NCBI GenBank assembly: GCA_017525905.1
Contig: JAFXSD010000024.1
Location: 62,001 to 126,000, forward strand
Source: Elusimicrobiota bacterium
Lineage (GTDB): Bacteria > Elusimicrobiota > Endomicrobiia > Endomicrobiales > Endomicrobiaceae
Length of the DNA stretch: 64,000 bases
Direction of reading: 5' to 3'
The translations under genes and the position numbers were made by a program. Under the pieces are notes generated by a model, which worked only from the letters and a program-made list of their open reading frames with translations, ran no database searches and was not told the DNA's origin. This document shows positions 1 through 64,000 of this stretch, piece after piece. The first letter of the stretch is position 1; every line of letters starts with the position of its first letter.

Positions 1-2
1 AC

Positions 3-3000
3 GGTGTTTCTTTTGCTAATAGAATTGATGCTTATATAAAAAAATCTTCGGATGCAGATAATTCTGATTTAACTTTCGGACAAGTTATAGAAAATAAAAA
101 GAGAGATGAAGTTCGTGCATTATTTAAAGAAGTTTTTGGAATAACCGATGATGAACAAGCAGCAGAACTTTTAACTGATGAAAAAATTGACAATATACTT
201 AAAGAAGCAAGTATAAATGGAGAAGATACTCAAGCGACTTGGAATGAAAAAGCTTTAGAGGTGTTACTTGCCGATGATGCTGCAATTTTAGAGTTTGCAA
301 CAACCGTGAAAGATTCTTCTTTATCTGAAGAGCAGAAAGAATCAATATTTGGCAGATTAAACGAAACATATTATGAATCTCTTAAGAGAAGATTAAATAA
401 TGCTACTTCACAAAAAGAAATTGATTCAATTAAGAACATAGTTTCAAAATCCGACATGATTTTAAACGAAGATCAAATAAAAGAACTTACTGCGGATGTA
501 GATTGGTTAAATATGAAAACGCCGGAACTTTTAGAGGAAAGATTAACACAGGAGTTGGGAGTAAAAGTTACGGTTACGGATGTAACAGTAAAGAGACGTC
601 AAGTTAGACCGGGAGATGTGTATAGGAGATATATTGCTATATACGAAGTAAAAGTAGAAGACGGGAAAAACGGAATAACTTTTGACTATTACCAATATAC
701 CAGAGATAGAGAGGATACTTTTTCCATTGAAAATAAACTTGATACATATGATGGTATGAAAAATATGATTGAAGCTTGGAGAGCTTTGTTAAAGAAAGGC
801 TTTCAAGTTGAATCTAAGACAGATGAAAATGATAATCAGTATTTTGAAATAACGAAATCCGGTACCGACGCCAAAATAAATGTTTATTTATACAATATAG
901 AAGGAGAATATATTTTCGATGCAGAAAAAACCGAAGAGTTGTTTAATATATATTCGAGATTCGAAAAAGATTTAAAAGCAACAAAAAGCGGATATACGGT
1001 TGAATTTGATACCGATGAAAATAATTATGCAATTTTTAAAGTTTCAGGATATGGAAAAACAGCGAAAATTTATCCGTTCAATTCAAGCGGCGAAGTGGAA
1101 GATATGTTTAAATATTATACACCTGATATGGCAGAAGCAATAGCGGGAATGTATATTTACAATGAAGGCACAGATTCCGTTATGCAAAAAACAGTAGATC
1201 CTGTTTTAACTGCGGCAATCGAATTTGAACAAATCGAAAACGAACTTGAAACAAAACTCAATTCAAGAAATACTGCATCTGAAACAACTGAAAAAATAAT
1301 AAAATATTCCGATGGTACTCAAGTTATTATCACTGTTACATTGAATAAAACGGCTTCCGGTTTAACAGGTAGCTATATAAAAACTTTCTGTGATGCTAAA
1401 GGTGAACCTTTGATAGGTTCGGATGGTAAACCCTTGAAAATAGAAATGTCTTATTCTTCTGAAGGCGGCATAACCTTTACGACTGAGAATGGCACACAAC
1501 AGAAGATTACTAAAAAGGAAGAATTCACCACAGATGATGGAATAACAGGTGTTGTTTATGCGAAAGATATATCTGATGATGAAGGAAACTATCTCGGAAC
1601 CGAAGAATTTATCGATTACAATGCAGATGGTAATAAAGATGAAGTGTCAAAAGTATTTTATAAAAATCCTGTTATTGAATTTGAAACAGGTTTAACAATT
1701 TCGAAAACGGATGTTACTGAAGATTCTCCTTTGAACCAGGAAGAGTTAGCAAATTTCTTAAAAAAAGCTTTGCTCCAAAACGGTTGCGATGCATTGGGAA
1801 GATTAAAAGATTTTGTATTCAATGATATTCATGATGGTTTCTTGTTAAAGAGAACTACCATCAACGGTGTTGAACATTACATCTATATTGAAAATGTTGT
1901 AGATAATGGTGACGGTACATATACATTTGATGTTATTTCTTCTCCGAATGACCAAAGAACACAAACAACAAAAATGGGAACTGTTACGATAAAGGTTGAA
2001 GATGAATACGGAATAATACAACAATCTGATTATAAAGATATTTTTGAAAACGGTGTTGAAAAGAATGGTACCGAATATTATCCTGTAATTTCTAAAAAAT
2101 ATGATAGCGAACTTGAACAGGATCCCGACTACAGGTGGGAAATTAAAGATGGTGAGTTTGTAAGAACATATAAGGGAAAAGAAGTAAAAGTTGTTTACGG
2201 ATCCAGTTTTGATATTATAAATTCTCAAGCAAGATCATATATTGAAAGAGGATATGGTAAGATTTCTCCGGCAAGAATTTTTGATCCGCAATATATTGTT
2301 GTTAAGGATGATAACGGTGAAGATATATTAATATCCGCCAAAGATTTATACAGATATTCTCAAGACAGAGAAAGCGTAAGTATTAAATTTGATAATGTTT
2401 CTTATACATCTTTGGATTATCTTGCAGATAAACTTTTAGAAATGGGAATTTTTTATGATGGAGATAATGCATATTCCGGCAATAATGTAGGTGTGGAAAT
2501 AAGCAATGGTAATGAACAAGGTATTATTTCCGTAAATACAAGACAAGTAAACAATGCGCATTTCATGGAATCTATTGCTTTGGATGCCACCATTTCTCAT
2601 GATAAAGATGGAAAAATTGTTTATGATGCACAACCACAATCGTTACAGAAAAATAATCCTCTTGTAAGAACGAGCGGTATGAATTATGCAAGAATGGTAA
2701 GTGAAGATGAGGACTTTAAATATGATGGAAGTAAGTTGTCGGAAATCTTTAATATTATTTCGAAATATTGTGATTATGATTTGGAAGGTTTGACATGGAC
2801 GAAAATTGAATCTTTGTCTGCTGACGGAAAAGTGTTGAATACGACCTGGGCAGCATATCATGACAGTTCGACACCGGTCATCAAAATAGATACGGATGGT
2901 AATATAGACTTTTCTATAACATACGAAAATATAGAATCCGGTTTGAGATTTAACTTGAATGATAGCGTAGATCAAATTCCGTCCAATGTTGTTGCTATTT

Positions 3001-6000
3001 CCGGTGTAGGTAAATTAGTCTTTAATTTGGCAAAAAATACGGCATTTATAGAGTTTGAAGATAAAGACGGTTGCTTGATAGCAAGACAAGGCTTATACAT
3101 AAATGAAAATTCTTTGTTTATCAAAAAAGATAAAGATGCATGGAAATCGATTGTTGAGTATTTGTCTGCAAACGGCTGGTTGGAAAATACAAATAAAATT
3201 CTGAGTACATACATTACCGATGAAGATAGATTTGAAGCTGAAACGAAGTATGTATTGAGTTTAACAAATAATGTAGTTGTTACTCAGGATAAAAAATGGG
3301 CTTCAACATTGAAAGCATGGGGTCTTGATTGGGTAATAAATGTTATTGAATTCTTTGGAATATCTTCCAAAGAGAATATAAAACATGACGGTGTTAATCT
3401 TTTTACCAGAGGAGACAGACAGGTTTTTGATTATGTTGACGGTGTTGTTCATCTTAAGAGTGAAGATAATCAATTCCTCGATATGAATTTAAATGTTACC
3501 GATGAAAGTCATGGCATAACTTTACCGTCGCAAATTCTTAAATTGTTCCATACTCCGTCAAATACACAAACGTATTCCGCTAAGAGTCAAGAAGGAAATA
3601 TTGCGGAAGCTATACCGAAGAGTTCCAGTGAGATGAACTCATTAGGTACAGATCATACGAATATCTACAGCAACGTCGAAAATGTTGAAGGAAAACAAGG
3701 TTATAGAAACTTTGAGAGAATTTTGGATGATCAAGGAAGAGTAAAAGCTGAATTCGAATATATTGTAAATGATAAAGGTGAAAGGGAATATACAAGTGCT
3801 GTGTTTGTTGTTTATTCTACTGATGGTTCTATTGCAGCAAACTCAATTACTGTTATTATAAAAGACGGAAAAATGGTGCCGGTAAAATCTTCCGATTATA
3901 TCGGTGTTCAAGAAGTGACGCTTATTCCCAAGGATGAAATGACTCCTCAATCTATGCCGACATTCGGTTACATGTCCAGACAGTTGGGATTGGCAGGTAT
4001 TTCTCAATATCATTTTGATTTCAATGGAGAAGATTTAGTTGAAAATTGGAAAACGTTTTTTAATCCCGATCAGAAATTTAATGCTGATATTGAAGAAATG
4101 ATAGAAGAATATACCACTTCTCAAAATATAATCTACAATTCCGGTGAAGGTGAAATTGTTGTAGCGGCACCGAAATTGGATGAAGACGGCAAGCCGTATT
4201 TTATAGAGTTTTATATTTATAAAGATGAAAGTACCGGTGGATATATTGATGCAAATAAACAATTAATACCGGGAACTGCAGATCGTGTTTATAAATTCTT
4301 CTATGACAAAGATAAAGGATATGACTTTACTAAATACATATACAATTCAGAAAATCCTTATAGTGATGCTATATCTATATCTTCATTTGCTTCACAATAT
4401 GATTTATCCGGCTATAATGAACAGAATGGTATTGTATACAAAATAGATTCCTCACAAGGAAACAGATACGCTTTAACACATTTGTTCGATAGTAAACTTT
4501 CCAGCAATATAGAAGAGAAAAGAGGTTTAAGGTATTCCGCATATAAGAGTGACGGTTCTCCTTTCTTTGATGTTTGTGATTATTCTGTATTTAAGTTTGC
4601 AAACGGAGTATTGGGAACTTCTACCGTAGGTGATTATTATGAAGTTGTTGTATACGATAAGAGCAATGTAGGTCAATATGGTTTCTTGATAAAGAAATCG
4701 GATTTTACTGATGGTGATATTCAAAGGTCAGTGGAAAAGATACAAGAAAAAATTGATGCAATGAATGCTATTTTGGAAGGGTATGACGGACAAACTGATA
4801 TCAATGAATATTTTGAACAATATTACGAGCAACATCCGGAAATAGTTGATCAAGTCGGTTTACAACAAATTACTAAGATATATCAAAGAACCGAAGTCGA
4901 TAAAGCAAATGATCGTGTATATATGTACTACTATGAATTTGATCCTATAAACTCCAATGTAAACGGAGAAATCAGTGCTAAGATGTACATGCACCAATAT
5001 ACTTACGATTTTGAAGGAAATTATTTATCTAAAAAGAGAACGGATATATTTGGTGATTACTATAAAGAACTTAGAGAAAATTTTAGAGATTATAAATATC
5101 TCATTTTCTCAATAGCAATTTTGTTTGGTTTGTCTGTATTTGAAAAAGCTATCGGTAAGAGAATAAATATTAGAAAGAGAGTTCCGGGTTTAAGAGATGG
5201 AGACGGTAAAGGCAAACCGGATAAAGGTGATAAATATCAAACATACGATATAAAAGGATTGTTATCTTTCAAAACTACAACCGAAAAAATATTCTTCTGG
5301 GCAGGGAATATTGCATTATTTGGTTTGGCATTCGCTGCTTATATTATTAATCCCGTAGCATCATTGACTTTGTTGGGAACGACACTTGTTATGCCTACAT
5401 TTTTAATTCCTGCAATATTTGCAGGTTTCAGAATTGTAAGTGAAACGATTAGAGTTTTGTACAGAAGAAGATTGATAAAAAAACTTGAAGATACTAAAAG
5501 AGAACCTGTAGAGCAAGCCATTAGATATGCAGAGGACACAATAAAAGAAATAGCAGATAAGGTTCCAAGTCTTACAGAAAAGAAATTGACAGATAAAGAT
5601 GTAGAGGGTGCACCCGGAAGCTTTTTCGATGAAAAAGGCGAAATGACATTTGATGGTGCAAATCTTGCGGTACAAAACATAATAGATTCTCTTAAGGATT
5701 CAAAGAGTGATATTAGTAAAGAAGAATTGGAAAATATACAGGAATTGCTGCATGCCATAACAACACGTTTTTATATTGAAGAAAAAGATGGTAAATATGT
5801 TGTTAAAGAAGATTGTAAAGATTTGTTTGAAAAAGCAAAAACGGCATTGAGTTTATGTGTTGAAAGAAAAGCTGTAGTTACCATGGGTTTAAATCAAGAT
5901 AACCAGTCTTTAAAAAATGCTTTAGATGAAAAAATGTTGAAAGGCGGTTATTTTGACAGTTATTTGATATTCGGTAGAGTACAGCCTTCGATTATGGATC

Positions 6001-9000
6001 CGGAAATTACGGATGAACTTAGAATCTATTCCGAACAGGTATATTCGAAAATAGCAGGTGAAACTTACGAAAGAAAATCGGAATATACATTAGATGATAT
6101 TGTTTTGTTCTTCTATATAGAGAAAGCATTTGCAAATCCGTCACCGCATCTTACAAACTTTAGATATTTGTTGCAGAATTATGCTTATGAAATGCTTAAA
6201 GAAGGAAACGGTGTTGCTAAAGTCGGTGAAATGATTGAGGCAAAAACAAGAAAGATTCTTCATTATTACACGAAGGATATTTCAAAGGAAGAACAGCAGG
6301 CACAGATGTTTGCAATGGCAGAAAAAATGGGCATTTCGAATTCCGATTTTGCTAAATTAGTTGCAGCAAAATCTAAACGTGAACAATCAAAAATGCTTGA
6401 TACGTTGGACTTATCCGGATCAGAGAGAAAGACAGTTGAATTAATGTTGGAAGAATATCCTAAGTTGGAAGGATATAATCATAAATTCTTTACTCCCGTA
6501 AATTTTGATTTGCTTGCAAGAACTGTCGGTTGGGCACAGAAATTTTTGAAAGAAGATGCGGCTACCGACGGAACAGATACTTTCATACCTGAACTTACTC
6601 CGTATAAAGCTTATAAAACACCTCCTTCTAAGGATACAAGAAGTGATTTGTTAAAAGCCATAGATTTGTTTGACAAGACAAAAGCATTGCGTAACGAATT
6701 GTATTTGAAAATAAATTTAAGAGCTTTTAGCTCTTATCATGTGATGCTTGTCACAATACCGTTGTCTATAGCTATGGGTATAGTTTTGTCTCCTATGATA
6801 GGTGGTATTGTTGCTGTTGCGGGTACAATGATTGCTTTGGGTTGGTACTTTGTGGCACCTAAGATAATGGAAAGAATTCAAACTCAATCATATACTCAAT
6901 ATTTCGGTAGTCCGATACCGACCAGAGCAGGTAAAACAACTGCTATTTCTACAGAACAGATAAGGAACGAATACGATAAAAGATATAGACTCTTTAGGCT
7001 TACATTTGTCAATAGCGTGATAATGCTTCCGTTTATGTTTGTGTTCTCTACCGCAGTAAAATGGATAGCATCTGCAGGATTCTTAAATTTCTTGGGTTCT
7101 TTATCATTCTTCAATCCTGTTGGATTTGCAATATTTACATTTGCTGCTTTAGGACTTATAGTGAAGGCACATAAAGATATACTTCCTTATATATACAAGA
7201 AGTTTCCTTTCTTGACCAGCGATTTTAAACAACTTGAAGCAAAGAAACGTGTCCTTGAAAAAGAAATAGGAGACTTGAATAAAGATATAGAAGGTTTGAA
7301 AAAAGAAGAAGTTGTAGATAAAGAAGCTGTAAAAAGCAAAGAAAGAGCAATAAAAGATATAGAAGAGAAGATTGTTTCAATTGATACAGAAATTAATACA
7401 AAGAACTCGGTAAGAGCTTTGGCTGTTGCTTCTGTAATAACAATTGTAGGTGTAGCTTTATTCGGTATTGGAGCCGGCATTGCACCTACATTTGTGTTTG
7501 GCGGATTAGTAATTGCTATTATGGCTGTACTTGCAATAAAGTTACCTAAGTTGAGCTTGTTCTCCGTATTAAAGATATTTGAGGCATCCGAAGCAAGTAA
7601 AGAGTTAAAAGCTAAGGGCCTTGCAGATACCGGTAAAACTTGGGGAGAATTCCAAGAGGCTTGGACAAATGACGAAACATTTGCAAATTGGAAAAAGACC
7701 TTGCTACCGGATGAAGTTATTGCTAACACAGAAAAGGCCGTTAGAGAAAAGAGACCTGATTTGACTGATGAACAGGTTGCCGAAGTTGTTGAAAAAATAA
7801 TTGAATACTATTTTGCTGAAGATTGGAACGGAATAATAAGAAATATGTGGTTGGTAGATGCGCATATCGGAATAGATGAAAAGAATGCCTACATGTATAA
7901 ATATACTATAGACGGAGACAGTAATAAGCATTATATTGATGGTCAGGAAACGTTCACATTAATGTCTTTTGATCAACTTCTTAATTTGGTTGTTGACGGT
8001 AAAATGAAAATCGAAAAACCGGATTTTTCAATGGAACCTGAAGATGCAAATGCTCGTGAAAGATTCTTTGAATATTTGAAAAATTCCAGAGCTAACCCAA
8101 GTGTTAAGGTTGTAAGTTTTGATGATTATAGACCTCTTGCGGTTAGAATACCTACATATAATGAAGGTGTATTACCTGATTTGGATAAAGAGTCATTACC
8201 TTCGGAAAGGTTAAACAGCAATGAAGTTTCTCCTGATGGCAGCAGATTAATTACTACTCTTGCTTCAAATTATGAAAACGGTCTTAAAAATTTACTTGAA
8301 AGACTTGACAGCTATCCTGTTGACGAAAACGGCAAAAAATATGCTTATGACATATTCGGGAATAAGTTCTACTTAACTTATGATGATTTGAAAGCATTGG
8401 AAGCACTAAAAGCCATGTTCGACAAAGATGGCCATATAATAAATGGTAAGAAATTAAAACTTCTTGATGGAACCAATTTACCGGATTGCAAAGTAAAACA
8501 GGAAATCTTGTTGTGGAATGCAAACAGGTTGCAACCTTTGGCAAGAACATGGATTGGAGAATTACACAACATAGAAATGTTCAAACAGAGTGCAAGAATA
8601 TTGCATCCTGAATGGAGCGAAGATGATATTCAGGAAAAAGTTTTGGAGAAATTTAAAATTGTTTCCGGTTATCAGGATTTTTGGAAAATTTATTCGGATG
8701 ATTCAAACGATCCGAGAACTACGGCGGTTGTACAATTGTTGGAACTTTTTACCGAGCAGGGTTATGGTGAATATTTTACTGTTCCTGTTATGAGAAACAG
8801 AACCAATTATTCAAAAGAATATTACGATATTTTAGTGGAAAGAGAAAAAATCGGAAATCTCACTCCTTTTGAAAAGGAATTGTTAGCAAAACTTAAAGAA
8901 TTGGGATTGGACAAAGAGACAAATTCTAAAGCAACTCGTGAAATCAACAGTCAAACCTCCATTGGTATACAAAAAGTAACTTATGAAGATTTGATGGATA

Positions 9001-12000
9001 TAATTAAAAAGTTGAGATTGTATGTGAGAACAAATGGCATTAAGCAAGAAATTAACACTGTTAAAGATGCTATGGATTTACTTGCTAAAGATCCTCATGC
9101 AAGAGCACAATTGACAGAAGAAGATGAATTGAGATTGAAGAATATAAACAATAAACTTATAACCGAACAGGAAAAATATTTCAGAATGGTATTGGCAAAG
9201 ACTGCCGATATTGATGCTTTAACGGATAGAGATAAAGCTGTTTTAGCTAAATGGAAAGAGTTATCTACCGTTAAAACTGGTTTCGAAAAGGGTAATGTTA
9301 CATTAGAACAGGCAGAGTTTATTTTTAATAATTTGAACTTGGACGAAAACGATAAGACTATGATGGTATTCTATTTTAAACGTGAACATGCATACATATT
9401 CCCTGCTAATACAAGAGGTGTTACTTCCGCTTTCGGTAAAGTTGAACATGCTTCTTACTTAAATCAGTTCATTCCTCGCGGGTGGTTGATAAAAACCAGT
9501 GATATGAACCAGGGAACATATATGGAACAATCTCAAAGATTGCCTTTGATATTGTCTACATTTGTAAGATTTAAAGGATTGATTGTGAGTTCGTTTGCCG
9601 AAATTATAGACACTAAGAGTTTCCCTTCAACAACTGCATCAGCTATGGGACATGCCGATAGAACATTTAATTATGTAACTCAGTTTGTGATGTTGTCCAG
9701 ATGGTTCTACGGACATCCTGCAATATTTGATTCGGATAAGACTCATTCTGTTGAAGATCAGGCATTTATGGTGTCTGAAGACATGATGGGTTATATGGTA
9801 CAGATAACAAGATACTATCTCAAGAACAAAGAAGATGTCATAAGAGAATTAGAAGCTTTCACAAAGGGTGAAATGGAAGATAAAGAAATGGAAAATTTCT
9901 TTAAGCAGGTATTTAAAGACAGTGATGAAAAAGATGCGGAAAAGCTTTACAGAGATATGGGAACAATTTTGGAAAGTTACATATCATCTATTGCCCCGAC
10001 TATAGATCCTAAAGCATTTATGGCACGCTTGAGAGATAATGATGTTGATGCCGGTAAATTGATTGCTGCATTACAAGGATTGTTTGAATCTCTAAAGAAA
10101 GCGGAAGAAGTATTAATATTAGAAGGTTCTCCTACAAGTTATGATGTTTCCGTTGCCGTGATAAAGTTAAGAGAAGTTTGCTTCAAAAATTCTTGTGGAA
10201 TGATACAGAAATTTGCATCCGGCTCGTCTCAATCATTTTTGAGTTATGAATTCTATGATTATGTTAAAAATTCGAGTTTTGCCGATCAAGTACTTCATTA
10301 TATTGCAGGACCCGGTTTCTATGAGAAAGATAGAGATGCCTTGCAGGTTGTAAAGTATGTTGACAGAAATGTTGTATTGTTGAGCATAAGCCCATTCTCC
10401 GCTTCTCCGGGTATTGCGGTTATGTTGGGCTTAATGGGACTTGCAATGTCTCAGACATCTTCTTTGACCGGCTTTGTAAAAATAAATCGCAGTTACGGTG
10501 AAAATATATTTACAGGCTTGAAAAACTTGATAATGCAAGCTCCGTACCACATGGCACATATGTATACACAAGCATTTGGTTTTGGAGGCCCGTCGGTAAG
10601 AGGAGATGAAGGTGAACCCGGCGGTATGATGGATGCTGCTTATATTGCCACCGGAAGAACCGCAAGATTTGCTAATGGTAAAATGTTTAATCCTGATGAT
10701 GATTCCAGCTTTTATTTGGCATTTAGTAACAGTCATATAAATGCCAACATAAGATTATCAATTTTGTCGTTATTAGGTTTGTGGCTCGTTCAGAGTCCGG
10801 CTCTTATGATGTCTGCAGTTTACATGTTGATACCTTTTGCGGTTATAGGTGCAATATTGTTCTATAATCCAGGCGGTTCCGTAACCGGTGCTGATTACAG
10901 AATGGTATTTAAAAACTATAGAGAAGATGTTTCAAATTGGGTAAGAATAATTAGAAACGGCGGTTCGCAGATTGCCAAAAAAGGCGGTAAAAAAGTTTCA
11001 GGCAATCTTATAATGGTGTTGACTTCAGGTATATTCTTGTTTGCTTATGCAACATTATTTAATGCTGCCGCATTCTTGTTTTCCAAGAAATCGAATGCAG
11101 CTCAAAAGTTTACTGCAGGATTTATAGGTGCAGGCCTTGGTGCTTTAGGAGCATTCCTTGCAGCATCGACATTGCCCGCTATTGCAGTACCTTTATTAAT
11201 TGCATTTGGTGCAGGTGCAATGCTTGGTATTGTAAAGATAATCGTGGATAGCAGAACAGGTGTAAGAACAGGTTCTTCACCTGTGAGAAAAGCTTTCGGG
11301 GTAGGCGTTTCCGGAATTGTAGTTGCTTCAATATTGGCTTGGTTTATGGGTGCGCCTATAGCGGTTCTTTTGATAGGTGTTGCGGCTATGGCCCTTTTCT
11401 TCGGAACAAGAGGAGGAATGCAATATCCTTTCGCAGATTCAAATATAAGAGAAGATGACTTGTTTATAAATATGAATGAGACAGTGCTTAACAATACTGC
11501 AAATATAGATTTGGAAGAATTTAAGAGAATTTTTGAGGAAAATGTTGAACTTGATACAATAAGCGAAGAAGACGGCTTGCCGGAAGGTTTTGATATAAAT
11601 CCTGATAATTTAGCTAATGCAATAAACAGTGTTAGAGAAAAATATGGTATTACGAAAGACAGTAAGATAAAATATTCTCAACTTGAAGAATTCTTGAAAG
11701 ATAGAATCGAAGATTATAAGAAGATAGAAAAAGAACAGGAAACAATTAAAGCAAATGCAAGAACAGTTCGTAATGTGCTTTTAGCTTCCGTAGCTTCTAT
11801 AGCTATAGGTGCTTTTCTTTCCGCATTTGTTGCTTCGGCTTTATGGCTTGTTGCACCACTACTTTTGGTAAGTTCGTTTGTTTTCTTTGTTTCTTTCACA
11901 AGTAGTGGTAAGACATCGACGGCTTTTGCAAAGACATTGAAGGTTTTCATACCGATGGCAGCATTTATATTCCTTACGATGTTTGTAAGTTTGAGCACCG

Positions 12001-15000
12001 GAGGATTGGGGTTATTGGTAACTGTTGCTCTAATGAATTTGCATAAGTTTGGTAATTCTCTCGGAAAGAATTTTGCAAAGTTTAGAAACAGAGACTCTTT
12101 GTCGGGAGTAAGATTGAATGCTGTTTCACCTATTATTTTGATAGCTGCAGTACCTGCATTGTTAATGGTATTAATTCCGGGCTTTGTTTCCGGATATAAA
12201 GCACAAAAGAAAGTAATAGAAGAAAACAGAGAAAAAATAAAAGATGCTTATGAAAAGAATAATTTAGAAGAATTGCAAGAATTACTTCCTACATCATTTA
12301 GCAAATCTAAAGTTAAAGAGATAATGGAACGTGCCAAAGAGAGAAAAGAGGCAGATGCTAAAGCCAAAGCAGAAGAAGAAGCAGCAGCAGAAGAAGAAAC
12401 CGAATCGACAGATGAAGCAACAACAGAGGAAGTAGCAGAAGAGAAAGTTGAAGAACATCTTATTAGCAGTGAAGGTGAAGGAGAAACAGAAGAAGATGAA
12501 ATTTTGGAAACATTAAAAGAAATGTTACCGGAAGGAAATGCGGAAATTGAGAGACACTTTCAATTTTGGGCAAACGCAGTTTATCCTCTTCTTAAAGGAA
12601 GAATGTCACAATTAAAGGCTTGGGCTGAATATGTTGCAGACGATAGAAGACAATATTCATTTAAAATGCATCTTTATGCAGAAAATGAAGAAGATTGGAA
12701 AAATATGGTTGAAGTTTTGTCTGTATATTTAAAAGATTCCAAATTTTCGTGGAAGACAATAGGTTCTTATACTCTTTTTAGTGATATTACTGGCGAACAA
12801 ACAGGGAAAAGTTTTACTATATATCCGAGAGATGAAGTTGAATTTAGGAAAATAGCTCAAGATTTAGATAAGCTTTTTAGAGATAAAGGGTTAACTAAAA
12901 AAGGGACAAATATTATTGGAGATAGACAATTAGGTTCTACGGGAAGAATATTTTACAGATACCAATATAAAGATATAAAAGACAGAGACAACATTCTTGA
13001 TCTTGGAAATTCTGAAGATAAGAAAAAATATGATAGTCTTTATGATGCTAATCGCGGAGGAGATAATTATTTACCTGAGGAAGTTATGGCCGAAAAAGAA
13101 AAATACGATCCGTTTATAAATTTTGATCCACAACAAGCAGCAACAGAAGGTGAAGGTGCGGTGGAAGTAAAAGCCGATGAAACTCCTGCAACTGCGGATC
13201 CAAAAGAATTAGCAAAAAAGAAGATAAGCGCGGTAAATGAAAAATTTGGTATAAAAGCTGTAGAAACAACATCTGTTGGTAATGTTGCGGGTATTAATAT
13301 GCAACAAATTACAACGAAAGTTGCGGATGTTTCCGAAGAAGAATATGCTGAATTTTTAGCAACACCTGAGGAACAGGAAAGATTGACAGACGCTTATGTA
13401 CAAGCTGTAAATTCCGGCAGGAAAGAGAATGGCGGTCGTCAGGAAGGCACCTATGTTGATTTGCAGGGATATAACGGAGAAATAATAGTAATAGGTGATG
13501 TCCACGGAAGATTGGATAAGCTTGCACAGAAAATAGCTGCTAATAGAGAAAAACTTGAAAAAGGTGAAGCTATAATTGTATTTGAAGGTGACTATATTCA
13601 TAGAGAAGGCAGAGAAAGACTTCGTTCTATGAATTCGTCCATGGCTACAATACAGTACATAATGAATTTAAAAGTTCTGTATCCTCAAAATGTTTATATG
13701 TTGGCAGGAAATCATGATATAGGAAGAAATTTTAGTAAAGGAGGAATTCATCAAGGAATATTGTTCTTTATGAACTGGGATGAAGAACAGGGATATGGCA
13801 ACGCGGTAGATACTTATGAAAATATTATGAGAAATACTTTGGCACTTGCAGCCGAAACTGACGAATATATAATAACACATGCAGGACCTGCAAGAGATGA
13901 AAATTCAAAAGATTGGAGAAATGTTTTAAAGAACATGTCGAATATACAAAACGAAGACAACAGAGATTCGTTGGTATTCCAATTATTGTGGAGCAGAGCC
14001 AATACTTCTGATATTCATCAAAATTACAACAAAGCTCATGTTGATGAGTTTGCCGGTGATAAAACTTTGATAGTCGGACATACTCATGTTAAAGGTAATT
14101 TTTACAATAGTATAGAAGAAAATAATATCGTAATAATAGAACCTTCAGATTCTGAGCTTAACGGATACGGAGTTATTGATCAAAGATTACAATCCGCGGC
14201 TGAATCCGCTATCGAAGAAAAGAAAGAATCGTCCGCAAGTCTTTCAAGAAAAGATGCTGAAGCTTCAGAAGCGGCATTTGAAAGATTGGAACAAGGAAAA
14301 GAAACCAGAGGAAGAGAAACTATATTAGCTGAAGCCGAAAAAGAGTTCCCCGGCATAACGGAATATGTTACTGCTTTGGAAAAAGATTTAGGAATTGAAA
14401 ACGGAAAAGTCGGTGATGGTATAAAAGTTACCGTTCGCGGTGATGAAGCAGATGCAACGATTATGTTTACTGAGAAGGCTACAGAAATACTTTCTGAATT
14501 ATACGGAAAAGATGTAAGATCAACTTTGGATAGTTATACAAGAGCAGTTGTGTTTGTTAGCGGCAAAAATATTGCTGATATGAATGAAAGAGATTTCTTC
14601 TTAAATTATGTAGATGGTGAAGCAAGAAAAATTGCTGAAGAAAGAAAAGAACAAAGAAGAATAAGTGAAGCTGCAGAAAAAGCTGTTCAAAAAGCGGGTG
14701 AAAACGAGAAACGCTCAGATCAAAAAGAAGGTATAGAATTAACAGGCACGGAAAAAGATGAATTGCGTGAACAGGTATCTTATGGACCTGAATTTGATAC
14801 ATTAAAGCATGCATTGGAAACATTAAAAGAAGAATATAGTGAAGCTAACAGACAGGCGTTAAGGACAGCAATAGAAGCTGCAAATAAAGTAGGTATAGAT
14901 ATAAAGAAAGATTCTTTATATAAAGAAAAGTTAGATATATTGTTGCTTGCTGTAATGCAGGATCATTCTTATAAGAGTGATGGAAGTCAGTATTATTGGG

Positions 15001-18000
15001 ATGAAGAAGCAAGAACAATATTTAGGAACCAGAGGTTGGAGTATGTTGAGAAACAGAGATCAGGAGCAGCAGCAGGTTTAAGAATAGGTCAAAATTTCTT
15101 CTTGCCTCCGATAGCTGATAAAACAGGAATGTCATCGGAAGAATTAATGGCAAGAATGGGCTTACAAGATATGACACCTATTCTTGAGAACGAGAGTTAC
15201 AGACGAACAGCAAGGGGAGTTACTTTTATTGATGCACAGATGAACGGAGGATTAGGATCATCGATAAAGAGATTATTGTGGTTAAAAGCACAAAAGTTCT
15301 TTGAAACATTGAAAAAAACAACCCCTGTTCAAAAATTACAAAAGATATTGTTGAATTTAAGTTTCTTGGATAAAGATACTGAAATAGAAGCACAAACAGC
15401 ATCGTTAAGTGCAAAGGGCTCTGATTTAGGAAGGAATGTAAATTTAGGAACGGAAACGGAACAGAAGGTAGAATATTTACCAATATCGATAATAAAATTC
15501 AGATCATTGTTGTCAAAGATAAAGAAAGGTTTATACAAAAGTGCATCAGTAATAATGTTAACTAGCCCGACATCTGAAGAGATAATAAAGAAATTGTATA
15601 AAGAACCGGCAAAGAGTGAAGATGCTAAGGATATGGGCAAAGATAATCAACATATGATAAACGGAAACGGAGAACATATATTGGAAGTATTTGGTGATCA
15701 AGATATAGCAGAAAATGCAATGATAAGCCAGGCATCATATCCTTCAATAAGGATGGATGGAGATAGATTATCTTTAGCATTTGATAGAGAAGCCCCCGGA
15801 GGACACGGAGTATGGTTAAAGACATTATCTGAAAAATTGAAAGCGGAAGGAGATGTAATAGTATGTATATCTAACTCAGATGCAATTAATAGCGGTACAC
15901 CGGTAGAAGTTTGCGGATACATGATAGAACAGAAAAAAGGTTTAGTAGTATTGGTTGCCACTAGAGAGAAGATAGATAGAAAGGGTGGAGTTGTAGGTTT
16001 GGAAGCAGTTACATTAAAAGACGGAAGAACAATATTTGTTCCGAATATAGATGAACTTGCACAGGCCGAAGCAGCAGGAGAAAAGAATATATTTATGGGA
16101 ATGGGATTTGGAGAATACGAAGGAACAGTACCGTTTAATACGAATACGGTATTAATAAATGCAGGATTATTCCATGCATTTTTGAGTGAATTACAAACGA
16201 TATTGAGTCCGGAAGAATATGCATCGATAATGTCTCCTGATTTGATAACGAACGGGAAATCCGAAGAAAACAAAAAAACAAAAGAAGTTGACAGATGGAT
16301 TCAATTGGAAGGTGCCTTAGGATCAGCCGTATTTAATCTTAATAAGAGATTAGAAATAATGAGGCATGAAGGAAATACAGCAGTAGATGCAATACTTAAT
16401 AAGTACTTCCCTAATGGAATGATAGGATTAGTTCTTGCAGATAAGTCACAGAGAATGTCGATCTTTACACCTGGAAAGTTTGCAGCTGACTATTGGATAT
16501 ATGATAATTTGGGAAAAGTAAATCCTGAGACGTATGCATTGGAAATAGATAGAGCGGAAGCTGTAAATATTGATGCTCCGGTTAAAGTTGGTGAGGCAAG
16601 CACGGTATATGCTGATTACTATTATTTCAAGAGATTCTGGAGAGATTGTACAATAGATAAATTGTCGAACTTATTTATAAATAAAGATGTTAAAGGTGAG
16701 CAACAATTCGGTAAAGTGAAGATGAAAGATGTTGATTTGAGAGGTAATGTAAGAATTAATAATGCGACAACAGAAGACTTATTGATTATACCGGAATTAA
16801 TGGAAACATTAGGTTTTGAAAAGAGTGAGACCGGAAAAGTGATACTTGAGAATGTAAGAATAGATGCTATAGAGAGAAATGGTAACATTGTTTTGGTTGT
16901 TTCTAAACTTATGGACGAAGAGAAAATGGATGAATCATCAACGAGGATATTTACCACCACGGTTGATAAATTAAAAACCACTAAAGCAGAGGGAATTGAT
17001 GGAGAGGAAGGAGCTGTTTTTGGCAGAGCTGAAGATAAATATATTACTCCGTTGGAACAAGAACAGCAAGTAACACCTGTTGATGCAGCAGCAGATATTG
17101 CGGTGGAAACAGCTAAAACTCCTACCGGAGCGGCAGCACAAAAGCAGGCAATAAATATGGTGTTTGAAAACTTGGGTGACGAAATTTCTATAAAATTTGG
17201 TACCTTAACGGAAGCAAGAGTGGCCGGATATACTAAAGTTGCGGCTGTTGTTAGCGGCTCTATTACGGAAAGCCTTATTGAGCAAATGGAGAATAGCGGT
17301 TGGTTGAAAAAAGATTCGAACGGAAACTCTGTGTTGTTAGATGCTGCAGGAAATGTGGTTGCCAAAGTAGGTACTATAAATGGTAAGAGGACACTTGTTT
17401 ATAAAAACGGCAAGCCTGTTATATTCAAATTTAATGCAATGGCGAAATCCGAAGATAAGGATACAATTAATTTCCAATTACATTTGAATAAAGGACCGAG
17501 AGCGATATTTGATTGCTTGAATCCGGAAACGCAGAAACAGTTATTACAAGTGACGGAATTATTGTTAAATGACAGATTGCTTTCAGATCCGGTAGCGGAA
17601 GATAAAATGTTGAAAATATTAGATAAGGTTAAAATTACATCAGATAAACTTAACATTGCTCGTATAGAAACTATCAATAAACAATTAGAGAATAACATAA
17701 AAGCTATAAGAGAGGAATTAACAGAGACTTCTGCTTATACCAATCCTGAAATAGATAATTTATTAAGGTCATCTAATATAAACGGTATTAAATCTGTTCA
17801 AAGACAAGAAACATATTTGAAAGTGACATCGAATACGGATATTGCAGCAAGACTTAATACAATGAGAAATGCCGGTGTAACGGCAGTAATATTGAGAGGC
17901 AAATACACTGCAGATACGATTAAGTTTATAAAGAATCATGGCTTTGATGTTATAATCGAGGTAGAAAGTTTTGATAGAACAGCATTGCAACCGCTTGTGA

Positions 18001-19037
18001 ATGCAGGATTAAGCGGCTTTAGGCTTATTGTTAAGGATGCAGATAAAGTAAGAGAACTAAAGAATGATTATATAAAAATGATGAGAGATATCAATGAAAT
18101 GAATTTTAAGACCATACCTACAATATCTTATGAGTTTGAAGGTTCATTACTAACGGAAAACCAAGATAGTATAATTAACTTTATACAAGATAAAGATGTT
18201 AATGTTGAGTTGGTTGTAGATGCCGCAACTTGTGTTGACAATATTGATGCATTTAAACCTTTAGCGGATATTGCAAAATTAGTTGTTAAAGTTGAAGATA
18301 ACAGAAATATAAATTCGACAATATTATCTAAATTGTATGGTGTTGCAATATGTGCAAACAAAGCATTCGTTACCAACTTGTTCAGAGATAATGTAAAGAA
18401 AAATCCGAGATTTGTTGGCAGAGATGTTGAATTGAGTGAAATATTTAAAGAGAATAAATCTTTAGCCGATATAAGAGATCTTTTAATAGGAAACAAAACA
18501 TTGACGGAAGAAGAACTTGCTGAAACATTTAATATCGAAACAATAAATGCAATAAAAGATTTGTTGGAACAAAATAAGAATAATGGTTTTGATTTGACAA
18601 TGACAGTTAGAGAATACATATTGGGTTCTATGATGGCAACTATAGAAAAAGATATTATTTCAAGTGATGTTCAAGTTGGAGAAAAGAATTATAAGATTTT
18701 GGTGGGAGCGGCATTATTAATGATGGTTAATGGCGCAAGTACTGATTCTATCAATGATATGGTAAATAATATTGAGATTATTGGAACCGGTTCTCTTTCC
18801 GATTTATTGAATGGAAAAGATTCTCAATATGCAAAACTTGCAAAGAATATTTTGGGCAAGATGTGGAAATCCAGTGATATGATGATAGCTGTGGACGGAG
18901 AAGCTGATACAGTAACATTAGCAGGTCTTATAAAACTTATACTTACAATGGATACAATATTACCGGAGAAAGGTTTGTTGGGTTCATCAATGAATGTTTC
19001 GTTAGACGGAATCAAGGGTATCTTGGCAGCTGCATAA
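3..19037 (+). CDS. Giant multidomain membrane protein with GT48-like glucan synthase, metallophosphatase and UDP-glucose pyrophosphorylase-like domains (5' end outside window)
   Basis: The reading frame is open from the first bases, so the gene is truncated on the left and encodes at least 6,344 residues; an internal GTG at 261 is not a credible start. In order (residues counted from base 3): a long beta-rich region (1-1690) with a tandem repeat; membrane segments near 1700, 1765-1815, 2240-2390 and 2470-2515; a GT48-like region (about 2670-3630); a further membrane block (about 3670-4070); an acidic Glu/Ala stretch (about 4120-4170); a PPP-type metallophosphatase (about 4490-4720); a UGP2-type nucleotidyltransferase (about 5020-5630); a possible TIM-barrel piece (about 5940-6130); and the C-terminal tail GIKGILAAA. 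I infer a membrane machine that makes or exports a glucan. The catalytic GT48 part should face the cytoplasm. Domain identities rest on motif alignment from memory; the N-terminal third is unrecognised. Confidence 0.85.
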   Translation, partial: GVSFANRIDAYIKKSSDADNSDLTFGQVIENKKRDEVRALFKEVFGITDDEQAAELLTDEKIDNILKEASINGEDTQATWNEKALEVLLADDAAILEFATTVKDSSLSEEQKESIFGRLNETYYESLKRRLNNATSQKEIDSIKNIVSKSDMILNEDQIKELTADVDWLNMKTPELLEERLTQELGVKVTVTDVTVKRRQVRPGDVYRRYIAIYEVKVEDGKNGITFDYYQYTRDREDTFSIENKLDTYDGMKNMIEAWRALLKKGFQVESKTDENDNQYFEITKSGTDAKINVYLYNIEGEYIFDAEKTEELFNIYSRFEKDLKATKSGYTVEFDTDENNYAIFKVSGYGKTAKIYPFNSSGEVEDMFKYYTPDMAEAIAGMYIYNEGTDSVMQKTVDPVLTAAIEFEQIENELETKLNSRNTASETTEKIIKYSDGTQVIITVTLNKTASGLTGSYIKTFCDAKGEPLIGSDGKPLKIEMSYSSEGGITFTTENGTQQKITKKEEFTTDDGITGVVYAKDISDDEGNYLGTEEFIDYNADGNKDEVSKVFYKNPVIEFETGLTISKTDVTEDSPLNQEELANFLKKALLQNGCDALGRLKDFVFNDIHDGFLLKRTTINGVEHYIYIENVVDNGDGTYTFDVISSPNDQRTQTTKMGTVTIKVEDEYGIIQQSDYKDIFENGVEKNGTEYYPVISKKYDSELEQDPDYRWEIKDGEFVRTYKGKEVKVVYGSSFDIINSQARSYIERGYGKISPARIFDPQYIVVKDDNGEDILISAKDLYRYSQDRESVSIKFDNVSYTSLDYLADKLLEMGIFYDGDNAYSGNNVGVEISNGNEQGIISVNTRQVNNAHFMESIALDATISHDKDGKIVYDAQPQSLQKNNPLVRTSGMNYARMVSEDEDFKYDGSKLSEIFNIISKYCDYDLEGLTWTKIESLSADGKVLNTTWAAYHDSSTPVIKIDTDGNIDFSITYENIESGLRFNLNDSVDQIPSNVVAISGVGKLVFNLAKNTAFIEFEDKDGCLIARQGLYINENSLFIKKDKDAWKSIVEYLSANGWLENTNKILSTYITDEDRFEAETKYVLSLTNNVVVTQDKKWASTLKAWGLDWVINVIEFFGISSKENIKHDGVNLFTRGDRQVFDYVDGVVHLKSEDNQFLDMNLNVTDESHGITLPSQILKLFHTPSNTQTYSAKSQEGNIAEAIPKSSSEMNSLGTDHTNIYSNVENVEGKQGYRNFERILDDQGRVKAEFEYIVNDKGEREYTSAVFVVYSTDGSIAANSITVIIKDGKMVPVKSSDYIGVQEVTLIPKDEMTPQSMPTFGYMSRQLGLAGISQYHFDFNGEDLVENWKTFFNPDQKFNADIEEMIEEYTTSQNIIYNSGEGEIVVAAPKLDEDGKPYFIEFYIYKDESTGGYIDANKQLIPGTADRVYKFFYDKDKGYDFTKYIYNSENPYSDAISISSFASQYDLSGYNEQNGIVYKIDSSQGNRYALTHLFDSKLSSNIEEKRGLRYSAYKSDGSPFFDVCDYSVFKFANGVLGTSTVGDYYEVVVYDKSNVGQYGFLIKKSDFTDGDIQRSVEKIQEKIDAMNAILEGYDGQTDINEYFEQYYEQHPEIVDQVGLQQITKIYQRTEVDKANDRVYMYYYEFDPINSNVNGEISAKMYMHQYTYDFEGNYLSKKRTDIFGDYYKELRENFRDYKYLIFSIAILFGLSVFEKAIGKRINIRKRVPGLRDGDGKGKPDKGDKYQTYDIKGLLSFKTTTEKIFFWAGNIALFGLAFAAYIINPVASLTLLGTTLVMPTFLIPAIFAGFRIVSETIRVLYRRRLIKKLEDTKREPVEQAIRYAEDTIKEIADKVPSLTEKKLTDKDVEGAPGSFFDEKGEMTFDGANLAVQNIIDSLKDSKSDISKEELENIQELLHAITTRFYIEEKDGKYVVKEDCKDLFEKAKTALSLCVERKAVVTMGLNQDNQSLKNALDEKMLKGGYFDSYLIFGRVQPSIMDPEITDELRIYSEQVYSKIAGETYERKSEYTLDDIVLFFYIEKAFANPSPHLTNFRYLLQNYAYEMLKEGNGVAKVGEMIEAKTRKILHYYTKDISKEEQQAQMFAMAEKMGISNSDFAKLVAAKSKREQSKMLDTLDLSGSERKTVELMLEEYPKLEGYNHKFFTPVNFDLLARTVGWAQKFLKEDAATDGTDTFIPELTPYKAYKTPPSKDTRSDLLKAIDLFDKTKALRNELYLKINLRAFSSYHVMLVTIPLSIAMGIVLSPMIGGIVAVAGTMIALGWYFVAPKIMERIQTQSYTQYFGSPIPTRAGKTTAISTEQIRNEYDKRYRLFRLTFVNSVIMLPFMFVFSTAVKWIASAGFLNFLGSLSFFNPVGFAIFTFAALGLIVKAHKDILPYIYKKFPFLTSDFKQLEAKKRVLEKEIGDLNKDIEGLKKEEVVDKEAVKSKERAIKDIEEKIVSIDTEINTKNSVRALAVASVITIVGVALFGIGAGIAPTFVFGGLVIAIMAVLAIKLPKLSLFSVLKIFEASEASKELKAKGLADTGKTWGEFQEAWTNDETFANWKKTLLPDEVIANTEKAVREKRPDLTDEQVAEVVEKIIEYYFAEDWNGIIRNMWLVDAHIGIDEKNAYMYKYTIDGDSNKHYIDGQETFTLMSFDQLLNLVVDGKMKIEKPDFSMEPEDANARERFFEYLKNSRANPSVKVVSFDDYRPLAVRIPTYNEGVLPDLDKESLPSERLNSNEVSPDGSRLITTLASNYENGLKNLLERLDSYPVDENGKKYAYDIFGNKFYLTYDDLKALEALKAMFDKDGHIINGKKLKLLDGTNLPDCKVKQEILLWNANRLQPLARTWIGELHNIEMFKQSARILHPEWSEDDIQEKVLEKFKIVSGYQDFWKIYSDDSNDPRTTAVVQLLELFTEQGYGEYFTVPVMRNRTNYSKEYYDILVEREKIGNLTPFEKELLAKLKELGLDKETNSKATREINSQTSIGIQKVTYEDLMDIIKKLRLYVRTNGIKQEINTVKDAMDLLAKDPHARAQLTEEDELRLKNINNKLITEQEKYFRMVLAKTADIDALTDRDKAVLAKWKELSTVKTGFEKGNVTLEQAEFIFNNLNLDENDKTMMVFYFKREHAYIFPANTRGVTSAFGKVEHASYLNQFIPRGWLIKTSDMNQGTYMEQSQRLPLILSTFVRFKGLIVSSFAEIIDTKSFPSTTASAMGHADRTFNYVTQFVMLSRWFYGHPAIFDSDKTHSVEDQAFMVSEDMMGYMVQITRYYLKNKEDVIRELEAFTKGEMEDKEMENFFKQVFKDSDEKDAEKLYRDMGTILESYISSIAPTIDPKAFMARLRDNDVDAGKLIAALQGLFESLKKAEEVLILEGSPTSYDVSVAVIKLREVCFKNSCGMIQKFASGSSQSFLSYEFYDYVKNSSFADQVLHYIAGPGFYEKDRDALQVVKYVDRNVVLLSISPFSASPGIAVMLGLMGLAMSQTSSLTGFVKINRSYGENIFTGLKNLIMQAPYHMAHMYTQAFGFGGPSVRGDEGEPGGMMDAAYIATGRTARFANGKMFNPDDDSSFYLAFSNSHINANIRLSILSLLGLWLVQSPALMMSAVYMLIPFAVIGAILFYNPGGSVTGADYRMVFKNYREDVSNWVRIIRNGGSQIAKKGGKKVSGNLIMVLTSGIFLFAYATLFNAAAFLFSKKSNAAQKFTAGFIGAGLGALGAFLAASTLPAIAVPLLIAFGAGAMLGIVKIIVDSRTGVRTGSSPVRKAFGVGVSGIVVASILAWFMGAPIAVLLIGVAAMALFFGTRGGMQYPFADSNIREDDLFINMNETVLNNTANIDLEEFKRIFEENVELDTISEEDGLPEGFDINPDNLANAINSVREKYGITKDSKIKYSQLEEFLKDRIEDYKKIEKEQETIKANARTVRNVLLASVASIAIGAFLSAFVASALWLVAPLLLVSSFVFFVSFTSSGKTSTAFAKTLKVFIPMAAFIFLTMFVSLSTGGLGLLVTVALMNLHKFGNSLGKNFAKFRNRDSLSGVRLNAVSPIILIAAVPALLMVLIPGFVSGYKAQKKVIEENREKIKDAYEKNNLEELQELLPTSFSKSKVKEIMERAKERKEADAKAKAEEEAAAEEETESTDEATTEEVAEEKVEEHLISSEGEGETEEDEILETLKEMLPEGNAEIERHFQFWANAVYPLLKGRMSQLKAWAEYVADDRRQYSFKMHLYAENEEDWKNMVEVLSVYLKDSKFSWKTIGSYTLFSDITGEQTGKSFTIYPRDEVEFRKIAQDLDKLFRDKGLTKKGTNIIGDRQLGSTGRIFYRYQYKDIKDRDNILDLGNSEDKKKYDSLYDANRGGDNYLPEEVMAEKEKYDPFINFDPQQAATEGEGAVEVKADETPATADPKELAKKKISAVNEKFGIKAVETTSVGNVAGINMQQITTKVADVSEEEYAEFLATPEEQERLTDAYVQAVNSGRKENGGRQEGTYVDLQGYNGEIIVIGDVHGRLDKLAQKIAANREKLEKGEAIIVFEGDYIHREGRERLRSMNSSMATIQYIMNLKVLYPQNVYMLAGNHDIGRNFSKGGIHQGILFFMNWDEEQGYGNAVDTYENIMRNTLALAAETDEYIITHAGPARDENSKDWRNVLKNMSNIQNEDNRDSLVFQLLWSRANTSDIHQNYNKAHVDEFAGDKTLIVGHTHVKGNFYNSIEENNIVIIEPSDSELNGYGVIDQRLQSAAESAIEEKKESSASLSRKDAEASEAAFERLEQGKETRGRETILAEAEKEFPGITEYVTALEKDLGIENGKVGDGIKVTVRGDEADATIMFTEKATEILSELYGKDVRSTLDSYTRAVVFVSGKNIADMNERDFFLNYVDGEARKIAEERKEQRRISEAAEKAVQKAGENEKRSDQKEGIELTGTEKDELREQVSYGPEFDTLKHALETLKEEYSEANRQALRTAIEAANKVGIDIKKDSLYKEKLDILLLAVMQDHSYKSDGSQYYWDEEARTIFRNQRLEYVEKQRSGAAAGLRIGQNFFLPPIADKTGMSSEELMARMGLQDMTPILENESYRRTARGVTFIDAQMNGGLGSSIKRLLWLKAQKFFETLKKTTPVQKLQKILLNLSFLDKDTEIEAQTASLSAKGSDLGRNVNLGTETEQKVEYLPISIIKFRSLLSKIKKGLYKSASVIMLTSPTSEEIIKKLYKEPAKSEDAKDMGKDNQHMINGNGEHILEVFGDQDIAENAMISQASYPSIRMDGDRLSLAFDREAPGGHGVWLKTLSEKLKAEGDVIVCISNSDAINSGTPVEVCGYMIEQKKGLVVLVATREKIDRKGGVVGLEAVTLKDGRTIFVPNIDELAQAEAAGEKNIFMGMGFGEYEGTVPFNTNTVLINAGLFHAFLSELQTILSPEEYASIMSPDLITNGKSEENKKTKEVDRWIQLEGALGSAVFNLNKRLEIMRHEGNTAVDAILNKYFPNGMIGLVLADKSQRMSIFTPGKFAADYWIYDNLGKVNPETYALEIDRAEAVNIDAPVKVGEASTVYADYYYFKRFWRDCTIDKLSNLFINKDVKGEQQFGKVKMKDVDLRGNVRINNATTEDLLIIPELMETLGFEKSETGKVILENVRIDAIERNGNIVLVVSKLMDEEKMDESSTRIFTTTVDKLKTTKAEGIDGEEGAVFGRAEDKYITPLEQEQQVTPVDAAADIAVETAKTPTGAAAQKQAINMVFENLGDEISIKFGTLTEARVAGYTKVAAVVSGSITESLIEQMENSGWLKKDSNGNSVLLDAAGNVVAKVGTINGKRTLVYKNGKPVIFKFNAMAKSEDKDTINFQLHLNKGPRAIFDCLNPETQKQLLQVTELLLNDRLLSDPVAEDKMLKILDKVKITSDKLNIARIETINKQLENNIKAIREELTETSAYTNPEIDNLLRSSNINGIKSVQRQETYLKVTSNTDIAARLNTMRNAGVTAVILRGKYTADTIKFIKNHGFDVIIEVESFDRTALQPLVNAGLSGFRLIVKDADKVRELKNDYIKMMRDINEMNFKTIPTISYEFEGSLLTENQDSIINFIQDKDVNVELVVDAATCVDNIDAFKPLADIAKLVVKVEDNRNINSTILSKLYGVAICANKAFVTNLFRDNVKKNPRFVGRDVELSEIFKENKSLADIRDLLIGNKTLTEEELAETFNIETINAIKDLLEQNKNNGFDLTMTVREYILGSMMATIEKDIISSDVQVGEKNYKILVGAALLMMVNGASTDSINDMVNNIEIIGTGSLSDLLNGKDSQYAKLAKNILGKMWKSSDMMIAVDGEADTVTLAGLIKLILTMDTILPEKGLLGSSMNVSLDGIKGILAAA
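781..1105 (+). repeat. Tandem ~55-residue coding repeat in the giant protein's N-terminal region
   Basis: Two adjacent units (about 781-920 and 967-1105) encode similar segments with the shared pattern K-x-G-[FY]-x-V-[EF], then TDEN, then an aromatic, then S-G or G-Y-G, then AKI and a closing G-E. They look like repeated small beta-rich domains in the presumed extracytoplasmic part of the protein. The repeat is visible at protein level and is diverged in DNA. Confidence 0.6.
8010..10900 (+). other. GT48 (1,3-beta-glucan/callose synthase)-like domain within the giant gene
   Basis: Blocks match fungal FKS1 and plant callose synthases in the same order. EDANARERFFEYL (near 8040) matches the R-R-I-S-F-F-A block. 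PLAVRIPTYNEGVL (near 8133) matches the 'TVLIPHYSE' block. LLWNANRLQPLARTW (near 8510) matches 'W-A-S-x-R-x-Q-T-L-x-R-T'. KFKIVSGYQDF (near 8650) matches 'KFxxVVSxQ'. YIFPANTRG and SDMNQGTYMEQ (9394-9530) match 'IFxRG' and 'DxNQDNYxEE'. YGHPAIFD and SEDMMGYM (9707-9798) match 'YGHPDxFD' and 'NEDIxAG'. KFASGSSQSFLSYEFY (near 10210) matches 'KVACGNGEQxLSRDxY'. YIATGRTARF with FYLAFSNSHI (10640-10740) matches 'YRATGRGFV' and 'YRLYSRSHF'. Several invariant positions are changed, so activity is not assured. Confidence 0.8.
13470..14170 (+). other. PPP/calcineurin-like metallophosphatase domain within the giant gene
   Basis: The full set of metal-ligand motifs appears in order: GDVHGR (near 13495), GDYIHREGRER (near 13587; the usual GDxxDRG, with the second Asp replaced by His), GNHD (near 13705), THAGPA (near 13876) and GHTHV (near 14076). 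The arrangement is closest to the bacterial Ser/Thr phosphatase (PrpA/B) and diadenosine tetraphosphatase branch. The substrate cannot be told; it could act on a phosphoprotein or a nucleotide. Confidence 0.85.
15070..16880 (+). other. UGP2-family (UDP-glucose pyrophosphorylase) like domain within the giant gene
   Basis: The order of motifs follows eukaryotic-type UTP-glucose-1-phosphate uridylyltransferase. MNGGLGSS (near 15240) is the nucleotide loop. AKGSDLGRNV (near 15412) sits where CKGPKSL is expected, after an insertion. SYPSIR comes near 15735. PGGHGVW (near 15796) matches PPGHGD. ISNSDAINSG (near 15871) matches VSNxDNLGA. REKIDRKGGVV (near 15967) matches the 'T-x-A-D-x-K-G-G' block. 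FNTNTV (near 16135) matches FNTNN. IQLEGALGSAVF (near 16298) matches 'IQLETAVGAAI'. A left-handed-helix-like tail follows. The Lys of KGPK appears to be replaced (K-G-S-D), so catalytic competence is uncertain. Confidence 0.8.
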
Positions 19038-19049
19038 TCAAAACAAATA

Positions 19050-19086
19050 AAGAATATGGCAAAGTGTTCTGCTTTGCCATATTCTT
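19050..19086 (+). terminator. Strong hairpin after the first giant gene
   Basis: A perfect 15-bp inverted repeat (19050-19064 with 19072-19086, arm AAGAATATGGCAAAG) encloses a 7-nt loop, 12 bases after the stop codon. There is no clean T-tract after it, so it may be an inefficient terminator or a 3'-end mRNA stabiliser. The next giant gene begins 17 bases later. Confidence 0.7.
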
Positions 19087-19103
19087 GCTTATAAAGGATA
19101 ATC

Positions 19104-22100
19104 ATGAAAAACAAGTATATACAGACATTGCAAAAACTATGTGCAACAATAATTTCTGTGTGTTTTACTGTTACGATTATCACCAACAATTCGTTTTCGG
19201 CTGTTAACCCGGAAACAGCAAAAGCTCAACAACCCTATTTTGAATCAAAAGATAAAACAAATTCTGATTATTTGTTCCCAAGTAAATACGGTAAAATTAT
19301 ATCTTATAACGATAATTTCAGTGATACCGTTATAATAAATATTCAGGATTTACATTGTGATTATTCGGTTCAAAAAAACATATCGGAAATTTTGGGTGAA
19401 ATATCAAAAAAATATAATATAGAAAAAGTTTATGTTGAAGGCGGTATCGGTAACATAGATACAAGTTTGTTGGCAAATATAAATTCTCAATATAAACAAA
19501 ATATTTTGGGAAAACTTTTAAAATCAGGAAAACTTACCGGAACGGAATATTATTCCGCAATAAATAATAAAACGAGTTTATTAAAAGGTGTTGAAGATAA
19601 AGAAATTTATGATAGAAATATACAAAGATTATCAAATGTTTTAAATTCGAAAAAAGAAACAGAACGAATTTTGGAAAACATAAGCAGAGAAATAGATTTT
19701 TTAAAATCAAAATATTTAAATTCGGAAAACAAAAAATTCAGTAAATTGTTGCAGGAATACGAAACCGGAAAAATAAAACAAAAGCAATGGGTTTATAAAT
19801 TAACGGAATATGCAAGAAACAACAAAATAAATTTGAATAATTATCCCAATTTGAATATGTATTTAACCGTTATCGGAGGAGAATTTAACGGGAAAAAAGT
19901 TCAAAAAGAATTGACATCTCTTTTAACTGAAATAAAAAAATCTGTGTCTTATGTTCAGTATCAAACTTTTATAAAAGTAACACAGAATTTGACAAATATA
20001 ACTAAACTAAGAATTTTTACTGAAGAATTTTGTGAAAATCAAAACATAAATTTGCAAAAGAAATATCCTAATCTTGCACAATATTTTATATTGAAAGAAA
20101 AATCATTAAAATATAATCCTGTACAGTTGGTTCAAGAAGAAAGGAAGTTGATGGATGTGTTAAGAACTTATTTGTCGGAAACCGATACGGAATTGGAAAT
20201 TTCTTATCTTAGTGATTTTGAAAATTTTTATAAAGGGTATATAACAGCAAGTTTAACGGAAAGTCAGTGGAAATATGTAAAGATAGGTTTAGATAAATTT
20301 AAAGAATTATATGCAAAATATTCAATACAAAACGATATTGAAAAATTAGAAAAATATTCAAACATTTTAAACGAATTTTATGCCGTAAATACCGAAAGGA
20401 ACCGAATTTTTATTAAGAATATGAAGTTGTCGATTAATTCTTCGATTACTTCCGACTATTCAAGTATATCATCTTCCAATCCGCAAAACATTCTCAGTAA
20501 AGCTAAAAATGTTGTTGTTCTTGTTGCCGGAGGTTATCACACGGATGGTATAACCGAAATCTTAAACGAAAAAAACATTTCAAATATAACAATTACGCCT
20601 AACATATCAAATTTAACAAAAAATTCAAGAGCACAATACGAATATTTGGCACAACAGCAAGTTATGTCGGTTAAACAAATGATAGCATTGGGACTAATAT
20701 CAAATGCAACTGAAAAAGAACAAATTTTAACTATAATAAATTCTTTAATGCCGAATCGAAGTTTGGATGGTGTAGATATAAATATGTTGGTTCAACAGCT
20801 GAATCAAATATTTTTTCAATATATAACCGTTTCATTGATAACTGACGAAAAGAAATTAGAATTTACTCTTCAAGACGGCTCAAAATATAGTTTAAATATC
20901 GATGATGATTTGATTTCGATTATTGAAGAACAAAACAGAAAATCATTTGCGGAAGAATTTTTAATTCGAAGGGAAGGAGAAGACTTAAAAGAAATAGTAA
21001 ATTTAGTATCAAAAGCAACATTTAATTACGGTACAGGTATTTTTGCTCCGCAAATATATCAAATAAGTAAAGATGTATGCTTATTTATGGTAAATAATAA
21101 AAGGCATGTTAAATGGTATTTGGGTAATGGTGCTGTTTGGGAAATTGCAAATTCGGAATATTCCGGACAAACTTTAGATGGAGTAGAACCTATAGTTTAT
21201 GAGTATATGCCGGATATTATGCAAAAGGCATTATTGGAAAAGCAAAGAAAAAATCACAGAAATAAAAGGCATAATTTAAAAGATACGTTTAGTAATATGA
21301 AGAAGGCTATTCTTTATGTGTTTTTAGGAATAGTTTCCATTGCTGTTATTTCTTGTGGAATAATAAAATATAAGATTAGTAATACTGTTAATCAAAAAAT
21401 ATACGAACCGTATAAAATAGTATCAATTGAATTATCCGATAGCCAAAAAGAATTTAATACTGAAATTAAAAATATTGCAAAGCAGTACTATGCGGGTAAT
21501 GGTGCATATAAATCTTTTATCTATAATCTTATTAACGATAAATTACCGGGAACGGCAGCTTCCGGAGATGATAGATATGCACTGATAAATATTGAAAATC
21601 TGTATGATCAAGCTTTAGTTGCATTATCCTATATGCAGGTAGGAGATATTGATAAAGCATCGGAAATTTTAAGTGCAATTGACGCAAGAGGAAATTTGGC
21701 TCAATCGAATTTGGAAACGAGAAAAAAAACAGGAGAATCTGTGTGGGTTGGAATAGCTGCCGTTCAATATAAATTATTAACCGGTGATGATCGTTTTGAT
21801 CACTTGATAGGTCTCGTTGATTCTTATTTGAATAGAGTACGAAGGAGCGGAGGATGTTATTACGGAGAACTTACAAATAATTATGTTTCTACAGAGCATA
21901 TGCTTGACATAATAGCTTATTTTAACTTAAAGTCTTTACTATATACCGACGTGGAATCTGCTGAAGCTAAAGATAATATTAGGCGTTTGAATGAAGCAAT
22001 AGAATTTGTTTATTCTGATTTGTATGTTCCCGAAACAGGATCTTTCAAAAGAGGCAGAAATGATAATTTTCAAGCATTGGATACTTATTCCTGGGGAGTA

Positions 22101-25100
22101 CAAGTTATACATTCTTTAAGGACTGTCAATCCGGAAATATATGATAATTCTTCTTTTTCCAAAATAGATTTAAATAAACTTTTAACTTATGCAGAGCAAA
22201 ATTTTGCTGCAAATTTTGAGTATAAAGGAACAAAATATCAAAACCTTTATAGGTGGAGTGATGAAAAGGACAGTCCGATAAGTTTTGAATGGTCCATGCA
22301 GATGGCAATATCATATAAAATTCTTGGTAATGATAATAAAGCGGAAGCGATAATGAAAGAAGTTGAGAAATACTCAAAAGCTATAATGAAAGATGTAGAG
22401 AAAGACTCAAATGCATTAGGTTTCGGTACTCAAATTCCGTATTCCAATATGAACGGAGTTTATAATTATACGGCAAATGGTTGGAAGGTGTTTGCTGTAC
22501 CTGCTGTTTGTACTACAGTGGGTCAAAGAGTTCAATATGAATACGGTACTTTTTTTCTCCCTATAACGCGAACAGGAGAAAATGAAACTTATACCGTTGA
22601 TGATGAAGAAAATTCACAAAGATTATATTTCGTTAAACAACAAGGTGCTAATTGGAGAACTTACGGAGCACAAGAGACAGTAAATTTGATGTATGCAAAA
22701 ACGATAGAATTTGATTTGGAATTACTAAACGCAAAGGATGTCCCTGATGCAAAAGTACAGCTTCAACTATTAACTGCAGATCCAAACAGCCGGCAAAATT
22801 TAGAAGGATCTTCTTTTGGGCTTTATAATAAGAAATATTCCTTTGATTCCAACGGTAAGTTAACCATTAACCTTGATATGAGAGATTTTTTGGGAACTGA
22901 TAACTATGAACCTCCTCCAATGATAACTACAAATTTAGAATATATAAAACTTATATTAATTGCAGGTGAAACAAGCTTTGAAGAAGATTTAAATTCAAAA
23001 AAATTAGATATTGATATTAAAAAAGTTACTATTACTTACACGGATGGTACAAAAAAAGTATATACTTTGACCGGCAGGCCTAAAATAACAGGAGAAAATC
23101 TTTCTTCTGATATATCTTCGGCTATTCTTCCAAAAACGATTAGCTCTATAAATGATTTGATATCAGGTAAGTCTTTTTCCATCATAAAAGCACTTGCGAA
23201 AATTGTTGATAAAGAAACTTTCAAATCTTTATTTACTCCCATAAAATATATAGAAAATCATATAAATCCCGCAGGGGCGACAATTTTGACAATAGTTACA
23301 GTTATTGCATTGTTTGCAATGTTTTTAACATCTATGTCATTGTTATCCGGAGCATATGTTCCTATAGTGCAGGTTGCTTTATCTGCAGCAGCAGCATTTT
23401 TAGCTGCTTTTGACGTTAATGTAGGAACACATGCTATCATAGATTACAGATTCTTAAAATCTATAGGTTTGTCCGAAGCTATAAAATTGTACGGAAAAGA
23501 CGATGTAAGATTAACGGAATCAGGTAATATTTCAATAGATAACAAAGAACAAACTGTTCCTATATATGTAATAAATGATAAACCCAAAAATGCAAAAGAT
23601 TTTAATTTCAAGTCAGTTCCTATTAAAGTAAAAGCAAAAGATGGTAAATATGTTAAATGTTGGATAGGAAATTATAACAATGCTGCTATTTTGTTTGCGG
23701 ACGGGGCAGATTATGAAGTTATAGTAAAAGAATTCGGTAAAACAAGACAGTTTGAAACAATTTACGGAAAGAAAACAGCATTAAGGGCAAATGTAGACGT
23801 TATAGAAATAGATATGAATAATCCGAAAATAGGACTGAGTTACTCTCAATCCGGCAATGTTATGATTGGTGCCGATATGGTTAGAACCGGAGATATTGTT
23901 GATTTGCAAAAAGAAATTTCTTTGTTAAGAAATAAGAGAGTTGAAACTGTTACAATTAACCAAAATGTTGCTGTATATATTGATGATGAATTAGAAAATA
24001 TTTCGTCTTCACAAGATTTTATGGATGTAATAAATCTGTATATGAATAATAATGATTTGGGAGTGAATGCAAAAATATTGTTTAATGATAAATTTTTTAC
24101 CGGAGATAAAGTTACCGGAAGAAAAGGTTTTCTTGAATTATTAGAACAGGAATATGGTAGTTCGGAAGCTGCAGAAAAAGAATTTATAAGAATTATTGAA
24201 CAACTAAAACAAGAAAATAAAGAGATAGTAGTTGTATTTGATGAAAACGAGGGAGTAACAAGTTTAAATAAATATAAGCAATACGGCATTTTCTCATACA
24301 TAGCAAATAACGAATATGTTGATGGATTAACACAAAGCAAAAGTCAAATAAAATTCGTAACAAATTTAAATCAAATTTTTGGTTTCGACGGCAGTTTGTC
24401 AATAATAAAAGTAAGTGCGTTCAAAGAAGAGTTGGCAAAATCTTCAGGTATATTTACTTTCTTAACTTCTTCTCTTAATTTGAAAGAGTACATAAAAACA
24501 AGGAATGTTAACTTCGTCAAACAGGTAGCAAATAATTTTGACTTTGACCAAATTCCAGTTATTGATATTGAACAAATTGCACAAATTTTAACGGATTCGG
24601 AAAATAAATTTAAAGATTTATCAGAGTATCTCAACGGATCAGATTCAATATCGATATACTATCTCGGCTTAACTGATGATGAACAAAGAGACGCTTTTAT
24701 GGAAGAAATATTAAAAAGAGCATTGGTTGTAAATTATTTAAGGAACTACGAATACGATAAGGCTTACGGATTGAAAGATAAAACATTGGAAGATACTTTA
24801 GCCAAAGCTTTGATTGAAAAATATAAATCGGACAAAACATTTAATGTTGTAAGTGATAAAACTTTAGATGAATCAGTTTCTATGTCCCAATTGCAATTTA
24901 ACTTGTTGCAAGAAATATCCGAGTTGTCGCAAAAAGCATTTGTTCAAGAAACAGAACAAAATAAGGAAAATAAAACAAAAGCCATAGACGATATCATAAA
25001 ATTAATTCCTTTGTATGCGGAACCAAATATAAGACTAAGAACGGCAAATGCTGAAATGATAGATATAAAATCCGTTAAAGGAATTTTAAGTGCCGCATAA
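19104..25100 (+). CDS. Exported 1,998-residue protein: Tiki/TraB-like domain, (alpha/alpha) toroid glycosidase-like domain, ILSAA tail
   Basis: The ATG follows an AAGGA box. Residues 10-33 form a signal peptide or anchor. A Tiki/TraB/ChaN-like domain (about 75-500) shows INIQDLH (His84), YVEGG, an ERN motif and GGYHTDG. A membrane segment lies near 734-754. Residues about 775-1150 resemble (alpha/alpha)6 toroids of glycan-acting enzymes, with TEHMLDIIAYF, a GRNDN-ALDTYSWG block and NGVYNYTANGW. A beta-sandwich-like piece (1150-1330) follows, and then membrane segments at about 1392-1437. The C-terminal part has alternating strand/helix character and ends in VKGILSAA. The protein shares the N-terminal domain with the third giant and the tail with both other giants. 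The function is unknown; a role in processing or sensing an envelope glycan is inference. Confidence 0.8.
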   Translation: MKNKYIQTLQKLCATIISVCFTVTIITNNSFSAVNPETAKAQQPYFESKDKTNSDYLFPSKYGKIISYNDNFSDTVIINIQDLHCDYSVQKNISEILGEISKKYNIEKVYVEGGIGNIDTSLLANINSQYKQNILGKLLKSGKLTGTEYYSAINNKTSLLKGVEDKEIYDRNIQRLSNVLNSKKETERILENISREIDFLKSKYLNSENKKFSKLLQEYETGKIKQKQWVYKLTEYARNNKINLNNYPNLNMYLTVIGGEFNGKKVQKELTSLLTEIKKSVSYVQYQTFIKVTQNLTNITKLRIFTEEFCENQNINLQKKYPNLAQYFILKEKSLKYNPVQLVQEERKLMDVLRTYLSETDTELEISYLSDFENFYKGYITASLTESQWKYVKIGLDKFKELYAKYSIQNDIEKLEKYSNILNEFYAVNTERNRIFIKNMKLSINSSITSDYSSISSSNPQNILSKAKNVVVLVAGGYHTDGITEILNEKNISNITITPNISNLTKNSRAQYEYLAQQQVMSVKQMIALGLISNATEKEQILTIINSLMPNRSLDGVDINMLVQQLNQIFFQYITVSLITDEKKLEFTLQDGSKYSLNIDDDLISIIEEQNRKSFAEEFLIRREGEDLKEIVNLVSKATFNYGTGIFAPQIYQISKDVCLFMVNNKRHVKWYLGNGAVWEIANSEYSGQTLDGVEPIVYEYMPDIMQKALLEKQRKNHRNKRHNLKDTFSNMKKAILYVFLGIVSIAVISCGIIKYKISNTVNQKIYEPYKIVSIELSDSQKEFNTEIKNIAKQYYAGNGAYKSFIYNLINDKLPGTAASGDDRYALINIENLYDQALVALSYMQVGDIDKASEILSAIDARGNLAQSNLETRKKTGESVWVGIAAVQYKLLTGDDRFDHLIGLVDSYLNRVRRSGGCYYGELTNNYVSTEHMLDIIAYFNLKSLLYTDVESAEAKDNIRRLNEAIEFVYSDLYVPETGSFKRGRNDNFQALDTYSWGVQVIHSLRTVNPEIYDNSSFSKIDLNKLLTYAEQNFAANFEYKGTKYQNLYRWSDEKDSPISFEWSMQMAISYKILGNDNKAEAIMKEVEKYSKAIMKDVEKDSNALGFGTQIPYSNMNGVYNYTANGWKVFAVPAVCTTVGQRVQYEYGTFFLPITRTGENETYTVDDEENSQRLYFVKQQGANWRTYGAQETVNLMYAKTIEFDLELLNAKDVPDAKVQLQLLTADPNSRQNLEGSSFGLYNKKYSFDSNGKLTINLDMRDFLGTDNYEPPPMITTNLEYIKLILIAGETSFEEDLNSKKLDIDIKKVTITYTDGTKKVYTLTGRPKITGENLSSDISSAILPKTISSINDLISGKSFSIIKALAKIVDKETFKSLFTPIKYIENHINPAGATILTIVTVIALFAMFLTSMSLLSGAYVPIVQVALSAAAAFLAAFDVNVGTHAIIDYRFLKSIGLSEAIKLYGKDDVRLTESGNISIDNKEQTVPIYVINDKPKNAKDFNFKSVPIKVKAKDGKYVKCWIGNYNNAAILFADGADYEVIVKEFGKTRQFETIYGKKTALRANVDVIEIDMNNPKIGLSYSQSGNVMIGADMVRTGDIVDLQKEISLLRNKRVETVTINQNVAVYIDDELENISSSQDFMDVINLYMNNNDLGVNAKILFNDKFFTGDKVTGRKGFLELLEQEYGSSEAAEKEFIRIIEQLKQENKEIVVVFDENEGVTSLNKYKQYGIFSYIANNEYVDGLTQSKSQIKFVTNLNQIFGFDGSLSIIKVSAFKEELAKSSGIFTFLTSSLNLKEYIKTRNVNFVKQVANNFDFDQIPVIDIEQIAQILTDSENKFKDLSEYLNGSDSISIYYLGLTDDEQRDAFMEEILKRALVVNYLRNYEYDKAYGLKDKTLEDTLAKALIEKYKSDKTFNVVSDKTLDESVSMSQLQFNLLQEISELSQKAFVQETEQNKENKTKAIDDIIKLIPLYAEPNIRLRTANAEMIDIKSVKGILSAA

Positions 25101-25133
25101 TACTGCAATGTAATATTTTCTTCTATCCTGTTT

Positions 25134-25162
25134 TTGTTAATAAAATTCTCTAAATATACTAT
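25134..25162 (+). promoter_or_regulatory. Possible sigma70-type promoter for the ftsH-type gene
   Basis: TTGTTA (25134-25139) and TACTAT (25157-25162) are 17 bases apart in the 102-base gap before the protease gene; a perfect TATAAT at 25160-25165 offers an alternative -10. In so AT-rich a gap this is weak evidence. Confidence 0.35.
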
Positions 25163-25202
25163 AATATAAGAATATGTGAAATTTTAATTATCGGAGTACT
25201 AA

Positions 25203-26906
25203 ATGAGAAAATTAAAAATGTTTTTTATGGATCATTGGGGCAAGATGTCAATAGTTGTTGCTACTGTTGCCCTTATAATAGCATTTGTTGTTTTACTTAT
25301 GAGATTGGATTCTTACGGAAGAAATACAATGCTTGCATATATCCCGATGTATATACTTATGGGAGCAATACAAGCTATTGTTTTTGTAGGTGCATATATG
25401 TTCTTTTTCAGCGGCGGTTTTTCAAAGTTAAAGAAGAACAAAGTAAATACCAGTAAAGTAAATGTTAAATTTTCTGATGTTATAGGTTTCGAAGCGGCAA
25501 AAAAAGAAGCTATGGAAGTTGTGGATATCATAAAGGATAGTGCACGAGTAAAACAAATCGGCGGAAAATTGGTAAAAGGTATTTTGCTTATGGGACCTCC
25601 GGGATGCGGAAAAACTCTTCTTGCAAAAGCTATTGCAACCGAAGCGAAAATGCCTTTTATATCTATAGCCGGAAGTGAATTTGTTGAAGTTTTTGTGGGT
25701 GTTGGAGCATCAAGAGTAAGAAAACTTTTTAAGCAAGCCAGAAAACTTGCTTATACGGAAGGTTCTTGTATAGTTTTTATAGATGAAATTGATGTTATAG
25801 GAAGAGGCAGAACTTTTTCTTATATGGGAGGCGGAGAAGAAACAAACAGTACGCAAAATCAATTGCTCGTTGAGTTGGACGGACTTGAAAGTGCGGGACA
25901 AAATGTTATTGTTATAGCTGCCACAAATGCCAATGAAAATGTTTTGGATAAAGCTCTTTTAAGGCCCGGAAGATTCGACAGAAAAATACAAATAACATTA
26001 CCTACTCTGGAAGAGAGAGAAGATATTTTTAAATATTATTTAGCTAAAATTAAAGCAGGAAAAGATATTGATGTAAGAAAACTGGCTTCTTATACCAAAT
26101 TTAAATCTCCTGCCGAAATAGAAAATATCGTGAAAGAGGCGGCTCTTATATCTACAAGAAACAAAAAATCTTTTGTTGATATGGAAGACTTGTCGTTGGC
26201 AATGGACAGAGTAAATTTAGGTTTGGAAACACACCTTACAATGACACCAAAAGAAAAAGAAATGACGGCATATCATGAATCAGGTCACGCTGTTGCTTTG
26301 TATTTGCTTCATCCTACGGATGAAATTTTTAAAGCATCTTTAAAATCAAGAGGCGGCGCTTTAGGGTTGGTTTATCATACTCCTAAAGAAGAATTACATA
26401 CACAAAGCAAGGAAGAACTTATTGCAGATATTATAGTTGCTCTCGGCGGATATGCAGCCGAAAAAATAAAATACGGAACGACATCAACCGGTGTCTCTTC
26501 GGATTTTCATAAAGCTATGGCAATAGCAAATGCGATGGTATGGAATTTTGGAATGGGGAAAAAAGGTTTTGTCGGTGATTTTTCGGCTATTCCGAAAGAT
26601 AGTATGTCATCAAAACTTAAAGAAGAATTGAATGCGGAAACGATGGAAATAATGAACAGTTGTTTAAATAAAGTGAATGAATGTTTAACTACTGATTGGG
26701 CTATTGTTGAAGATATGGCACAGGAAATGCTGAAAAAAGAAGAATTGACATTTAAGGAAGTTGAAGATATTTTTCAGAGACATGGTAAAGGAAAGAAATC
26801 CGATATAAAGGAAGAAACGAAAGACGATAAAATATCCGAAGATTTAAAAGCAGAAGAAGTTAAAACAGAAAAAAACAGGCAGGAAGAATCGAAGCCTGAG
26901 GACTAA
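25203..26906 (+). CDS. ftsH: FtsH-type membrane AAA+ zinc metalloprotease with short periplasmic loop
   Basis: This 567-residue protein has two N-terminal membrane helices (about 17-37 and 46-70), an AAA+ ATPase and an M41 peptidase. Walker A is GPPGCGKT, the pore loop is EVFVGVGASR, Walker B is VFIDEID, the second region of homology is RPGRFDRK, and the zinc site is HESGH with the distal Asp in GVSSDF. Family members hydrolyse ATP to pull out and degrade membrane proteins. The loop between the helices is only about a dozen residues, whereas standard FtsH has a folded periplasmic domain there; E. coli FtsH is 644 residues. The tail is highly charged. It sits between giant membrane-protein genes and its stop overlaps the next start, so it may serve their quality control (inference). 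It may also not be the only ftsH in the genome. Confidence 0.92.
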   Translation: MRKLKMFFMDHWGKMSIVVATVALIIAFVVLLMRLDSYGRNTMLAYIPMYILMGAIQAIVFVGAYMFFFSGGFSKLKKNKVNTSKVNVKFSDVIGFEAAKKEAMEVVDIIKDSARVKQIGGKLVKGILLMGPPGCGKTLLAKAIATEAKMPFISIAGSEFVEVFVGVGASRVRKLFKQARKLAYTEGSCIVFIDEIDVIGRGRTFSYMGGGEETNSTQNQLLVELDGLESAGQNVIVIAATNANENVLDKALLRPGRFDRKIQITLPTLEEREDIFKYYLAKIKAGKDIDVRKLASYTKFKSPAEIENIVKEAALISTRNKKSFVDMEDLSLAMDRVNLGLETHLTMTPKEKEMTAYHESGHAVALYLLHPTDEIFKASLKSRGGALGLVYHTPKEELHTQSKEELIADIIVALGGYAAEKIKYGTTSTGVSSDFHKAMAIANAMVWNFGMGKKGFVGDFSAIPKDSMSSKLKEELNAETMEIMNSCLNKVNECLTTDWAIVEDMAQEMLKKEELTFKEVEDIFQRHGKGKKSDIKEETKDDKISEDLKAEEVKTEKNRQEESKPED

Positions 26907-27676
26907 TGATAAAAAATTTCTTTTGTTCTTTATTGTTGATTTTTGTTTTGACGGCTTGCAATGTTTCTTTTCCGAAAGAGACATTGGAACAAGATGCCGT
27001 TAACTTAATAAAACAGGAAACACAACAAGATGTTTCTGTTTTTAAGGTTGGCTCCACATTGTATTTGGATGTTTGCTTTGAAGATCTTGTTACAAACGAT
27101 GCGGAAAAGATTACAAAAATTTATGAAACTTTACAGAAAATAGTTTCAAATATAGTTAGAGTTCCGTTAAGTTCGGATGCAAATATAAATTTTGTTGTTG
27201 TATCGGCTTTTGATCCCAAGTACCAAACGATGCTTAGATTATTTGAAAATATTGATGATATAAAATTATATTCACATCAGTATATTTCAAGAGAAGATTA
27301 TTCCGAAAGACAGTTAATGGAATTTGAAGGGCCGAAATTTACGAAAGAAATTGTAGATAACAAGTACGATTTAACAAAAGAGGAATATGTTGCAAGACTC
27401 ATAATTTCACAGTTAAACATTGCATCAAGGACAAACCCTTTTTTAGCTACTTTGATACAAACATTGGATTTGAAATTTTCAAATATTGAAAACAATGTTA
27501 TTTGTTATATAGCATCAAGGAAAATAGATAACGATGAAATAAAAATTTTATTAAAAAGTATGTTAGAAAAAGAGGTTGTTAAAAATATAAAAAAGTACAA
27601 GCTGTTTTCAATAAAATCGGCTATACTTAAAGATGGGGAAAATAATACTGTTTTAGATATATCGGTAAATATATAA
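26906..27676 (+). CDS. Putative lipoprotein, unknown function
   Basis: A 256-residue protein whose start overlaps the ftsH stop codon (TAATG), indicating translational coupling. The N-terminus is a typical lipoprotein signal with lipobox LTAC, so it should be lipid-anchored in the envelope. The rest is mixed alpha/beta with no motif I recognise; residues 70-115 read like strand-helix-strand. Its coupling to the membrane protease suggests a partner or substrate adaptor, but that is only inference. Confidence 0.75.
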   Translation: MIKNFFCSLLLIFVLTACNVSFPKETLEQDAVNLIKQETQQDVSVFKVGSTLYLDVCFEDLVTNDAEKITKIYETLQKIVSNIVRVPLSSDANINFVVVSAFDPKYQTMLRLFENIDDIKLYSHQYISREDYSERQLMEFEGPKFTKEIVDNKYDLTKEEYVARLIISQLNIASRTNPFLATLIQTLDLKFSNIENNVICYIASRKIDNDEIKILLKSMLEKEVVKNIKKYKLFSIKSAILKDGENNTVLDISVNI

Positions 27677-27680
27677 ATTT

Positions 27681-28109
27681 ATGAAAAAGATAATATCTTT
27701 ACTTATTGGTTTTATTTTTATCTTTAATTTTATTGCTCCGGTTTTTGCATTCCAAACGGGAACCGTAGATGTTGGTTCTTTTGATGAGTTTTCAATTGAA
27801 CAGGTTCAGAAAACTTTTTCAAGTACTTTGTCTCAAGAACAAACATCAAGCAATCAAGATACCGAAAAACAAATGCTGTCTTTAAATGAAGTTTTATGTA
27901 ATGCTCAAAATAATTTTTTCGTTAGACAAAACTCGTTGTCTAATAACTTATTTTTTGAAAACAAAAGTTACGGGTTAAATTATCTTTATCAATACAAACT
28001 GTTTGAAAAAAATGGTTGTTCGAGTGGCATTAGTGAGTATAAAATAAATTTTAATTCGTATATGGCTACGGCTTTATTTGATATTTATGGTGTAGTATTT
28101 TATTTGTGA
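27681..28109 (+). CDS. Small secreted protein, unknown function
   Basis: A 142-residue protein with a clear signal peptide (MKKIISLLIGF..., likely cleavage after VFAF or PVFA), then a Ser/Gln/Thr-rich low-complexity stretch and a C-terminal part with two cysteines. It starts 5 bases after the lipoprotein gene without an obvious Shine-Dalgarno box, so it is probably read by coupling. It is followed at once by an intrinsic terminator, making it the last gene of the protease-lipoprotein unit. No family is recognised. Confidence 0.6.
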   Translation: MKKIISLLIGFIFIFNFIAPVFAFQTGTVDVGSFDEFSIEQVQKTFSSTLSQEQTSSNQDTEKQMLSLNEVLCNAQNNFFVRQNSLSNNLFFENKSYGLNYLYQYKLFEKNGCSSGISEYKINFNSYMATALFDIYGVVFYL

Positions 28110-28113
28110 TTAT

Positions 28114-28144
28114 AAGACTGACATTTTATGTCAGTCTTTTTTTT
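28114..28144 (+). terminator. Intrinsic terminator ending the ftsH unit
   Basis: A perfect 10-bp stem (AAGACTGACA, 28114-28123, with 28129-28138) has a 5-nt loop and runs into eight T residues. It separates the ftsH-lipoprotein unit from the third giant gene, whose ribosome binding site begins only a few bases further on. Confidence 0.88.
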
Positions 28145-28156
28145 ATGGAGATAAAA

Positions 28157-31100
28157 ATGAACAAATTGAAAAAATTATTAACCGCAATAATTTCTTTATC
28201 ATTGTTGATTACAACAATACCGGCAAATGCTTTTTCCGCTTCATATGCCATATTGCCGCAATATGAATTTGATAATTTTGCAAAAATAACTTCGGCAAAC
28301 TTTTGCCAAAACAGTCCTGCGGTTGTTATTAATATTCAAGATTTACACTCCAGCAAAGAAGTTCAGGACAGTATATTTAAATTGTTGGAAAAATTAAATA
28401 ACAAATATGAAAATATGGAAGTATATTTAGAGGGTGCAAGTACTTCTGTAGATTACAATAAATTCTTTTCGAAAATGGAATCGGAAGCAGTATCGGCTTT
28501 AATGAAAGCTCTTTATGAAGATGATAAAATTTCAGGCGCAGAATTTTTTGGATACAAGACAAACAAAATATTGCAACCTACGGAACAAAAAAATGTTTAT
28601 GACAGGAATATTCAAAACTATGCTTTTCTTATAAAAAATAAAAAAGAAATAGAATATCTGTTATCAGAAAAATATTCGAAAATAAAAACACTCGATAAAT
28701 ATTTAACGAAAGGGCAGAGAAAACTCTTAAAGACATATAATGCTTATTTGAGAAAAAAAATTTCAACAGAGAAATTTTATAATAAGGTTTTTTATGAATT
28801 AAATAAAAGGAAAATATCTTCTTTTAAATATATAAATACGAAATTATATTACGATATTTTAAAAGCAAATAAAAAAATAAATCAGACTGCCGCAAAAAAA
28901 CAACTTCAATCTGTCCTTGCCGATTTAAAAAGTAATATATCTTATCAGGATTATGTTAATCTTTTACAGGATTCCAAAAATTTGTCGGACATAAATGTAA
29001 TATTTGCATATTTATCCGCCAATATAAATCCTGCTGATAAAATTACAAAATATCCGGACTTGTTTAAACTTATAAATTTAAGAGAAATTTCATCTTTAAT
29101 AGATCCTCTTGATTTAATAGAAGAAGAAAGAGAGATTGTAGAAGATATTTTGTTATCTTATGCCATGACTGTTGAAAACAGAGATGTTGTTTTCATGAAT
29201 TTATTTTTTCAAGCATATAAAAGTTTTCTGTTGGCCGCTATCTCTTCAAAAGAATATGATTATTATAAACGAAATAACAGTGGATTTGTTAATTTGTATT
29301 CAAAATATATACAAGATGATAATCTTTTTAATTTAAATAAATATGTTTCTGTTGCCGAGTCTTTTAATGAATTAAATTTTGAAAGAAATAAAGCTTTTGT
29401 AGATAATCTTGTGTCAATATCGGATACTGACAATAAAAAAAATAATTATAGAGGAAAACTTTACAGTATAAACAAAATTTTATCCGGTTTGGATACAACA
29501 AAAAATATTAAAGTTATAATTTCCGGCGGTTTTCATACCGAAGGTATAAATGAATTGTTGAGAGAAAAAAATGTTTCATATATAACATTAACTCCGAATG
29601 TTAAAAAAGCGGATTTGATTTATGAACAAAATTATTTGGATAGCATTGTAAAACAGGCTGAAGCCGATATTAATGCAATATCAAAAAAACCGTTTACCGA
29701 AGAAGATGTTAACAGTAAAGCAGATACGATTATTTCAGAGTTAAACAAAATATTGGAATATATAACAAATAAAGGTGTAAAAGAAACAAATGAAATAATT
29801 CAAGCTGTAATCGAACAGTGCGGAGTTGGAGATATAATCAAATTCAACATTGATTCAGAAGGCGTTGCAACGATAAAAACTGACGGTAAAATTTATGTTT
29901 TAAATTATGAGAATGGGATAGTATCTGTAAAAACCGATTTTACAACAACATTGGCGAAAAACATTAAACTTTTAATAAAGAAGGCATTGGGCATTGAAAC
30001 GATAAAGATGAAATTATCTGTTTCTAATCAGGAGTTTAAAGCGAAGGGTGGGAGTGTAGGTGTTGCCAATCAAATTGCTGCAAATTTGTTGTTGAATCAA
30101 AATATTTTGTTACCACAGTTTGCCAATAGAGTTATGAGAGCAATAATAGGGTTGGAACCGGCTTATGAAACAGCTTCAAGCAGAGAATATAGACTTCTTG
30201 AAGAAGTATTGAAACAACAATATAATGATTTGGGGGAAGAGTATCCGAAATTGAGTTCGGACTCTGAAGATAATCCGATAAAAATAGGTTCCAGTCCGCT
30301 ATTGATAGGGGCACAACAAGACGGATACGGAAATGCAGAAGAATACGGTTCTCTTTTTTATGTTGTATGGACCAAACATAAAGAAACCGGTGCGGATATG
30401 GTAAAAGAAGTTTTTGTATCAGATATTCTTTTTTCTAAGTTAGCAGATTTAAGTGATGCTGAAGTGAAACAATTTTTTCAGAATTTAATAACACATGAAA
30501 GATTGGAAATGATAGCTTTAAGCGGAAAAAGTCAGAGATATAATTCTCATAGTGAAAATTTTCCGATGACTTCGGAGGGATTTCACAAATACATAATGGA
30601 AGGTTCTGATTTTAAAGATTTTTTGAAAGACCAAGCCCATTCTGAAAAACAAGTTGAAGCTCAAAGGTCTTTGTTGAAACAATTGGATGATATTATATCT
30701 TCCGTTAATGAACAAAATTCTGAATATTCCGGAATAACTTCTTTAGTATCGTTTGACGAAAAAAGCACTTATTTACCTGAAGATATTGAAAGATTTTTAT
30801 CTGTAAGAACAGGAGAAGAACAAGTTGTTTTGTCGGCAAATAATGCTCTTGCCGATAAAATATGTAAAAAGTTGAAACAGGAATACGATTTAACTCATCA
30901 TAATGGATTTGATGTTAAAGAGTTCGTAAAGTTTGTCAACGATAATTATGCTTTTATATACAAAAATACAAACAAATATATGCATTTTGAAAACTTACCG
31001 GTATTAGTTAAACAATTACTTAGGCAAAAATATATAGAACAATGGAGTAATGACTCACAAAATAAAGCTTTTGTGAGTAGTATATTTTTGCCGATTTATG

Positions 31101-34100
31101 AAATTGATGAAGATACTTTATCCATTGCTCAAAAAAAGCAAATATTAGGGAAAAATATCTTTTTTGTAGAAGATATTATTTCAAGAAATAGCAGAACTTA
31201 TAACAAAATTTATCATAAATTGTTGGATTTGAAAGTAGCTAAAGTGCAACCCTTTGTGTTTTTTGATTTATCTAAGGAACCCGAAGGTGATAATGTTATT
31301 ACAAATATGACATATAGGAGAATTACCAAAGACCCCCAATTATTATTTAAGGTTATTTCGAATACAATTATTTCAAATACAAAAAATGAAGAAAAAATAA
31401 AAAAATATATTTTTTATTGGTTGGTTCGATTGTTAAAAGATCCGGAAGGGATAGGAACATTAAAAGATCTTTCAGAAAATAATAGTGAAATTGTTAAGAC
31501 TTTAATAATTGAAATGTTTAAAGTTTTAGAAAAAGGAGAAACTATTTTAAATGTTAAAAATACTGAAATAGTAGAGTTAATCTTGTTTATGGGACTCGGT
31601 GAAAAAAAATCTGCAAAAGAATTAACAAAGCAAGATTTGGATGGAATTCTGCAAAAATACAATATAACTCTTGATATAGATACAACAAAACCATTGGAAG
31701 TAAAATATGATGATTGGAAAGATAATATACCTTACCTGATAATTTATTCATATATGTGTAAATATAGGTACATAGACGCCGGAGGGATTAATAATATATT
31801 AGAAGTTTTTCCGGAAAAAGAATATCCAAATAATGGTCTCATAGAACGATTTTGCAGAAAATTTGATATTTCTATGGTGGATAGAAAAACAAAGCTCAAA
31901 TACTTTTTTTCTTCAAAAGATAATGCGGATAGTTTGGAATCTCTTTTAACGGAAAGTTTTAATATGGAAGTTGATAAACTTATTGAAAAATACAAAAAAG
32001 GCGAAATTCTTCTTCCCGTTATTGAAAGTTTTGTAGATGAGAAAATTCAAAACTTAATTAATAAATATAGCAGTCAGGAAGAAAGGTACAATAAGTTAGT
32101 TAAAGAAAAAGATATATTGAAGAACAAGTATGTCGAAAGAGCGAAATTAGAATATGGAAAATATTTTTTCGACTTAAAAATAAAGACGATTAATGAAAAA
32201 TATAATAATTCTGAAATCACTTATTTTGACTATTTGAAAGAAGTTGAAAAAGCGGAAGAAGAATATAGAAGTAAAGTGAAAGCTGCGATGGTTGTAGCAA
32301 AGAATATGGTATTGGAAAAATTGAAAATAGATGGAATCCACATGAAAGATTCCATGTTTGCAATAATAATAGGAGGCTCTCTCACAAAGGGTAATATTAC
32401 GAAAGATTCCGATGTATATTATGATGTAATAGTAAAAAATGATATTATTTCCAAGTCGATAGAAGAATATTTTGCACCTTTGTATTCTTCAATGTTGAGA
32501 GATTTGGGTTTAGTAAATTATCATGTTTCCAAATATTCGACAACATCTCTTGATAAAAGAAATATTAATACTTTTGTTGATGAACAGGAAGTTGTTCCCT
32601 TCTTAAATTATGAAGTTTTGGAAGGAGATAAAGCCGAATCTGTTAATCTGTATAATGAATATATGTCCACTCTTTTAAGAGAAATATTAGATTCGGACTC
32701 ATTTTCAACTGAATTTGGGGATAAACAATTGTATTCAATCTCGCAACTGTATTATATTATTTCAAAGGAAGGTAGCGGTTGGTTAGGTAACTCTTTCTAT
32801 TCTATGTATGATGGAAACAAAGATAAAATTTTTACTACGAAATGGACTTTAAAAACACTTGAAACAATATTAAATAATCTCATGTTAAAACAGATTGGAA
32901 TAATGTTTGCCTCAAACAAAGGGTTTGCGTTTCAAGATGTTGTTCATGTTTCTGTTAAAGAGCAGATAGAATTTTTAAAAAACAGTATGTTTGTTGATAA
33001 TAAAGAGCAACAAAAACTATTAGATGAAGTTTTTGAATCCTGGGAATTTTTATCGGCATGCAGATATGACAATAATGAGGTTTGGTCTGATTTTTCCGAA
33101 CAGAAGAAAAAAGCTGTACAGGTTATAAATGATTTTGCAAGACCGTATGTTATGGGAAAAACAGTACGATCTTTTAAAACTAAGATAAAAAACAGCAAAG
33201 ATTTCCTGAATACTATAGAAAAATTTGTTTATGATAATTCTACGAATCCCCAAGTTTACAGAATTGGTTACGATAAATACTCGCATTTGGCTAAATGGAA
33301 GGAATTTGCCGATGGTAAAAATGAAGAATATTTTATTATGGCTCAAGCAATAGTCCTGCTGTTAGAATTAGGAGATATTGAAACCATAAAAAGTAAATTA
33401 GAAGAACTTAAAATTACGGGGATAAAAAAATATTTGCCTGCTTTATTTGACAGCTTGGACGCAATAAAAAAAATAGATGAACAATTTAAAGATTTCAGAC
33501 ATATGGAAGGAGAAAGATCTCTACAAAATTATTGGGACCTTGTTGCTAAAACCGCTGGTAATGAAGAAACTTTGTTGGCATTGATAGCTCATAAATTAAC
33601 GCAGGCAAAATATCCTAACCCCGAAAAATATCTAACGGAAGAACAAATTAAAGAAGCAAAAACCAATGCGACATTATTGGTTCATTCTGTATATTTGCCG
33701 TTATCAAGAAGATTTGGAATTGCGGATATGTACGAATATGTAAGAAATGACTTGTTTGAAATTTCAAATCCGAAAGAATACCTTAATTTATTAAATATAA
33801 TAGAAACATTGTATGGCCAACCTTATACACAATTTAATGATTTTCCTAAACAATTAAAAGAAAAGGCAGAAAAAATTCTTAAAGAACAAGGCTTACCGGA
33901 CGGGTCTTTTACTATAAAATTTAGGCCTAAATTTTTATACAGTATTCATGAGAAATTGAATTCCGAAAGAAGAAAAGATGAAATTGTACATACAATAGGT
34001 AAAATAGAAAAAGGTATGATAAAAGTTATGTTGTCCAATGAAGATAATCCTTTATTTAACAATATACTGAAAAAAGCTTATATCAACAATGTAATTCTTA

Positions 34101-37100
34101 CAGATAAAGATAAACAATTCATAATAGATAACATAGATGATATAGAAAATATAGAACAAAATTACGAAAACATTTCTGATCAACAAAAAAAATATATTAA
34201 CCAAATAAAAGAGTATATTACACAAATAGTTTCTGTAACAAGACAAACAATTTTTGAGAATTATGATTTCGTTGATTATATAAAAAAGAGTTTTGAGCAG
34301 TTACCTGAAAAATTGTTTGATAAAGATAATAATTTGAGAAAAATTAAAGATTTAATGACATATTTGGAAGAAAACGGTATGTGGGTTGAACTTTATTTCG
34401 TGAATATATTTAAAACAGAGTTAAAAGATTTGATAGGACTGCATATAATTATAAATGATAAAACATATGATAATGATTTTTCTGATGAGATGCTTCAGAA
34501 ATTTTACGAAACATTTAGTCTTGAATTTGATGAACTCAAGAGAGATTCAAGTAAACAGGCAAAAATAAAATTTTCCGGATTGAAATCTTCTTTGCCTTCG
34601 GAAATATGTATATACAGAGGTACGGATTACAATGAAGAAACTTATGGCTTTTATAATCTTGAAAATATTTTCTCACCGCACTATCAATATAAAACCGGAA
34701 GAGAAATAGAAGTATATCCTGAAGTGAAAAATCTAATAGATCAATTAAAAATTTTAGAAGAGAAATTAGTTGAAACAGGAGAAAAAGATAGTATAGAACA
34801 AAGAAATATTGAAGAACAAATTACAAAAATAAGAAGCCAAATAAAACTTTTGATGAGTTTGGTTCTTTTTGAAGGAACTTTCATTCATGAAATAGCACTT
34901 AAGTTTGTAATAAAAACGGACGATATAAGAAAACAGTTTGTGTTTACTCCGGATGAATATAATCCCTCAACTGATTTGGAAGAAAACAGAACTCAAATTT
35001 TCGAGAGTAAAGATTTGGAAAACAAAACAATATTTTTTGTTGAATATAACGGAGAATATTTTGTTATGGATTTTACAAAAGATGCGACCATATATGAACT
35101 TATAAACAGCAAATATTTTGCCGATGAAGAGCAGATTTCCGTATATGATGAAAAAGGAAACCCTTTGAGATTGGATGATAAACTTGAAAATGCAAAAGTA
35201 TATAAAATTATAGCAATGCCAAGTGAAGCTTCGGGGAAAGATATTCTCCCTAAAATAACGGATGAAGATTTAAAGGACAAGTCTGTTAGAACACAATTGC
35301 AATATTTGTCTAAAACAAGTGTTAATAAAAGCAATATTAAAATGTTATTCGAAAAAATAAAAAATTATTCGGATATAAACGAATTTCTTGCTTTCTTAAT
35401 ATTCAATGAAAATAATAGTGTTATGTTAGACGAAAGATCCAAATCCGTGGATTTTTTAGCAGAGGAACTTTATGACGAAAACTCAAAGAATGAAATATTG
35501 GGAGACAAAGAAGTTTTAGAAAAAACATTAGAAAATATCTTTAATCTTATGGATCGTTTTGGTTTAAAAGGTATTTCTCCGTCAGTATTTATAAAAAGGT
35601 CCACAATGATTGCAAATCATTATAATTTGTTGAATATGTTTGAGCTTTTTGAAGCTGTCAATCTTGGTATAATAGATTTCGGAGATATAGTTAATTACTA
35701 CAGAACATGTATTTTTATAAAAACAAAATCAAAAAATATAACAGAAAAACAGATTTTAGATTTGCTGGCAACCAAACTGGGTGTTGATAACATTAGTCCT
35801 GTAAACACAAGAACAGATCCTAATGCAAAGTATAATATCGTTCTAAATAATAAAAAATATCATATTGAATATAACGGATATGAATTTGCTATGCTTAAAG
35901 ATTTGTTGGAATCACAAGATATACATTTTGAATATGTTGCGGATAGAACCAGCAGAGAGATAGGAAAAGAAGAAAACAAAGAAAAAGTATTTATTACAAT
36001 GGATTTTGTAAGGCCGCAGGAATTTTTGCCGCTAAAGGCTTTGGGAAATAATGTTGAACAATTAGTTCTAAACACTATGATGTATCATGATAGAATTGTA
36101 ATGAGTACAATTCTTAGTATGATACCGGAGCTTGCAAACAAACTGTTTAATCGTTCTCCGCAAGAAATTGCACAGCAATATGAAGCAACTCCCAAAACAG
36201 AAGAGAGTATTTCTGCTTTGCTTAATGAAAATCCGATTCTAATGACACAAATATTGTTGGGAATTTTTTCAAAAGATAGTTATTCTGCCTATGATGAACA
36301 AGTAAAATTATCTAAAGAAACGCCATATTTAACACAAGAAGATTTAAATATAATTATGGAATTTAAAACCGAAGATTTTTCTGAATTTTCAAGCCTGTTT
36401 GAAGAGTATGGAATAGATATCGAACAAGAGTTAAAAAAGTTTTCGGAAAAGAAATTAGAAGTTTCAAAATCTTTGGATTTGATAGAGGATAAAGATGTGT
36501 TTGCTTTTGCAACAACGGAAGTTGCTTCTGATGGAGTTACAACTTTTTATATCAGTGAAGCTTTTTTAAGAGAGTTGTCCAATGCGTCGGAAGAAGAAAG
36601 GCAAGAAATACTGAAACAACTTATTATGCATGAAATTATCGAACATATATTGATTAATAAATTGGGTATGACTTATGAACAGGTACACAAAGAATTTGAA
36701 AATTTTGAAGGCCAAAGAAAATTAATGGATAAAGCAAAAGAATCTGCTCCGAATATTTCAAGAACAAGAGAGCAGATGCTTAATGAAATATACGGGTTGA
36801 TGGAAAAAGATGATTTCGTACAAACAGATGCCGATAAAACAATTGCTTTCATGTTTGGAAATTTGAATGTTGATTCGTTCATAAAAACATACAAATTATA
36901 CACGGATAAACAGGTAGGAAGAATTTTTATTTCCGGAAATATAAGAGGTTCTCTCGGTATTCTAAAAATTTTAAGAGATATGAAAAATCATCCGGAATAC
37001 AAACCGTTCTTGGATGGTATAGTTCAAGATGGTGATAGAGCTTCTGTTAGAACAGTAAGAGATTTGTTATCTTTAAGTGAAGCCGAATTTAATAAACTTA

Positions 37101-38257
37101 CCTCAAAAGAATTGGAAAATATAGAAGCAGAATTAAAAAAGATTCGGACAGAAGTTGATCCTCTGCAAGAGTTTGAGAAAAGACCGTTAAACGAAAGACC
37201 GTCAAAAAATGAAATTTTTGAGTTGGTATCAAGAGACGGACTTAACGAAGCTGCTATCATTAAGTGGATAATGTTGGAATCTGCAAGGCAGGAAAATAAA
37301 ACAAGAAAAGAAATTATTGATTTAATAAGGTCAATGTCTTTGGAAACGGTAGCTTCAAATACATTACAAAACATAGAAAATATTTGTGCAACAGAAGAAT
37401 TTAAAGATTTTATAAAAGGTAAAAACGACATAGATGTGATTATCATACAAAATCCGTTTTCACAAACAAGAGCTAAAGCTACATTTAACAAATACTTGCA
37501 TGAAAACAAAAATGGTGAAGTTTTGCAAGGTAAAAATTTTGCTATTCATACTATGAATTTTGACGGTTATGACCTGGATTATTATCCAACTACCGAAAAA
37601 CTTATGAAATCGCTTGGAGAATGGACAAGACTTATAGCATATACATTAAAGGAAGACATTATTCCTATTCGAGATAAAAAAGAAGGATTAGACGCAATTC
37701 CGTCTGATATTTTTACCGACAATGTCCTTCCGTTAATAACTATACTTAACGATAAAGAAAAAGAAGAGTTGAAGAATATATTTGGGTTCCTTTACGACAA
37801 AAATGCAGAAGAAATAAAAAATGAATTTTTACAGGAACTTGACGATAAAGAAAAAAAAGGAATAGAAAAAATATTAAAAGAAATAAAAGACATAGTAGAA
37901 GAATTGAAAAATATATCAGATGATGAGGATAAAAAGGAAAAAGAAAAGGAAAAGAATAAGAAAAAAGATGAGGCAATTAAACTTGTTTTAAAAGGTTTGT
38001 TGATAAATTATTCCAATAAAGAAGAAAATAAAATGGAACAAAAAAAATGCGATTTAATTGAAAAATTTATAGAAGAGTTATTCTCTGATACAACGGAACA
38101 AAGACAAGTTGAACAGGATCAACAAGATAAGCAGCAAGCCGCAAAGACGGCAATTGCAGCTGAAGATGAAATTCCTGATATATCCGTTGAGATGGATGGA
38201 ATGTCTTTCGAAAAAGAAGGATTGCGAAAAACACACGAACTTTTGGCTGCGGCATAA
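28157..38257 (+). CDS. Exported 3,366-residue protein: Tiki/TraB-like, duplicated HExxE modules, nucleotidyltransferase, RelA/SpoT-TGS-like and YdcF-like domains
   Basis: I chose ATG 28157, six bases after GGAG; in-frame starts further upstream fall in or before the terminator. A signal peptide ends near ANAFSA. Domains: Tiki/TraB-like (about 55-480; QDLH with His64, YLEGA, ERN, GGFHTEG); a metal-site-like module with HERLEM (780); a nucleotidyltransferase loop GGSLTKGNITKDSD (from 1406); an RSH-like region (about 1780-2290) with LPLSRRFGI matching 'APLAxRLGI' and RPKFLYSIHEKL matching 'GRxKHxYSIxxKM'; a TGS-like domain (about 2291-2355); a second module with HEIIEH (2825); a YdcF/DUF218-like region (about 2895-3180); a Lys/Glu-rich stretch; and the tail ELLAAA. 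The HD-hydrolase and synthetase signatures are eroded, so (p)ppGpp activity is doubtful. Enzyme-like domains usually found in the cytoplasm lie behind a signal peptide. Function unknown. Confidence 0.8.
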   Translation: MNKLKKLLTAIISLSLLITTIPANAFSASYAILPQYEFDNFAKITSANFCQNSPAVVINIQDLHSSKEVQDSIFKLLEKLNNKYENMEVYLEGASTSVDYNKFFSKMESEAVSALMKALYEDDKISGAEFFGYKTNKILQPTEQKNVYDRNIQNYAFLIKNKKEIEYLLSEKYSKIKTLDKYLTKGQRKLLKTYNAYLRKKISTEKFYNKVFYELNKRKISSFKYINTKLYYDILKANKKINQTAAKKQLQSVLADLKSNISYQDYVNLLQDSKNLSDINVIFAYLSANINPADKITKYPDLFKLINLREISSLIDPLDLIEEEREIVEDILLSYAMTVENRDVVFMNLFFQAYKSFLLAAISSKEYDYYKRNNSGFVNLYSKYIQDDNLFNLNKYVSVAESFNELNFERNKAFVDNLVSISDTDNKKNNYRGKLYSINKILSGLDTTKNIKVIISGGFHTEGINELLREKNVSYITLTPNVKKADLIYEQNYLDSIVKQAEADINAISKKPFTEEDVNSKADTIISELNKILEYITNKGVKETNEIIQAVIEQCGVGDIIKFNIDSEGVATIKTDGKIYVLNYENGIVSVKTDFTTTLAKNIKLLIKKALGIETIKMKLSVSNQEFKAKGGSVGVANQIAANLLLNQNILLPQFANRVMRAIIGLEPAYETASSREYRLLEEVLKQQYNDLGEEYPKLSSDSEDNPIKIGSSPLLIGAQQDGYGNAEEYGSLFYVVWTKHKETGADMVKEVFVSDILFSKLADLSDAEVKQFFQNLITHERLEMIALSGKSQRYNSHSENFPMTSEGFHKYIMEGSDFKDFLKDQAHSEKQVEAQRSLLKQLDDIISSVNEQNSEYSGITSLVSFDEKSTYLPEDIERFLSVRTGEEQVVLSANNALADKICKKLKQEYDLTHHNGFDVKEFVKFVNDNYAFIYKNTNKYMHFENLPVLVKQLLRQKYIEQWSNDSQNKAFVSSIFLPIYEIDEDTLSIAQKKQILGKNIFFVEDIISRNSRTYNKIYHKLLDLKVAKVQPFVFFDLSKEPEGDNVITNMTYRRITKDPQLLFKVISNTIISNTKNEEKIKKYIFYWLVRLLKDPEGIGTLKDLSENNSEIVKTLIIEMFKVLEKGETILNVKNTEIVELILFMGLGEKKSAKELTKQDLDGILQKYNITLDIDTTKPLEVKYDDWKDNIPYLIIYSYMCKYRYIDAGGINNILEVFPEKEYPNNGLIERFCRKFDISMVDRKTKLKYFFSSKDNADSLESLLTESFNMEVDKLIEKYKKGEILLPVIESFVDEKIQNLINKYSSQEERYNKLVKEKDILKNKYVERAKLEYGKYFFDLKIKTINEKYNNSEITYFDYLKEVEKAEEEYRSKVKAAMVVAKNMVLEKLKIDGIHMKDSMFAIIIGGSLTKGNITKDSDVYYDVIVKNDIISKSIEEYFAPLYSSMLRDLGLVNYHVSKYSTTSLDKRNINTFVDEQEVVPFLNYEVLEGDKAESVNLYNEYMSTLLREILDSDSFSTEFGDKQLYSISQLYYIISKEGSGWLGNSFYSMYDGNKDKIFTTKWTLKTLETILNNLMLKQIGIMFASNKGFAFQDVVHVSVKEQIEFLKNSMFVDNKEQQKLLDEVFESWEFLSACRYDNNEVWSDFSEQKKKAVQVINDFARPYVMGKTVRSFKTKIKNSKDFLNTIEKFVYDNSTNPQVYRIGYDKYSHLAKWKEFADGKNEEYFIMAQAIVLLLELGDIETIKSKLEELKITGIKKYLPALFDSLDAIKKIDEQFKDFRHMEGERSLQNYWDLVAKTAGNEETLLALIAHKLTQAKYPNPEKYLTEEQIKEAKTNATLLVHSVYLPLSRRFGIADMYEYVRNDLFEISNPKEYLNLLNIIETLYGQPYTQFNDFPKQLKEKAEKILKEQGLPDGSFTIKFRPKFLYSIHEKLNSERRKDEIVHTIGKIEKGMIKVMLSNEDNPLFNNILKKAYINNVILTDKDKQFIIDNIDDIENIEQNYENISDQQKKYINQIKEYITQIVSVTRQTIFENYDFVDYIKKSFEQLPEKLFDKDNNLRKIKDLMTYLEENGMWVELYFVNIFKTELKDLIGLHIIINDKTYDNDFSDEMLQKFYETFSLEFDELKRDSSKQAKIKFSGLKSSLPSEICIYRGTDYNEETYGFYNLENIFSPHYQYKTGREIEVYPEVKNLIDQLKILEEKLVETGEKDSIEQRNIEEQITKIRSQIKLLMSLVLFEGTFIHEIALKFVIKTDDIRKQFVFTPDEYNPSTDLEENRTQIFESKDLENKTIFFVEYNGEYFVMDFTKDATIYELINSKYFADEEQISVYDEKGNPLRLDDKLENAKVYKIIAMPSEASGKDILPKITDEDLKDKSVRTQLQYLSKTSVNKSNIKMLFEKIKNYSDINEFLAFLIFNENNSVMLDERSKSVDFLAEELYDENSKNEILGDKEVLEKTLENIFNLMDRFGLKGISPSVFIKRSTMIANHYNLLNMFELFEAVNLGIIDFGDIVNYYRTCIFIKTKSKNITEKQILDLLATKLGVDNISPVNTRTDPNAKYNIVLNNKKYHIEYNGYEFAMLKDLLESQDIHFEYVADRTSREIGKEENKEKVFITMDFVRPQEFLPLKALGNNVEQLVLNTMMYHDRIVMSTILSMIPELANKLFNRSPQEIAQQYEATPKTEESISALLNENPILMTQILLGIFSKDSYSAYDEQVKLSKETPYLTQEDLNIIMEFKTEDFSEFSSLFEEYGIDIEQELKKFSEKKLEVSKSLDLIEDKDVFAFATTEVASDGVTTFYISEAFLRELSNASEEERQEILKQLIMHEIIEHILINKLGMTYEQVHKEFENFEGQRKLMDKAKESAPNISRTREQMLNEIYGLMEKDDFVQTDADKTIAFMFGNLNVDSFIKTYKLYTDKQVGRIFISGNIRGSLGILKILRDMKNHPEYKPFLDGIVQDGDRASVRTVRDLLSLSEAEFNKLTSKELENIEAELKKIRTEVDPLQEFEKRPLNERPSKNEIFELVSRDGLNEAAIIKWIMLESARQENKTRKEIIDLIRSMSLETVASNTLQNIENICATEEFKDFIKGKNDIDVIIIQNPFSQTRAKATFNKYLHENKNGEVLQGKNFAIHTMNFDGYDLDYYPTTEKLMKSLGEWTRLIAYTLKEDIIPIRDKKEGLDAIPSDIFTDNVLPLITILNDKEKEELKNIFGFLYDKNAEEIKNEFLQELDDKEKKGIEKILKEIKDIVEELKNISDDEDKKEKEKEKNKKKDEAIKLVLKGLLINYSNKEENKMEQKKCDLIEKFIEELFSDTTEQRQVEQDQQDKQQAAKTAIAAEDEIPDISVEMDGMSFEKEGLRKTHELLAAA

Positions 38258-38329
38258 TATTTATGACTGTTGTTTGAAAAATATAGTCTAAATTGTTAAA
38301 ATTTATAAAAATTTGTTTGGAGAAGAATT

Positions 38330-38629
38330 ATGGAATTATTTAAGATGGCAAAAGAAGCAATGTCAATGAGAAGTAAAGTTAAAGAAATGGAAAAAGTTTT
38401 AAAATCAAAAATTGTTGATATAGATTATAAAGGTATCAAAATTTCCATGAATGCCAAAAATGAAATAGTAAGTTTAAGTTTGCCGGAAGATTTTAATCAA
38501 AAATCAGTTAAGGATATGGAAAAAATGATGTTTTCCGCTATTCAGGAAGCTATAAAAGAAGCTCAAAAAGCTATGGCGGAAGAATCAAAAAAATTAATGG
38601 GCGGAATGAACATTCCGGGATTAAACTAA
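38330..38629 (+). CDS. ybaB: YbaB/EbfC family nucleoid-associated protein
   Basis: A 99-residue protein with the family layout: an N-terminal helix rich in Met/Lys, a central beta sheet (IDYKGIKISMNAKNEIVSLS) and a long C-terminal helix ending in a Gly/Met-rich tail. Family members form dimers that bind DNA without strong sequence specificity. Its usual partners dnaX and recR are absent; instead it precedes the Lpt permease genes by 42 bases. The ribosome site GGAGAAG sits just before the ATG. The length is close to that of E. coli YbaB (109). Confidence 0.9.
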   Translation: MELFKMAKEAMSMRSKVKEMEKVLKSKIVDIDYKGIKISMNAKNEIVSLSLPEDFNQKSVKDMEKMMFSAIQEAIKEAQKAMAEESKKLMGGMNIPGLN

Positions 38630-38671
38630 ATTAAGTTTTTTTGTTTCAGTGATTTTTGTCGTTAGTTTAAC

Positions 38672-39790
38672 ATGATAAAAATATTACACAGATATATTTT
38701 AAAAGAATTTATAGGCTCGTTTGTTTTCGGGCTTATAATATTTTCTGCTATATTGTTGTTAGACCAAATATTTCAGCTTGTCGATTTGTTCCTTTCAAAA
38801 GGCGTAAGTATAGGTCTTATAGCACAATTATTTGTGCTTATTATTCCCAATATATTAACTCTTACCATTCCTATGGCAATTTTGTTTGGTGCCTTGCTTA
38901 GTTACGGAAGGTTTGCCGAAGATAACGAAATTACCGTAATGAAAGCTACCGGTATAACATATAAAACTTTATCTATGCCTATAATAGTTTTTGTTGTTTT
39001 GATGAGTATAGGTTTGGTTTATTTCAATCACTATTTATCTCCGTCAACTCATATGTATTTCAGAACTTTATATAAAAAAATTCTTACGGAAGCGCCATTG
39101 GCAAAATTTAATGCAAAAACAATAACTTCCATAGGACAATATAAAATATATGCACACGAAGTTGATTCTAAAAAAAATACTTTGAGCGGAATAAATATTT
39201 ATAAATTTGAAAAACTGGAAAATAAAGACGAACAGAGGAAAGCGGATTATATTCCGTGGAGAATAGCAGCTTCTTACGGGACAATCGGTGTGGAACGAAA
39301 CATAGTCGTATTAACTTTATATGACGGATATTGGCAGAGAACCGATCCGAATGAATTAGGTTGTATGATACACATGAATTTTAAAACTTATAAGTTTACT
39401 ATCCCGCTTGGTTCGAGTATAGATTTTTCGGATATTTCTTTAAGAGAACTAAATTCAAAAAAACTCAGAAAAAAAATTGCGGAAACTGCCGAAGATAAAC
39501 TTGAAAGGAATACTTATACCAATGAATATTGGCTCAGATGGACGGTTGCCGTTGCCCCGATAGTTTTTGTCTTAATTGCCATACCGGTAGGAATTATGGC
39601 TGGTAAAGGTGGAAAAGCTATTGGCTTCGGTATGAGTTTGGGAGTAATATTTATATATTATTTGTTCCTTGTTATATCGATGAACGTAGGTGAAAAAGGA
39701 TATGTTCCTTCCTGTTATATAATGTGGTTGCCCAACTTGGTTTTAGCTGTAGTGGGTATAATTTTATTTAGGAAAATGTTGAAAAAATAA
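38672..39790 (+). CDS. lptF: LptF/LptG (YjgP/YjgQ) family LPS-export permease, first copy
   Basis: The 372-residue product has the family's layout: three membrane helices near the N-terminus, a beta-jellyroll periplasmic domain (about 115-285) and three helices at the C-terminus. The NEITVMKATGI block after the second helix is characteristic of the cytoplasmic coupling region. In the LptB2FG complex these permeases extract lipopolysaccharide from the inner membrane for transport to the outer membrane, which supports a diderm envelope. The next gene is a paralogue starting one base after the stop; together they form the LptF/LptG pair. Which of the two is F and which is G is assigned by order only. 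Confidence 0.88.
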   Translation: MIKILHRYILKEFIGSFVFGLIIFSAILLLDQIFQLVDLFLSKGVSIGLIAQLFVLIIPNILTLTIPMAILFGALLSYGRFAEDNEITVMKATGITYKTLSMPIIVFVVLMSIGLVYFNHYLSPSTHMYFRTLYKKILTEAPLAKFNAKTITSIGQYKIYAHEVDSKKNTLSGINIYKFEKLENKDEQRKADYIPWRIAASYGTIGVERNIVVLTLYDGYWQRTDPNELGCMIHMNFKTYKFTIPLGSSIDFSDISLRELNSKKLRKKIAETAEDKLERNTYTNEYWLRWTVAVAPIVFVLIAIPVGIMAGKGGKAIGFGMSLGVIFIYYLFLVISMNVGEKGYVPSCYIMWLPNLVLAVVGIILFRKMLKK

Positions 39791-39791
39791 A

Positions 39792-40877
39792 ATGATAAAA
39801 ATTTATACATACTTATCAAAACAATTTTTAAAGCCGTTGGTATTTATATCTTTTGCCTTCGGTTTTGTTGTTATGATTTCGGAGTTTTTCAGAGAAATGA
39901 GTATGTATATGGAACTTAAAACTCCGTTTATTTTAATAGCGGAATATCTTTTATTGAATTTGCCGTGGTGGATGATAGATGTTTTTGCTGTATCTGTTTT
40001 GCTTGCACTTCTTTTTTCTTTGGGAGAACTTGCCAAAAGAAACGAAATTACCGCACTTAAAGCATCCGGAGTAAACCTTTGGAGAATAATATGTCTTTTT
40101 ATGATATTGGGTTTTTGTGTGGGTGTTTTTGATTTTTCAATGAGAGAGTTTGTTATTCCTCATACGGTTGTTAAAGCCGAATATGTTAGAAAAGTAAAAA
40201 TTAAAAAAAAGGAAATGAATGATATAGGTAACGAACATAAAAATATTATTGTAACCTTACCGAACAATTCAAGAATGTCTATAGGTTATTTAAATATAGC
40301 AGAAAAATATATGAAAGATATTATTATTGATGAATATGATGACCAATATTATCTTACAAAAAACATCGTTGTTGGAGAAGGTCAATACACTAACGGAGGA
40401 TGGCTTTTAAAGCACGGAGTAACAAGAACTTTTGATGATAAAAATAATTGGAACGAACAATATTTTGACAGTAAAGTTTTCGGTTTTACCGTTAAACCTC
40501 AAGATTTAATAGTTAAAGATACAAGATATGAACAAATGAATTTGAAAACATTTAAAGAATATATAAGAAAAAAACAGATGTTGGGAGAAAACACTTTAAA
40601 AGAACAAATCAAATATCATTCGAGGTTTGCAAATGTGTTTGCTCATATAATAGTTATGATGATAGGTATTCCGTTTGCATTGGGACTTGGCAACAAGTTC
40701 GGTAAAATTATAAGTTTTACATTTGCACTGATTTTTTCGTTTATATATTGGTGTGTTCAAGCAGTATGTATGAGTTTGGGGGAAAACCAAATTGTTGCAG
40801 TTTGGCTTGCCGCTTGGCTTCCGAATATAATATTCGGTGTTGTCGGAATTTATCTCATGTCCAGAATAAAAAAATAA
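39792..40877 (+). CDS. lptG: LptF/LptG family LPS-export permease, second copy
   Basis: This 361-residue paralogue of the preceding gene has the same six-helix plus periplasmic jellyroll plan and the matching coupling block NEITALKASGVNLWRI. It starts one base after the upstream stop, so the two are translationally coupled and made in equal amounts, as expected for the two halves of the LptFG channel. The ATPase LptB and other Lpt components are not in this window. Confidence 0.87.
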   Translation: MIKIYTYLSKQFLKPLVFISFAFGFVVMISEFFREMSMYMELKTPFILIAEYLLLNLPWWMIDVFAVSVLLALLFSLGELAKRNEITALKASGVNLWRIICLFMILGFCVGVFDFSMREFVIPHTVVKAEYVRKVKIKKKEMNDIGNEHKNIIVTLPNNSRMSIGYLNIAEKYMKDIIIDEYDDQYYLTKNIVVGEGQYTNGGWLLKHGVTRTFDDKNNWNEQYFDSKVFGFTVKPQDLIVKDTRYEQMNLKTFKEYIRKKQMLGENTLKEQIKYHSRFANVFAHIIVMMIGIPFALGLGNKFGKIISFTFALIFSFIYWCVQAVCMSLGENQIVAVWLAAWLPNIIFGVVGIYLMSRIKK

Positions 40878-40891
40878 TATTTTGTTATTGC

Positions 40892-40946
40892 TTTTTAAAT
40901 TTTTCAAACGAATGGCTTTTTTGCTTGTAAATGAGAAATTTAAAAA
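40892..40946. terminator. Possible bidirectional terminator between lptG and uvrB
   Basis: The convergent gap holds an inverted repeat (40892-40905 with 40933-40946, one mismatch) with A- and T-runs at both ends and a 27-nt loop. It could stop transcription from both sides. The stem is AT-only apart from its base, so it is weak. Confidence 0.35.
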
Positions 40947-40960
40947 ATGTTACTAGGTAA

Positions 40961-43012
40961 TCAAAATTTTCTGTTATTCTTTTTCGGAAAAGATTTTGTT
41001 GCGGAATTTTTTGAGTACATTGAATTTATTTCTCTTATTCTGTCTCTAAATAATGTTGCGGATTCAAAATCTAAGTTGTCGGCAGCTTCTTTCATTTGCT
41101 TTTCCAATGATTTTAAAATACTGTCGATATTTTTGGTTGTTATATATTTTTCATCTATTTCTTCAGACAATACCGTAAGTTTTTCATCTTTAACTTTTTC
41201 TTGAAACTCTTCTAAGTTTGCAATCGCTTTAATGATAGTTTTAGGTGTTATTTTATGAATTTTGTTGTATTCGAGTTGTTTATTCCTTCTTCTTCTCATT
41301 TCGGTTAAAGCTCTATCCATAGAACCTGTAATTTTATCTGCATAAAAAATTACCTTACCGTCAACATTTCTTGCCGCTCTGCCGCAAGTTTGTATAAGAG
41401 TTTGTTCCGATCTTAAAAAGCCTTCTTTGTCGGCATCCAAAATTACAACAAGTGTCACTTCCGGCAAATCAAGACCTTCCCTTAAAAGATTTATGCCCAC
41501 AAGAATATCGAATTTACCCAACCTTAAATCTCTTATAATTTCTATTCTTTTCAAAGATTCTATTTCGGAGTGCATATATTCCACAAGGAAACCTTGATCT
41601 TTTAGATATGAGGTCAAATCTTCCGACATTCTTTTTGTTAAAGTTGTTATAAGAACTCGTTGTTTTTTTGCTACAACTTTTTTTATTTCTTTTATCATAT
41701 CCTGAATTTGTCCGTCTATAGGTCTTATTATTATTTCCGGATCTACAAGACCGGTAGGTCTTATAACAAGTTCAACAATATCGTTTTTAGCTTTTTCAAG
41801 TTCATATTTTCCCGGAGTTGCGGATACCATAACACTTTGCTTTATTATGGATTCGAATTCATCGAATTTTAACGGTCTGTTATCAAGTGCGGATGGTAAT
41901 CTGAATCCGAAGTTTACGAGTGTTTGTTTCCTGCTTCTGTCACCTTCATACATTCCTCTTATTTGCGGTAATGTAATATGAGATTCGTCTGCTATTAACA
42001 AAAAATCGGAGGTTTTCGGGTTAGACAAAAAGTAGTCTATCAAAGTTGTAGGTCTTGAACCGGCAGGTCTCAAAGAAAGGTGTCTTGAATAATTTTCTAC
42101 TCCGTTACAAAAACCTGTTTCCTGCAACATTTCCATATCGTATTTTGTTCTTTGCAATAATCTTTGTGCTTCAAGAAGTTTTCCTTCCGATTTTAAAACC
42201 GCAACTCTTTCATTAAGTTCCGCTTCAATGTTTTTAATTGCGATTTTAAGTTTGTCGTTGCTGGTAACAAAATGTTTTGCCGGATATATATAACAAACAT
42301 CTTTTTTGTTTAGAATTTTTCCCGATATCGGATCAAATTCTTTTATCTCTTCTATTTCATCACCGAAAAATTCAACTTTTAGTGCGGTTTCCAAATATGC
42401 GGGGAAAATTTCTACCGTATCACCTTTTACCTTAAATTTTCCTCTGAAAAAATCTATTTCATTTCTTTCGTAATGTATTGAAATCAGTTCCCTTAATAAA
42501 TTATCTATAGATATTTTTTGTCCCGCGGAAATTTTTACACACATATTTTGGTATTCGTCCGGAGCACCTAAATTATATATGCTCGATACGGAAGCAACAA
42601 CTATAACATCATTTCGTTCAAGTATAGATGTCGTGGCTTTTAATCTTAATCTGTCTATGTGGTCGTTTACCGATGAATCTTTTTCAATGTAAGTATCCGT
42701 TGCCGGAATATATGCTTCGGGTTGATAATAATCGTAGTAAGAAATAAAATATTCCACGGCATTTTCGGGGAAAAAAGATTTAAACTCGGAATATAATTGT
42801 GCGGCAAGAATTTTGTTGGGGGAAATTATAAGTGCCGGTCTTTGTAACCGTTCTATTAAGTTTGCCATAACAAAAGTTTTACCCGAACCGGTAACACCTA
42901 ACAATACCTGCGAGTTCTTACCGCTTGTAAGATTGTTGTAAAGTTTATCTATTGCCATCGGTTGTTCACCCGACGGCTTGAAATTCGATACTAACTTGAA
43001 TTTGTTTTTCAT
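40961..43012 (-). CDS. uvrB: Excinuclease ABC subunit B
   Basis: The 683-residue protein is UvrB, the damage-verifying helicase of nucleotide excision repair, which receives DNA from UvrA and recruits UvrC. Visible features are Walker A (GVTGSGKT), the beta-hairpin region ([21 protein letters not shown]), the DESH helicase motif, the C-terminal helicase motifs ([18 protein letters not shown]) and a UVR coiled-coil motif near the C-terminus that contacts UvrC. Length matches E. coli UvrB (673). It is the second gene of a minus-strand pair, 15 bases after the flavodoxin gene. Confidence 0.98.
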
Positions 43013-43027
43013 CTGTTTTGTTACTTG

Positions 43028-43645
43028 CTATTCCGATAAACCGTTTAACCAACTGATTATCTTGTTTTTAACTTGTTCATTGTATTCCGAACTTAAATTA
43101 TTGAAAGCTTCACCTTTCAAAATATTTGCATTTTTAGCTTTTGCTTTAAAATCTTCAAAAAATGTTCCGTAGTTGCTTCCTTGTGTGGAAAAAGGAACAA
43201 CGTTTTTGTTTTGGAAATCAAACTCTTTCAAGAATTCAAGTACCACCGGAGCTGCAGTGTACCACCATATAGGAGAACCGACAAAAATTGTGTTGTATTC
43301 TTCAATGTTGGGAAAATCGTTCACGATTTCAGGGTATTCTCCGGAAGAAATTTGTTTTTTTGAAGTTAAATATAAAGCAGGTCCGGACTTTATTTCTTCT
43401 TTAGGCTTTATTTCATAAATATCTGCATTTGTAAGGCTTTGTATTTGTAAAGCAATATCTTTTGTTCTTCCCGATAAAGAATAATAAATTACGAGAGTTT
43501 TACCTAAATTTGCCGTTAAAGCCGTTTCATTTGAAAATTTAGCCATTTCCGCTTTATTTTTGTTTGAAACTTTATGCAAATGTATCAATGAAGATACTCC
43601 TGCAATTATTGCGATTATTAAAATGATATACAAAATTAATTTCAT
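43028..43645 (-). CDS. Membrane-anchored flavodoxin
   Basis: A 205-residue protein with one N-terminal membrane helix (about 4-22), a linker and a flavodoxin domain. The FMN phosphate loop is YYSLSGRTKDIA; GSPIWWYTAAPV supplies an aromatic flavin-stacking residue; STQGSNYG is the third FMN loop. It would carry electrons at one- or two-electron steps close to the membrane. It is expressed together with uvrB and lies divergently from an Fe-S flavoprotein gene, with a good AGGAG box. The helix could also be an uncleaved signal, which would put the domain outside the cytoplasm. Confidence 0.88.
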   Translation of the reverse strand: MKLILYIILIIAIIAGVSSLIHLHKVSNKNKAEMAKFSNETALTANLGKTLVIYYSLSGRTKDIALQIQSLTNADIYEIKPKEEIKSGPALYLTSKKQISSGEYPEIVNDFPNIEEYNTIFVGSPIWWYTAAPVVLEFLKEFDFQNKNVVPFSTQGSNYGTFFEDFKAKAKNANILKGEAFNNLSSEYNEQVKNKIISWLNGLSE

Positions 43646-43744
43646 GTTCTTTCTCCTTTTTTTATTTTTGTGTAATTATATCATATTTCAAATTTTAAAA
43701 ATAAATTTTGTAAAATATTAAATAAAAATAATTGCGGAGGGGAA

Positions 43745-44356
43745 ATGAAAGTTTTACTTATTAACGGAAGTTGTAATAAAAACGGATGTACATTTAGAGC
43801 ATTAACGGAAATAGAAACCGTTTTAAATAAAGAAAATATAGAAACCGAAATTATTCAACTCGGGTCCGAACCGATAAGAGATTGTATAGGTTGTCACGGA
43901 TGTGCAAAAAACGGAAACAAATGTGTTTTTAAAGATGATATAGTAAATGAAATTATTGAAAAAGCTAAAAATTGTGACGGATTTGTTTTCGGCTCTCCTG
44001 TTTATTATGCACATCCTTCGGGAAGACTTTTATCTGTATTAGACAGAGTTTTTTATGCCGGCGGAAAATTTTTGGCATATAAACCCGGTGCAGCTGTTGT
44101 ATCCGCAAGAAGAGCAGGAACAACAGCTTCAATAGATGTAATAAACAAATATTTTACCATAAACAATATGCCGGTTGTATCTTCGCAGTATTGGAATATG
44201 GTTCACGGATCAAAAGCCGAAGATGTTGAAAAAGATTTGGAAGGTATGTATGTTATGAAAAATATAGGCAGAAATATGGCATGGCTTTTAAATAGTATAA
44301 AACAAAATACACATCCTGAACCCGGTCAAAAGCCTATAACCAGTTTTATAAGATAA
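43745..44356 (+). CDS. NADPH-dependent FMN reductase-like iron-sulfur flavoprotein
   Basis: The 203-residue protein has the flavodoxin-like fold of the FMN reductase/Isf family: NGSCNKNGCT at the FMN phosphate site and GSPVYYAHPSG at the flavin ring. Between them is a compact cysteine cluster, C-x2-C-x2-C-x6-C (about residues 48-60), the arrangement that binds a [4Fe-4S] cluster in Isf-type flavoproteins. It probably moves electrons between ferredoxins and small acceptors. A very strong GGAGGGG ribosome site precedes the ATG. It sits between the flavodoxin and the MerR regulator, suggesting one redox-responsive island. Confidence 0.87.
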   Translation: MKVLLINGSCNKNGCTFRALTEIETVLNKENIETEIIQLGSEPIRDCIGCHGCAKNGNKCVFKDDIVNEIIEKAKNCDGFVFGSPVYYAHPSGRLLSVLDRVFYAGGKFLAYKPGAAVVSARRAGTTASIDVINKYFTINNMPVVSSQYWNMVHGSKAEDVEKDLEGMYVMKNIGRNMAWLLNSIKQNTHPEPGQKPITSFIR

Positions 44357-44362
44357 AAATTC

Positions 44363-44393
44363 TTGACATTAGAGCAACTATAAGTTGTAGAAT
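44363..44393 (+). promoter_or_regulatory. MerR-type promoter with 19-bp spacer and operator
   Basis: TTGACA (44363-44368) and TAGAAT (44388-44393) are 19 bases apart, longer than the usual 17, as in promoters activated by MerR proteins through DNA unwinding. The spacer carries an inverted repeat CAACT-ATA-AGTTG (44375-44387). It lies 31 bases before a MerR-family gene, so autoregulation and control of the downstream polyferredoxin are likely. Confidence 0.8.
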
Positions 44394-44424
44394 TGTTAGA
44401 AATATAAAAAGAGGTTATATTTCT

Positions 44425-44856
44425 ATGAAAAATAATAAAGTAGAATCTTCATCGGACAAAACACCTAAATATACGGTAAAAAAAGTTGCGGAAATTATGA
44501 ATATTTCCGAACACACGGTAAGATATTACGATAATGAAGGTTTAATACCTTTTGTGTCGAGAACACAAAGTAACATAAGATTGTTTTCGGATAACGACTT
44601 AAATTGGATTAAAACTGTTCATTGCTTAAGAACTACGGATTTATCGATAAAAGATATTAAAAAATATATAGAGTTATGCCTGAAAGGCGATAAGACTATA
44701 CAACAAAGAGCCGAAATAATTTTTAATCAGGAAAACAAGTTAAAAGAACATTTAAAAGAGTTGCAGGAACAAATGAAAGTTTTGCAGAAAAAGAAAAAAT
44801 ATTATAACGACCTTTTAAAAAATAAATCCAACGATATTTGGAATCCGCTTAAATAG
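44425..44856 (+). CDS. MerR family transcriptional regulator
   Basis: A 143-residue regulator with the MerR winged helix-turn-helix (YTVKKVAEIMNISEHTVRYYDNEGLI), the second wing (FSDNDLNWIKTVHCLR) and a long dimerisation coiled coil (about 85-135). There are no cysteines placed as in metal- or redox-sensing MerR proteins, and no C-terminal ligand domain, so it belongs to the short, effector-unknown group that often accompanies flavodoxin and reductase genes. Its own promoter carries the expected 19-bp spacer. It probably controls the genes on either side. Confidence 0.93.
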   Translation: MKNNKVESSSDKTPKYTVKKVAEIMNISEHTVRYYDNEGLIPFVSRTQSNIRLFSDNDLNWIKTVHCLRTTDLSIKDIKKYIELCLKGDKTIQQRAEIIFNQENKLKEHLKELQEQMKVLQKKKKYYNDLLKNKSNDIWNPLK

Positions 44857-44943
44857 AAATTATAGTTTGTGTATATATATTTATAGAAAAATGTCTGTAT
44901 AAAATATCTTAAAAACTTTTTATGAGTTTAAAGAGAGTTGAAA

Positions 44944-46314
44944 ATGAATAAAATAATATATTATTTAAGATTGTTGGTGTCGGCAATTGTTTTAATAATT
45001 TCTTTTCTTGCATTTACAACAACATTTTCTTTTTTTGCAAAATTCTTTGCCGTACAGTTTGGTCCAGGTATTGCAAGTTTGGTTTCCGGCTTTTCCGTAA
45101 CGATTCTAATATCTGTTTTAACAGTTATAATTTTTACGATTTTCTTCGGAAGATTTTATTGCTCGTTAATCTGTCCGTTAGGAATTCTGCAAAATTTTAT
45201 CGGATTCTTATCTTTTAAGAAAAGTAAAAATTATAAAAACATGGCTAAAACAAGATACACTATAGCTGCAATAACTTTGGGTGCTTTATTTTGCGGTTGG
45301 GCGATAGGTTTCAAAATTTTAGAGCCGTACACTAATTTCGGTTTAATAGCATCAAGCATTTTTACACCGATATATAACTTTATAACAAACTCTCAAAACT
45401 ATGAATTCAATATTGCGACATTAACAATCTCGTTGATACCTTTTATAATATTAATATTTTTGGTTTTATTTAAAAGAAGATTTTTTTGTACTGCAATTTG
45501 TCCTGTAGGAACGGTTTTGGGATTGTTTGCTAAATACGGCTGTTTCAGACTTAAAATAAGTGATACATGTATAAAATGCGGTGCATGTTTCAGAAATTGT
45601 CCTTCAGGCAGTATAAATTTAAAAGATAAAAAAATTGACAATGAACTTTGTATAAGATGTTTAAAATGTATGTCTGTTTGTCCTAAACAAGCAATAAGCT
45701 TTGGTGTTTCGGCTTGTCAAAATAAAAAATCTGTTAAATTCAGTCAAAGCAGAAGGAATTTTGTTATAGGTTCCGTTTTGGTCTTGGGTGCTGTTGCAGC
45801 CGGTATAGGCAGTGCGGTTGTAAGAAGTAAAAATTTCTTAAAAGAAAAAATAAGAGCAATATTGCCACCGGGAGCGGTTGATTATTCAAGATTTTCTTCT
45901 AAATGTACAAGTTGTCAGTTATGTGTGACTGTATGCCCGAACAAAGTTATTCATCCGAGAGATTTTAATCATTCTAATATTTATATGGATTATTCTAAAA
46001 GTTTTTGTAAGTATGATTGTAATGCTTGCAGTTCGGCTTGTCCTACCGGAGCAATAAAAAAGATTTCTTTGGAAGAAAAACAACACACAAGAATAGGACT
46101 CGCAAATATAAACAGGGATTTATGTATAAATTGCGGAATTTGTGCTTTTAAATGTCCGGTTAAGGCTTTAAATATAGAAGAAGATTCTAACGGAGACAGA
46201 ACTTTAAAATATAATGCCTCGGTCTGTATAGGTTGCGGAGCATGTCAAGTTGCTTGTCCTCATAAGGCAATAGAAATAGTCGGGATTGTCGAACAAAGCA
46301 AAACCTCTTTATAG
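44944..46314 (+). CDS. NapH-like membrane polyferredoxin (multiple 4Fe-4S clusters)
   Basis: The product (456 residues) has an N-terminal membrane part with about four helices and the two C-x3-C-P motifs of the NapH/NosR/CcoG family (FYCSLICPLGIL and FCTAICPVG), followed by repeated ferredoxin motifs CxxCxxCxxxCP: CIKCGACFRNCP, CIRCLKCMSVCP, CTSCQLCVTVCP, CNACSSACP, CINCGICAFKCP and CIGCGACQVACP. An additional twin-Arg-free membrane helix lies near 280-300. It probably carries electrons across or along the membrane from a flavoprotein. ATG 44944 is preferred to a TTG two codons upstream, as AGAGAG lies six bases before it. It follows merR by 87 bases. Confidence 0.88.
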   Translation: MNKIIYYLRLLVSAIVLIISFLAFTTTFSFFAKFFAVQFGPGIASLVSGFSVTILISVLTVIIFTIFFGRFYCSLICPLGILQNFIGFLSFKKSKNYKNMAKTRYTIAAITLGALFCGWAIGFKILEPYTNFGLIASSIFTPIYNFITNSQNYEFNIATLTISLIPFIILIFLVLFKRRFFCTAICPVGTVLGLFAKYGCFRLKISDTCIKCGACFRNCPSGSINLKDKKIDNELCIRCLKCMSVCPKQAISFGVSACQNKKSVKFSQSRRNFVIGSVLVLGAVAAGIGSAVVRSKNFLKEKIRAILPPGAVDYSRFSSKCTSCQLCVTVCPNKVIHPRDFNHSNIYMDYSKSFCKYDCNACSSACPTGAIKKISLEEKQHTRIGLANINRDLCINCGICAFKCPVKALNIEEDSNGDRTLKYNASVCIGCGACQVACPHKAIEIVGIVEQSKTSL

Positions 46315-46389
46315 TTAACAATTTATCTTTTGTCGTTATCGTTTCCATATATTCATATCTCTAAAAGAATATATTATATTTTTTATTGC

Positions 46390-46433
46390 TTGACAAATTT
46401 TATAATATATGTTATATTACTTACCGTTCGGTA
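46390..46433 (+). promoter_or_regulatory. Promoter and TetR-type operator of the efflux operon
   Basis: TTGACA (46390-46395) and TATATT (46413-46418) are spaced by 17 bases. Immediately downstream, at the expected transcription start, lies TACCG-TT-CGGTA (46422-46433), a palindrome that stands out in this AT-rich DNA and resembles operators of TetR-family efflux repressors. Binding there would block initiation. Confidence 0.85.
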
Positions 46434-46462
46434 GATAAAACATATGTTTTTCAGAGAATAAA

Positions 46463-47017
46463 ATGAGAGCCAAAATATTAAAAACAACATTTAATTTAAT
46501 AGGTAAAAAATCCGTAAAAGATGTTTCTATGAGAGAGATTGCCGAAGCTTGTAATATAACCAAGCCTTCGCTTTATTATTATTTTAAAGATAAAGATGAA
46601 ATTTGTTATACGATAGTAAGATATGTTTTGGATGATCAAAATAAAAAAATAAAACAGTATATAGAACAAAATATGCCTTTAAAAGATATTTTAACCGATA
46701 TATTTCAAAAAACATTTAATGCGAAATTAAAGAAATCGTTGGGCTTTTTTTTACACATGGTAGATTATATTAAGGGTGTACCTGCTCTTGAAAAGAAATT
46801 TAAACCGTTGAAAGAAGAAAATGAAAAATTTTCCAAAGAACTTTTTAAGATGGCAGCAAAAAATAATAATATAGAACAAAACAAAGTTGATCTTGCTCAC
46901 TATTTATTTGAATCTTGTTTATATCATATTGTGTTTGCACCAAGAAAAGATATAAATTTAGAACCGAAAGATATAGCAATGTCGATTTTGAAGGCGATAG
47001 ATTATAAAAATTGCTAA
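46463..47017 (+). CDS. TetR/AcrR family transcriptional regulator
   Basis: The 184-residue protein has the TetR N-terminal helix-turn-helix (MREIAEACNITKPSLYYYFKDKDEI, about residues 23-47) and an all-helical ligand and dimer domain. It is the first gene of an operon with outer-membrane, fusion and RND efflux genes, the classical arrangement in which the repressor senses a pump substrate. The palindrome at the promoter is a likely binding site, giving autorepression and derepression of the pump. A hairpin overlaps its stop codon. Confidence 0.93.
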   Translation: MRAKILKTTFNLIGKKSVKDVSMREIAEACNITKPSLYYYFKDKDEICYTIVRYVLDDQNKKIKQYIEQNMPLKDILTDIFQKTFNAKLKKSLGFFLHMVDYIKGVPALEKKFKPLKEENEKFSKELFKMAAKNNNIEQNKVDLAHYLFESCLYHIVFAPRKDINLEPKDIAMSILKAIDYKNC

Positions 47018-47033
47018 AAACAAGGCAATTTTT
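47006..47033 (+). terminator. Terminator-like hairpin overlapping the tetR stop codon
   Basis: AAAAATTGC (47006-47014) pairs perfectly with GCAATTTTT (47025-47033) around a 10-nt loop that contains the stop codon. With its terminal T-run it could act as a partial terminator that lowers expression of the downstream pump genes relative to the regulator. Confidence 0.55.
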
Positions 47034-47063
47034 GATGTATAGAAGAATAGAGGAACGGATGAA

Positions 47064-48446
47064 ATGAAAAAAATATTTAGTTTGTTTTTAACACTATTAT
47101 TTAGTGCAAATGTTTTTGCGGGCGACTATTCCAAAAATAATCCCATGAATGCAAAACTGTTTGCGGAAATACAACAAAAAAGCGGAACCAAAATAACAAT
47201 AAAAGAAGCCGTAAAAATGGCCTTGAAAGACAGTTATCAAGTTTATTCGGCAACAAAGATGAAAGAAATAAGCGATGAAGTTTACAATCAAATGAAATCA
47301 TCTTATTATCCTTATGTGGATTTTAATGCAAGTTATAACAGAGCTATATTAAGGGCAAAAACATTAAATCCTCAAGAAGATAAAATGGTGGAAGCTACAC
47401 CCGTAAATAATACATATACCGCACAATTGCAAGCAAACTGGGTTTTGTGGACCGGCGGTAAAGTAAAGAACACAAAGGAATCCGGAAGATTGCAGGCGGA
47501 AAGTGCAGAATATAAATTAAAGGATGCAAAGACTGCTGTTGCCAAACAGGTTACTCAGTTTTGTTATTTAATAATTTATGCATCAGCACTCGTTCATGTT
47601 CAAGAAACTTATTTGGATATAGCAAAACAACATCTGAAAGAAACAAAAGCAAGATATAAACAGGGCTTGTCGAGCAATTTGGATGTTATGACTCAAGAAG
47701 TCAGAGTTAACAATATCGTTCCGCAGGTTTTACAAGCGAAAAAAAATGTTGAACTTGCAACTTTACACTTAAGACAAATATTGGACAAAGATCCGGAAAT
47801 GCCAATATACTTAACTTGGACGGAAGATGATTTAGCTCTTCCGAATACTAAAGATCTTCAGCAATTATATAACATGGCTTATGAACAAAGACCGGAACTT
47901 ATAGTATCTAAATTGGCTGTTGATATTGCAGAAACAAATTATAAGTTGGCAAAAGCGGATCATTACCCTAACCTTTCGGCTTACGGAAACTATGGCTATA
48001 ACGGTTATACAATAGACGGATTACCGGATGGAGATCATTATTATTGGGGATCAAATGTAGGCTTACAATTTTCAATGCCTATATTTAAAGGATTTTCTGT
48101 AAGTTCTCAAGTAAAGCAAAAAGAAATATATTACGAAAATGCAAAAGCAAGTTATGAAAATTTAAAGAAAAACATAAGAATACAGGTAAAAGAAGCTTGG
48201 CTCAGTTTGGAAGAGGCAAAAAAGAGAATAGAATCTACAAAAGGTGTTGTAGAACAGGCGCAAGAGAATTTGAACTCAAAAATGTTGAGATATAGAAACG
48301 GATTAATAAGTCAATTAGAGTTAAATGATGCAATATCGGATTTGAACGATTCCAATTTAACTTTTGTTCAAGCCGTATATGATGCACATGTAGCTTTATC
48401 AAACTTAAATCATGCCGTAGGAATGGAGACAGAAAATTATGAATAA
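47064..48446 (+). CDS. TolC family outer-membrane efflux protein
   Basis: This 460-residue protein has a signal peptide (cleavage near NVFA-GDYS) and the two-repeat TolC layout: long helical hairpins (for example residues 155-215 and 360-440) alternating with short beta strands that form the barrel. TolC proteins form trimeric ducts through the outer membrane and periplasm. ATG 47064 follows AGGA by nine bases. The 3' end overlaps the next gene by eight bases, which couples their translation. E. coli TolC is a little longer (493 with signal). Confidence 0.92.
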   Translation: MKKIFSLFLTLLFSANVFAGDYSKNNPMNAKLFAEIQQKSGTKITIKEAVKMALKDSYQVYSATKMKEISDEVYNQMKSSYYPYVDFNASYNRAILRAKTLNPQEDKMVEATPVNNTYTAQLQANWVLWTGGKVKNTKESGRLQAESAEYKLKDAKTAVAKQVTQFCYLIIYASALVHVQETYLDIAKQHLKETKARYKQGLSSNLDVMTQEVRVNNIVPQVLQAKKNVELATLHLRQILDKDPEMPIYLTWTEDDLALPNTKDLQQLYNMAYEQRPELIVSKLAVDIAETNYKLAKADHYPNLSAYGNYGYNGYTIDGLPDGDHYYWGSNVGLQFSMPIFKGFSVSSQVKQKEIYYENAKASYENLKKNIRIQVKEAWLSLEEAKKRIESTKGVVEQAQENLNSKMLRYRNGLISQLELNDAISDLNDSNLTFVQAVYDAHVALSNLNHAVGMETENYE

Positions 48447-49374
48447 AGGATTAGGTAGAAATAACTCAAAAGAAGGGAAATTAGTAACTATACTTGTATG
48501 GGGCTTAATATTATTTATTGCCGCATACATCATTTACATATTTTTTATAAAAAAAGATGAATCGCTTGTTTTGAACGATGTTTCAAAAGACGTTTTTATC
48601 GTTAAAACAGAAACAGTTCAAACAAGAGATTTGAAACACCAATTAATAACTTCCGGCAGTATTAAAGCATTGGAAGAAGCTGTGATATATCCGAGAATTA
48701 ATGGAAAATTACAAAGAAATCTTCTGAGAGAAGGCGATAATGTAAGAAAAGGGCAAACAATATCTTTAATAGACAGGGATGAGGTAGGTGCGAAATATGA
48801 ACCTGTGGTTGTTCCTTCTACATTAGCCGGAGTAGTTGCCAAAATTTACAGAGATCCCGGTGAAAATGTTACCACTCAAACACCTATTGCCTCTGTTGTT
48901 AATCAATCCGTTTTAAGAATAAAAGTTGATGTTCCCGAAAGATATGTGGGTGAAATTTATAAAGGTCAATTAGCAAATCTTTCCGTTGACGCATATCCCG
49001 ATCAGAAATTTGAAGCAAAACTTGATGTTATAAGTCCGGTAGTCGATTCTTTAAGCAGAAGTGTTGCTGTGGAATTTAGGGCAAATAATACAAAGAATTT
49101 ATTGAAGTCCGGTATGTTTGCAAGGGTAGATATTTCTTTAAAAGAAGTAAAAAATGTTTTATCTGTTTCTAAAAAAAGTGTTTATGAAGATGAAGAAGGT
49201 AAAAATTTTGTTTTGGTTCCTTCAGAAGATAAAGAAACAGCTGTCAGAAAAGATGTAACCGTTAAATTTAAAAATAATAATAATTGGCAAATTGAAGGTC
49301 TTAACGAAGGTGACGAAATTTTGGAATTTGTTTACGGTATTAAAGACGGCAGTAAGATAGAGATACAAAAGTAG
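48439..49374 (+). CDS. RND efflux membrane fusion protein (AcrA/HlyD family)
   Basis: A 311-residue periplasmic adaptor with one N-terminal membrane helix (about 18-36) instead of a lipobox. The lipoyl-like halves are visible as GSIKALEEAVIYPRINGKL and STLAGVVAKIYRDPGENV, but the helical hairpin between them is very short, making the protein smaller than AcrA (397). The beta-barrel and membrane-proximal domains follow. It joins the RND pump to the TolC duct. It overlaps the tolC-like gene and is 10 bases from the pump gene. Confidence 0.91.
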   Translation: MNKGLGRNNSKEGKLVTILVWGLILFIAAYIIYIFFIKKDESLVLNDVSKDVFIVKTETVQTRDLKHQLITSGSIKALEEAVIYPRINGKLQRNLLREGDNVRKGQTISLIDRDEVGAKYEPVVVPSTLAGVVAKIYRDPGENVTTQTPIASVVNQSVLRIKVDVPERYVGEIYKGQLANLSVDAYPDQKFEAKLDVISPVVDSLSRSVAVEFRANNTKNLLKSGMFARVDISLKEVKNVLSVSKKSVYEDEEGKNFVLVPSEDKETAVRKDVTVKFKNNNNWQIEGLNEGDEILEFVYGIKDGSKIEIQK

Positions 49375-49384
49375 GAGCGAAAAT

Positions 49385-52300
49385 ATGCAAGAAAATCAAA
49401 CAGAGAAAAAACATAGCGGATTGGCCGCATTTTTTATACACAGGCCGGTTCTTACCATAATGGTAAGCGTTTCATTAATGATACTCGGACTCATGGGATA
49501 TTTGAATATGGGTGTAAGTTTGTATCCGAGTATGGATATTCCTGCAACTCTTGTTCAAACTGTTTTACCGGGTGCAAGTCCCGAAGAAGTGGAAACTTCC
49601 GTAACCAAATATATTGAAGAAGCGGTCAACGAAATTTCAGGGGTTGATGAAATCTCGGCATTTAATTTGGAGAGTGTTTCAATTATTTTTGTTGAGTTTG
49701 AAATGGATAAAAATCCTGATGTCGGTATTCAGGAAGTTAGAGATAAAATCGAACAAGTTAAATCGAACTTTCCGGATGGTACGGAATCTCCCGTAGTTTT
49801 GAAACTTGATATGGATGCTGCAGCCGTATTAAATGTTGTTGTTACCGGTAACAGAGACATAATAGAACTTACCGAACTTGCAAAGAAAAAAGTTAAAGAA
49901 GTTATAGAAAACTCATCGGGAGTAGGTTCGGTTAGTATTGTAGGCGGCAGAGAAAGAGAAATACATGTTACATTAGATCCGTTGAAACTTTATTCTTTAC
50001 AAATCCCTATAACAAGCGTAACATCGGCTTTAGCCCAACAAAACTTTGAAATTCCGGGCGGTAAAGTAGAACAAAATCACAATTCTTACAGTTTAAGAAT
50101 TTTGGGTAGAATTCCTTCCGTAGAAGATTTTAAAAATATATTTGTTGCCACGAAAAATGGTGTTCCCATAAAACTTTCCGATGTTGCAACTGTTGAAGAC
50201 AGCGGTGAATACGAACAGCAAAGTACAAGATTGGATGGTCAAAGATGTGTAACTTTGGAAATAAAAAAACAGAGCGGTTCAAATACTTTAAAAGTTATAG
50301 ATGGTGTTAAAGAGAAAATTAAAATGATAGAACAAACTCTTCCGCCTGATATGAAAATCGTTGTAATGTCAGATCAAAGCGGTTCTATCAGAGCATCCGT
50401 TAATACGGTGTTGGAGCATCTTTTCTTAGGTGCAATTTTGGCAGGTATAATGGTGCTTGTGTTTATGGGATCGTTAAGATCAACATTTATAGCTTTCTTA
50501 GCCATTCCTATATCTGTAGTGGGTGCTTTCATATTTATGAGTATTAAAGGTTTTACATTAAATAGTATAACATTGCTGGGTTTAACTGTTGCTGTGGGTA
50601 TTGTTATCGATGATGCTATCGTTATGCTTGAAAATATTTACAGACACATGGAAAAATATAATAAGACACCTGTTCAGGCTGCAGTTGACGGTTCAAAAGA
50701 AATTACCGCAACAATTATAGCTACGACACTTGCTATTCTTGTTATATTTTTACCTCTTGCATATATGGGTGGTATGGTAGGTAGAGTTTTAAGCAGTTAT
50801 GGTTGGACCGTTGTTTTTGCTATAGCTCTTTCGGGTATTGTTGCATTAACATTAACTCCGATGTTATGTTCGAAAATGTTGGTAAAAGCAAATAAAAGAA
50901 GCAAAATAGATAAAATGGTAAACATTATTAATATGTCTTTGGTAAAAAGATATATACCTATGCTTAACTGGTCTATACATCATAAATTGATAATGGTTAT
51001 TCTTTCAATTATAATTCTTGTTGCAGGTGTTGTGACAATAGCAAAATTAGGTGGAGATTTTTTCCCTGTTGAAGATACGGGAAAAGTTCAGGTTCAAGTT
51101 AAAGCCGAAGAAGGAACAAGCTATACGGACATGATACAAATTTTAGCACAAATAGAAGAAGATGTAAGAAGGCTACCTTATATAAAAAGTGTGTTGAATG
51201 TTACGGGTAAAGGCGCAGACGGTTTAAGTTCTTTTTCAAGTTCTGCACCGACAAATAAAGGTTACTTGGAAATAGAATTGGAAGACAGAGAACAAAGAAA
51301 AAGAATAGAAACTACAAAATATGTTGAAAGTATAAGACAAATTTTATCAAAATATGACGGTCTTAAAATTACGGTTCTTGTAAAAAGTGACGGTCCGGGT
51401 TCAGGTAATAAAGATACTCAGCTTAGTTTGTTGGGACCGGATTTAAATAAATTAATGGAATATGCTAATGCAACAGCGGCAACATTATCTAAAGATTCAA
51501 GATTTAGAGATGTGGATTTATCCGTAGATTTAGCAAAGCCGGAATATAGAGTAGTTATAAACAGAGATAAAGCAAATAGTTTGGGTGTTAATGTTACGGC
51601 TGTTGCTGCGGCACTTAGAACAATGGTTGGCGGGGAAGATGATATTACAAAATATAAAGAAGGCGATGAATTGTACGAAGTAAGAGTAAGAGTTGCAGAA
51701 CAATACAGAAATACAAAAGAATCTATTTCGGCGCTTATGATACCGGCAATTATTGACGGCCAAAGCACAGTTATAAGACTTGACAGTATCGCAGATATCG
51801 AAGAAGGTTTCGGGCCAAGCCAAATTAACAGAAAAGCGAGACAAAGAGAAGTAAGAGTTGAAGCTAACTTGAACGGAATCGATACAATGTCTGCAACAAA
51901 AATAATGCAAAATGCTTTCCTTTCTTTAAATCCTGAAATCGGTTATTCCGTTGCACAAAGCGGACAAGCAAAAGAAATGATGAAGATGATGGTTTCTTTC
52001 TTATTTGCTTTTGTGTTGGCATTTATATTTAAGTATATTGTTCTTTGTTCCTTGATGGAAAGATTTACTCATCCTGTAGCAATTATCGTAAGTTTACCGT
52101 TAACAATACCTTTTGCCGCATTTTCGCTGTTGATAGCACATCAAACATTAAATATTTTTACTTTGCTCGGTATGTTTATGTTGGTCGGAGTTGTAAGTAA
52201 AAATGCTATTTTGCAGACCGATTATACAAACCAGCTAAGAGCAAGGGGATACGGCAGAACAAATGCTATCCTTCAAGCAAACAAAGTAAGATTAAGACCT

Positions 52301-52567
52301 ATTTTGATGACGACATTAACACTTGTTGTTTCCATGATACCTATGTTAATATCTAACGGAGAAGGAGCAGATGTTAGAAGAGGATTGGCTATCGTTATTG
52401 TCGGCGGACAGTTATTATCGCTTCTTGTTACATTGCTTATGACACCTGTAACATACATTATTGTTGATTCTATCGGTGATTGGTTTAAACATAAAGTTTC
52501 GGGAACTCCGATACCGGAAGATAAAGATAAAGAAGTTATATTGGAAGAAGTTCCTGAAAAATATTAA
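49385..52567 (+). CDS. RND family efflux transporter (AcrB/HAE1 type)
   Basis: The 1,060-residue protein has the AcrB plan: twelve membrane helices and two large periplasmic porter/docking loops. Helix 4 carries the proton-relay pair in GIVIDDAIVMLENIYRH, and helix 10 has the matching Lys in GVVSKNAIL. It is close in length to AcrB (1,049). Such pumps exchange protons for hydrophobic drugs, detergents or lipids taken from the periplasm. An AGGAG box precedes its ATG and a strong terminator follows, so it is the last gene of the TetR-controlled operon. Confidence 0.96.
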   Translation: MQENQTEKKHSGLAAFFIHRPVLTIMVSVSLMILGLMGYLNMGVSLYPSMDIPATLVQTVLPGASPEEVETSVTKYIEEAVNEISGVDEISAFNLESVSIIFVEFEMDKNPDVGIQEVRDKIEQVKSNFPDGTESPVVLKLDMDAAAVLNVVVTGNRDIIELTELAKKKVKEVIENSSGVGSVSIVGGREREIHVTLDPLKLYSLQIPITSVTSALAQQNFEIPGGKVEQNHNSYSLRILGRIPSVEDFKNIFVATKNGVPIKLSDVATVEDSGEYEQQSTRLDGQRCVTLEIKKQSGSNTLKVIDGVKEKIKMIEQTLPPDMKIVVMSDQSGSIRASVNTVLEHLFLGAILAGIMVLVFMGSLRSTFIAFLAIPISVVGAFIFMSIKGFTLNSITLLGLTVAVGIVIDDAIVMLENIYRHMEKYNKTPVQAAVDGSKEITATIIATTLAILVIFLPLAYMGGMVGRVLSSYGWTVVFAIALSGIVALTLTPMLCSKMLVKANKRSKIDKMVNIINMSLVKRYIPMLNWSIHHKLIMVILSIIILVAGVVTIAKLGGDFFPVEDTGKVQVQVKAEEGTSYTDMIQILAQIEEDVRRLPYIKSVLNVTGKGADGLSSFSSSAPTNKGYLEIELEDREQRKRIETTKYVESIRQILSKYDGLKITVLVKSDGPGSGNKDTQLSLLGPDLNKLMEYANATAATLSKDSRFRDVDLSVDLAKPEYRVVINRDKANSLGVNVTAVAAALRTMVGGEDDITKYKEGDELYEVRVRVAEQYRNTKESISALMIPAIIDGQSTVIRLDSIADIEEGFGPSQINRKARQREVRVEANLNGIDTMSATKIMQNAFLSLNPEIGYSVAQSGQAKEMMKMMVSFLFAFVLAFIFKYIVLCSLMERFTHPVAIIVSLPLTIPFAAFSLLIAHQTLNIFTLLGMFMLVGVVSKNAILQTDYTNQLRARGYGRTNAILQANKVRLRPILMTTLTLVVSMIPMLISNGEGADVRRGLAIVIVGGQLLSLLVTLLMTPVTYIIVDSIGDWFKHKVSGTPIPEDKDKEVILEEVPEKY

Positions 52568-52592
52568 TTATAATTAATATAGTAATATAAAT

Positions 52593-52629
52593 AAAAAAGC
52601 GGAAAGAGTTTTTCTTTTCGCTTTTTTTT
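52593..52629 (+). terminator. Intrinsic terminator of the efflux operon
   Basis: A 14-bp stem (52593-52606 with 52614-52627, one G-T wobble) with a 7-nt loop runs into a T-tract. Because the stem's outer part is A/T runs, it could work in both directions. Confidence 0.88.
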
Positions 52630-52677
52630 GTTGGCATTAAGATCCCGCAGCAACTCTTTATAAATCGGCCTTTTGCC

Positions 52678-52706
52678 TTGCCAAAAAGCATTTCTTTTTG
52701 TAAAAT
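52678..52706 (+). promoter_or_regulatory. Promoter of tRNA-Gln
   Basis: TTGCCA (52678-52683) and TAAAAT (52701-52706) are spaced by 17 bases and end 14 bases before the mature tRNA, with a G-rich segment near the start point, as in many stable-RNA promoters. Confidence 0.65.
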
Positions 52707-52720
52707 ATGCGGAGAGAGTT

Positions 52721-52793
52721 TGCCCGATGGTGTAATTGGTAACACATCTGTCTCTGGAACAGAATAGTCCTGGTTCGAGCCCAGGTCGGGCAG
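52721..52793 (+). tRNA. tRNA-Gln (anticodon CTG)
   Basis: The 73-base cloverleaf has an acceptor stem TGCCCGA/TCGGGCA, a D-arm with GTGTAATTGGTAACAC, an anticodon stem TCTGT/ACAGA enclosing CTCTGGA (anticodon CTG) and a T-arm with GGTTCGAGC. The weak U1-A72 pair is characteristic of bacterial glutamine tRNAs. CCA is not encoded. It has its own promoter and terminator. Confidence 0.96.
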
Positions 52794-52798
52794 TTTTT

Positions 52799-52829
52799 AA
52801 CTCTAATCTTTTAAAGATTAGAGTTTTTA
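52799..52829 (+). terminator. Intrinsic terminator after tRNA-Gln
   Basis: AACTCTAATCTTT (52799-52811) and its exact complement (52813-52825) form a long stem that folds with a small T/A loop and runs into T residues. It lies six bases after the tRNA. Confidence 0.85.
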
Positions 52830-52853
52830 TTTTTTAAAGGACTTTTTTTATAA

Positions 52854-53828
52854 ATGCTTATTTGGGAAAAATTTAGAAAAAATATAATAGATAACAAATT
52901 GGTTGTTTCCGGAGATAAGGTTTTGTTAGCTGTTTCCGGCGGAGCCGATTCTATGGTTATGGCAAGCCTTTTTTCTATGTTGACCAAAGTTTTAAATATA
53001 GAAGTTATTGTCGTCAATTTTAATCATAACTTGAGAAAAGAGTCTGTCAAAGAAGCTAAAATTGTACAAAAATTTATTTCTTCTTTAGGTATGGAATGTA
53101 TTTTAAAAAATTTGAACACAAAAGAATATGCACAAAAAAATGATATATCCGTGGAAACTGCCGGCAGGCAGTTAAGATATTCGGGTCTTGAAGAAATTGC
53201 AAAAAAATATAAATGTAATAAAATTGCTACGGCACACAACATGAATGATAATGCCGAAACGGTTATTATGTGGTTACTTAGAGGTACGGGAACCGAAGGT
53301 CTTACCGGTATTCCTATGGTAAGGAAAATAGATAACGGATTAACGGTAATAAGACCTTTGTTACCCATAACAAGAACTTTAATAGATGATTATGCAAAGA
53401 AAACAAAAATTAAATTTTGTACGGATAAAACAAATTTTAAAAAAGATTATACAAGAAATAAAATAAGATTAACTCTTATTCCTCAACTAAAAAAAATAAA
53501 TCCTTCAGTCATAGAACATATATACAATTTATCTTGTATAGTGAAAAACGAAACAGACTATTTTAGAAATAAGGTCAATTTTTTTATTTCTAAAAATGTA
53601 AAATTTTCCAAGAATAAAATAGTATTAAATTTGAGAAGCTTTTATAAACAAGATAATATATTGAGATATAAAATTTTAAAAGAAATTCTTCCTGATAAAA
53701 AAAGAACAGTTCAATTAAATAATCTTTTTACATGGCTTAAAGATAAAGAATCTAAAAAATATATCCTTTCAAAAAATTGGATTGCAAAAAAATACAGACA
53801 AAATTTATATTTCGATTTTATAAACTAG
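52854..53828 (+). CDS. tilS: tRNA(Ile)-lysidine synthase, short form
   Basis: The PP-loop SGGADSMVM (near residue 28) and the HNLR, AHNMNDNAETV and NKIR motifs identify TilS. It converts C34 of tRNA-Ile(CAU) to lysidine with ATP, so that the tRNA reads AUA and is charged with Ile; AUA codons are abundant in this genome. At 324 residues it lacks the C-terminal domain of E. coli TilS (432), like the short forms known from Aquifex. It starts just after the tRNA-Gln terminator; an AAAGGA box is 12 bases upstream. Its 3' end overlaps the convergent kinase gene by 11 bases. Confidence 0.95.
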   Translation: MLIWEKFRKNIIDNKLVVSGDKVLLAVSGGADSMVMASLFSMLTKVLNIEVIVVNFNHNLRKESVKEAKIVQKFISSLGMECILKNLNTKEYAQKNDISVETAGRQLRYSGLEEIAKKYKCNKIATAHNMNDNAETVIMWLLRGTGTEGLTGIPMVRKIDNGLTVIRPLLPITRTLIDDYAKKTKIKFCTDKTNFKKDYTRNKIRLTLIPQLKKINPSVIEHIYNLSCIVKNETDYFRNKVNFFISKNVKFSKNKIVLNLRSFYKQDNILRYKILKEILPDKKRTVQLNNLFTWLKDKESKKYILSKNWIAKKYRQNLYFDFIN

Positions 53829-54528
53829 AATCTTTTTCTTTTAAAACAGGCAAAGTTACAACTACAGTAGTACCTTTTTCAGGCTCACTTGAAATTTTTA
53901 TATTTCCTTCGTGTAATTCAACTATTTGTAAAGCAACGGTTAAACCCATTCCTACAACTTTGGCAAGTTTTGTTGAAAACATAGGATCAAAACATTTTTC
54001 TAAAGTTGCCGAAGACATCCCTTGTCCGTAATCCGTAACGGAAGTAATAATATTATCTCCTTTTATTTCCATTGATATTGTTATTTTGCCTTTGTTTTTC
54101 ATTGCATCTTTGGCATTTTTTATAATATTCGTAAAAACCTGTTTGACTCTGTCTGGATCCGCATAAACTTGTGCGGAACACAATTGTTGTTCGAACTCTA
54201 TTCCGTCAGTTTTACTGTCTTCGATGGCTTTTAAAATTAATTCTTTTAAATCACAAGGGGACTTTGTAAGTTGTTTTACTCTTGTTCTGTCAAGAATTTC
54301 AACTATCCTGTCGTTAAGAGTAATAACCTCTTTAGACAATAAATCCAACATCTTTTTTTGTGTTTCGGATTCCGGTTTTATCGTTTTTGAAAGATAATAA
54401 GATATGTTCGATAGTCCGCCTACAACATTTTTTAAATCGTGAGAAGCAACAGAAGCAAATTTGGCTAAAACTCTGTTCTTTTCATCATTAAGTTGTTTTT
54501 TTGTGAAACTGTAAGTTTTCTCTTCCAT
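53818..54528 (-). CDS. Soluble sensor histidine kinase without input domain
   Basis: The 236-residue protein consists only of a HisKA dimerisation domain (ASHDLKNVVGGL, phospho-His near residue 30) and a HATPase domain (N-box NIIKNAKDAM, G1 DYGQGMS, G2 VGMGLTVAL). It has no membrane helix and only about 25 residues before the H-box. It resembles the catalytic core of the membrane kinase two genes upstream, sharing NISYxLSK and a T-[KR]-x-x-[QR]-L block, so it looks like a duplicated core. It probably acts on the neighbouring receiver protein, four bases upstream in the same operon. Confidence 0.9.
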   Translation of the reverse strand: MEEKTYSFTKKQLNDEKNRVLAKFASVASHDLKNVVGGLSNISYYLSKTIKPESETQKKMLDLLSKEVITLNDRIVEILDRTRVKQLTKSPCDLKELILKAIEDSKTDGIEFEQQLCSAQVYADPDRVKQVFTNIIKNAKDAMKNKGKITISMEIKGDNIITSVTDYGQGMSSATLEKCFDPMFSTKLAKVVGMGLTVALQIVELHEGNIKISSEPEKGTTVVVTLPVLKEKDSSL

Positions 54529-54532
54529 AAAA

Positions 54533-55606
54533 TTATTTTCCCAAAATTTTATTTATTAAATTTATAACAGACTCTATTTCAAACGGTTTTGTAAGATAAA
54601 AACATCCTTTTTGTTTAACGGATTCCAAATTTTTATCATCGTTTAATATATATACTGCACCGGTATCAGGCATTTGTTTTTGCAGTTTATCGTGGAAATC
54701 CGAAATGTTGGTATCTATTTTAACATTTACTAATGCAACGTCAAAAAAAGAATTACTAAGTTCTTCAAAAAGTTTTTCACAATTAGGATAATGTAATAAA
54801 TGGAATCCTGCTTTCTCTAAGGCATTGTTTAAAGGTTCAAAATCTTCATTGTCCATATTTACCATCGCAATATTTAGCTTTCTTTTTTCTTTTCCGAGTA
54901 TAGTAAACACTTCTTTTATATTTATGTGCTTTTCAAAGAAAATTGCCGGAGTTATTTTTTCTACATTCGTAATAAAAGAGTTGTTTTTTTCTTTTTCTAT
55001 AATAATTGTTTTTATATCTTTGCCGAACAATTCTTTAAGTTTTTTCAATATGTTTTCTGTTTGTGTCTCGGCTTCTTGGGAATTAACGGAAATAATCAAA
55101 ATATCCGGTTTGTGTTTGAACATAAAATCTATTTTTTCGGAATCTATTTCGCTTGATGCAACATTTAAGCCGCAATTTTTTAAAGAGTTTAGAAATCTTT
55201 GATTAATATTTTCGTTTTTATCTATTACGACGGCAAAAGGTCTTGTTGTTATATCTTTTATTGTTGATAAAACGGTTTCTATTTCAAAAGGCTTGCTTAA
55301 ACAGGCAAAAGCTCCCGTATTTAAAGCATCTATAATCAAATCATTAAGAGCATAAGCTGTCATCATTACACCTATGATATCGGGTTTAATTTTCTTTATT
55401 TCTTTGAATGTTTCATTTCCCGTTATTCCGGGCATTCTTATATCCGAAAACAAAATATCAAAGTTTTCTTTTTTTGCGAGTTCTATTGCTTTATAACCGT
55501 CTTCTGCGGTTTTTACTTCATAACCTTCAAGTTCAAGTATACTTGCCAACGAAAATCTCAAAGAATCTTCATCGTCAACAATTAAAATTTTTAATTTATC
55601 AGTCAT
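54533..55606 (-). CDS. Triple-receiver response regulator with two degenerate receivers, no output domain
   Basis: The 357-residue protein begins with a complete receiver: acidic pair DDED (11-14), phospho-acceptor Asp55 in FSDIRMPG, the Thr of MMTAYA and Lys in CLSKPFE. Two more receiver-like segments follow. The middle one (about 123-235) has lost most of the acidic pocket. The third (about 242-355) keeps a TKPFEIES end, while its acceptor site reads ALVNVKID. There is no DNA-binding or enzyme domain. It may be a phosphate relay or a docking scaffold between the two flanking kinases. Spacing of 4 and 10 bases shows a tight operon. Confidence 0.88.
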   Translation of the reverse strand: MTDKLKILIVDDEDSLRFSLASILELEGYEVKTAEDGYKAIELAKKENFDILFSDIRMPGITGNETFKEIKKIKPDIIGVMMTAYALNDLIIDALNTGAFACLSKPFEIETVLSTIKDITTRPFAVVIDKNENINQRFLNSLKNCGLNVASSEIDSEKIDFMFKHKPDILIISVNSQEAETQTENILKKLKELFGKDIKTIIIEKEKNNSFITNVEKITPAIFFEKHINIKEVFTILGKEKRKLNIAMVNMDNEDFEPLNNALEKAGFHLLHYPNCEKLFEELSNSFFDVALVNVKIDTNISDFHDKLQKQMPDTGAVYILNDDKNLESVKQKGCFYLTKPFEIESVINLINKILGK

Positions 55607-55616
55607 AAAAATCTCC

Positions 55617-57179
55617 TTATTGTAAAGGTAGTTCTATTGTAAATGTGGTCCCAACATTTTTTACACTGGTTACCGTAATTTTACCATTATGTGCATCTAT
55701 AATTTCTTTTACTATAGGCAAACCTAATCCGATACCTTTGAATTTTGTTGTAAATAACGGTTCAAATAAATGAGACAATGTCTCTTCACTCATTCCGCAA
55801 GCATTATCTTTTATAATCAGTTGACAACTTTTTCCTTTCTTTTTTGCGGAAATGCTTATTTCTCCGCCTTCCGGAGGCATTGCATCTCTTGCATTTGTAA
55901 TAAGGTTTATTAAAACCTGTGTGATTTTGTCCGGGTCCATGACAACATCAAATTTTTCCAACTCTTTTGTTAGAGAAATATTTTTTGGTAACGGAACAGA
56001 AGGAATAACTTTATTTATAAATGAAACTATATCTACGGAAAGTTTATTTAATCTTTTTGTTCTTGAATAATCAAGTAAGTCGGTTATTATTTTGTTGGCT
56101 CTTAGAACTTCGGCAGATAACATACTTACCATCTGTTTTGATTTACTGTCATTTTGAGAACTGCCCATTTTTGATAGAAAATATGAAATGTTTTTTATTG
56201 CTGCCAACGGATTCCTTAGTTCATGAGCAACCGAAGAAGCCAACCTACCTATGGTTGCAAATTTTTCGGATTTTAACAAATCCTGTTGCATGTTTTGAAC
56301 TTTTTCTAAAGTTTCTTCTAATTCCTGACTTCTCTGCTCGAATGCTATTTTAAGATTTAACAATTCTTTCTTTTCTTTATTCAGTTCTCTTATGTGTATT
56401 TCCATGTCGCTTGCCATAAAATTGAAAGATGTTGCAAGCTCTCTAAACTCGTCATGCGAACTTAACGGAACCCTGTAACTCAAATTTCCTACCGCAATTT
56501 TTTTTGTTCCCAACATAAGTTCTCTTATTGGCTTAACTAATATTTTTACCAGGAAAGAAGACATTATTATTCCTGCAAAAATAACCACCAACGTGATTAT
56601 AATTATGCTTTTTGTCATTTTTTCTATTTGATAATTGATTCTTTCAAGAGTAATACCTATTCTTACTGCACCTATAACAACTTCTCTCTTTGATGCTTTA
56701 AGTTTTATTGTGGGATTATAGTCATAAGATATTATCGGAACTACAATATCCATTACTTCTCCGATATTGGGCAACACATTTACTGTTTTTTGTAATTTAC
56801 TGGTTTCAAGTTCTATAATTGTTGCTCCGTCTATCGGGGTTGAGGCAAGGAATCTGTTTATATCCTCATTTGAAATGTTTTCTTTAGATAAAAGAATACC
56901 GTTTACATCGTAAATTATGGAATAAATAACATCTTCTTCTTTTAAGTTGTTTTTTGTAAGATGAGCTAAAAACTCTCTGCTTGATGTTGTAACTCCATAT
57001 TCGCAGGATGTAGCTAAAGAATTAGCTAAAATTATTGCTCTGTTCTCCGTGAAATTTTTCAAAAGAAGGGACTGTGCCGTAACAAAAAACCATGTTAAAA
57101 TTATTGAAGTAAATATTATTATTGACGAGATTATTACTATAAATTTAAAGCCTAAACCAAAGTATATTCTCTTTCTCAT
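55617..57179 (-). CDS. Membrane sensor histidine kinase (periplasmic sensor, HAMP, HisKA, HATPase)
   Basis: A 520-residue kinase. TM1 (about 11-31) and TM2 (about 187-210) bracket a periplasmic domain of about 150 residues, probably a Cache-like sensor. Then come a HAMP segment (LVKPIRELMLGTKKI), a coiled coil (about 262-300), the H-box SSVAHELRNPLAAIKN, the N-box NLITNARDAMP, G1 DNACGMS and G2 GIGLGLPIVKEI. It autophosphorylates on His in response to an unknown periplasmic signal and should pass phosphate to the receiver protein 10 bases downstream. It is read in the same direction as tRNA-Thr, 28 bases upstream. Confidence 0.94.
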   Translation of the reverse strand: MRKRIYFGLGFKFIVIISSIIIFTSIILTWFFVTAQSLLLKNFTENRAIILANSLATSCEYGVTTSSREFLAHLTKNNLKEEDVIYSIIYDVNGILLSKENISNEDINRFLASTPIDGATIIELETSKLQKTVNVLPNIGEVMDIVVPIISYDYNPTIKLKASKREVVIGAVRIGITLERINYQIEKMTKSIIIITLVVIFAGIIMSSFLVKILVKPIRELMLGTKKIAVGNLSYRVPLSSHDEFRELATSFNFMASDMEIHIRELNKEKKELLNLKIAFEQRSQELEETLEKVQNMQQDLLKSEKFATIGRLASSVAHELRNPLAAIKNISYFLSKMGSSQNDSKSKQMVSMLSAEVLRANKIITDLLDYSRTKRLNKLSVDIVSFINKVIPSVPLPKNISLTKELEKFDVVMDPDKITQVLINLITNARDAMPPEGGEISISAKKKGKSCQLIIKDNACGMSEETLSHLFEPLFTTKFKGIGLGLPIVKEIIDAHNGKITVTSVKNVGTTFTIELPLQ

Positions 57180-57207
57180 AATTTTTAAAGAGGTAAGTGT
57201 TTTTAAA

Positions 57208-57280
57208 AGCCGACGAGAGGACTTGAACCTCCGACCGATGGTTTACAAAACCATTGCTCTACCAACTGAGCTACGTCGGC
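57208..57280 (-). tRNA. tRNA-Thr (anticodon TGT)
   Basis: On the minus strand the 73-base cloverleaf has acceptor GCCGACG/CGTCGGC, D-arm AGCTCAGTTGGTAGAGC, anticodon stem ATGGT/ACCAT around TTTGTAA (anticodon TGT) and T-arm with GGTTCAAGT. CCA is not encoded. A promoter lies just upstream, and the kinase operon follows, perhaps by read-through. Confidence 0.96.
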
Positions 57281-57300
57281 ATAAACTTTCTATGTGGTAA

Positions 57301-57329
57301 AGGATACAAAAATATTAAAATTTTGTCAA
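57301..57329 (-). promoter_or_regulatory. Minus-strand promoter of tRNA-Thr and the kinase operon
   Basis: Read on the minus strand, TTGACA (57329-57324) and TATCCT (57306-57301) are spaced by 17 bases; the tRNA starts 20 bases further on. The -35 box overlaps that of the plus-strand promoter. Confidence 0.65.
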
Positions 57330-57350
57330 TGAAAATAAAAAATATATAAT
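57323..57350 (+). promoter_or_regulatory. Plus-strand promoter of the glycosidase-like gene
   Basis: TTGTCA (57323-57328) and a perfect TATAAT (57345-57350) are 16 bases apart, 37 bases before the start codon. The -35 element shares its bases with the divergent tRNA-Thr promoter, so the two may compete. Confidence 0.65.
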
Positions 57351-57387
57351 TAAGTACATTAGTGTTTTGAATAATGGAGTTGCACAG

Positions 57388-58443
57388 ATGTTAATATTTT
57401 TAAAACATATTTTATTCCAAATTATTTTTATTCTTCTGTTTTCCGTTTCCGTGTTTGCTGAATTTGTCGTAGGTCTTTACGGAGTAAAAACCACAACAGA
57501 TGTGATAAAAGCAAAAGAAGCGGGGTTTAATTGCGTACAAACATATATTAAAGAACCTGATGTGATAGATTTGCTTGCAAGAGAAGCAAAAAATAATGAA
57601 ATTAAACTGATTGCTTATCCGGATAAAGTTTTTTCTTCAAAATACAGGGAAATTGCGACTAAATATCCTATAAAAGCATGGTATTTGTTTGATGAACCGG
57701 ATGTATGGCGTTTATCACGAGAAGAAGTAATTGCGTTGAATAAAAGAGCAAAGACAATATATCCAAAGAACGAGACCGCTTTTGTAATAGGAGAAGGTCT
57801 TACCGAAATGTCCTATTATGATATAGGAGATATTTTAATGGTTGATTGGTATCCCGTACCGCACTTGCCTTTGGAAAGTTTCGGGGAAAATGTTGCTCTT
57901 GCAAAACGATGTCTTAAAATGATCGGACAAAGTTCAAAAGAACTTTGGGGTGTCGTTCAAATTTTTAACTGGAAAGAATATAAACAATTCAGGCCGGATG
58001 AAGACAGAATTGGCAGGTTCCCCAAAAAAGAAGAAATACGATTTATGTCTTACGATGCAATTTTTAATGGAGCAAATGGTGTTTTTTATTTTACTTGTTA
58101 CTCTGAAAATGAACCATTATATGAAACAAAAAAAGAAAAATGGAAAGATGTTGTTGATGTCATACAGGAAATGTCTTTTGTTGCAGAGATAATTGATAAC
58201 GGTAAAGAAATAGAAAACCCAATAAAAATAGAAGAGCCTTTAAAAGCGAAAAGTTTTGAATATGGTGGTATAAAATACACCGTTATAATCAATCCTACAG
58301 CAAAAAAACAAACTTTACCGATATTCTTTTTTCAATCTCAGTTCGATGTTATATATGAAAAAAGTACAAACTTGAAAAAAATAGTAAGAAAAACAAAAAA
58401 CAATTTCTTACCATACAAAGTTCTTGTTTTTAGATACGAATAA
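57388..58443 (+). CDS. Secreted TIM-barrel glycoside hydrolase-like protein
   Basis: I chose ATG 57388, nine bases after GGAG, rather than a TTG seven codons earlier; this gives 351 residues. A signal peptide ends at SVFA-EF. The sequence then reads like a (beta/alpha)8 barrel: VGLYGVKTTTDVIKAKEAG, an acidic strand end WYLFDEPDVW (candidate catalytic Glu), MVDWYPVP, a GVVQIFNW strand and GVFYFTCYSENE. A small beta domain follows. These features fit glycosidase-like proteins, but I cannot assign a family or substrate. It heads a group of secreted or outer-membrane proteins. Confidence 0.72.
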   Translation: MLIFLKHILFQIIFILLFSVSVFAEFVVGLYGVKTTTDVIKAKEAGFNCVQTYIKEPDVIDLLAREAKNNEIKLIAYPDKVFSSKYREIATKYPIKAWYLFDEPDVWRLSREEVIALNKRAKTIYPKNETAFVIGEGLTEMSYYDIGDILMVDWYPVPHLPLESFGENVALAKRCLKMIGQSSKELWGVVQIFNWKEYKQFRPDEDRIGRFPKKEEIRFMSYDAIFNGANGVFYFTCYSENEPLYETKKEKWKDVVDVIQEMSFVAEIIDNGKEIENPIKIEEPLKAKSFEYGGIKYTVIINPTAKKQTLPIFFFQSQFDVIYEKSTNLKKIVRKTKNNFLPYKVLVFRYE

Positions 58444-58451
58444 AATTTTAC

Positions 58452-58480
58452 TTGACAAAATAAGTTTGTTTTGATAAAAG
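58452..58480 (+). promoter_or_regulatory. Possible promoter for the small secreted protein and barrel genes
   Basis: A perfect TTGACA (58452-58457) lies 17 bases before TAAAAG (58475-58480), in the 77-base gap ahead of the next gene. The -10 match is modest. Confidence 0.45.
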
Positions 58481-58520
58481 TATTGTAATATTATTATACA
58501 AAAACGGAGGGTAGCAAGAT

Positions 58521-59039
58521 ATGTTGAAAAAAATTACAGCATCTTTAATGTTATTTTTGTTTTTATTTTTAACAAATGTATATGCAGATATTATTGTTGA
58601 TGCCGAAGGTAAAATACAACAATATCCTGACGGAATAACATTAAATATAGCAGATGTGAAAAATTTGAGTTTTGAATATTATGGGATAAAAATGTTTGTT
58701 CCCAAAGGCGAAAAAATTTCTATAAGATTTTCGGATGAAGACACAAATTATATGATTTTTTGTACCGGAGACAGCTTTAAAAATATAAAAATAGGAAATG
58801 TAACGGTATATTCTGACAAGCCAATATCATTTTCTGTTTCACAAGACGGTAAATTGAAAGTAGGAAAAGGTAGTCTTACCGTAAAAGATGAAAAAGATAA
58901 AGTTGTTATCTTGGGACAAGGCAATATATATGAACTCTTGGGTGATGTTCTTTCCGTTGAGCCGATTATAAATAAAAGTAAAAAAAGTAAAAAAATAATA
59001 AAAAATTCTGTGATGAGTCCTTCTGCACCTAGGAATTAG
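58521..59039 (+). CDS. Small secreted beta-rich protein, unknown function
   Basis: The 172-residue product has a signal peptide (cleavage near VYA-DIIV) and a beta-rich body with short alternating strands (FEYYGIKMFVPKGEKISIRF, VTVYSDKPISFSVS, LKVGKGSLTV). The pattern recalls FecR-like or other small periplasmic sandwich domains, but the match is not firm. The C-terminus is Lys/Ser-rich. A GGAGGG box gives a strong start. It lies 11 bases before an outer-membrane barrel gene and probably works with it. Confidence 0.7.
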   Translation: MLKKITASLMLFLFLFLTNVYADIIVDAEGKIQQYPDGITLNIADVKNLSFEYYGIKMFVPKGEKISIRFSDEDTNYMIFCTGDSFKNIKIGNVTVYSDKPISFSVSQDGKLKVGKGSLTVKDEKDKVVILGQGNIYELLGDVLSVEPIINKSKKSKKIIKNSVMSPSAPRN

Positions 59040-59050
59040 GAGAAATTAAA

Positions 59051-60163
59051 ATGAAAAAAATAATATTACTTGTTTCAATCTTTTTTATTGCTGTTACTCA
59101 AGTTTATGCTGCCAGACATATTAAATTTACGCTTGTAGAAGACCTTTGTTATGATGATAATATTTATTTAAGTAAGAACAACAGGATTTCTTCCATAATA
59201 AGTTCAACCCAATTGTATGCTGATTATGCAACTCGTTTACCTGGTACAAATTGGAAAGTTAGTGTGGATGCAAATATAGGTTATCATCTTTACTCGGAAA
59301 ATCCTTCACGAAATAATCATATGAATGCCGGATTAGGCGTTACTTTAGGTGGCAGATATTTTACTTTGGGAGACAGAGTGATATATACCGAAGAAGGTAT
59401 TAGTGCCGAGATAGATAGAGCAAAAAGAATCACTAATATTGCGTCTTTGACATTTAGAACGCCGTTGAGTAGGAAATTTTCTTTAGCTCTTCTTGCTCGC
59501 GACACATTGTATAAATATCTTGATGATGACTATGAGAACTTAAATCGAAATCGTATAGATTTAGGTGCCAGGTTGTATTATCATTTAACAGCTAAAACGT
59601 CTCTTTATTTCTCATATTTATTTTATAGTATCAAGTATGAAAAAAGTAATTACCATAATTCTTACGGACATGAATATAGTTTAGGTATAACAGGAAAACT
59701 TGCCCCTAAAGTAACAGGTGATGCAAGAGTTACATATGATATGAGAAGATATGAAAGAGATAATAAAGATGTAGATTTGCTAGGATATTTTGTATCGTTA
59801 AAATATGCACCTACAAACAGAAGTTTGCTTACTCTATCAGGTTCAAGAAAAATGGTAGAGTCTTCATATAGAAATAATAGATATTATGTTTCAACTGCAG
59901 CAGGTTTGAAATACGAACAAAAATTATGGAGAAAATGGAGTGCGGCTTTAGGTATTTCTTATGAAAATGCGGCTTATCCAAATGCTATTAATGGTGTTAA
60001 AAGAACTGATGATTATTTAAGAATAACTCCTTCACTTACATATCACTTTAGAGAAAATTTGGTTGCAACCTTGTATTATCGTTATAGATGCAGATGGTCA
60101 AATTTTGATTATGCAGAATATACCAATAACAGAATTGGTATTAGGATAAAATTCTATTTTTAA
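59051..60163 (+). CDS. Outer-membrane beta-barrel protein
   Basis: A 370-residue protein with a signal peptide (QVYA-ARHI) and a body of amphipathic strands with aromatic girdles (ARLYYHLTAKTSLYFSYLFY, VATLYYRYRCRW). It ends in IGIRIKFYF, a terminal Phe typical of substrates of the BAM assembly machine. The start (FTLVEDLCYDDNIYLS) is like that of BBP2-type putative beta-barrel proteins, which often occur in exopolysaccharide loci. It could form a pore for a secreted polymer, but that is inference. The stop overlaps the convergent phosphatase gene by four bases. Confidence 0.83.
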   Translation: MKKIILLVSIFFIAVTQVYAARHIKFTLVEDLCYDDNIYLSKNNRISSIISSTQLYADYATRLPGTNWKVSVDANIGYHLYSENPSRNNHMNAGLGVTLGGRYFTLGDRVIYTEEGISAEIDRAKRITNIASLTFRTPLSRKFSLALLARDTLYKYLDDDYENLNRNRIDLGARLYYHLTAKTSLYFSYLFYSIKYEKSNYHNSYGHEYSLGITGKLAPKVTGDARVTYDMRRYERDNKDVDLLGYFVSLKYAPTNRSLLTLSGSRKMVESSYRNNRYYVSTAAGLKYEQKLWRKWSAALGISYENAAYPNAINGVKRTDDYLRITPSLTYHFRENLVATLYYRYRCRWSNFDYAEYTNNRIGIRIKFYF

Positions 60164-60615
60164 TTAGTTGACAGTATTTTTTTGTAAGCGATTATTGTTA
60201 GTTCTTTAACGTTTTCGGCAGCTTTTATAAATTTTTTACCATCGAGAGATATAGGATCTTCTATATCTCTCGTTTTGTTTGATACGAAATCTGCTAACAA
60301 ATATATCTTGTCCGAGTATTCGGCATATTTGTCGGTTATTTCGTCATACTGTTCTTCCGTCATAACGAATATAAAATCGGATGAAGATAAGTCTTGTTTA
60401 CTATATTGAGTGGGAGTATGATTTTCACAAACAATGTTGTTTTCCAATAAGAAATTTTTTATTTTTAGCGGAATTGATAAGTAAGGTAATGTGTAAGTAC
60501 CTCTTGAGATAACTTCAATATCAGTTCTGTTATCTTTTTTTAATAAATTTTTAAAAATTTCTTGAGCAATAAAACTTCTGCAAACGTTGGCATGACAAAT
60601 AAAACATATTTTCAT
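60160..60615 (-). CDS. Low-molecular-weight protein tyrosine phosphatase
   Basis: The 151-residue enzyme starts with the catalytic P-loop CHANVCRS (C-x5-R-S) at about residue 8 and carries the general-acid Asp in EDPISLDG near residue 120, both in the expected places. Such enzymes dephosphorylate tyrosine kinases (Wzc-type) that govern polysaccharide export, although arsenate reductases share the fold. No tyrosine kinase lies in the window. It is 126 bases downstream of the oxidase gene on the same strand and is convergent with the barrel gene. Confidence 0.92.
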   Translation of the reverse strand: MKICFICHANVCRSFIAQEIFKNLLKKDNRTDIEVISRGTYTLPYLSIPLKIKNFLLENNIVCENHTPTQYSKQDLSSSDFIFVMTEEQYDEITDKYAEYSDKIYLLADFVSNKTRDIEDPISLDGKKFIKAAENVKELTIIAYKKILSTN

Positions 60616-60741
60616 AATAAATCAAATATACAAAATAAAAAAAATAATTACTAATTTTCTGTAAACAACCGCCGTTTTTGAATTGCCTGTTATCTTTCCT
60701 AATTTCTGTTAATGTTTAATATAATTTATAAATTATTGCTT

Positions 60742-62232
60742 TTAATTTTCTAATGATTTGAACATGTTGTCTCGTCCTAAAATGTTTGAGGGATCAAGAG
60801 ATAATTTAAATTTTCTCATTTCTTCTATTCCTTCTTTACCTAACATTGCAAGTAAAAAAGGGTGTTTTACTTTGCCGATACCATGTTCGGCAGTAACAGT
60901 CCCGCCTAGATTAACGGCTTTTTGTGCAATTTCAAGATATATCTTTCTGCATTTTTCATATTCTTCTTTAGTTGATGCAATAATGTTTGCATGTAAATGG
61001 CTTTCCCCAATATGCCCGAAAGTTAAATTAAATAATTTGTTTTCCGTAAACTTTTGTTCACAGAAATAAATCATTTCGTGCAACTTATCGTGAGGAACGG
61101 CAACATCCGTTCCTACTTTAGGAATTTTATTCTTTTTTACAATTTCGTTTACGCATTCAGGAATTTTGTGTCTGAAAATTCTAAATTCTTCCTGTTCTTT
61201 AACATTTGAAGCAAACCAAACATCATCCGTTTTTATTCCGTATTTTTCAATAATGTTTATCCACTTTTCCATTAAATTATCATAAGTATCTTTTGTGCAA
61301 TCTTGTTCAAATAAAATTCCGGCATCTACATTGTTTGGAATAATCGGATAATAAGGCTTTATTAAATTAAGAGCATTTTTATCAAAATATTCTACCGACA
61401 TTGCATTTATATCAATGTTACCGGCTTTTTTGTTCTTTTCCGACAATTCTCTTATTTCTTTTACAAAATCCCAAGATTTTTCTTTTTTGTCAAAAAATAT
61501 TATTCCGCCAAACAACATTTCAAATGGTCTTATTAAAATAAGTTCCGTCGAAATTATTACACCAAGAGTTCCTTCATGTCCTATAAAAATATCAATTAAA
61601 TCGGCATTTTTATAGTTATAATATCCGGCAGCATTTTTTATGTGTGGTAGATTGTATTTAGGTAATTGTAATTGTTTTGTTCCTAAATTTGTTTTTAGTA
61701 TTATAGTTCCTTTATCGTCGGCAAAATTTTCACCTCGTTTGATTTTTGCAAAAGAGCCGTCACAAAAAACTATTTCTATTGCATTTATATAATTTCTTGT
61801 AGTTCCATATTTAAATCCTCTGCCGCCGGAAGCATCAGTAGAAATATTGCCGCCGATCGTTGCATTCTTTTCCGTAGGATCCGGAGCATACATCCAACCG
61901 TTTTGCAGGACATAGCTTTTTATTTCGTTTACTATTGTTCCGCTACCTGCCGTTATCAAAGCTTTATCGTCTGATATTTTACGAATAGGACCTATAAAAT
62001 TAAATTTTTCTGTAGATAGTATAACACCACCGTAAGCAAGGCAACCGCCCGTTACACCGGTGCATCCTGCAGCTACCGTAACGGGAATTTTTTTATCGGA
62101 ACATTCTTTTAATAAGCTTGAAACTTCTTCTTTTGTTTCGGGAATAAAAAGTTTTTCCGCCGTTGCTCCTATCATACCGGAAGCATCTTCCAAATAATGT
62201 GTAAATGTATCTTTGTCCGTTTTAATAATCAT
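60742..62232 (-). CDS. FAD-linked oxidase, GlcD / D-lactate dehydrogenase family
   Basis: The 496-residue protein has an N-terminal FAD-binding (PCMH-type) domain with VAAGCTGVTGGCLAYGG, YAPDPTEKNATIGGNI and TDASGGRGFKYGTTRNYI, and a C-terminal FAD-oxidase domain with FGHIGESHLHANI and TAEHGIGKVKHPFL. The two His motifs are near the substrate in D-2-hydroxyacid dehydrogenases. Likely substrates are D-lactate, glycolate or another 2-hydroxyacid; sequence alone does not decide. There is no adjacent Fe-S subunit such as GlcF. It is transcribed divergently from def. Confidence 0.91.
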   Translation of the reverse strand: MIIKTDKDTFTHYLEDASGMIGATAEKLFIPETKEEVSSLLKECSDKKIPVTVAAGCTGVTGGCLAYGGVILSTEKFNFIGPIRKISDDKALITAGSGTIVNEIKSYVLQNGWMYAPDPTEKNATIGGNISTDASGGRGFKYGTTRNYINAIEIVFCDGSFAKIKRGENFADDKGTIILKTNLGTKQLQLPKYNLPHIKNAAGYYNYKNADLIDIFIGHEGTLGVIISTELILIRPFEMLFGGIIFFDKKEKSWDFVKEIRELSEKNKKAGNIDINAMSVEYFDKNALNLIKPYYPIIPNNVDAGILFEQDCTKDTYDNLMEKWINIIEKYGIKTDDVWFASNVKEQEEFRIFRHKIPECVNEIVKKNKIPKVGTDVAVPHDKLHEMIYFCEQKFTENKLFNLTFGHIGESHLHANIIASTKEEYEKCRKIYLEIAQKAVNLGGTVTAEHGIGKVKHPFLLAMLGKEGIEEMRKFKLSLDPSNILGRDNMFKSLEN

Positions 62233-62339
62233 ATTTGTATTATATCATTTTTTTTGTTGTTCTTTTCGTCGTTCTGTATTTTTTTTCTTCAATTTAATAT
62301 AATAAGACAAAGATTAAATTAATTTAGAGGTAGTATATA

Positions 62340-62849
62340 ATGGCTCTATTGGAAATAGTAAAATACGGAGATCCCGTATTAAGAAAAAAAACAGAACCCA
62401 TAACTGAAATTACGGATGATATAGTACAATTGGCGGAGGATATGCTTGAAACTATGTATGCTGCTCCGGGAGTAGGCCTTGCCGGTCCTCAAGTCGGAAA
62501 ATCTTTACAAATTTGTGTTATAGATGTCGTTCCGGACGGCAAAAGAACACCAATAGTTTTAATAAATCCGAAAGTTTTATCCGGGGAAGATAAAGTTGAA
62601 TTAGAGGAAGGTTGTTTGTCTTTTCCGAAAATTTATGAGAAAGTTAAAAGATGGAACAAAATTCAAGTGGAATATACCGATTTAAAAGGTAAAATAAACA
62701 GAGTTGAAGTGGAGGGCTTTTTAGCCAAGGCTTTTCAACATGAAATAGATCATCTCAACGGGAAAGTTTTTATAGATTATTTGCCCGATTGGAAAAGAAA
62801 ACTTGTTGAAAAAGAAATAAGAAGAAGAAAAAAAGGTAAAAATTGGTGA
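62340..62849 (+). CDS. def: Peptide deformylase
   Basis: The 169-residue metalloenzyme removes the formyl group from new proteins. All three family motifs are present: GVGLAGPQVG, EEGCLSFP (Cys ligand) and QHEIDHLNG (two His ligands and catalytic Glu). Its length equals that of the E. coli enzyme. AGAGGTAG precedes the ATG, and a TATAAT box at 62298-62303 may be the -10 of the promoter. Its last bases overlap the start of fmt. Confidence 0.97.
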   Translation: MALLEIVKYGDPVLRKKTEPITEITDDIVQLAEDMLETMYAAPGVGLAGPQVGKSLQICVIDVVPDGKRTPIVLINPKVLSGEDKVELEEGCLSFPKIYEKVKRWNKIQVEYTDLKGKINRVEVEGFLAKAFQHEIDHLNGKVFIDYLPDWKRKLVEKEIRRRKKGKNW

Positions 62850-63784
62850 AAATAATATTTTTCGGAACAGCAAATATATCTAAATTCTTTTTAGAAAATA
62901 TAGATAAAAAATATGAAGTGGTGTGTGTCGTTACCATGTGCGATAAACCTGTGGGCAGATCTAACAAAATAAAGCCGCCTGCAGTTAAAGATTATGCGAT
63001 AGAAAAACATATTCCATACATACAAGTTGATAAGTTTACTGACGAGATTGCACAAAAGATAAAAGATTGTAATGCCGATGTAGGAGTAGTTGTCTCTTAC
63101 GGTAAAATTATTCCGGAAAAAGTTTTTACTTTACCTAAATATGGATGTTTTAATATTCATTTTTCTTTGCTTCCGAAGTATAGGGGTGCTTCTCCCGTTC
63201 AACAGGCTTTAATAGACGGTTGCACAAAAACCGGAGTTACAGCTTTTTATATTGAAAAGGGATTAGATACCGGAAATATTTTATTGCAGAAAGAATTGGA
63301 TATAGATATTAAAGATACTTCGGAAACTTTGTTTGAAAAATTAAATGCTGTCGGTATAGAAGTAATGAATAATGCTTTATCTTTATTGGACAGCGGAAAT
63401 TGTTTGGCAAAAAAACAAGAAGGAGAACCTTCTTTTTGTTCTGTATTTACAAAAGGAGACGGGAAAATAGATTGGAATAAGTCAGCGGATGAAATTTATA
63501 ATTTATATAGAGGGCTTTATTTGTGGCCGAAAATTTTTTGTATTATAGGTGATGGCAGAATGACGGGCAAAATGTTAAAAATATTGGAATGTTCGGCTAT
63601 AAAAGACTTGTCAAATAAAAAGCCCGGTACTATACTTGAGATAAGAAAAGGATTGGGTTTTATTGTAAAATGTGGGAAAGATGCTCTTTTTATAACAAAA
63701 GTTCAACCCGAAAGTAAGGCTCAAATGCCTGCTTTTGACTTTGTAAACGGGGCACAAATTAAAGTCGGCGGTTTGTTTTTATAA
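62846..63784 (+). CDS. fmt: Methionyl-tRNA formyltransferase
   Basis: The product (312 residues) transfers a formyl group from 10-formyltetrahydrofolate to initiator Met-tRNA. Key features are the N-terminal IIFFGTANISKFFL, the catalytic N-x-H in NIHFSLLPKYRGASPVQ, the Asp in KGLDTGNIL, and a C-terminal tRNA-binding domain. I prefer GTG 62846, which overlaps the def stop as GTGA, over the adjacent TTG; either gives nearly the same protein. The def-fmt pair couples adding and removing the formyl group. Confidence 0.96.
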   Translation: MKIIFFGTANISKFFLENIDKKYEVVCVVTMCDKPVGRSNKIKPPAVKDYAIEKHIPYIQVDKFTDEIAQKIKDCNADVGVVVSYGKIIPEKVFTLPKYGCFNIHFSLLPKYRGASPVQQALIDGCTKTGVTAFYIEKGLDTGNILLQKELDIDIKDTSETLFEKLNAVGIEVMNNALSLLDSGNCLAKKQEGEPSFCSVFTKGDGKIDWNKSADEIYNLYRGLYLWPKIFCIIGDGRMTGKMLKILECSAIKDLSNKKPGTILEIRKGLGFIVKCGKDALFITKVQPESKAQMPAFDFVNGAQIKVGGLFL

Positions 63785-63822
63785 AAAACCAATAATTTAT
63801 TGATAAATAAATATTTTTTTAC

Positions 63823-63851
63823 TTGACTTTATAAGCAACTTTTTATATTAT
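63823..63851 (+). promoter_or_regulatory. Promoter before the right-edge gene
   Basis: TTGACT (63823-63828) and TATTAT (63846-63851) are spaced by 17 bases. Initiation about seven bases later would coincide with the ATG at 63857, implying a leaderless or nearly leaderless message. Confidence 0.5.
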
Positions 63852-63856
63852 AAATT

Positions 63857-64000
63857 ATGGAAAATTTTGATGAAATAAGTAAAGCTCAAAAAGCCCAATA
63901 TGAAGTAGTATATAAAAAGTTTGCTAAGGTAAAAAAAAGTTACAGTGATTTAAAAGATAAATATATTAAGTTGGAAATTGAAAATAAGTTTCTTAACAGT
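63857..64000 (+). CDS. Start of a coiled-coil protein, truncated by the window end
   Basis: Forty-eight codons are visible, starting with MENFDEISKAQKAQYE and continuing as a charged helix rich in Lys, Glu, Tyr and Leu (KKFAKVKKSYSDLKDKYIKL), probably a coiled coil. An in-frame TAA lies four bases before the ATG, so no earlier start is possible, and there is no Shine-Dalgarno box. The function cannot be inferred from this fragment. Confidence 0.55.
   Translation, partial: MENFDEISKAQKAQYEVVYKKFAKVKKSYSDLKDKYIKLEIENKFLNS

Follow-up and report, generated by a model that had tools for sequence, protein, structure and literature searches.

We found a GT48-like synthase module inside an 11,673-aa protein of an Endomicrobia (Elusimicrobiota) bacterium. 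Homology of the module to FKS1, conservation of its motifs, its fold family, a fused domain of the UDP-glucose pyrophosphorylase (UDPGP) type and the occurrence of such modules across Elusimicrobiota giant proteins are shown here. The module is likely (probability about 0.72) a membrane synthase and exporter of a beta-glucan derived from UDP-glucose, probably beta-1,3, which carries its own donor-making domain; activity, product, linkage, processivity, export and donor channelling are inferred, without biochemical evidence.

GT48 is the family of callose synthase and fungal wall glucan synthase, the target of echinocandins. The initial annotation regarded characterised GT48 enzymes as eukaryotic, and the literature we searched likewise treats the family in eukaryotes; no article found in that search treated GT48 together with Elusimicrobi*. 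Our results suggest that this supposedly eukaryotic enzyme family extends into bacteria and may have its roots there.

Giant gene and module layout

The window, meaning the whole stretch of 64,000 nucleotides analysed, contains only part of the giant gene, whose full extent the initial annotation had missed. The gene (11,673 codons from ATG to stop) is a single open frame on a 249-kb contig, and its start has a good ribosome-binding site (AAGGAG) upstream of the ATG. The source organism is a gut bacterium, with Ca. Ruminimicrobiellum as the apparent genus.

The motif blocks of FKS1 that had been proposed from sequence alone were all confirmed in one frame, between 8046 and 10740 and in the same order as in FKS1 (Table 1). 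The flanking membrane helices were also confirmed, with eight before and ten after the core by hydrophobicity, and a GT-A domain between two TM bundles is common to FKS1 and the window module. The claim of comparable spacing held only in part. The short intervals are similar or shorter (K1082–D1102, 20 residues in FKS1 and 21 in the window protein; D1102–Y1193, 91 and 69; Y1193–E1221, 28 and 23), but there are two large insertions, one of about 195 residues that lies between YxE and GK, the other, of over 100 residues, following ED.

Table 1. Features of the giant protein within the window
Feature	Position	Strand	Basis or counterpart
Giant-protein frame, window part	1..19037	+	whole gene C83:46016-81037, 11,673 aa; first ~16 kb left of window
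Eight hydrophobic helices preceding catalytic domain	5100..7535	+	hydropathy scan; counterpart FKS1 TM1-6 region
GT48-like cytosolic GT-A domain	7626..10360	+	counterpart FKS1 about 750-1290
RERFFEYL block (ANARERFFEY)	from 8046	+	translation
IPTYNE	8148..8165	+	Y, E align to FKS1 UDP-Glc contacts Y849, E851; residue roles PMC12715860
EILLWNANRLQPLART block	8484..8560	+	aligned to FKS1 WASLRSQTLYRT
GKVEH	9435..9449	+	K aligned to FKS1 K1082; H in N1085 place
DMNQGTYMEQ block	K of KTSDMNQ at 9492	+	translation
DMN (DxN motif, replacing DxD)	9501..9509	+	alignment; FKS1 D1102-A1103-N1104
YGHPAIFD block	from 9708; YGHP 9708..9719	+	YGHP aligned to FKS1 1193-1196
SEDMMGYM block	from 9774; ED 9777..9782	+	ED aligned to FKS1 catalytic E1221-D1222
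Insertion of >100 residues after ED	9800..10160	+	absent in FKS1 and G046-type homologues
KFASGSSQSFLS block	from 10209	+	translation
KFASG	10209..10223	+	K = FKS1 K1261, G = G1265; occupies GT2 QxxRW place
Ten hydrophobic helices following domain	10371..12190	+	hydropathy scan; counterpart FKS1 TM7-17
IATGRTARF block	10644..10670	+	FKS1 counterpart ISTGRGFAT
SNSHI block	from 10725	+	translation
RamC_N-like segment	12651..12962	+	PF25816, E 3.4e-8, over cut-off
Calcineurin-like phosphoesterase domain	13482..14090	+	PF00149, E 2.7e-14
UDPGP domain	15243..16500	+	PF01704
UDPGP motifs	NGGLGSS 15243, GHG 15801, FNTN 16134, QLEGALGSA about 16300	+	
UDPGP, K of FTPGKF block	about 16476	+	

Sequence-profile evidence

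The window protein alone matched the GT48 model PF02364 only weakly (21-23 bits, E 1e-4 to 2e-5), under the curated Pfam cut-off of 37.2 bits, and the family-level tests were clear. A search of its own genome with PF02364 at the default threshold found nothing, and single-sequence phmmer of the window protein against PDB returned nothing relevant; both were limits of sensitivity that profiles resolved. Through a profile of 13 bacterial homologues (A1), searched against 177,635 PDB sequences, we recovered FKS1 (E 4.4e-18) and GSC2 (7.6e-18) as the only significant matches, with nothing else below 0.8. Chance similarity was rejected, for the homologue profile scored 73.5 bits on the FKS1 core (residues 811-1319) and 3.5 bits at most in 2000 shuffles of that core.

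The relatives gave stronger matches. PF02364 matched 11 of the 13 close relatives (best 1.2e-31). We conclude that GT48 is present in bacteria because G033, a more distant Endomicrobia giant of the same organism family, scored 229.5 bits over profile positions 3-694 of 819; phmmer aligned its module to FKS1 at 7e-35 over 490 residues. Also above the cut-off were the bacterial relatives G029 (111.6 bits), G060 (108.2 bits) and G258 (91.6 bits). Weak matches in G191, G020, G227, G008 and G044 were too partial to be called GT48.

Predicted structure

The first AlphaFold model, made from the window sequence with a 9-row alignment, was poor beyond residue 665, and we therefore modelled G046, a close homologue free of the insertion after ED (pLDDT 71, pTM 0.72). 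In the fold search of this model against PDB, Fks1 and Fks2 took ranks 1-13 (E 2e-12 to 2e-8), and GT2 enzymes came next at 2e-3. TM-scores to Fks1 reached only 0.4-0.46 because one third of the G046 model is of low confidence. The window's own low-confidence model also placed Fks1 at ranks 1-3, at about 1e-3, with the next match at 0.55. The proposed bacterial GT48-like domain was thus supported by homologue profiles, relatives, fold search and kept residues.

Catalytic and donor-site residues

The roles of the catalytic and UDP-Glc-contacting residues of FKS1 have been described (PMC12715860). By alignment, E851, K1082, D1102/N1104, E1221/D1222 and K1261 are kept in the window protein, and the ED and DMN columns are invariant across the alignment. 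The donor contacts Y849, E851 and K1082 are likewise kept, the exception being N1085, which is His in the window clade and N in G033 and G029.

With GT48 (fungal FKS1/FKS2 and plant callose synthases; PF02364) the module therefore shares ordered motifs, DxN, ED, K1082/E851/K1261 and the top fold matches. It differs in its identity of about 18.5% to FKS1, its bacterial host, its place inside a giant protein, its insertions, the His for N1085 and a UDPGP domain in cis. Rho1 would not be expected in a bacterium. Another difference concerns the extracellular TM7-TM8 disulfide of fungal FKS1, reported to be essential (PMC12715860): the translation of 10365-10670 has no Cys for it. This disulfide may be lineage-specific.

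UDPGP domain and proposed mechanism

A UDPGP domain on the same polypeptide had escaped the initial annotation. It matched PF01704 with 28.1 bits (cut-off 22; E 1.1e-6), the domain of another homologue reached 34.5 bits (1.3e-8), and a profile of the domain matched T. cruzi UGPase at 4.5e-8. Nothing else in the genome matched PF01704, no match to the galU model there reached its cut-off, and the 14 control prokaryote genomes had no PF01704 match. The domain resembles the eukaryotic UGP2 type in its Pfam score over cut-off and its NGGLG, FNTN, LEGALG and FTPGKF motifs, and differs in being fused C-terminal to a synthase.

We propose that the cytosolic GT-A domain, lying between two bundles of TM helices, would bind UDP-glucose, and that the chemistry would be metal-independent, with DxN in place of DxD and the ED carboxylates as the catalytic centre. 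Glucose would be added to a growing chain, which would leave the cytoplasm by way of the C-terminal helices. The UDPGP domain, about 1,600 residues downstream on the same chain, would make the donor from UTP and glucose-1-phosphate. A linear 1,3-beta-glucan, suggested earlier as the polymer, remains an inference. Against this main reading stand the sub-threshold Pfam score of the window protein, the His at N1085, the large insertion after ED, the poor first model, the low TM-scores, the missing TM7-8 cysteines and a GH16 search of the genome that found none.

Alternative explanations

The module might be GT48-like by descent and yet make another product (by linkage or sugar), or serve as a non-catalytic channel or scaffold. 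This is possible: identity to FKS1 is low, N1085 is replaced, the insertions are large and the module sits among forms grading into GT2. UDPGP-type enzymes can also act on other UDP-sugars. Loss of catalysis is disfavoured, since every catalytic residue tested is unchanged across the range from FKS1 to G258. An ordinary GT2 synthase of the cellulose, curdlan or hyaluronan type, resembling GT48 only through the shared GT-A/TM fold, is very unlikely. In its favour, the fold of FKS1 itself resembles that of cellulose synthase (PMC12715860), G258, from another class, matches GT2 PF13632 over cut-off and BcsA at 6e-7, and 3 of the 13 homologues match PF13632 weakly. However, BcsA and other GT2 enzymes are missing from the A1 profile matches, GT2 structures come after the 13 Fks entries, with a gap of at least about 5 orders of magnitude, and the window protein has DMN in place of the DxD metal motif and MIQKFASG (KFxxG) in place of QxxRW. 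GT2 enzymes (BcsA, HAS) thus share with it the principle of a GT-A domain with a membrane channel, the second rank in the fold search and matches to G258, whereas the window clade has no DxD, no QxxRW and no significant GT2 profile match.

Alternatively, the module may have come recently from a eukaryotic donor, whether a rumen ciliate, a flagellate or an anaerobic fungus, and not belong to an old bacterial family. An association of the genus with rumen ciliates has been suggested (PMC11257099), the module is patchily distributed (15 of 96 genomes of the class), and G033 and G060 group with FKS1 in the tree (support 83/80). Against capture, the bacterial copies are deeply divergent, G258 and DxD-bearing GT2-like cousins fall outside FKS1, composition and codon-position GC of the giant gene resemble those of adjacent genes, and FKS1 is nested within bacteria, with bacterial monophyly excluding FKS1 rejected (p-AU 0.0096; the outgroup is itself bacterial). 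Assembly artefact or eukaryotic contamination finds support only in the estimated genome contamination of 7.4%, and is all but excluded by homologues of the module within giant frames of 14 further genomes, by uvrB, lptFG and ftsH-like genes on the same contig and by a 35-kb frame that is unbroken and intron-free. Mobile-element, phage or viral origin was rejected, since plasmids, phages and viral contigs gave no match to the module and the structure search gave no viral structure below 1e-3.

Origin of GT48 and the giant proteins

The initial annotation held that a bacterial relative would bear on the origin of the family, and we took this up through trees and the DxD/DxN series. Among the Elusimicrobiota giants the motifs run from DxD to DxN, and from RKW to KW to K[FI]xxG. 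The distant relatives G171 and G252 have DxD where the window clade has DxN, and in one distant Elusimicrobiota giant the same residues are matched by both FKS1 and BcsA. The more distant giants bridge GT48 to GT2 of the cellulose-synthase type; together with the bacterial members, relatives matching both FKS1 and BcsA provide sequence-level intermediates for a GT2-GT48 link hitherto argued from structure. The present trees do not settle the direction of transfer between bacteria and eukaryotes. The origin of GT48 and this direction now become testable. We might speculate, at odds well below even, that GT2-type synthases gave rise to GT48 in bacteria, that eukaryotes acquired it from such bacteria, and that the giant is a self-supplying glucan machine which would make UDP-glucose, polymerise it and export the chain in one polypeptide.

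Giant Omnitrophota/Elusimicrobia proteins were interpreted by West-Roberts et al. 2023 (cited in PMC12057145) as serving prey attachment and wall degradation. The window giant resembles them as an Elusimicrobiota giant with many TM helices, and perhaps in a weak SecA-like Walker segment near its N-terminus (SecA2 E 0.0053, over 54 positions only), and differs by its polysaccharide-synthesis module and donor-making domain. Given these, giant bacterial proteins of a class previously read as predation weapons can also be read as biosynthetic.

Homology to the GT48 family

The initial annotation had proposed a GT48-like domain within a bacterial giant protein, and this claim held on profile, residue and fold evidence, with activity and 1,3-linkage remaining inference; the FKS1/callose-synthase blocks it listed were also found in place. 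Scanned alone against PF02364 (the Pfam GT48 family), the window protein scored 21 bits (E 1e-4), short of the 37.2-bit cut-off; profile tests at family level match FKS1. When 295 Elusimicrobiota genomes were searched at the protein level, 14 genomes besides the window's own proved to contain homologues of the module, and a profile (A1) built from 13 of these sequences matched yeast FKS1 (4.4e-18) and GSC2 (7.6e-18) among all PDB sequences, with no other significant chain. The FKS1 core scored 73.5 bits; the best of 2000 shuffles reached 3.5. Eleven of the 13 A1 members matched PF02364 individually (best 1.2e-31), and in the phylum scan 11 of 295 genomes matched it, five above the cut-off. The strongest match, protein G033 of another Elusimicrobiota genome, reached 229.5 bits over profile positions 3-694 of 819, and its single-sequence search finds FKS1 at 7e-35. 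On the profile, PF02364 and G033 matches, GT48 is present in bacteria, and the window copy is a divergent member of the bacterial set.

GT48 surveys in the open-access literature we searched treat the family in eukaryotes, and GT48 and Elusimicrobi* were not found together there; there may be bacterial PF02364 entries that are unreported or described in preprints. Within that literature, the chemistry and the family are already known, and the domain of life, the protein context and the intermediates are new.

Catalytic and donor-binding residues

In yeast FKS1 the catalytic pair is E1221-D1222, UDP-Glc is contacted by Y849, E851, K1082 and N1085, and a DAN motif (D1102-N1104) replaces DxD, the enzyme being metal-independent (2025 review, PMC12715860). 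In the alignment, E851, K1082, D1102, N1104, Y1193-G1194, E1221, D1222, K1246, K1261 and G1265 are identical in FKS1 and all 15 bacterial GT48-like rows. Among the UDP-glucose contacts E851 and K1082 are thus kept; at the N1085 position the window clade has His, and G033 and a second homologue, G029, have Asn.

Positions of features (window coordinates unless a contig is named)
Feature	Position	Basis or remark
E851 equivalent	codon 8163	alignment with FKS1
K1082 equivalent	codon 9438	alignment with FKS1
D1102 / N1104 equivalents	codons 9501 / 9507	alignment with FKS1
Y1193-G1194 equivalents	codons 9708-9711	alignment with FKS1
E1221 / D1222 equivalents	codons 9777 / 9780	alignment with FKS1
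K1261 equivalent	codon 10209	alignment with FKS1
RamC_N-like segment, behind module		Pfam, 3.4e-8
Calcineurin-type phosphoesterase, behind module		Pfam, 2.7e-14
UDP-glucose-pyrophosphorylase (UDPGP) domain, behind module		Pfam
Conserved C-terminal region of giant	16965-19034	~660 residues
Giant protein gene	C83:46016-81037	11,673 codons
Large ORF	19104-25100	1998 aa
FtsH-like AAA + M41 protease gene	25203-26906	between large ORFs
Large ORF	28106-38257	3383 aa
G258 frame	L102:2149-11346	3,066 aa
G046 tandem UDPGP-like segments	L113:11100-16202	behind GT48 module

Topology and predicted fold

Eight hydrophobic helices lie on the N-terminal side of the GT domain and ten on the C-terminal side; FKS1 (TM1-6, GT domain, TM7-17) is likewise helix-flanked on both sides. 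We compared predicted structures with FKS1, and Fks1/Fks2 ranked first for both models. The model of the window module (9 sequences) is weak (pLDDT 54, good in the first half only), yet Fks1 takes the first three places among its PDB matches (E about 1e-3, probability 0.99-1.00; next match 0.55). For G046, a close homologue without the insertion (pLDDT 71, pTM 0.72), Fks1/Fks2 occupy ranks 1-13 (E 2.4e-12 to 1.9e-8), followed by GT2 hyaluronan synthases from 1.9e-3. TM-scores are 0.40-0.46, because part of the model is low-confidence. Since Foldseek as used also takes in sequence, the fold and profile results are not entirely independent.

Relation to GT2 and phylogeny

G258, a more distant Elusimicrobiota protein, resembles both GT48 and GT2 cellulose synthase: it exceeds the Pfam cut-offs for PF02364 (91.6 bits) and GT2 family PF13632 (32.3 bits), and matches FKS1 (2e-9) and bacterial BcsA (6e-7) across the same residues. 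Its frame also has a weak GH76 match. The still more distant giant-protein modules of G171 and G252 carry DxD where GT48 has DxN, and LRKW in place of K[FI]xxG; these GT2/GT48-intermediate modules have no Pfam match. Their frames (L138 and L139; 7,528 and 5,602 aa) belong to another Elusimicrobiota family code.

In a core tree rooted on G171 and G252, G258 branches first, and the next split separates FKS1, G033 and G060 (support 83/80) from the window clade and remaining rows. FKS1 is therefore nested inside bacterial diversity. The alternative, in which the bacterial GT48-like rows including G258 form a group excluding FKS1, was rejected (p-AU 0.0096). The direction of any bacteria-eukaryote transfer is not fixed by this tree, because FKS1 is its sole eukaryotic sequence, its branches are long and no characterised GT2 enzyme serves as its outgroup.

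Donor supply and proposed mechanism

The UDPGP domain scanned alone gave E 1.1e-6, and 1.3e-8 in an independent homologue; a four-sequence profile of the segment matches T. cruzi UGPase (4.5e-8), and the signature blocks NGGLGSS, GHG, FNTN, LEGALG and FTPGKF are kept. Segments homologous to this domain lie behind the modules of G046, where there are two, and G060; in G148, too, a UDPGP match lies downstream of the module. This domain is the sole PF01704 match in the window genome, 14 control prokaryote genomes gave none, and no gene in the window genome meets the curated threshold of TIGR01099, the galU model. Possibly, then, the giant protein holds the cell's only UDP-glucose pyrophosphorylase. 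A putative UDP-glucose-making domain and a putative UDP-glucose-using synthase on one chain are the strongest context evidence for donor identity.

We consider a donor-making, polymerising and exporting scheme likely (about 0.7). The UDPGP domain would convert UTP and Glc-1-P to UDP-Glc, the GT-A domain would bind it through YxE, GK and DxN, the ED pair would carry out transfer, and the chain would leave via the C-terminal helices. What the analysis shows is the homology and the residues; for activity, linkage and export the scheme relies on inference. As Ca. Ruminimicrobiellum, the probable genus of the window, is thought to associate with rumen ciliates (PMC11257099), a host-facing role is plausible, inferred from that presumed association only.

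Distribution and gene setting

Within the class, 15 of 96 genomes matched A1; a further profile (A3) matched 23 of 341 phylum genomes, some weakly. Apart from G044, every match sits in a frame that is thousands of residues long or runs to a contig end. No A1 match was found in genus g2, which has many small genomes, and searches of plasmids, phages and viral contigs gave no match. Among 84,980 species genomes, two short window-clade patterns matched only Endomicrobia/Elusimicrobia; the scan outside Elusimicrobiota rests on these patterns, not on a sensitive profile.

The window genome (2.03 Mb) belongs to Endomicrobia, and the window spans C83:62001-126000 in it. The giant gene is one open frame with a good Shine-Dalgarno sequence ahead of its ATG, and its codon-position base composition resembles that of adjoining genes. 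The first ~1,300 residues are common to other giants, with a weak SecA-like segment (0.005), in agreement with the giant genes that West-Roberts et al. 2023 reported in Omnitrophota and Elusimicrobia (cited in PMC12057145). The two large ORFs have no convincing Pfam domain; a ~500-residue N-terminal domain (NIQDLH motif, behind a signal-like segment) is common to both, to the giant protein and to giants of other genomes, and together they form a giant-protein family sharing one N-terminus. The C-terminal region of the giant, without Pfam match, is conserved in the G014, G148 and G100 giants, and the G014 copy shows a weak MupG_N (TIM barrel) match.

Follow-up and report, generated by a model that had tools for sequence, protein, structure and literature searches.

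What part, if any, does a toroid protein encoded directly beside a putative glucan synthase play in the making of a glucan? This question is raised by a stretch of 64,000 nucleotides, which we will refer to as the window (C83:62001–126000), from a 2.03-Mb genome in 127 contigs. The named relatives of this genome are Endomicrobia of the phylum Elusimicrobiota, the nearest of them being Ca. Ruminimicrobiellum and other rumen genomes, and an association with rumen ciliates has been speculated upon for this group in a passage of an earlier study (PMC11257099). A first-pass annotation of the window had described, within the open reading frame P0001 (19104–25100 in the ORF list; 1998 aa), a glycan-linked toroid of the glycosidase type with a beta-sandwich, and had proposed it as the hydrolytic partner of the polymerase encoded next to it. 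All features of the window described below are on the forward strand.

P0001 and the giant upstream of it

The P0001 protein has a signal-like N-terminus, an N-terminal domain in common with P0002 and an internal hydrophobic segment, which are followed by the toroid, the beta-sandwich, more hydrophobic segments and a C-terminal region. Orthologous frames of 1899–2048 aa are present in seven relatives (L004–L010), and the toroid segment, which is 67–69% identical in three relatives, is free of stops in every matched frame. The internal hydrophobic segment (21297–21356) ends in a lipobox-like cysteine, C751, just before the toroid. Of 12 sequences compared, 11 have such a segment and a following Cys ahead of the toroid, and 11 carry net positive charge upstream of it; the segment looks like a lipoprotein signal placed inside the protein. 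The orientations implied by the N-terminal signal-like sequence and by this internal signal are in conflict, and either processing or an odd mode of insertion is needed to reconcile them. An internal start at M733 was considered and dropped, as no convincing ribosome-binding site was seen by eye.

In all eight loci with upstream sequence, the P0001-like gene is located directly 3′ of the C-terminus of a giant open reading frame. Downstream of P0001 are a gene for an FtsH-like AAA/M41 protease (25203–26906; Pfam), which is beside the P0001-like gene in five of the eight loci, and a gene for a putative lipoprotein, P0004 (26906–27676). The C-terminal ends of the window's three giants (3–19037, 19104–25100, and 28106–38257) are alike (GIKGILAAA, SVKGILSAA, and HELLAAA). 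Six P0001 orthologues and the giants upstream of P0001-like genes end similarly (8/8 loci, with the FtsH-like gene adjoining in 5/8), and this shared ending might serve for sorting or degradation. The N-terminal domain of P0001 recurs in the third giant (3383 aa), parts of which look, by eye, like RelA/SpoT-type and nucleotidyltransferase domains.

The upstream giant, of 11,683 aa, begins before the window and spans C83:45986–81037, its C-terminal 6344 aa being encoded at 3–19037. It holds a CrdC-like toroid of its own upstream of the window (C83:59642–60667), a metallophosphatase, a region resembling 1,3-beta-glucan synthases of family GT48 (9300–11399), and a region resembling UTP-glucose-1-phosphate uridylyltransferase (PF01704; 15717–16346), the latter by a match that passes the cut-off (E 5.6e-6). 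A profile built from the GT48 region of 11 relatives matches the PDB entries of FKS1 and GSC2 with E-values of 5.2e-7 to 1e-5, and six of the 11 are matched by PF02364 (best 1.4e-31). Against PF02364, the region in the window itself scores 24 bits, the cut-off being 37.2. Hence, we call it GT48-like: its own score is below the cut-off, whereas the family profile matches FKS1 and some relatives pass the cut-off. GT48 matches in relatives reach 1.8e-64 and 1.1e-32. In a survey with PF02364, 4 of 61 genomes were over the cut-off and 10 of 61 had a match at an E-value of 0.001, the window's own genome not being among them, and none of 14 controls was matched. The putative glucan synthase of the first-pass annotation is thus borne out as a giant carrying a GT48-like domain. 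Searches of a library of papers found no report on GT48 in Elusimicrobia or on CrdC as a glycoside hydrolase, and those for GT48 as a bacterial callose synthase returned works that, judged by title, deal with plants, crops, or algae.

Seven genomes, including that of the window, have a P0001-like gene together with enough upstream sequence. A GT48-like region is present in five of these (G000, G003, G008, G010, and G029) and absent from two (G020 and G026), whose giants (L094 and L095) share their ends with the others and differ in the middle part, where Pfam finds DUF218 and, in G020, also a guanylate-kinase-like match. As these two genomes keep the toroid gene with no GT48 match in the giant, the toroid gene can occur independently of GT48. 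With their shared ends and different middles, the giants look as if cassettes had been swapped within one polypeptide. Among the 99 relative genomes, the toroid was found in 18 and the GT48 region in 14, with both in eight (Fisher p 4e-4, uncorrected for relatedness). This co-occurrence was set aside as evidence, since a profile of the toroid family (A2) finds the toroid in all six GT48-only genomes, mostly by way of a paralog.

A toroid homologous to CrdC

The motif blocks on which the toroid had first been recognized are all present in frame within P0001 as exact matches, viz. TEHMLD (21891–21908), YF (21918–21923), FKRGRNDN (22044–22067), ALDTYSWG (22074–22097), and NYTANGW (22464–22484). 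They are not chance resemblances, because relatives of the toroid (query, window 21441–23213) are found in 18 of 99 relative genomes and the blocks hold the invariant residues of the family. Fifteen loci came from the genome scan, among them L044 and L045, each with an Omnitrophota protein that stands alone.

An AlphaFold model of window 21396–23198, made with 15 relatives, had a pLDDT of 82.9 and a pTM of 0.86, and it contains about 12 helices (model residues 58–383) followed by strands (407–557). The twelve helices are predicted to form a two-layer barrel of the (alpha/alpha)6 six-hairpin glycosidase-like type, which corresponds to P0001 residues 777–1155 (21432–22568). In VIA-align 2 comparisons with 999 PDB chains, the best match was cellobiose 2-epimerase 5zhb (Z 28.9 over model residues 13–385; 321 residues at 3.3 Å), followed among glycosidases by the polysaccharide hydrolase MmpH (Z 28.3), the glucoamylase 1lf6 (Z 27.5), and GH76 (~26). 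All of the toroid matches span model residues near 13–391. Toroid glycosidases and epimerases were likewise matched by Foldseek, with a lowest E-value of 1.8e-7. On this agreement of model and structural matches the proposed toroid fold is nearly certain, and the fold of the model by itself does not distinguish a hydrolase from an epimerase. Use of the PDB entry 5z3a ("Glycosidase") or of GH76 as a guide to function was weighed and dropped for lack of a residue-level structural alignment.

The beta-sandwich that had been proposed after the toroid is also present in the model. However, its strands (P0001 residues 1171–1321; ~22614–23066) run beyond position 22850, where it had been taken to end. 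Modeled alone, the sandwich had a pLDDT of 73.2 and a pTM of 0.71. Its resemblance to carbohydrate-binding modules is weak: the best VIA-align Z is 7.9 (xanthanase), with CBM11, CBM4, and many other such modules near 7, and every Foldseek E-value was at least 0.001.

Searches of Pfam, NCBIfam, and PDB sequences with the toroid gave no usable match, and tblastn of the window's domain against plasmids gave none. Profiles of the whole family and of CrdC matched nothing in the PDB at an E-value below 0.1 (best, GH76 at 0.1 and a GH144-type endo-beta-1,2-glucanase at 0.17), and in Pfam one of six CrdC members touched GH127 (PF07944; E 3.3e-4). The bridge to plasmid relatives is the stand-alone Omnitrophota protein L044, which matches ten plasmid records from Rhizobium, Azospirillum, Massilia, and actinomycetes. 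In hhalign comparisons, a profile of P0001-like toroids matched a CrdC profile with an E-value of 4.8e-12 and one single CrdC with 4.7e-8, and a group of Omnitrophota and Endomicrobiales proteins links the P0001-like toroids and CrdC (8.8e-36 and 8.6e-28). The controls gave 0.18 (GH8 BcsZ), 0.54 (YihS, whose toroid belongs to the fold class with the best structural matches), and 0.44 (GT48 profile). As the homology extends over the toroid and the invariant set of W, E (of STEH), D, W, and E is shared, the P0001 toroid is, as judged from these alignments, very probably a relative of CrdC. At the sequence level, CrdC belongs to a toroid family that is unnamed in the libraries searched. The link to glycans now rests on this homology to a protein of the curdlan operon and no longer on the resemblance of motifs.

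An alignment of 22 sequences from every subgroup, CrdC included (P0001 numbering = alignment position + 764), has seven invariant columns: G877, W881 (21744–21746), E931 (of STEH, with H932 at 21894–21899), G984, D993 (of ALDTYSWG; 22080–22082), W997 (22092–22094), and E1062 (of SFEWSMQ; 22287–22289). D835 of a YD motif (21606–21608) is nearly invariant, and no His is invariant in all 22. Fourteen of the sequences are just 16–28% identical to the toroid of the window. Six of these seven residues are located in the model at positions 1–6 of alternate helices (112–129, 166–182, 228–244, and 297–309), E931, D993, and E1062 each opening one of them, and G984 is placed in a loop. From the order of the helices, those carrying the invariant residues are presumed to form the inner ring, which would bring the acids and tryptophans together at one mouth of the barrel, as a sugar cleft needs.

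CrdC-like toroids and 1,3-glucan synthases

The gene of the Rhizobium match is the third gene after one of HlyD type and a GT2 "cellulose synthase" gene; an Agrobacterium plasmid has this gene order too, and Nitrobacter has the three genes in a different one. For each of crdA, crdS, and crdC of strain ATCC 31749, a qPCR primer pair has been published; the three pairs fit the three genes of Agrobacterium L049, with products of 227, 179, and 248 bp, equal to the values given in the relevant part of the source (PMC4327974). As the primer pairs map with the published product lengths, this three-gene operon is identified as crdASC; the length of crdA is 1455 bp, vs. 1458 as published.

Relatives of CrdC were found on 43 plasmid records, of which 40 were listed. 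By the coordinates, a CrdS-like match is less than 200 bp from the CrdC-like match in 28 of these 40. The other 12 are all from Azospirillum, and a synthase was not seen beside the CrdC relative in them; in the three Azospirillum records inspected, it is absent next to this gene. From the side of the synthase, 60 of 220 records with CrdS-like matches were listed. At least 48% identity is seen in 29 of these, 28 of which have an adjoining toroid, the remaining one (Phyllobacterium) being uncheckable. For the other 31 listed synthases (~35–37% identity; mainly Sinorhizobium and A. fabrum), there is no toroid among the listed records. Those of Sinorhizobium are probably of the mixed-linkage type, for which BgsA has been named (PMC9495663). 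On the basis of this adjacency among matches of at least 48% identity and its absence among those of 35–37%, the toroid goes with synthases of the 1,3-glucan type. Insertions in crdC abolish curdlan production, and the function of CrdC is described as unknown in a portion of a published account (PMC10819609). In Komagataeibacter, according to an excerpt of another study, crdS alone yielded curdlan (PMC6559022), and therefore CrdC is not always needed.

With profile A2, at least one member of the family was found in 28 of 33 genomes searched (24 with a toroid or GT48-region match and nine without). A stand-alone paralog of ~490 aa occurs in many relatives, and in four loci with listed open reading frames, inspected by eye, no synthase-like gene is directly beside it. 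In G000, G003, and G019, this paralog is near a secreted protein that is also found near the Omnitrophota toroid gene of L045 (47–64% identity between G000 and L045). In L045, the toroid is fused to a PilZ domain, and relatives of this kind may be cytoplasmic. The surroundings of the Omnitrophota relative, with flanking GH2-type and GH116 genes and binding-module-like genes, support a glycan-handling role across two phyla.

Several other occurrences of the family are recorded here. Two secreted proteins without Pfam match (L086, 500–1144 and 1137–1772), the first with a GWMGD motif and with a relative near the Omnitrophota toroid, accompany the stand-alone paralog in Elusimicrobiota. A toroid 93% identical to the giant's own copy (L043, 3267–4265) is on a contig titled Bacillota (JAEEHF010000003.1), which is probably a misassigned Endomicrobia contig. 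CrdC-like toroids are also encoded close to the tail and capsid genes of a phage-like plasmid from Massilia (L047, 7290–9002) and, as a weak match, beside the tail genes of a Coprococcus phage (L055, 4104–6110).

Possible roles of the toroid and comparison with known systems

We consider that the P0001 toroid protein may be exported and tethered to the membrane, where it would process glycan as an accessory in the production of a beta-glucan; to this reading we give a probability of about 0.5. The internal lipoprotein-like signal would insert the polypeptide such that the toroid and sandwich face outward from the inner membrane, or are part of a lipoprotein. The sandwich would hold a beta-glucan chain, which the cleft of the toroid would cut, trim, or transfer by means of two of the residues E931, D993, and E1062, and chains from the membrane glucan synthase would thereby be released or exported in the right form, in analogy to GH8 BcsZ/CMCax alongside cellulose synthase. 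That the toroid is a glycan-cleaving enzyme is somewhat more likely than not. A beta-1,3-glucan would be the likeliest polymer, although this choice of substrate is somewhat doubtful. The proposed partnership of toroid and polymerase is plausible, but the two genomes out of seven that have the toroid without a GT48 match argue against a strict one. The wider proposal that rumen Endomicrobia make a callose- or curdlan-like glucan by a GT48-type giant with a UDP-glucose pyrophosphorylase-like part and a toroid, with P0001 providing a second toroid on an arm anchored at the surface and equipped with a sandwich that binds the glucan, is tentative and rather unlikely.

The toroid could instead cleave another polymer, either an exopolysaccharide of the bacterium's own or a glycan of the rumen or host, and have no link to the GT48-like domain. 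The retention of the toroid gene in G020 and G026 would fit with this, as would the stand-alone paralog and its four loci devoid of an adjoining synthase. However, the constant adjacency to the giant (8/8 loci), the second toroid within the GT48-bearing giant itself, and the tie of CrdC to 1,3-glucan synthase all speak against it, and we give it roughly one chance in several. A slightly smaller chance is assigned to a non-catalytic toroid that guides or shields the nascent glucan in export without cutting it. An export guide would equally explain the need for crdC in Agrobacterium curdlan production, and it is in accord with the invariance of W881 and W997 besides the acids and with the weak likeness of the sandwich to binding modules; but binding does not usually call for as many as three acids kept unchanged in all 22 sequences, of which 14 are only 16–28% identical to that of the window. 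A sugar isomerase or epimerase of the AGE superfamily is very improbable. Such epimerases use several catalytic His residues, and none is invariant here; despite the top rank of cellobiose 2-epimerase, glycosidases score nearly as high, and there is no match in Pfam and no sequence similarity to YihS. The differing middle parts of the relatives' giants might suggest a decaying or purely structural, inactive module, but the invariant acids and tryptophans and the conserved, stop-free frames make this equally improbable.

If rumen Endomicrobia do make such a glucan with a GT48-type giant, one toroid family would serve two unrelated 1,3-glucan synthases, GT2 CrdS and GT48, and CrdC would be the enzyme by which chains are processed or released when bacteria export 1,3-glucan. 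A protein known by its mutant phenotype, and of unknown function in the portion of the literature cited (PMC10819609), here finds its place in a family of toroids in which three acids are invariant. This provides a concrete hypothesis for CrdC, as a counterpart of what BcsZ is for cellulose, and names the residues to change. A further implication is that a GT48-type synthase may exist in bacteria.

Among known systems, the AGE-superfamily epimerases and the GH76/GH15-type toroids have their fold in common with the P0001 toroid, but at ~10% identity and with no family-level sequence match. GH8 enzymes form an (alpha/alpha)6 barrel too. BcsZ/CMCax resembles the proposed role as a glucanase alongside a glucan synthase, as described in part of PMC6559022, but it is unrelated in sequence to the toroid, which has no PF01270 match and no homology to BcsZ by hhalign; a search of the window's genome found no GH8. 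The giant's GT48-like region matches FKS1 and GSC2 by profile (E 1e-5 to 5e-7), but it is divergent, forms part of a bacterial polypeptide of 11,683 aa, and is under the Pfam cut-off on its own score. As the neighbors of P0001 in the window (the GT48-like giant and the FtsH-like and lipoprotein genes) do not include the GT2 curdlan synthase CrdS, the toroid is regarded as a homologue of CrdC and not as CrdC itself. CrdC of the Agrobacterium crdASC operon makes up a protein by itself (~426 aa) and is encoded next to a GT2 synthase, whereas the P0001 toroid is one domain in 1998 aa, with a sandwich and an internal lipobox, and adjoins a GT48-like giant; the two have in common a homologous toroid, the same three invariant acids and an association with a gene for a beta-1,3-glucan synthase.
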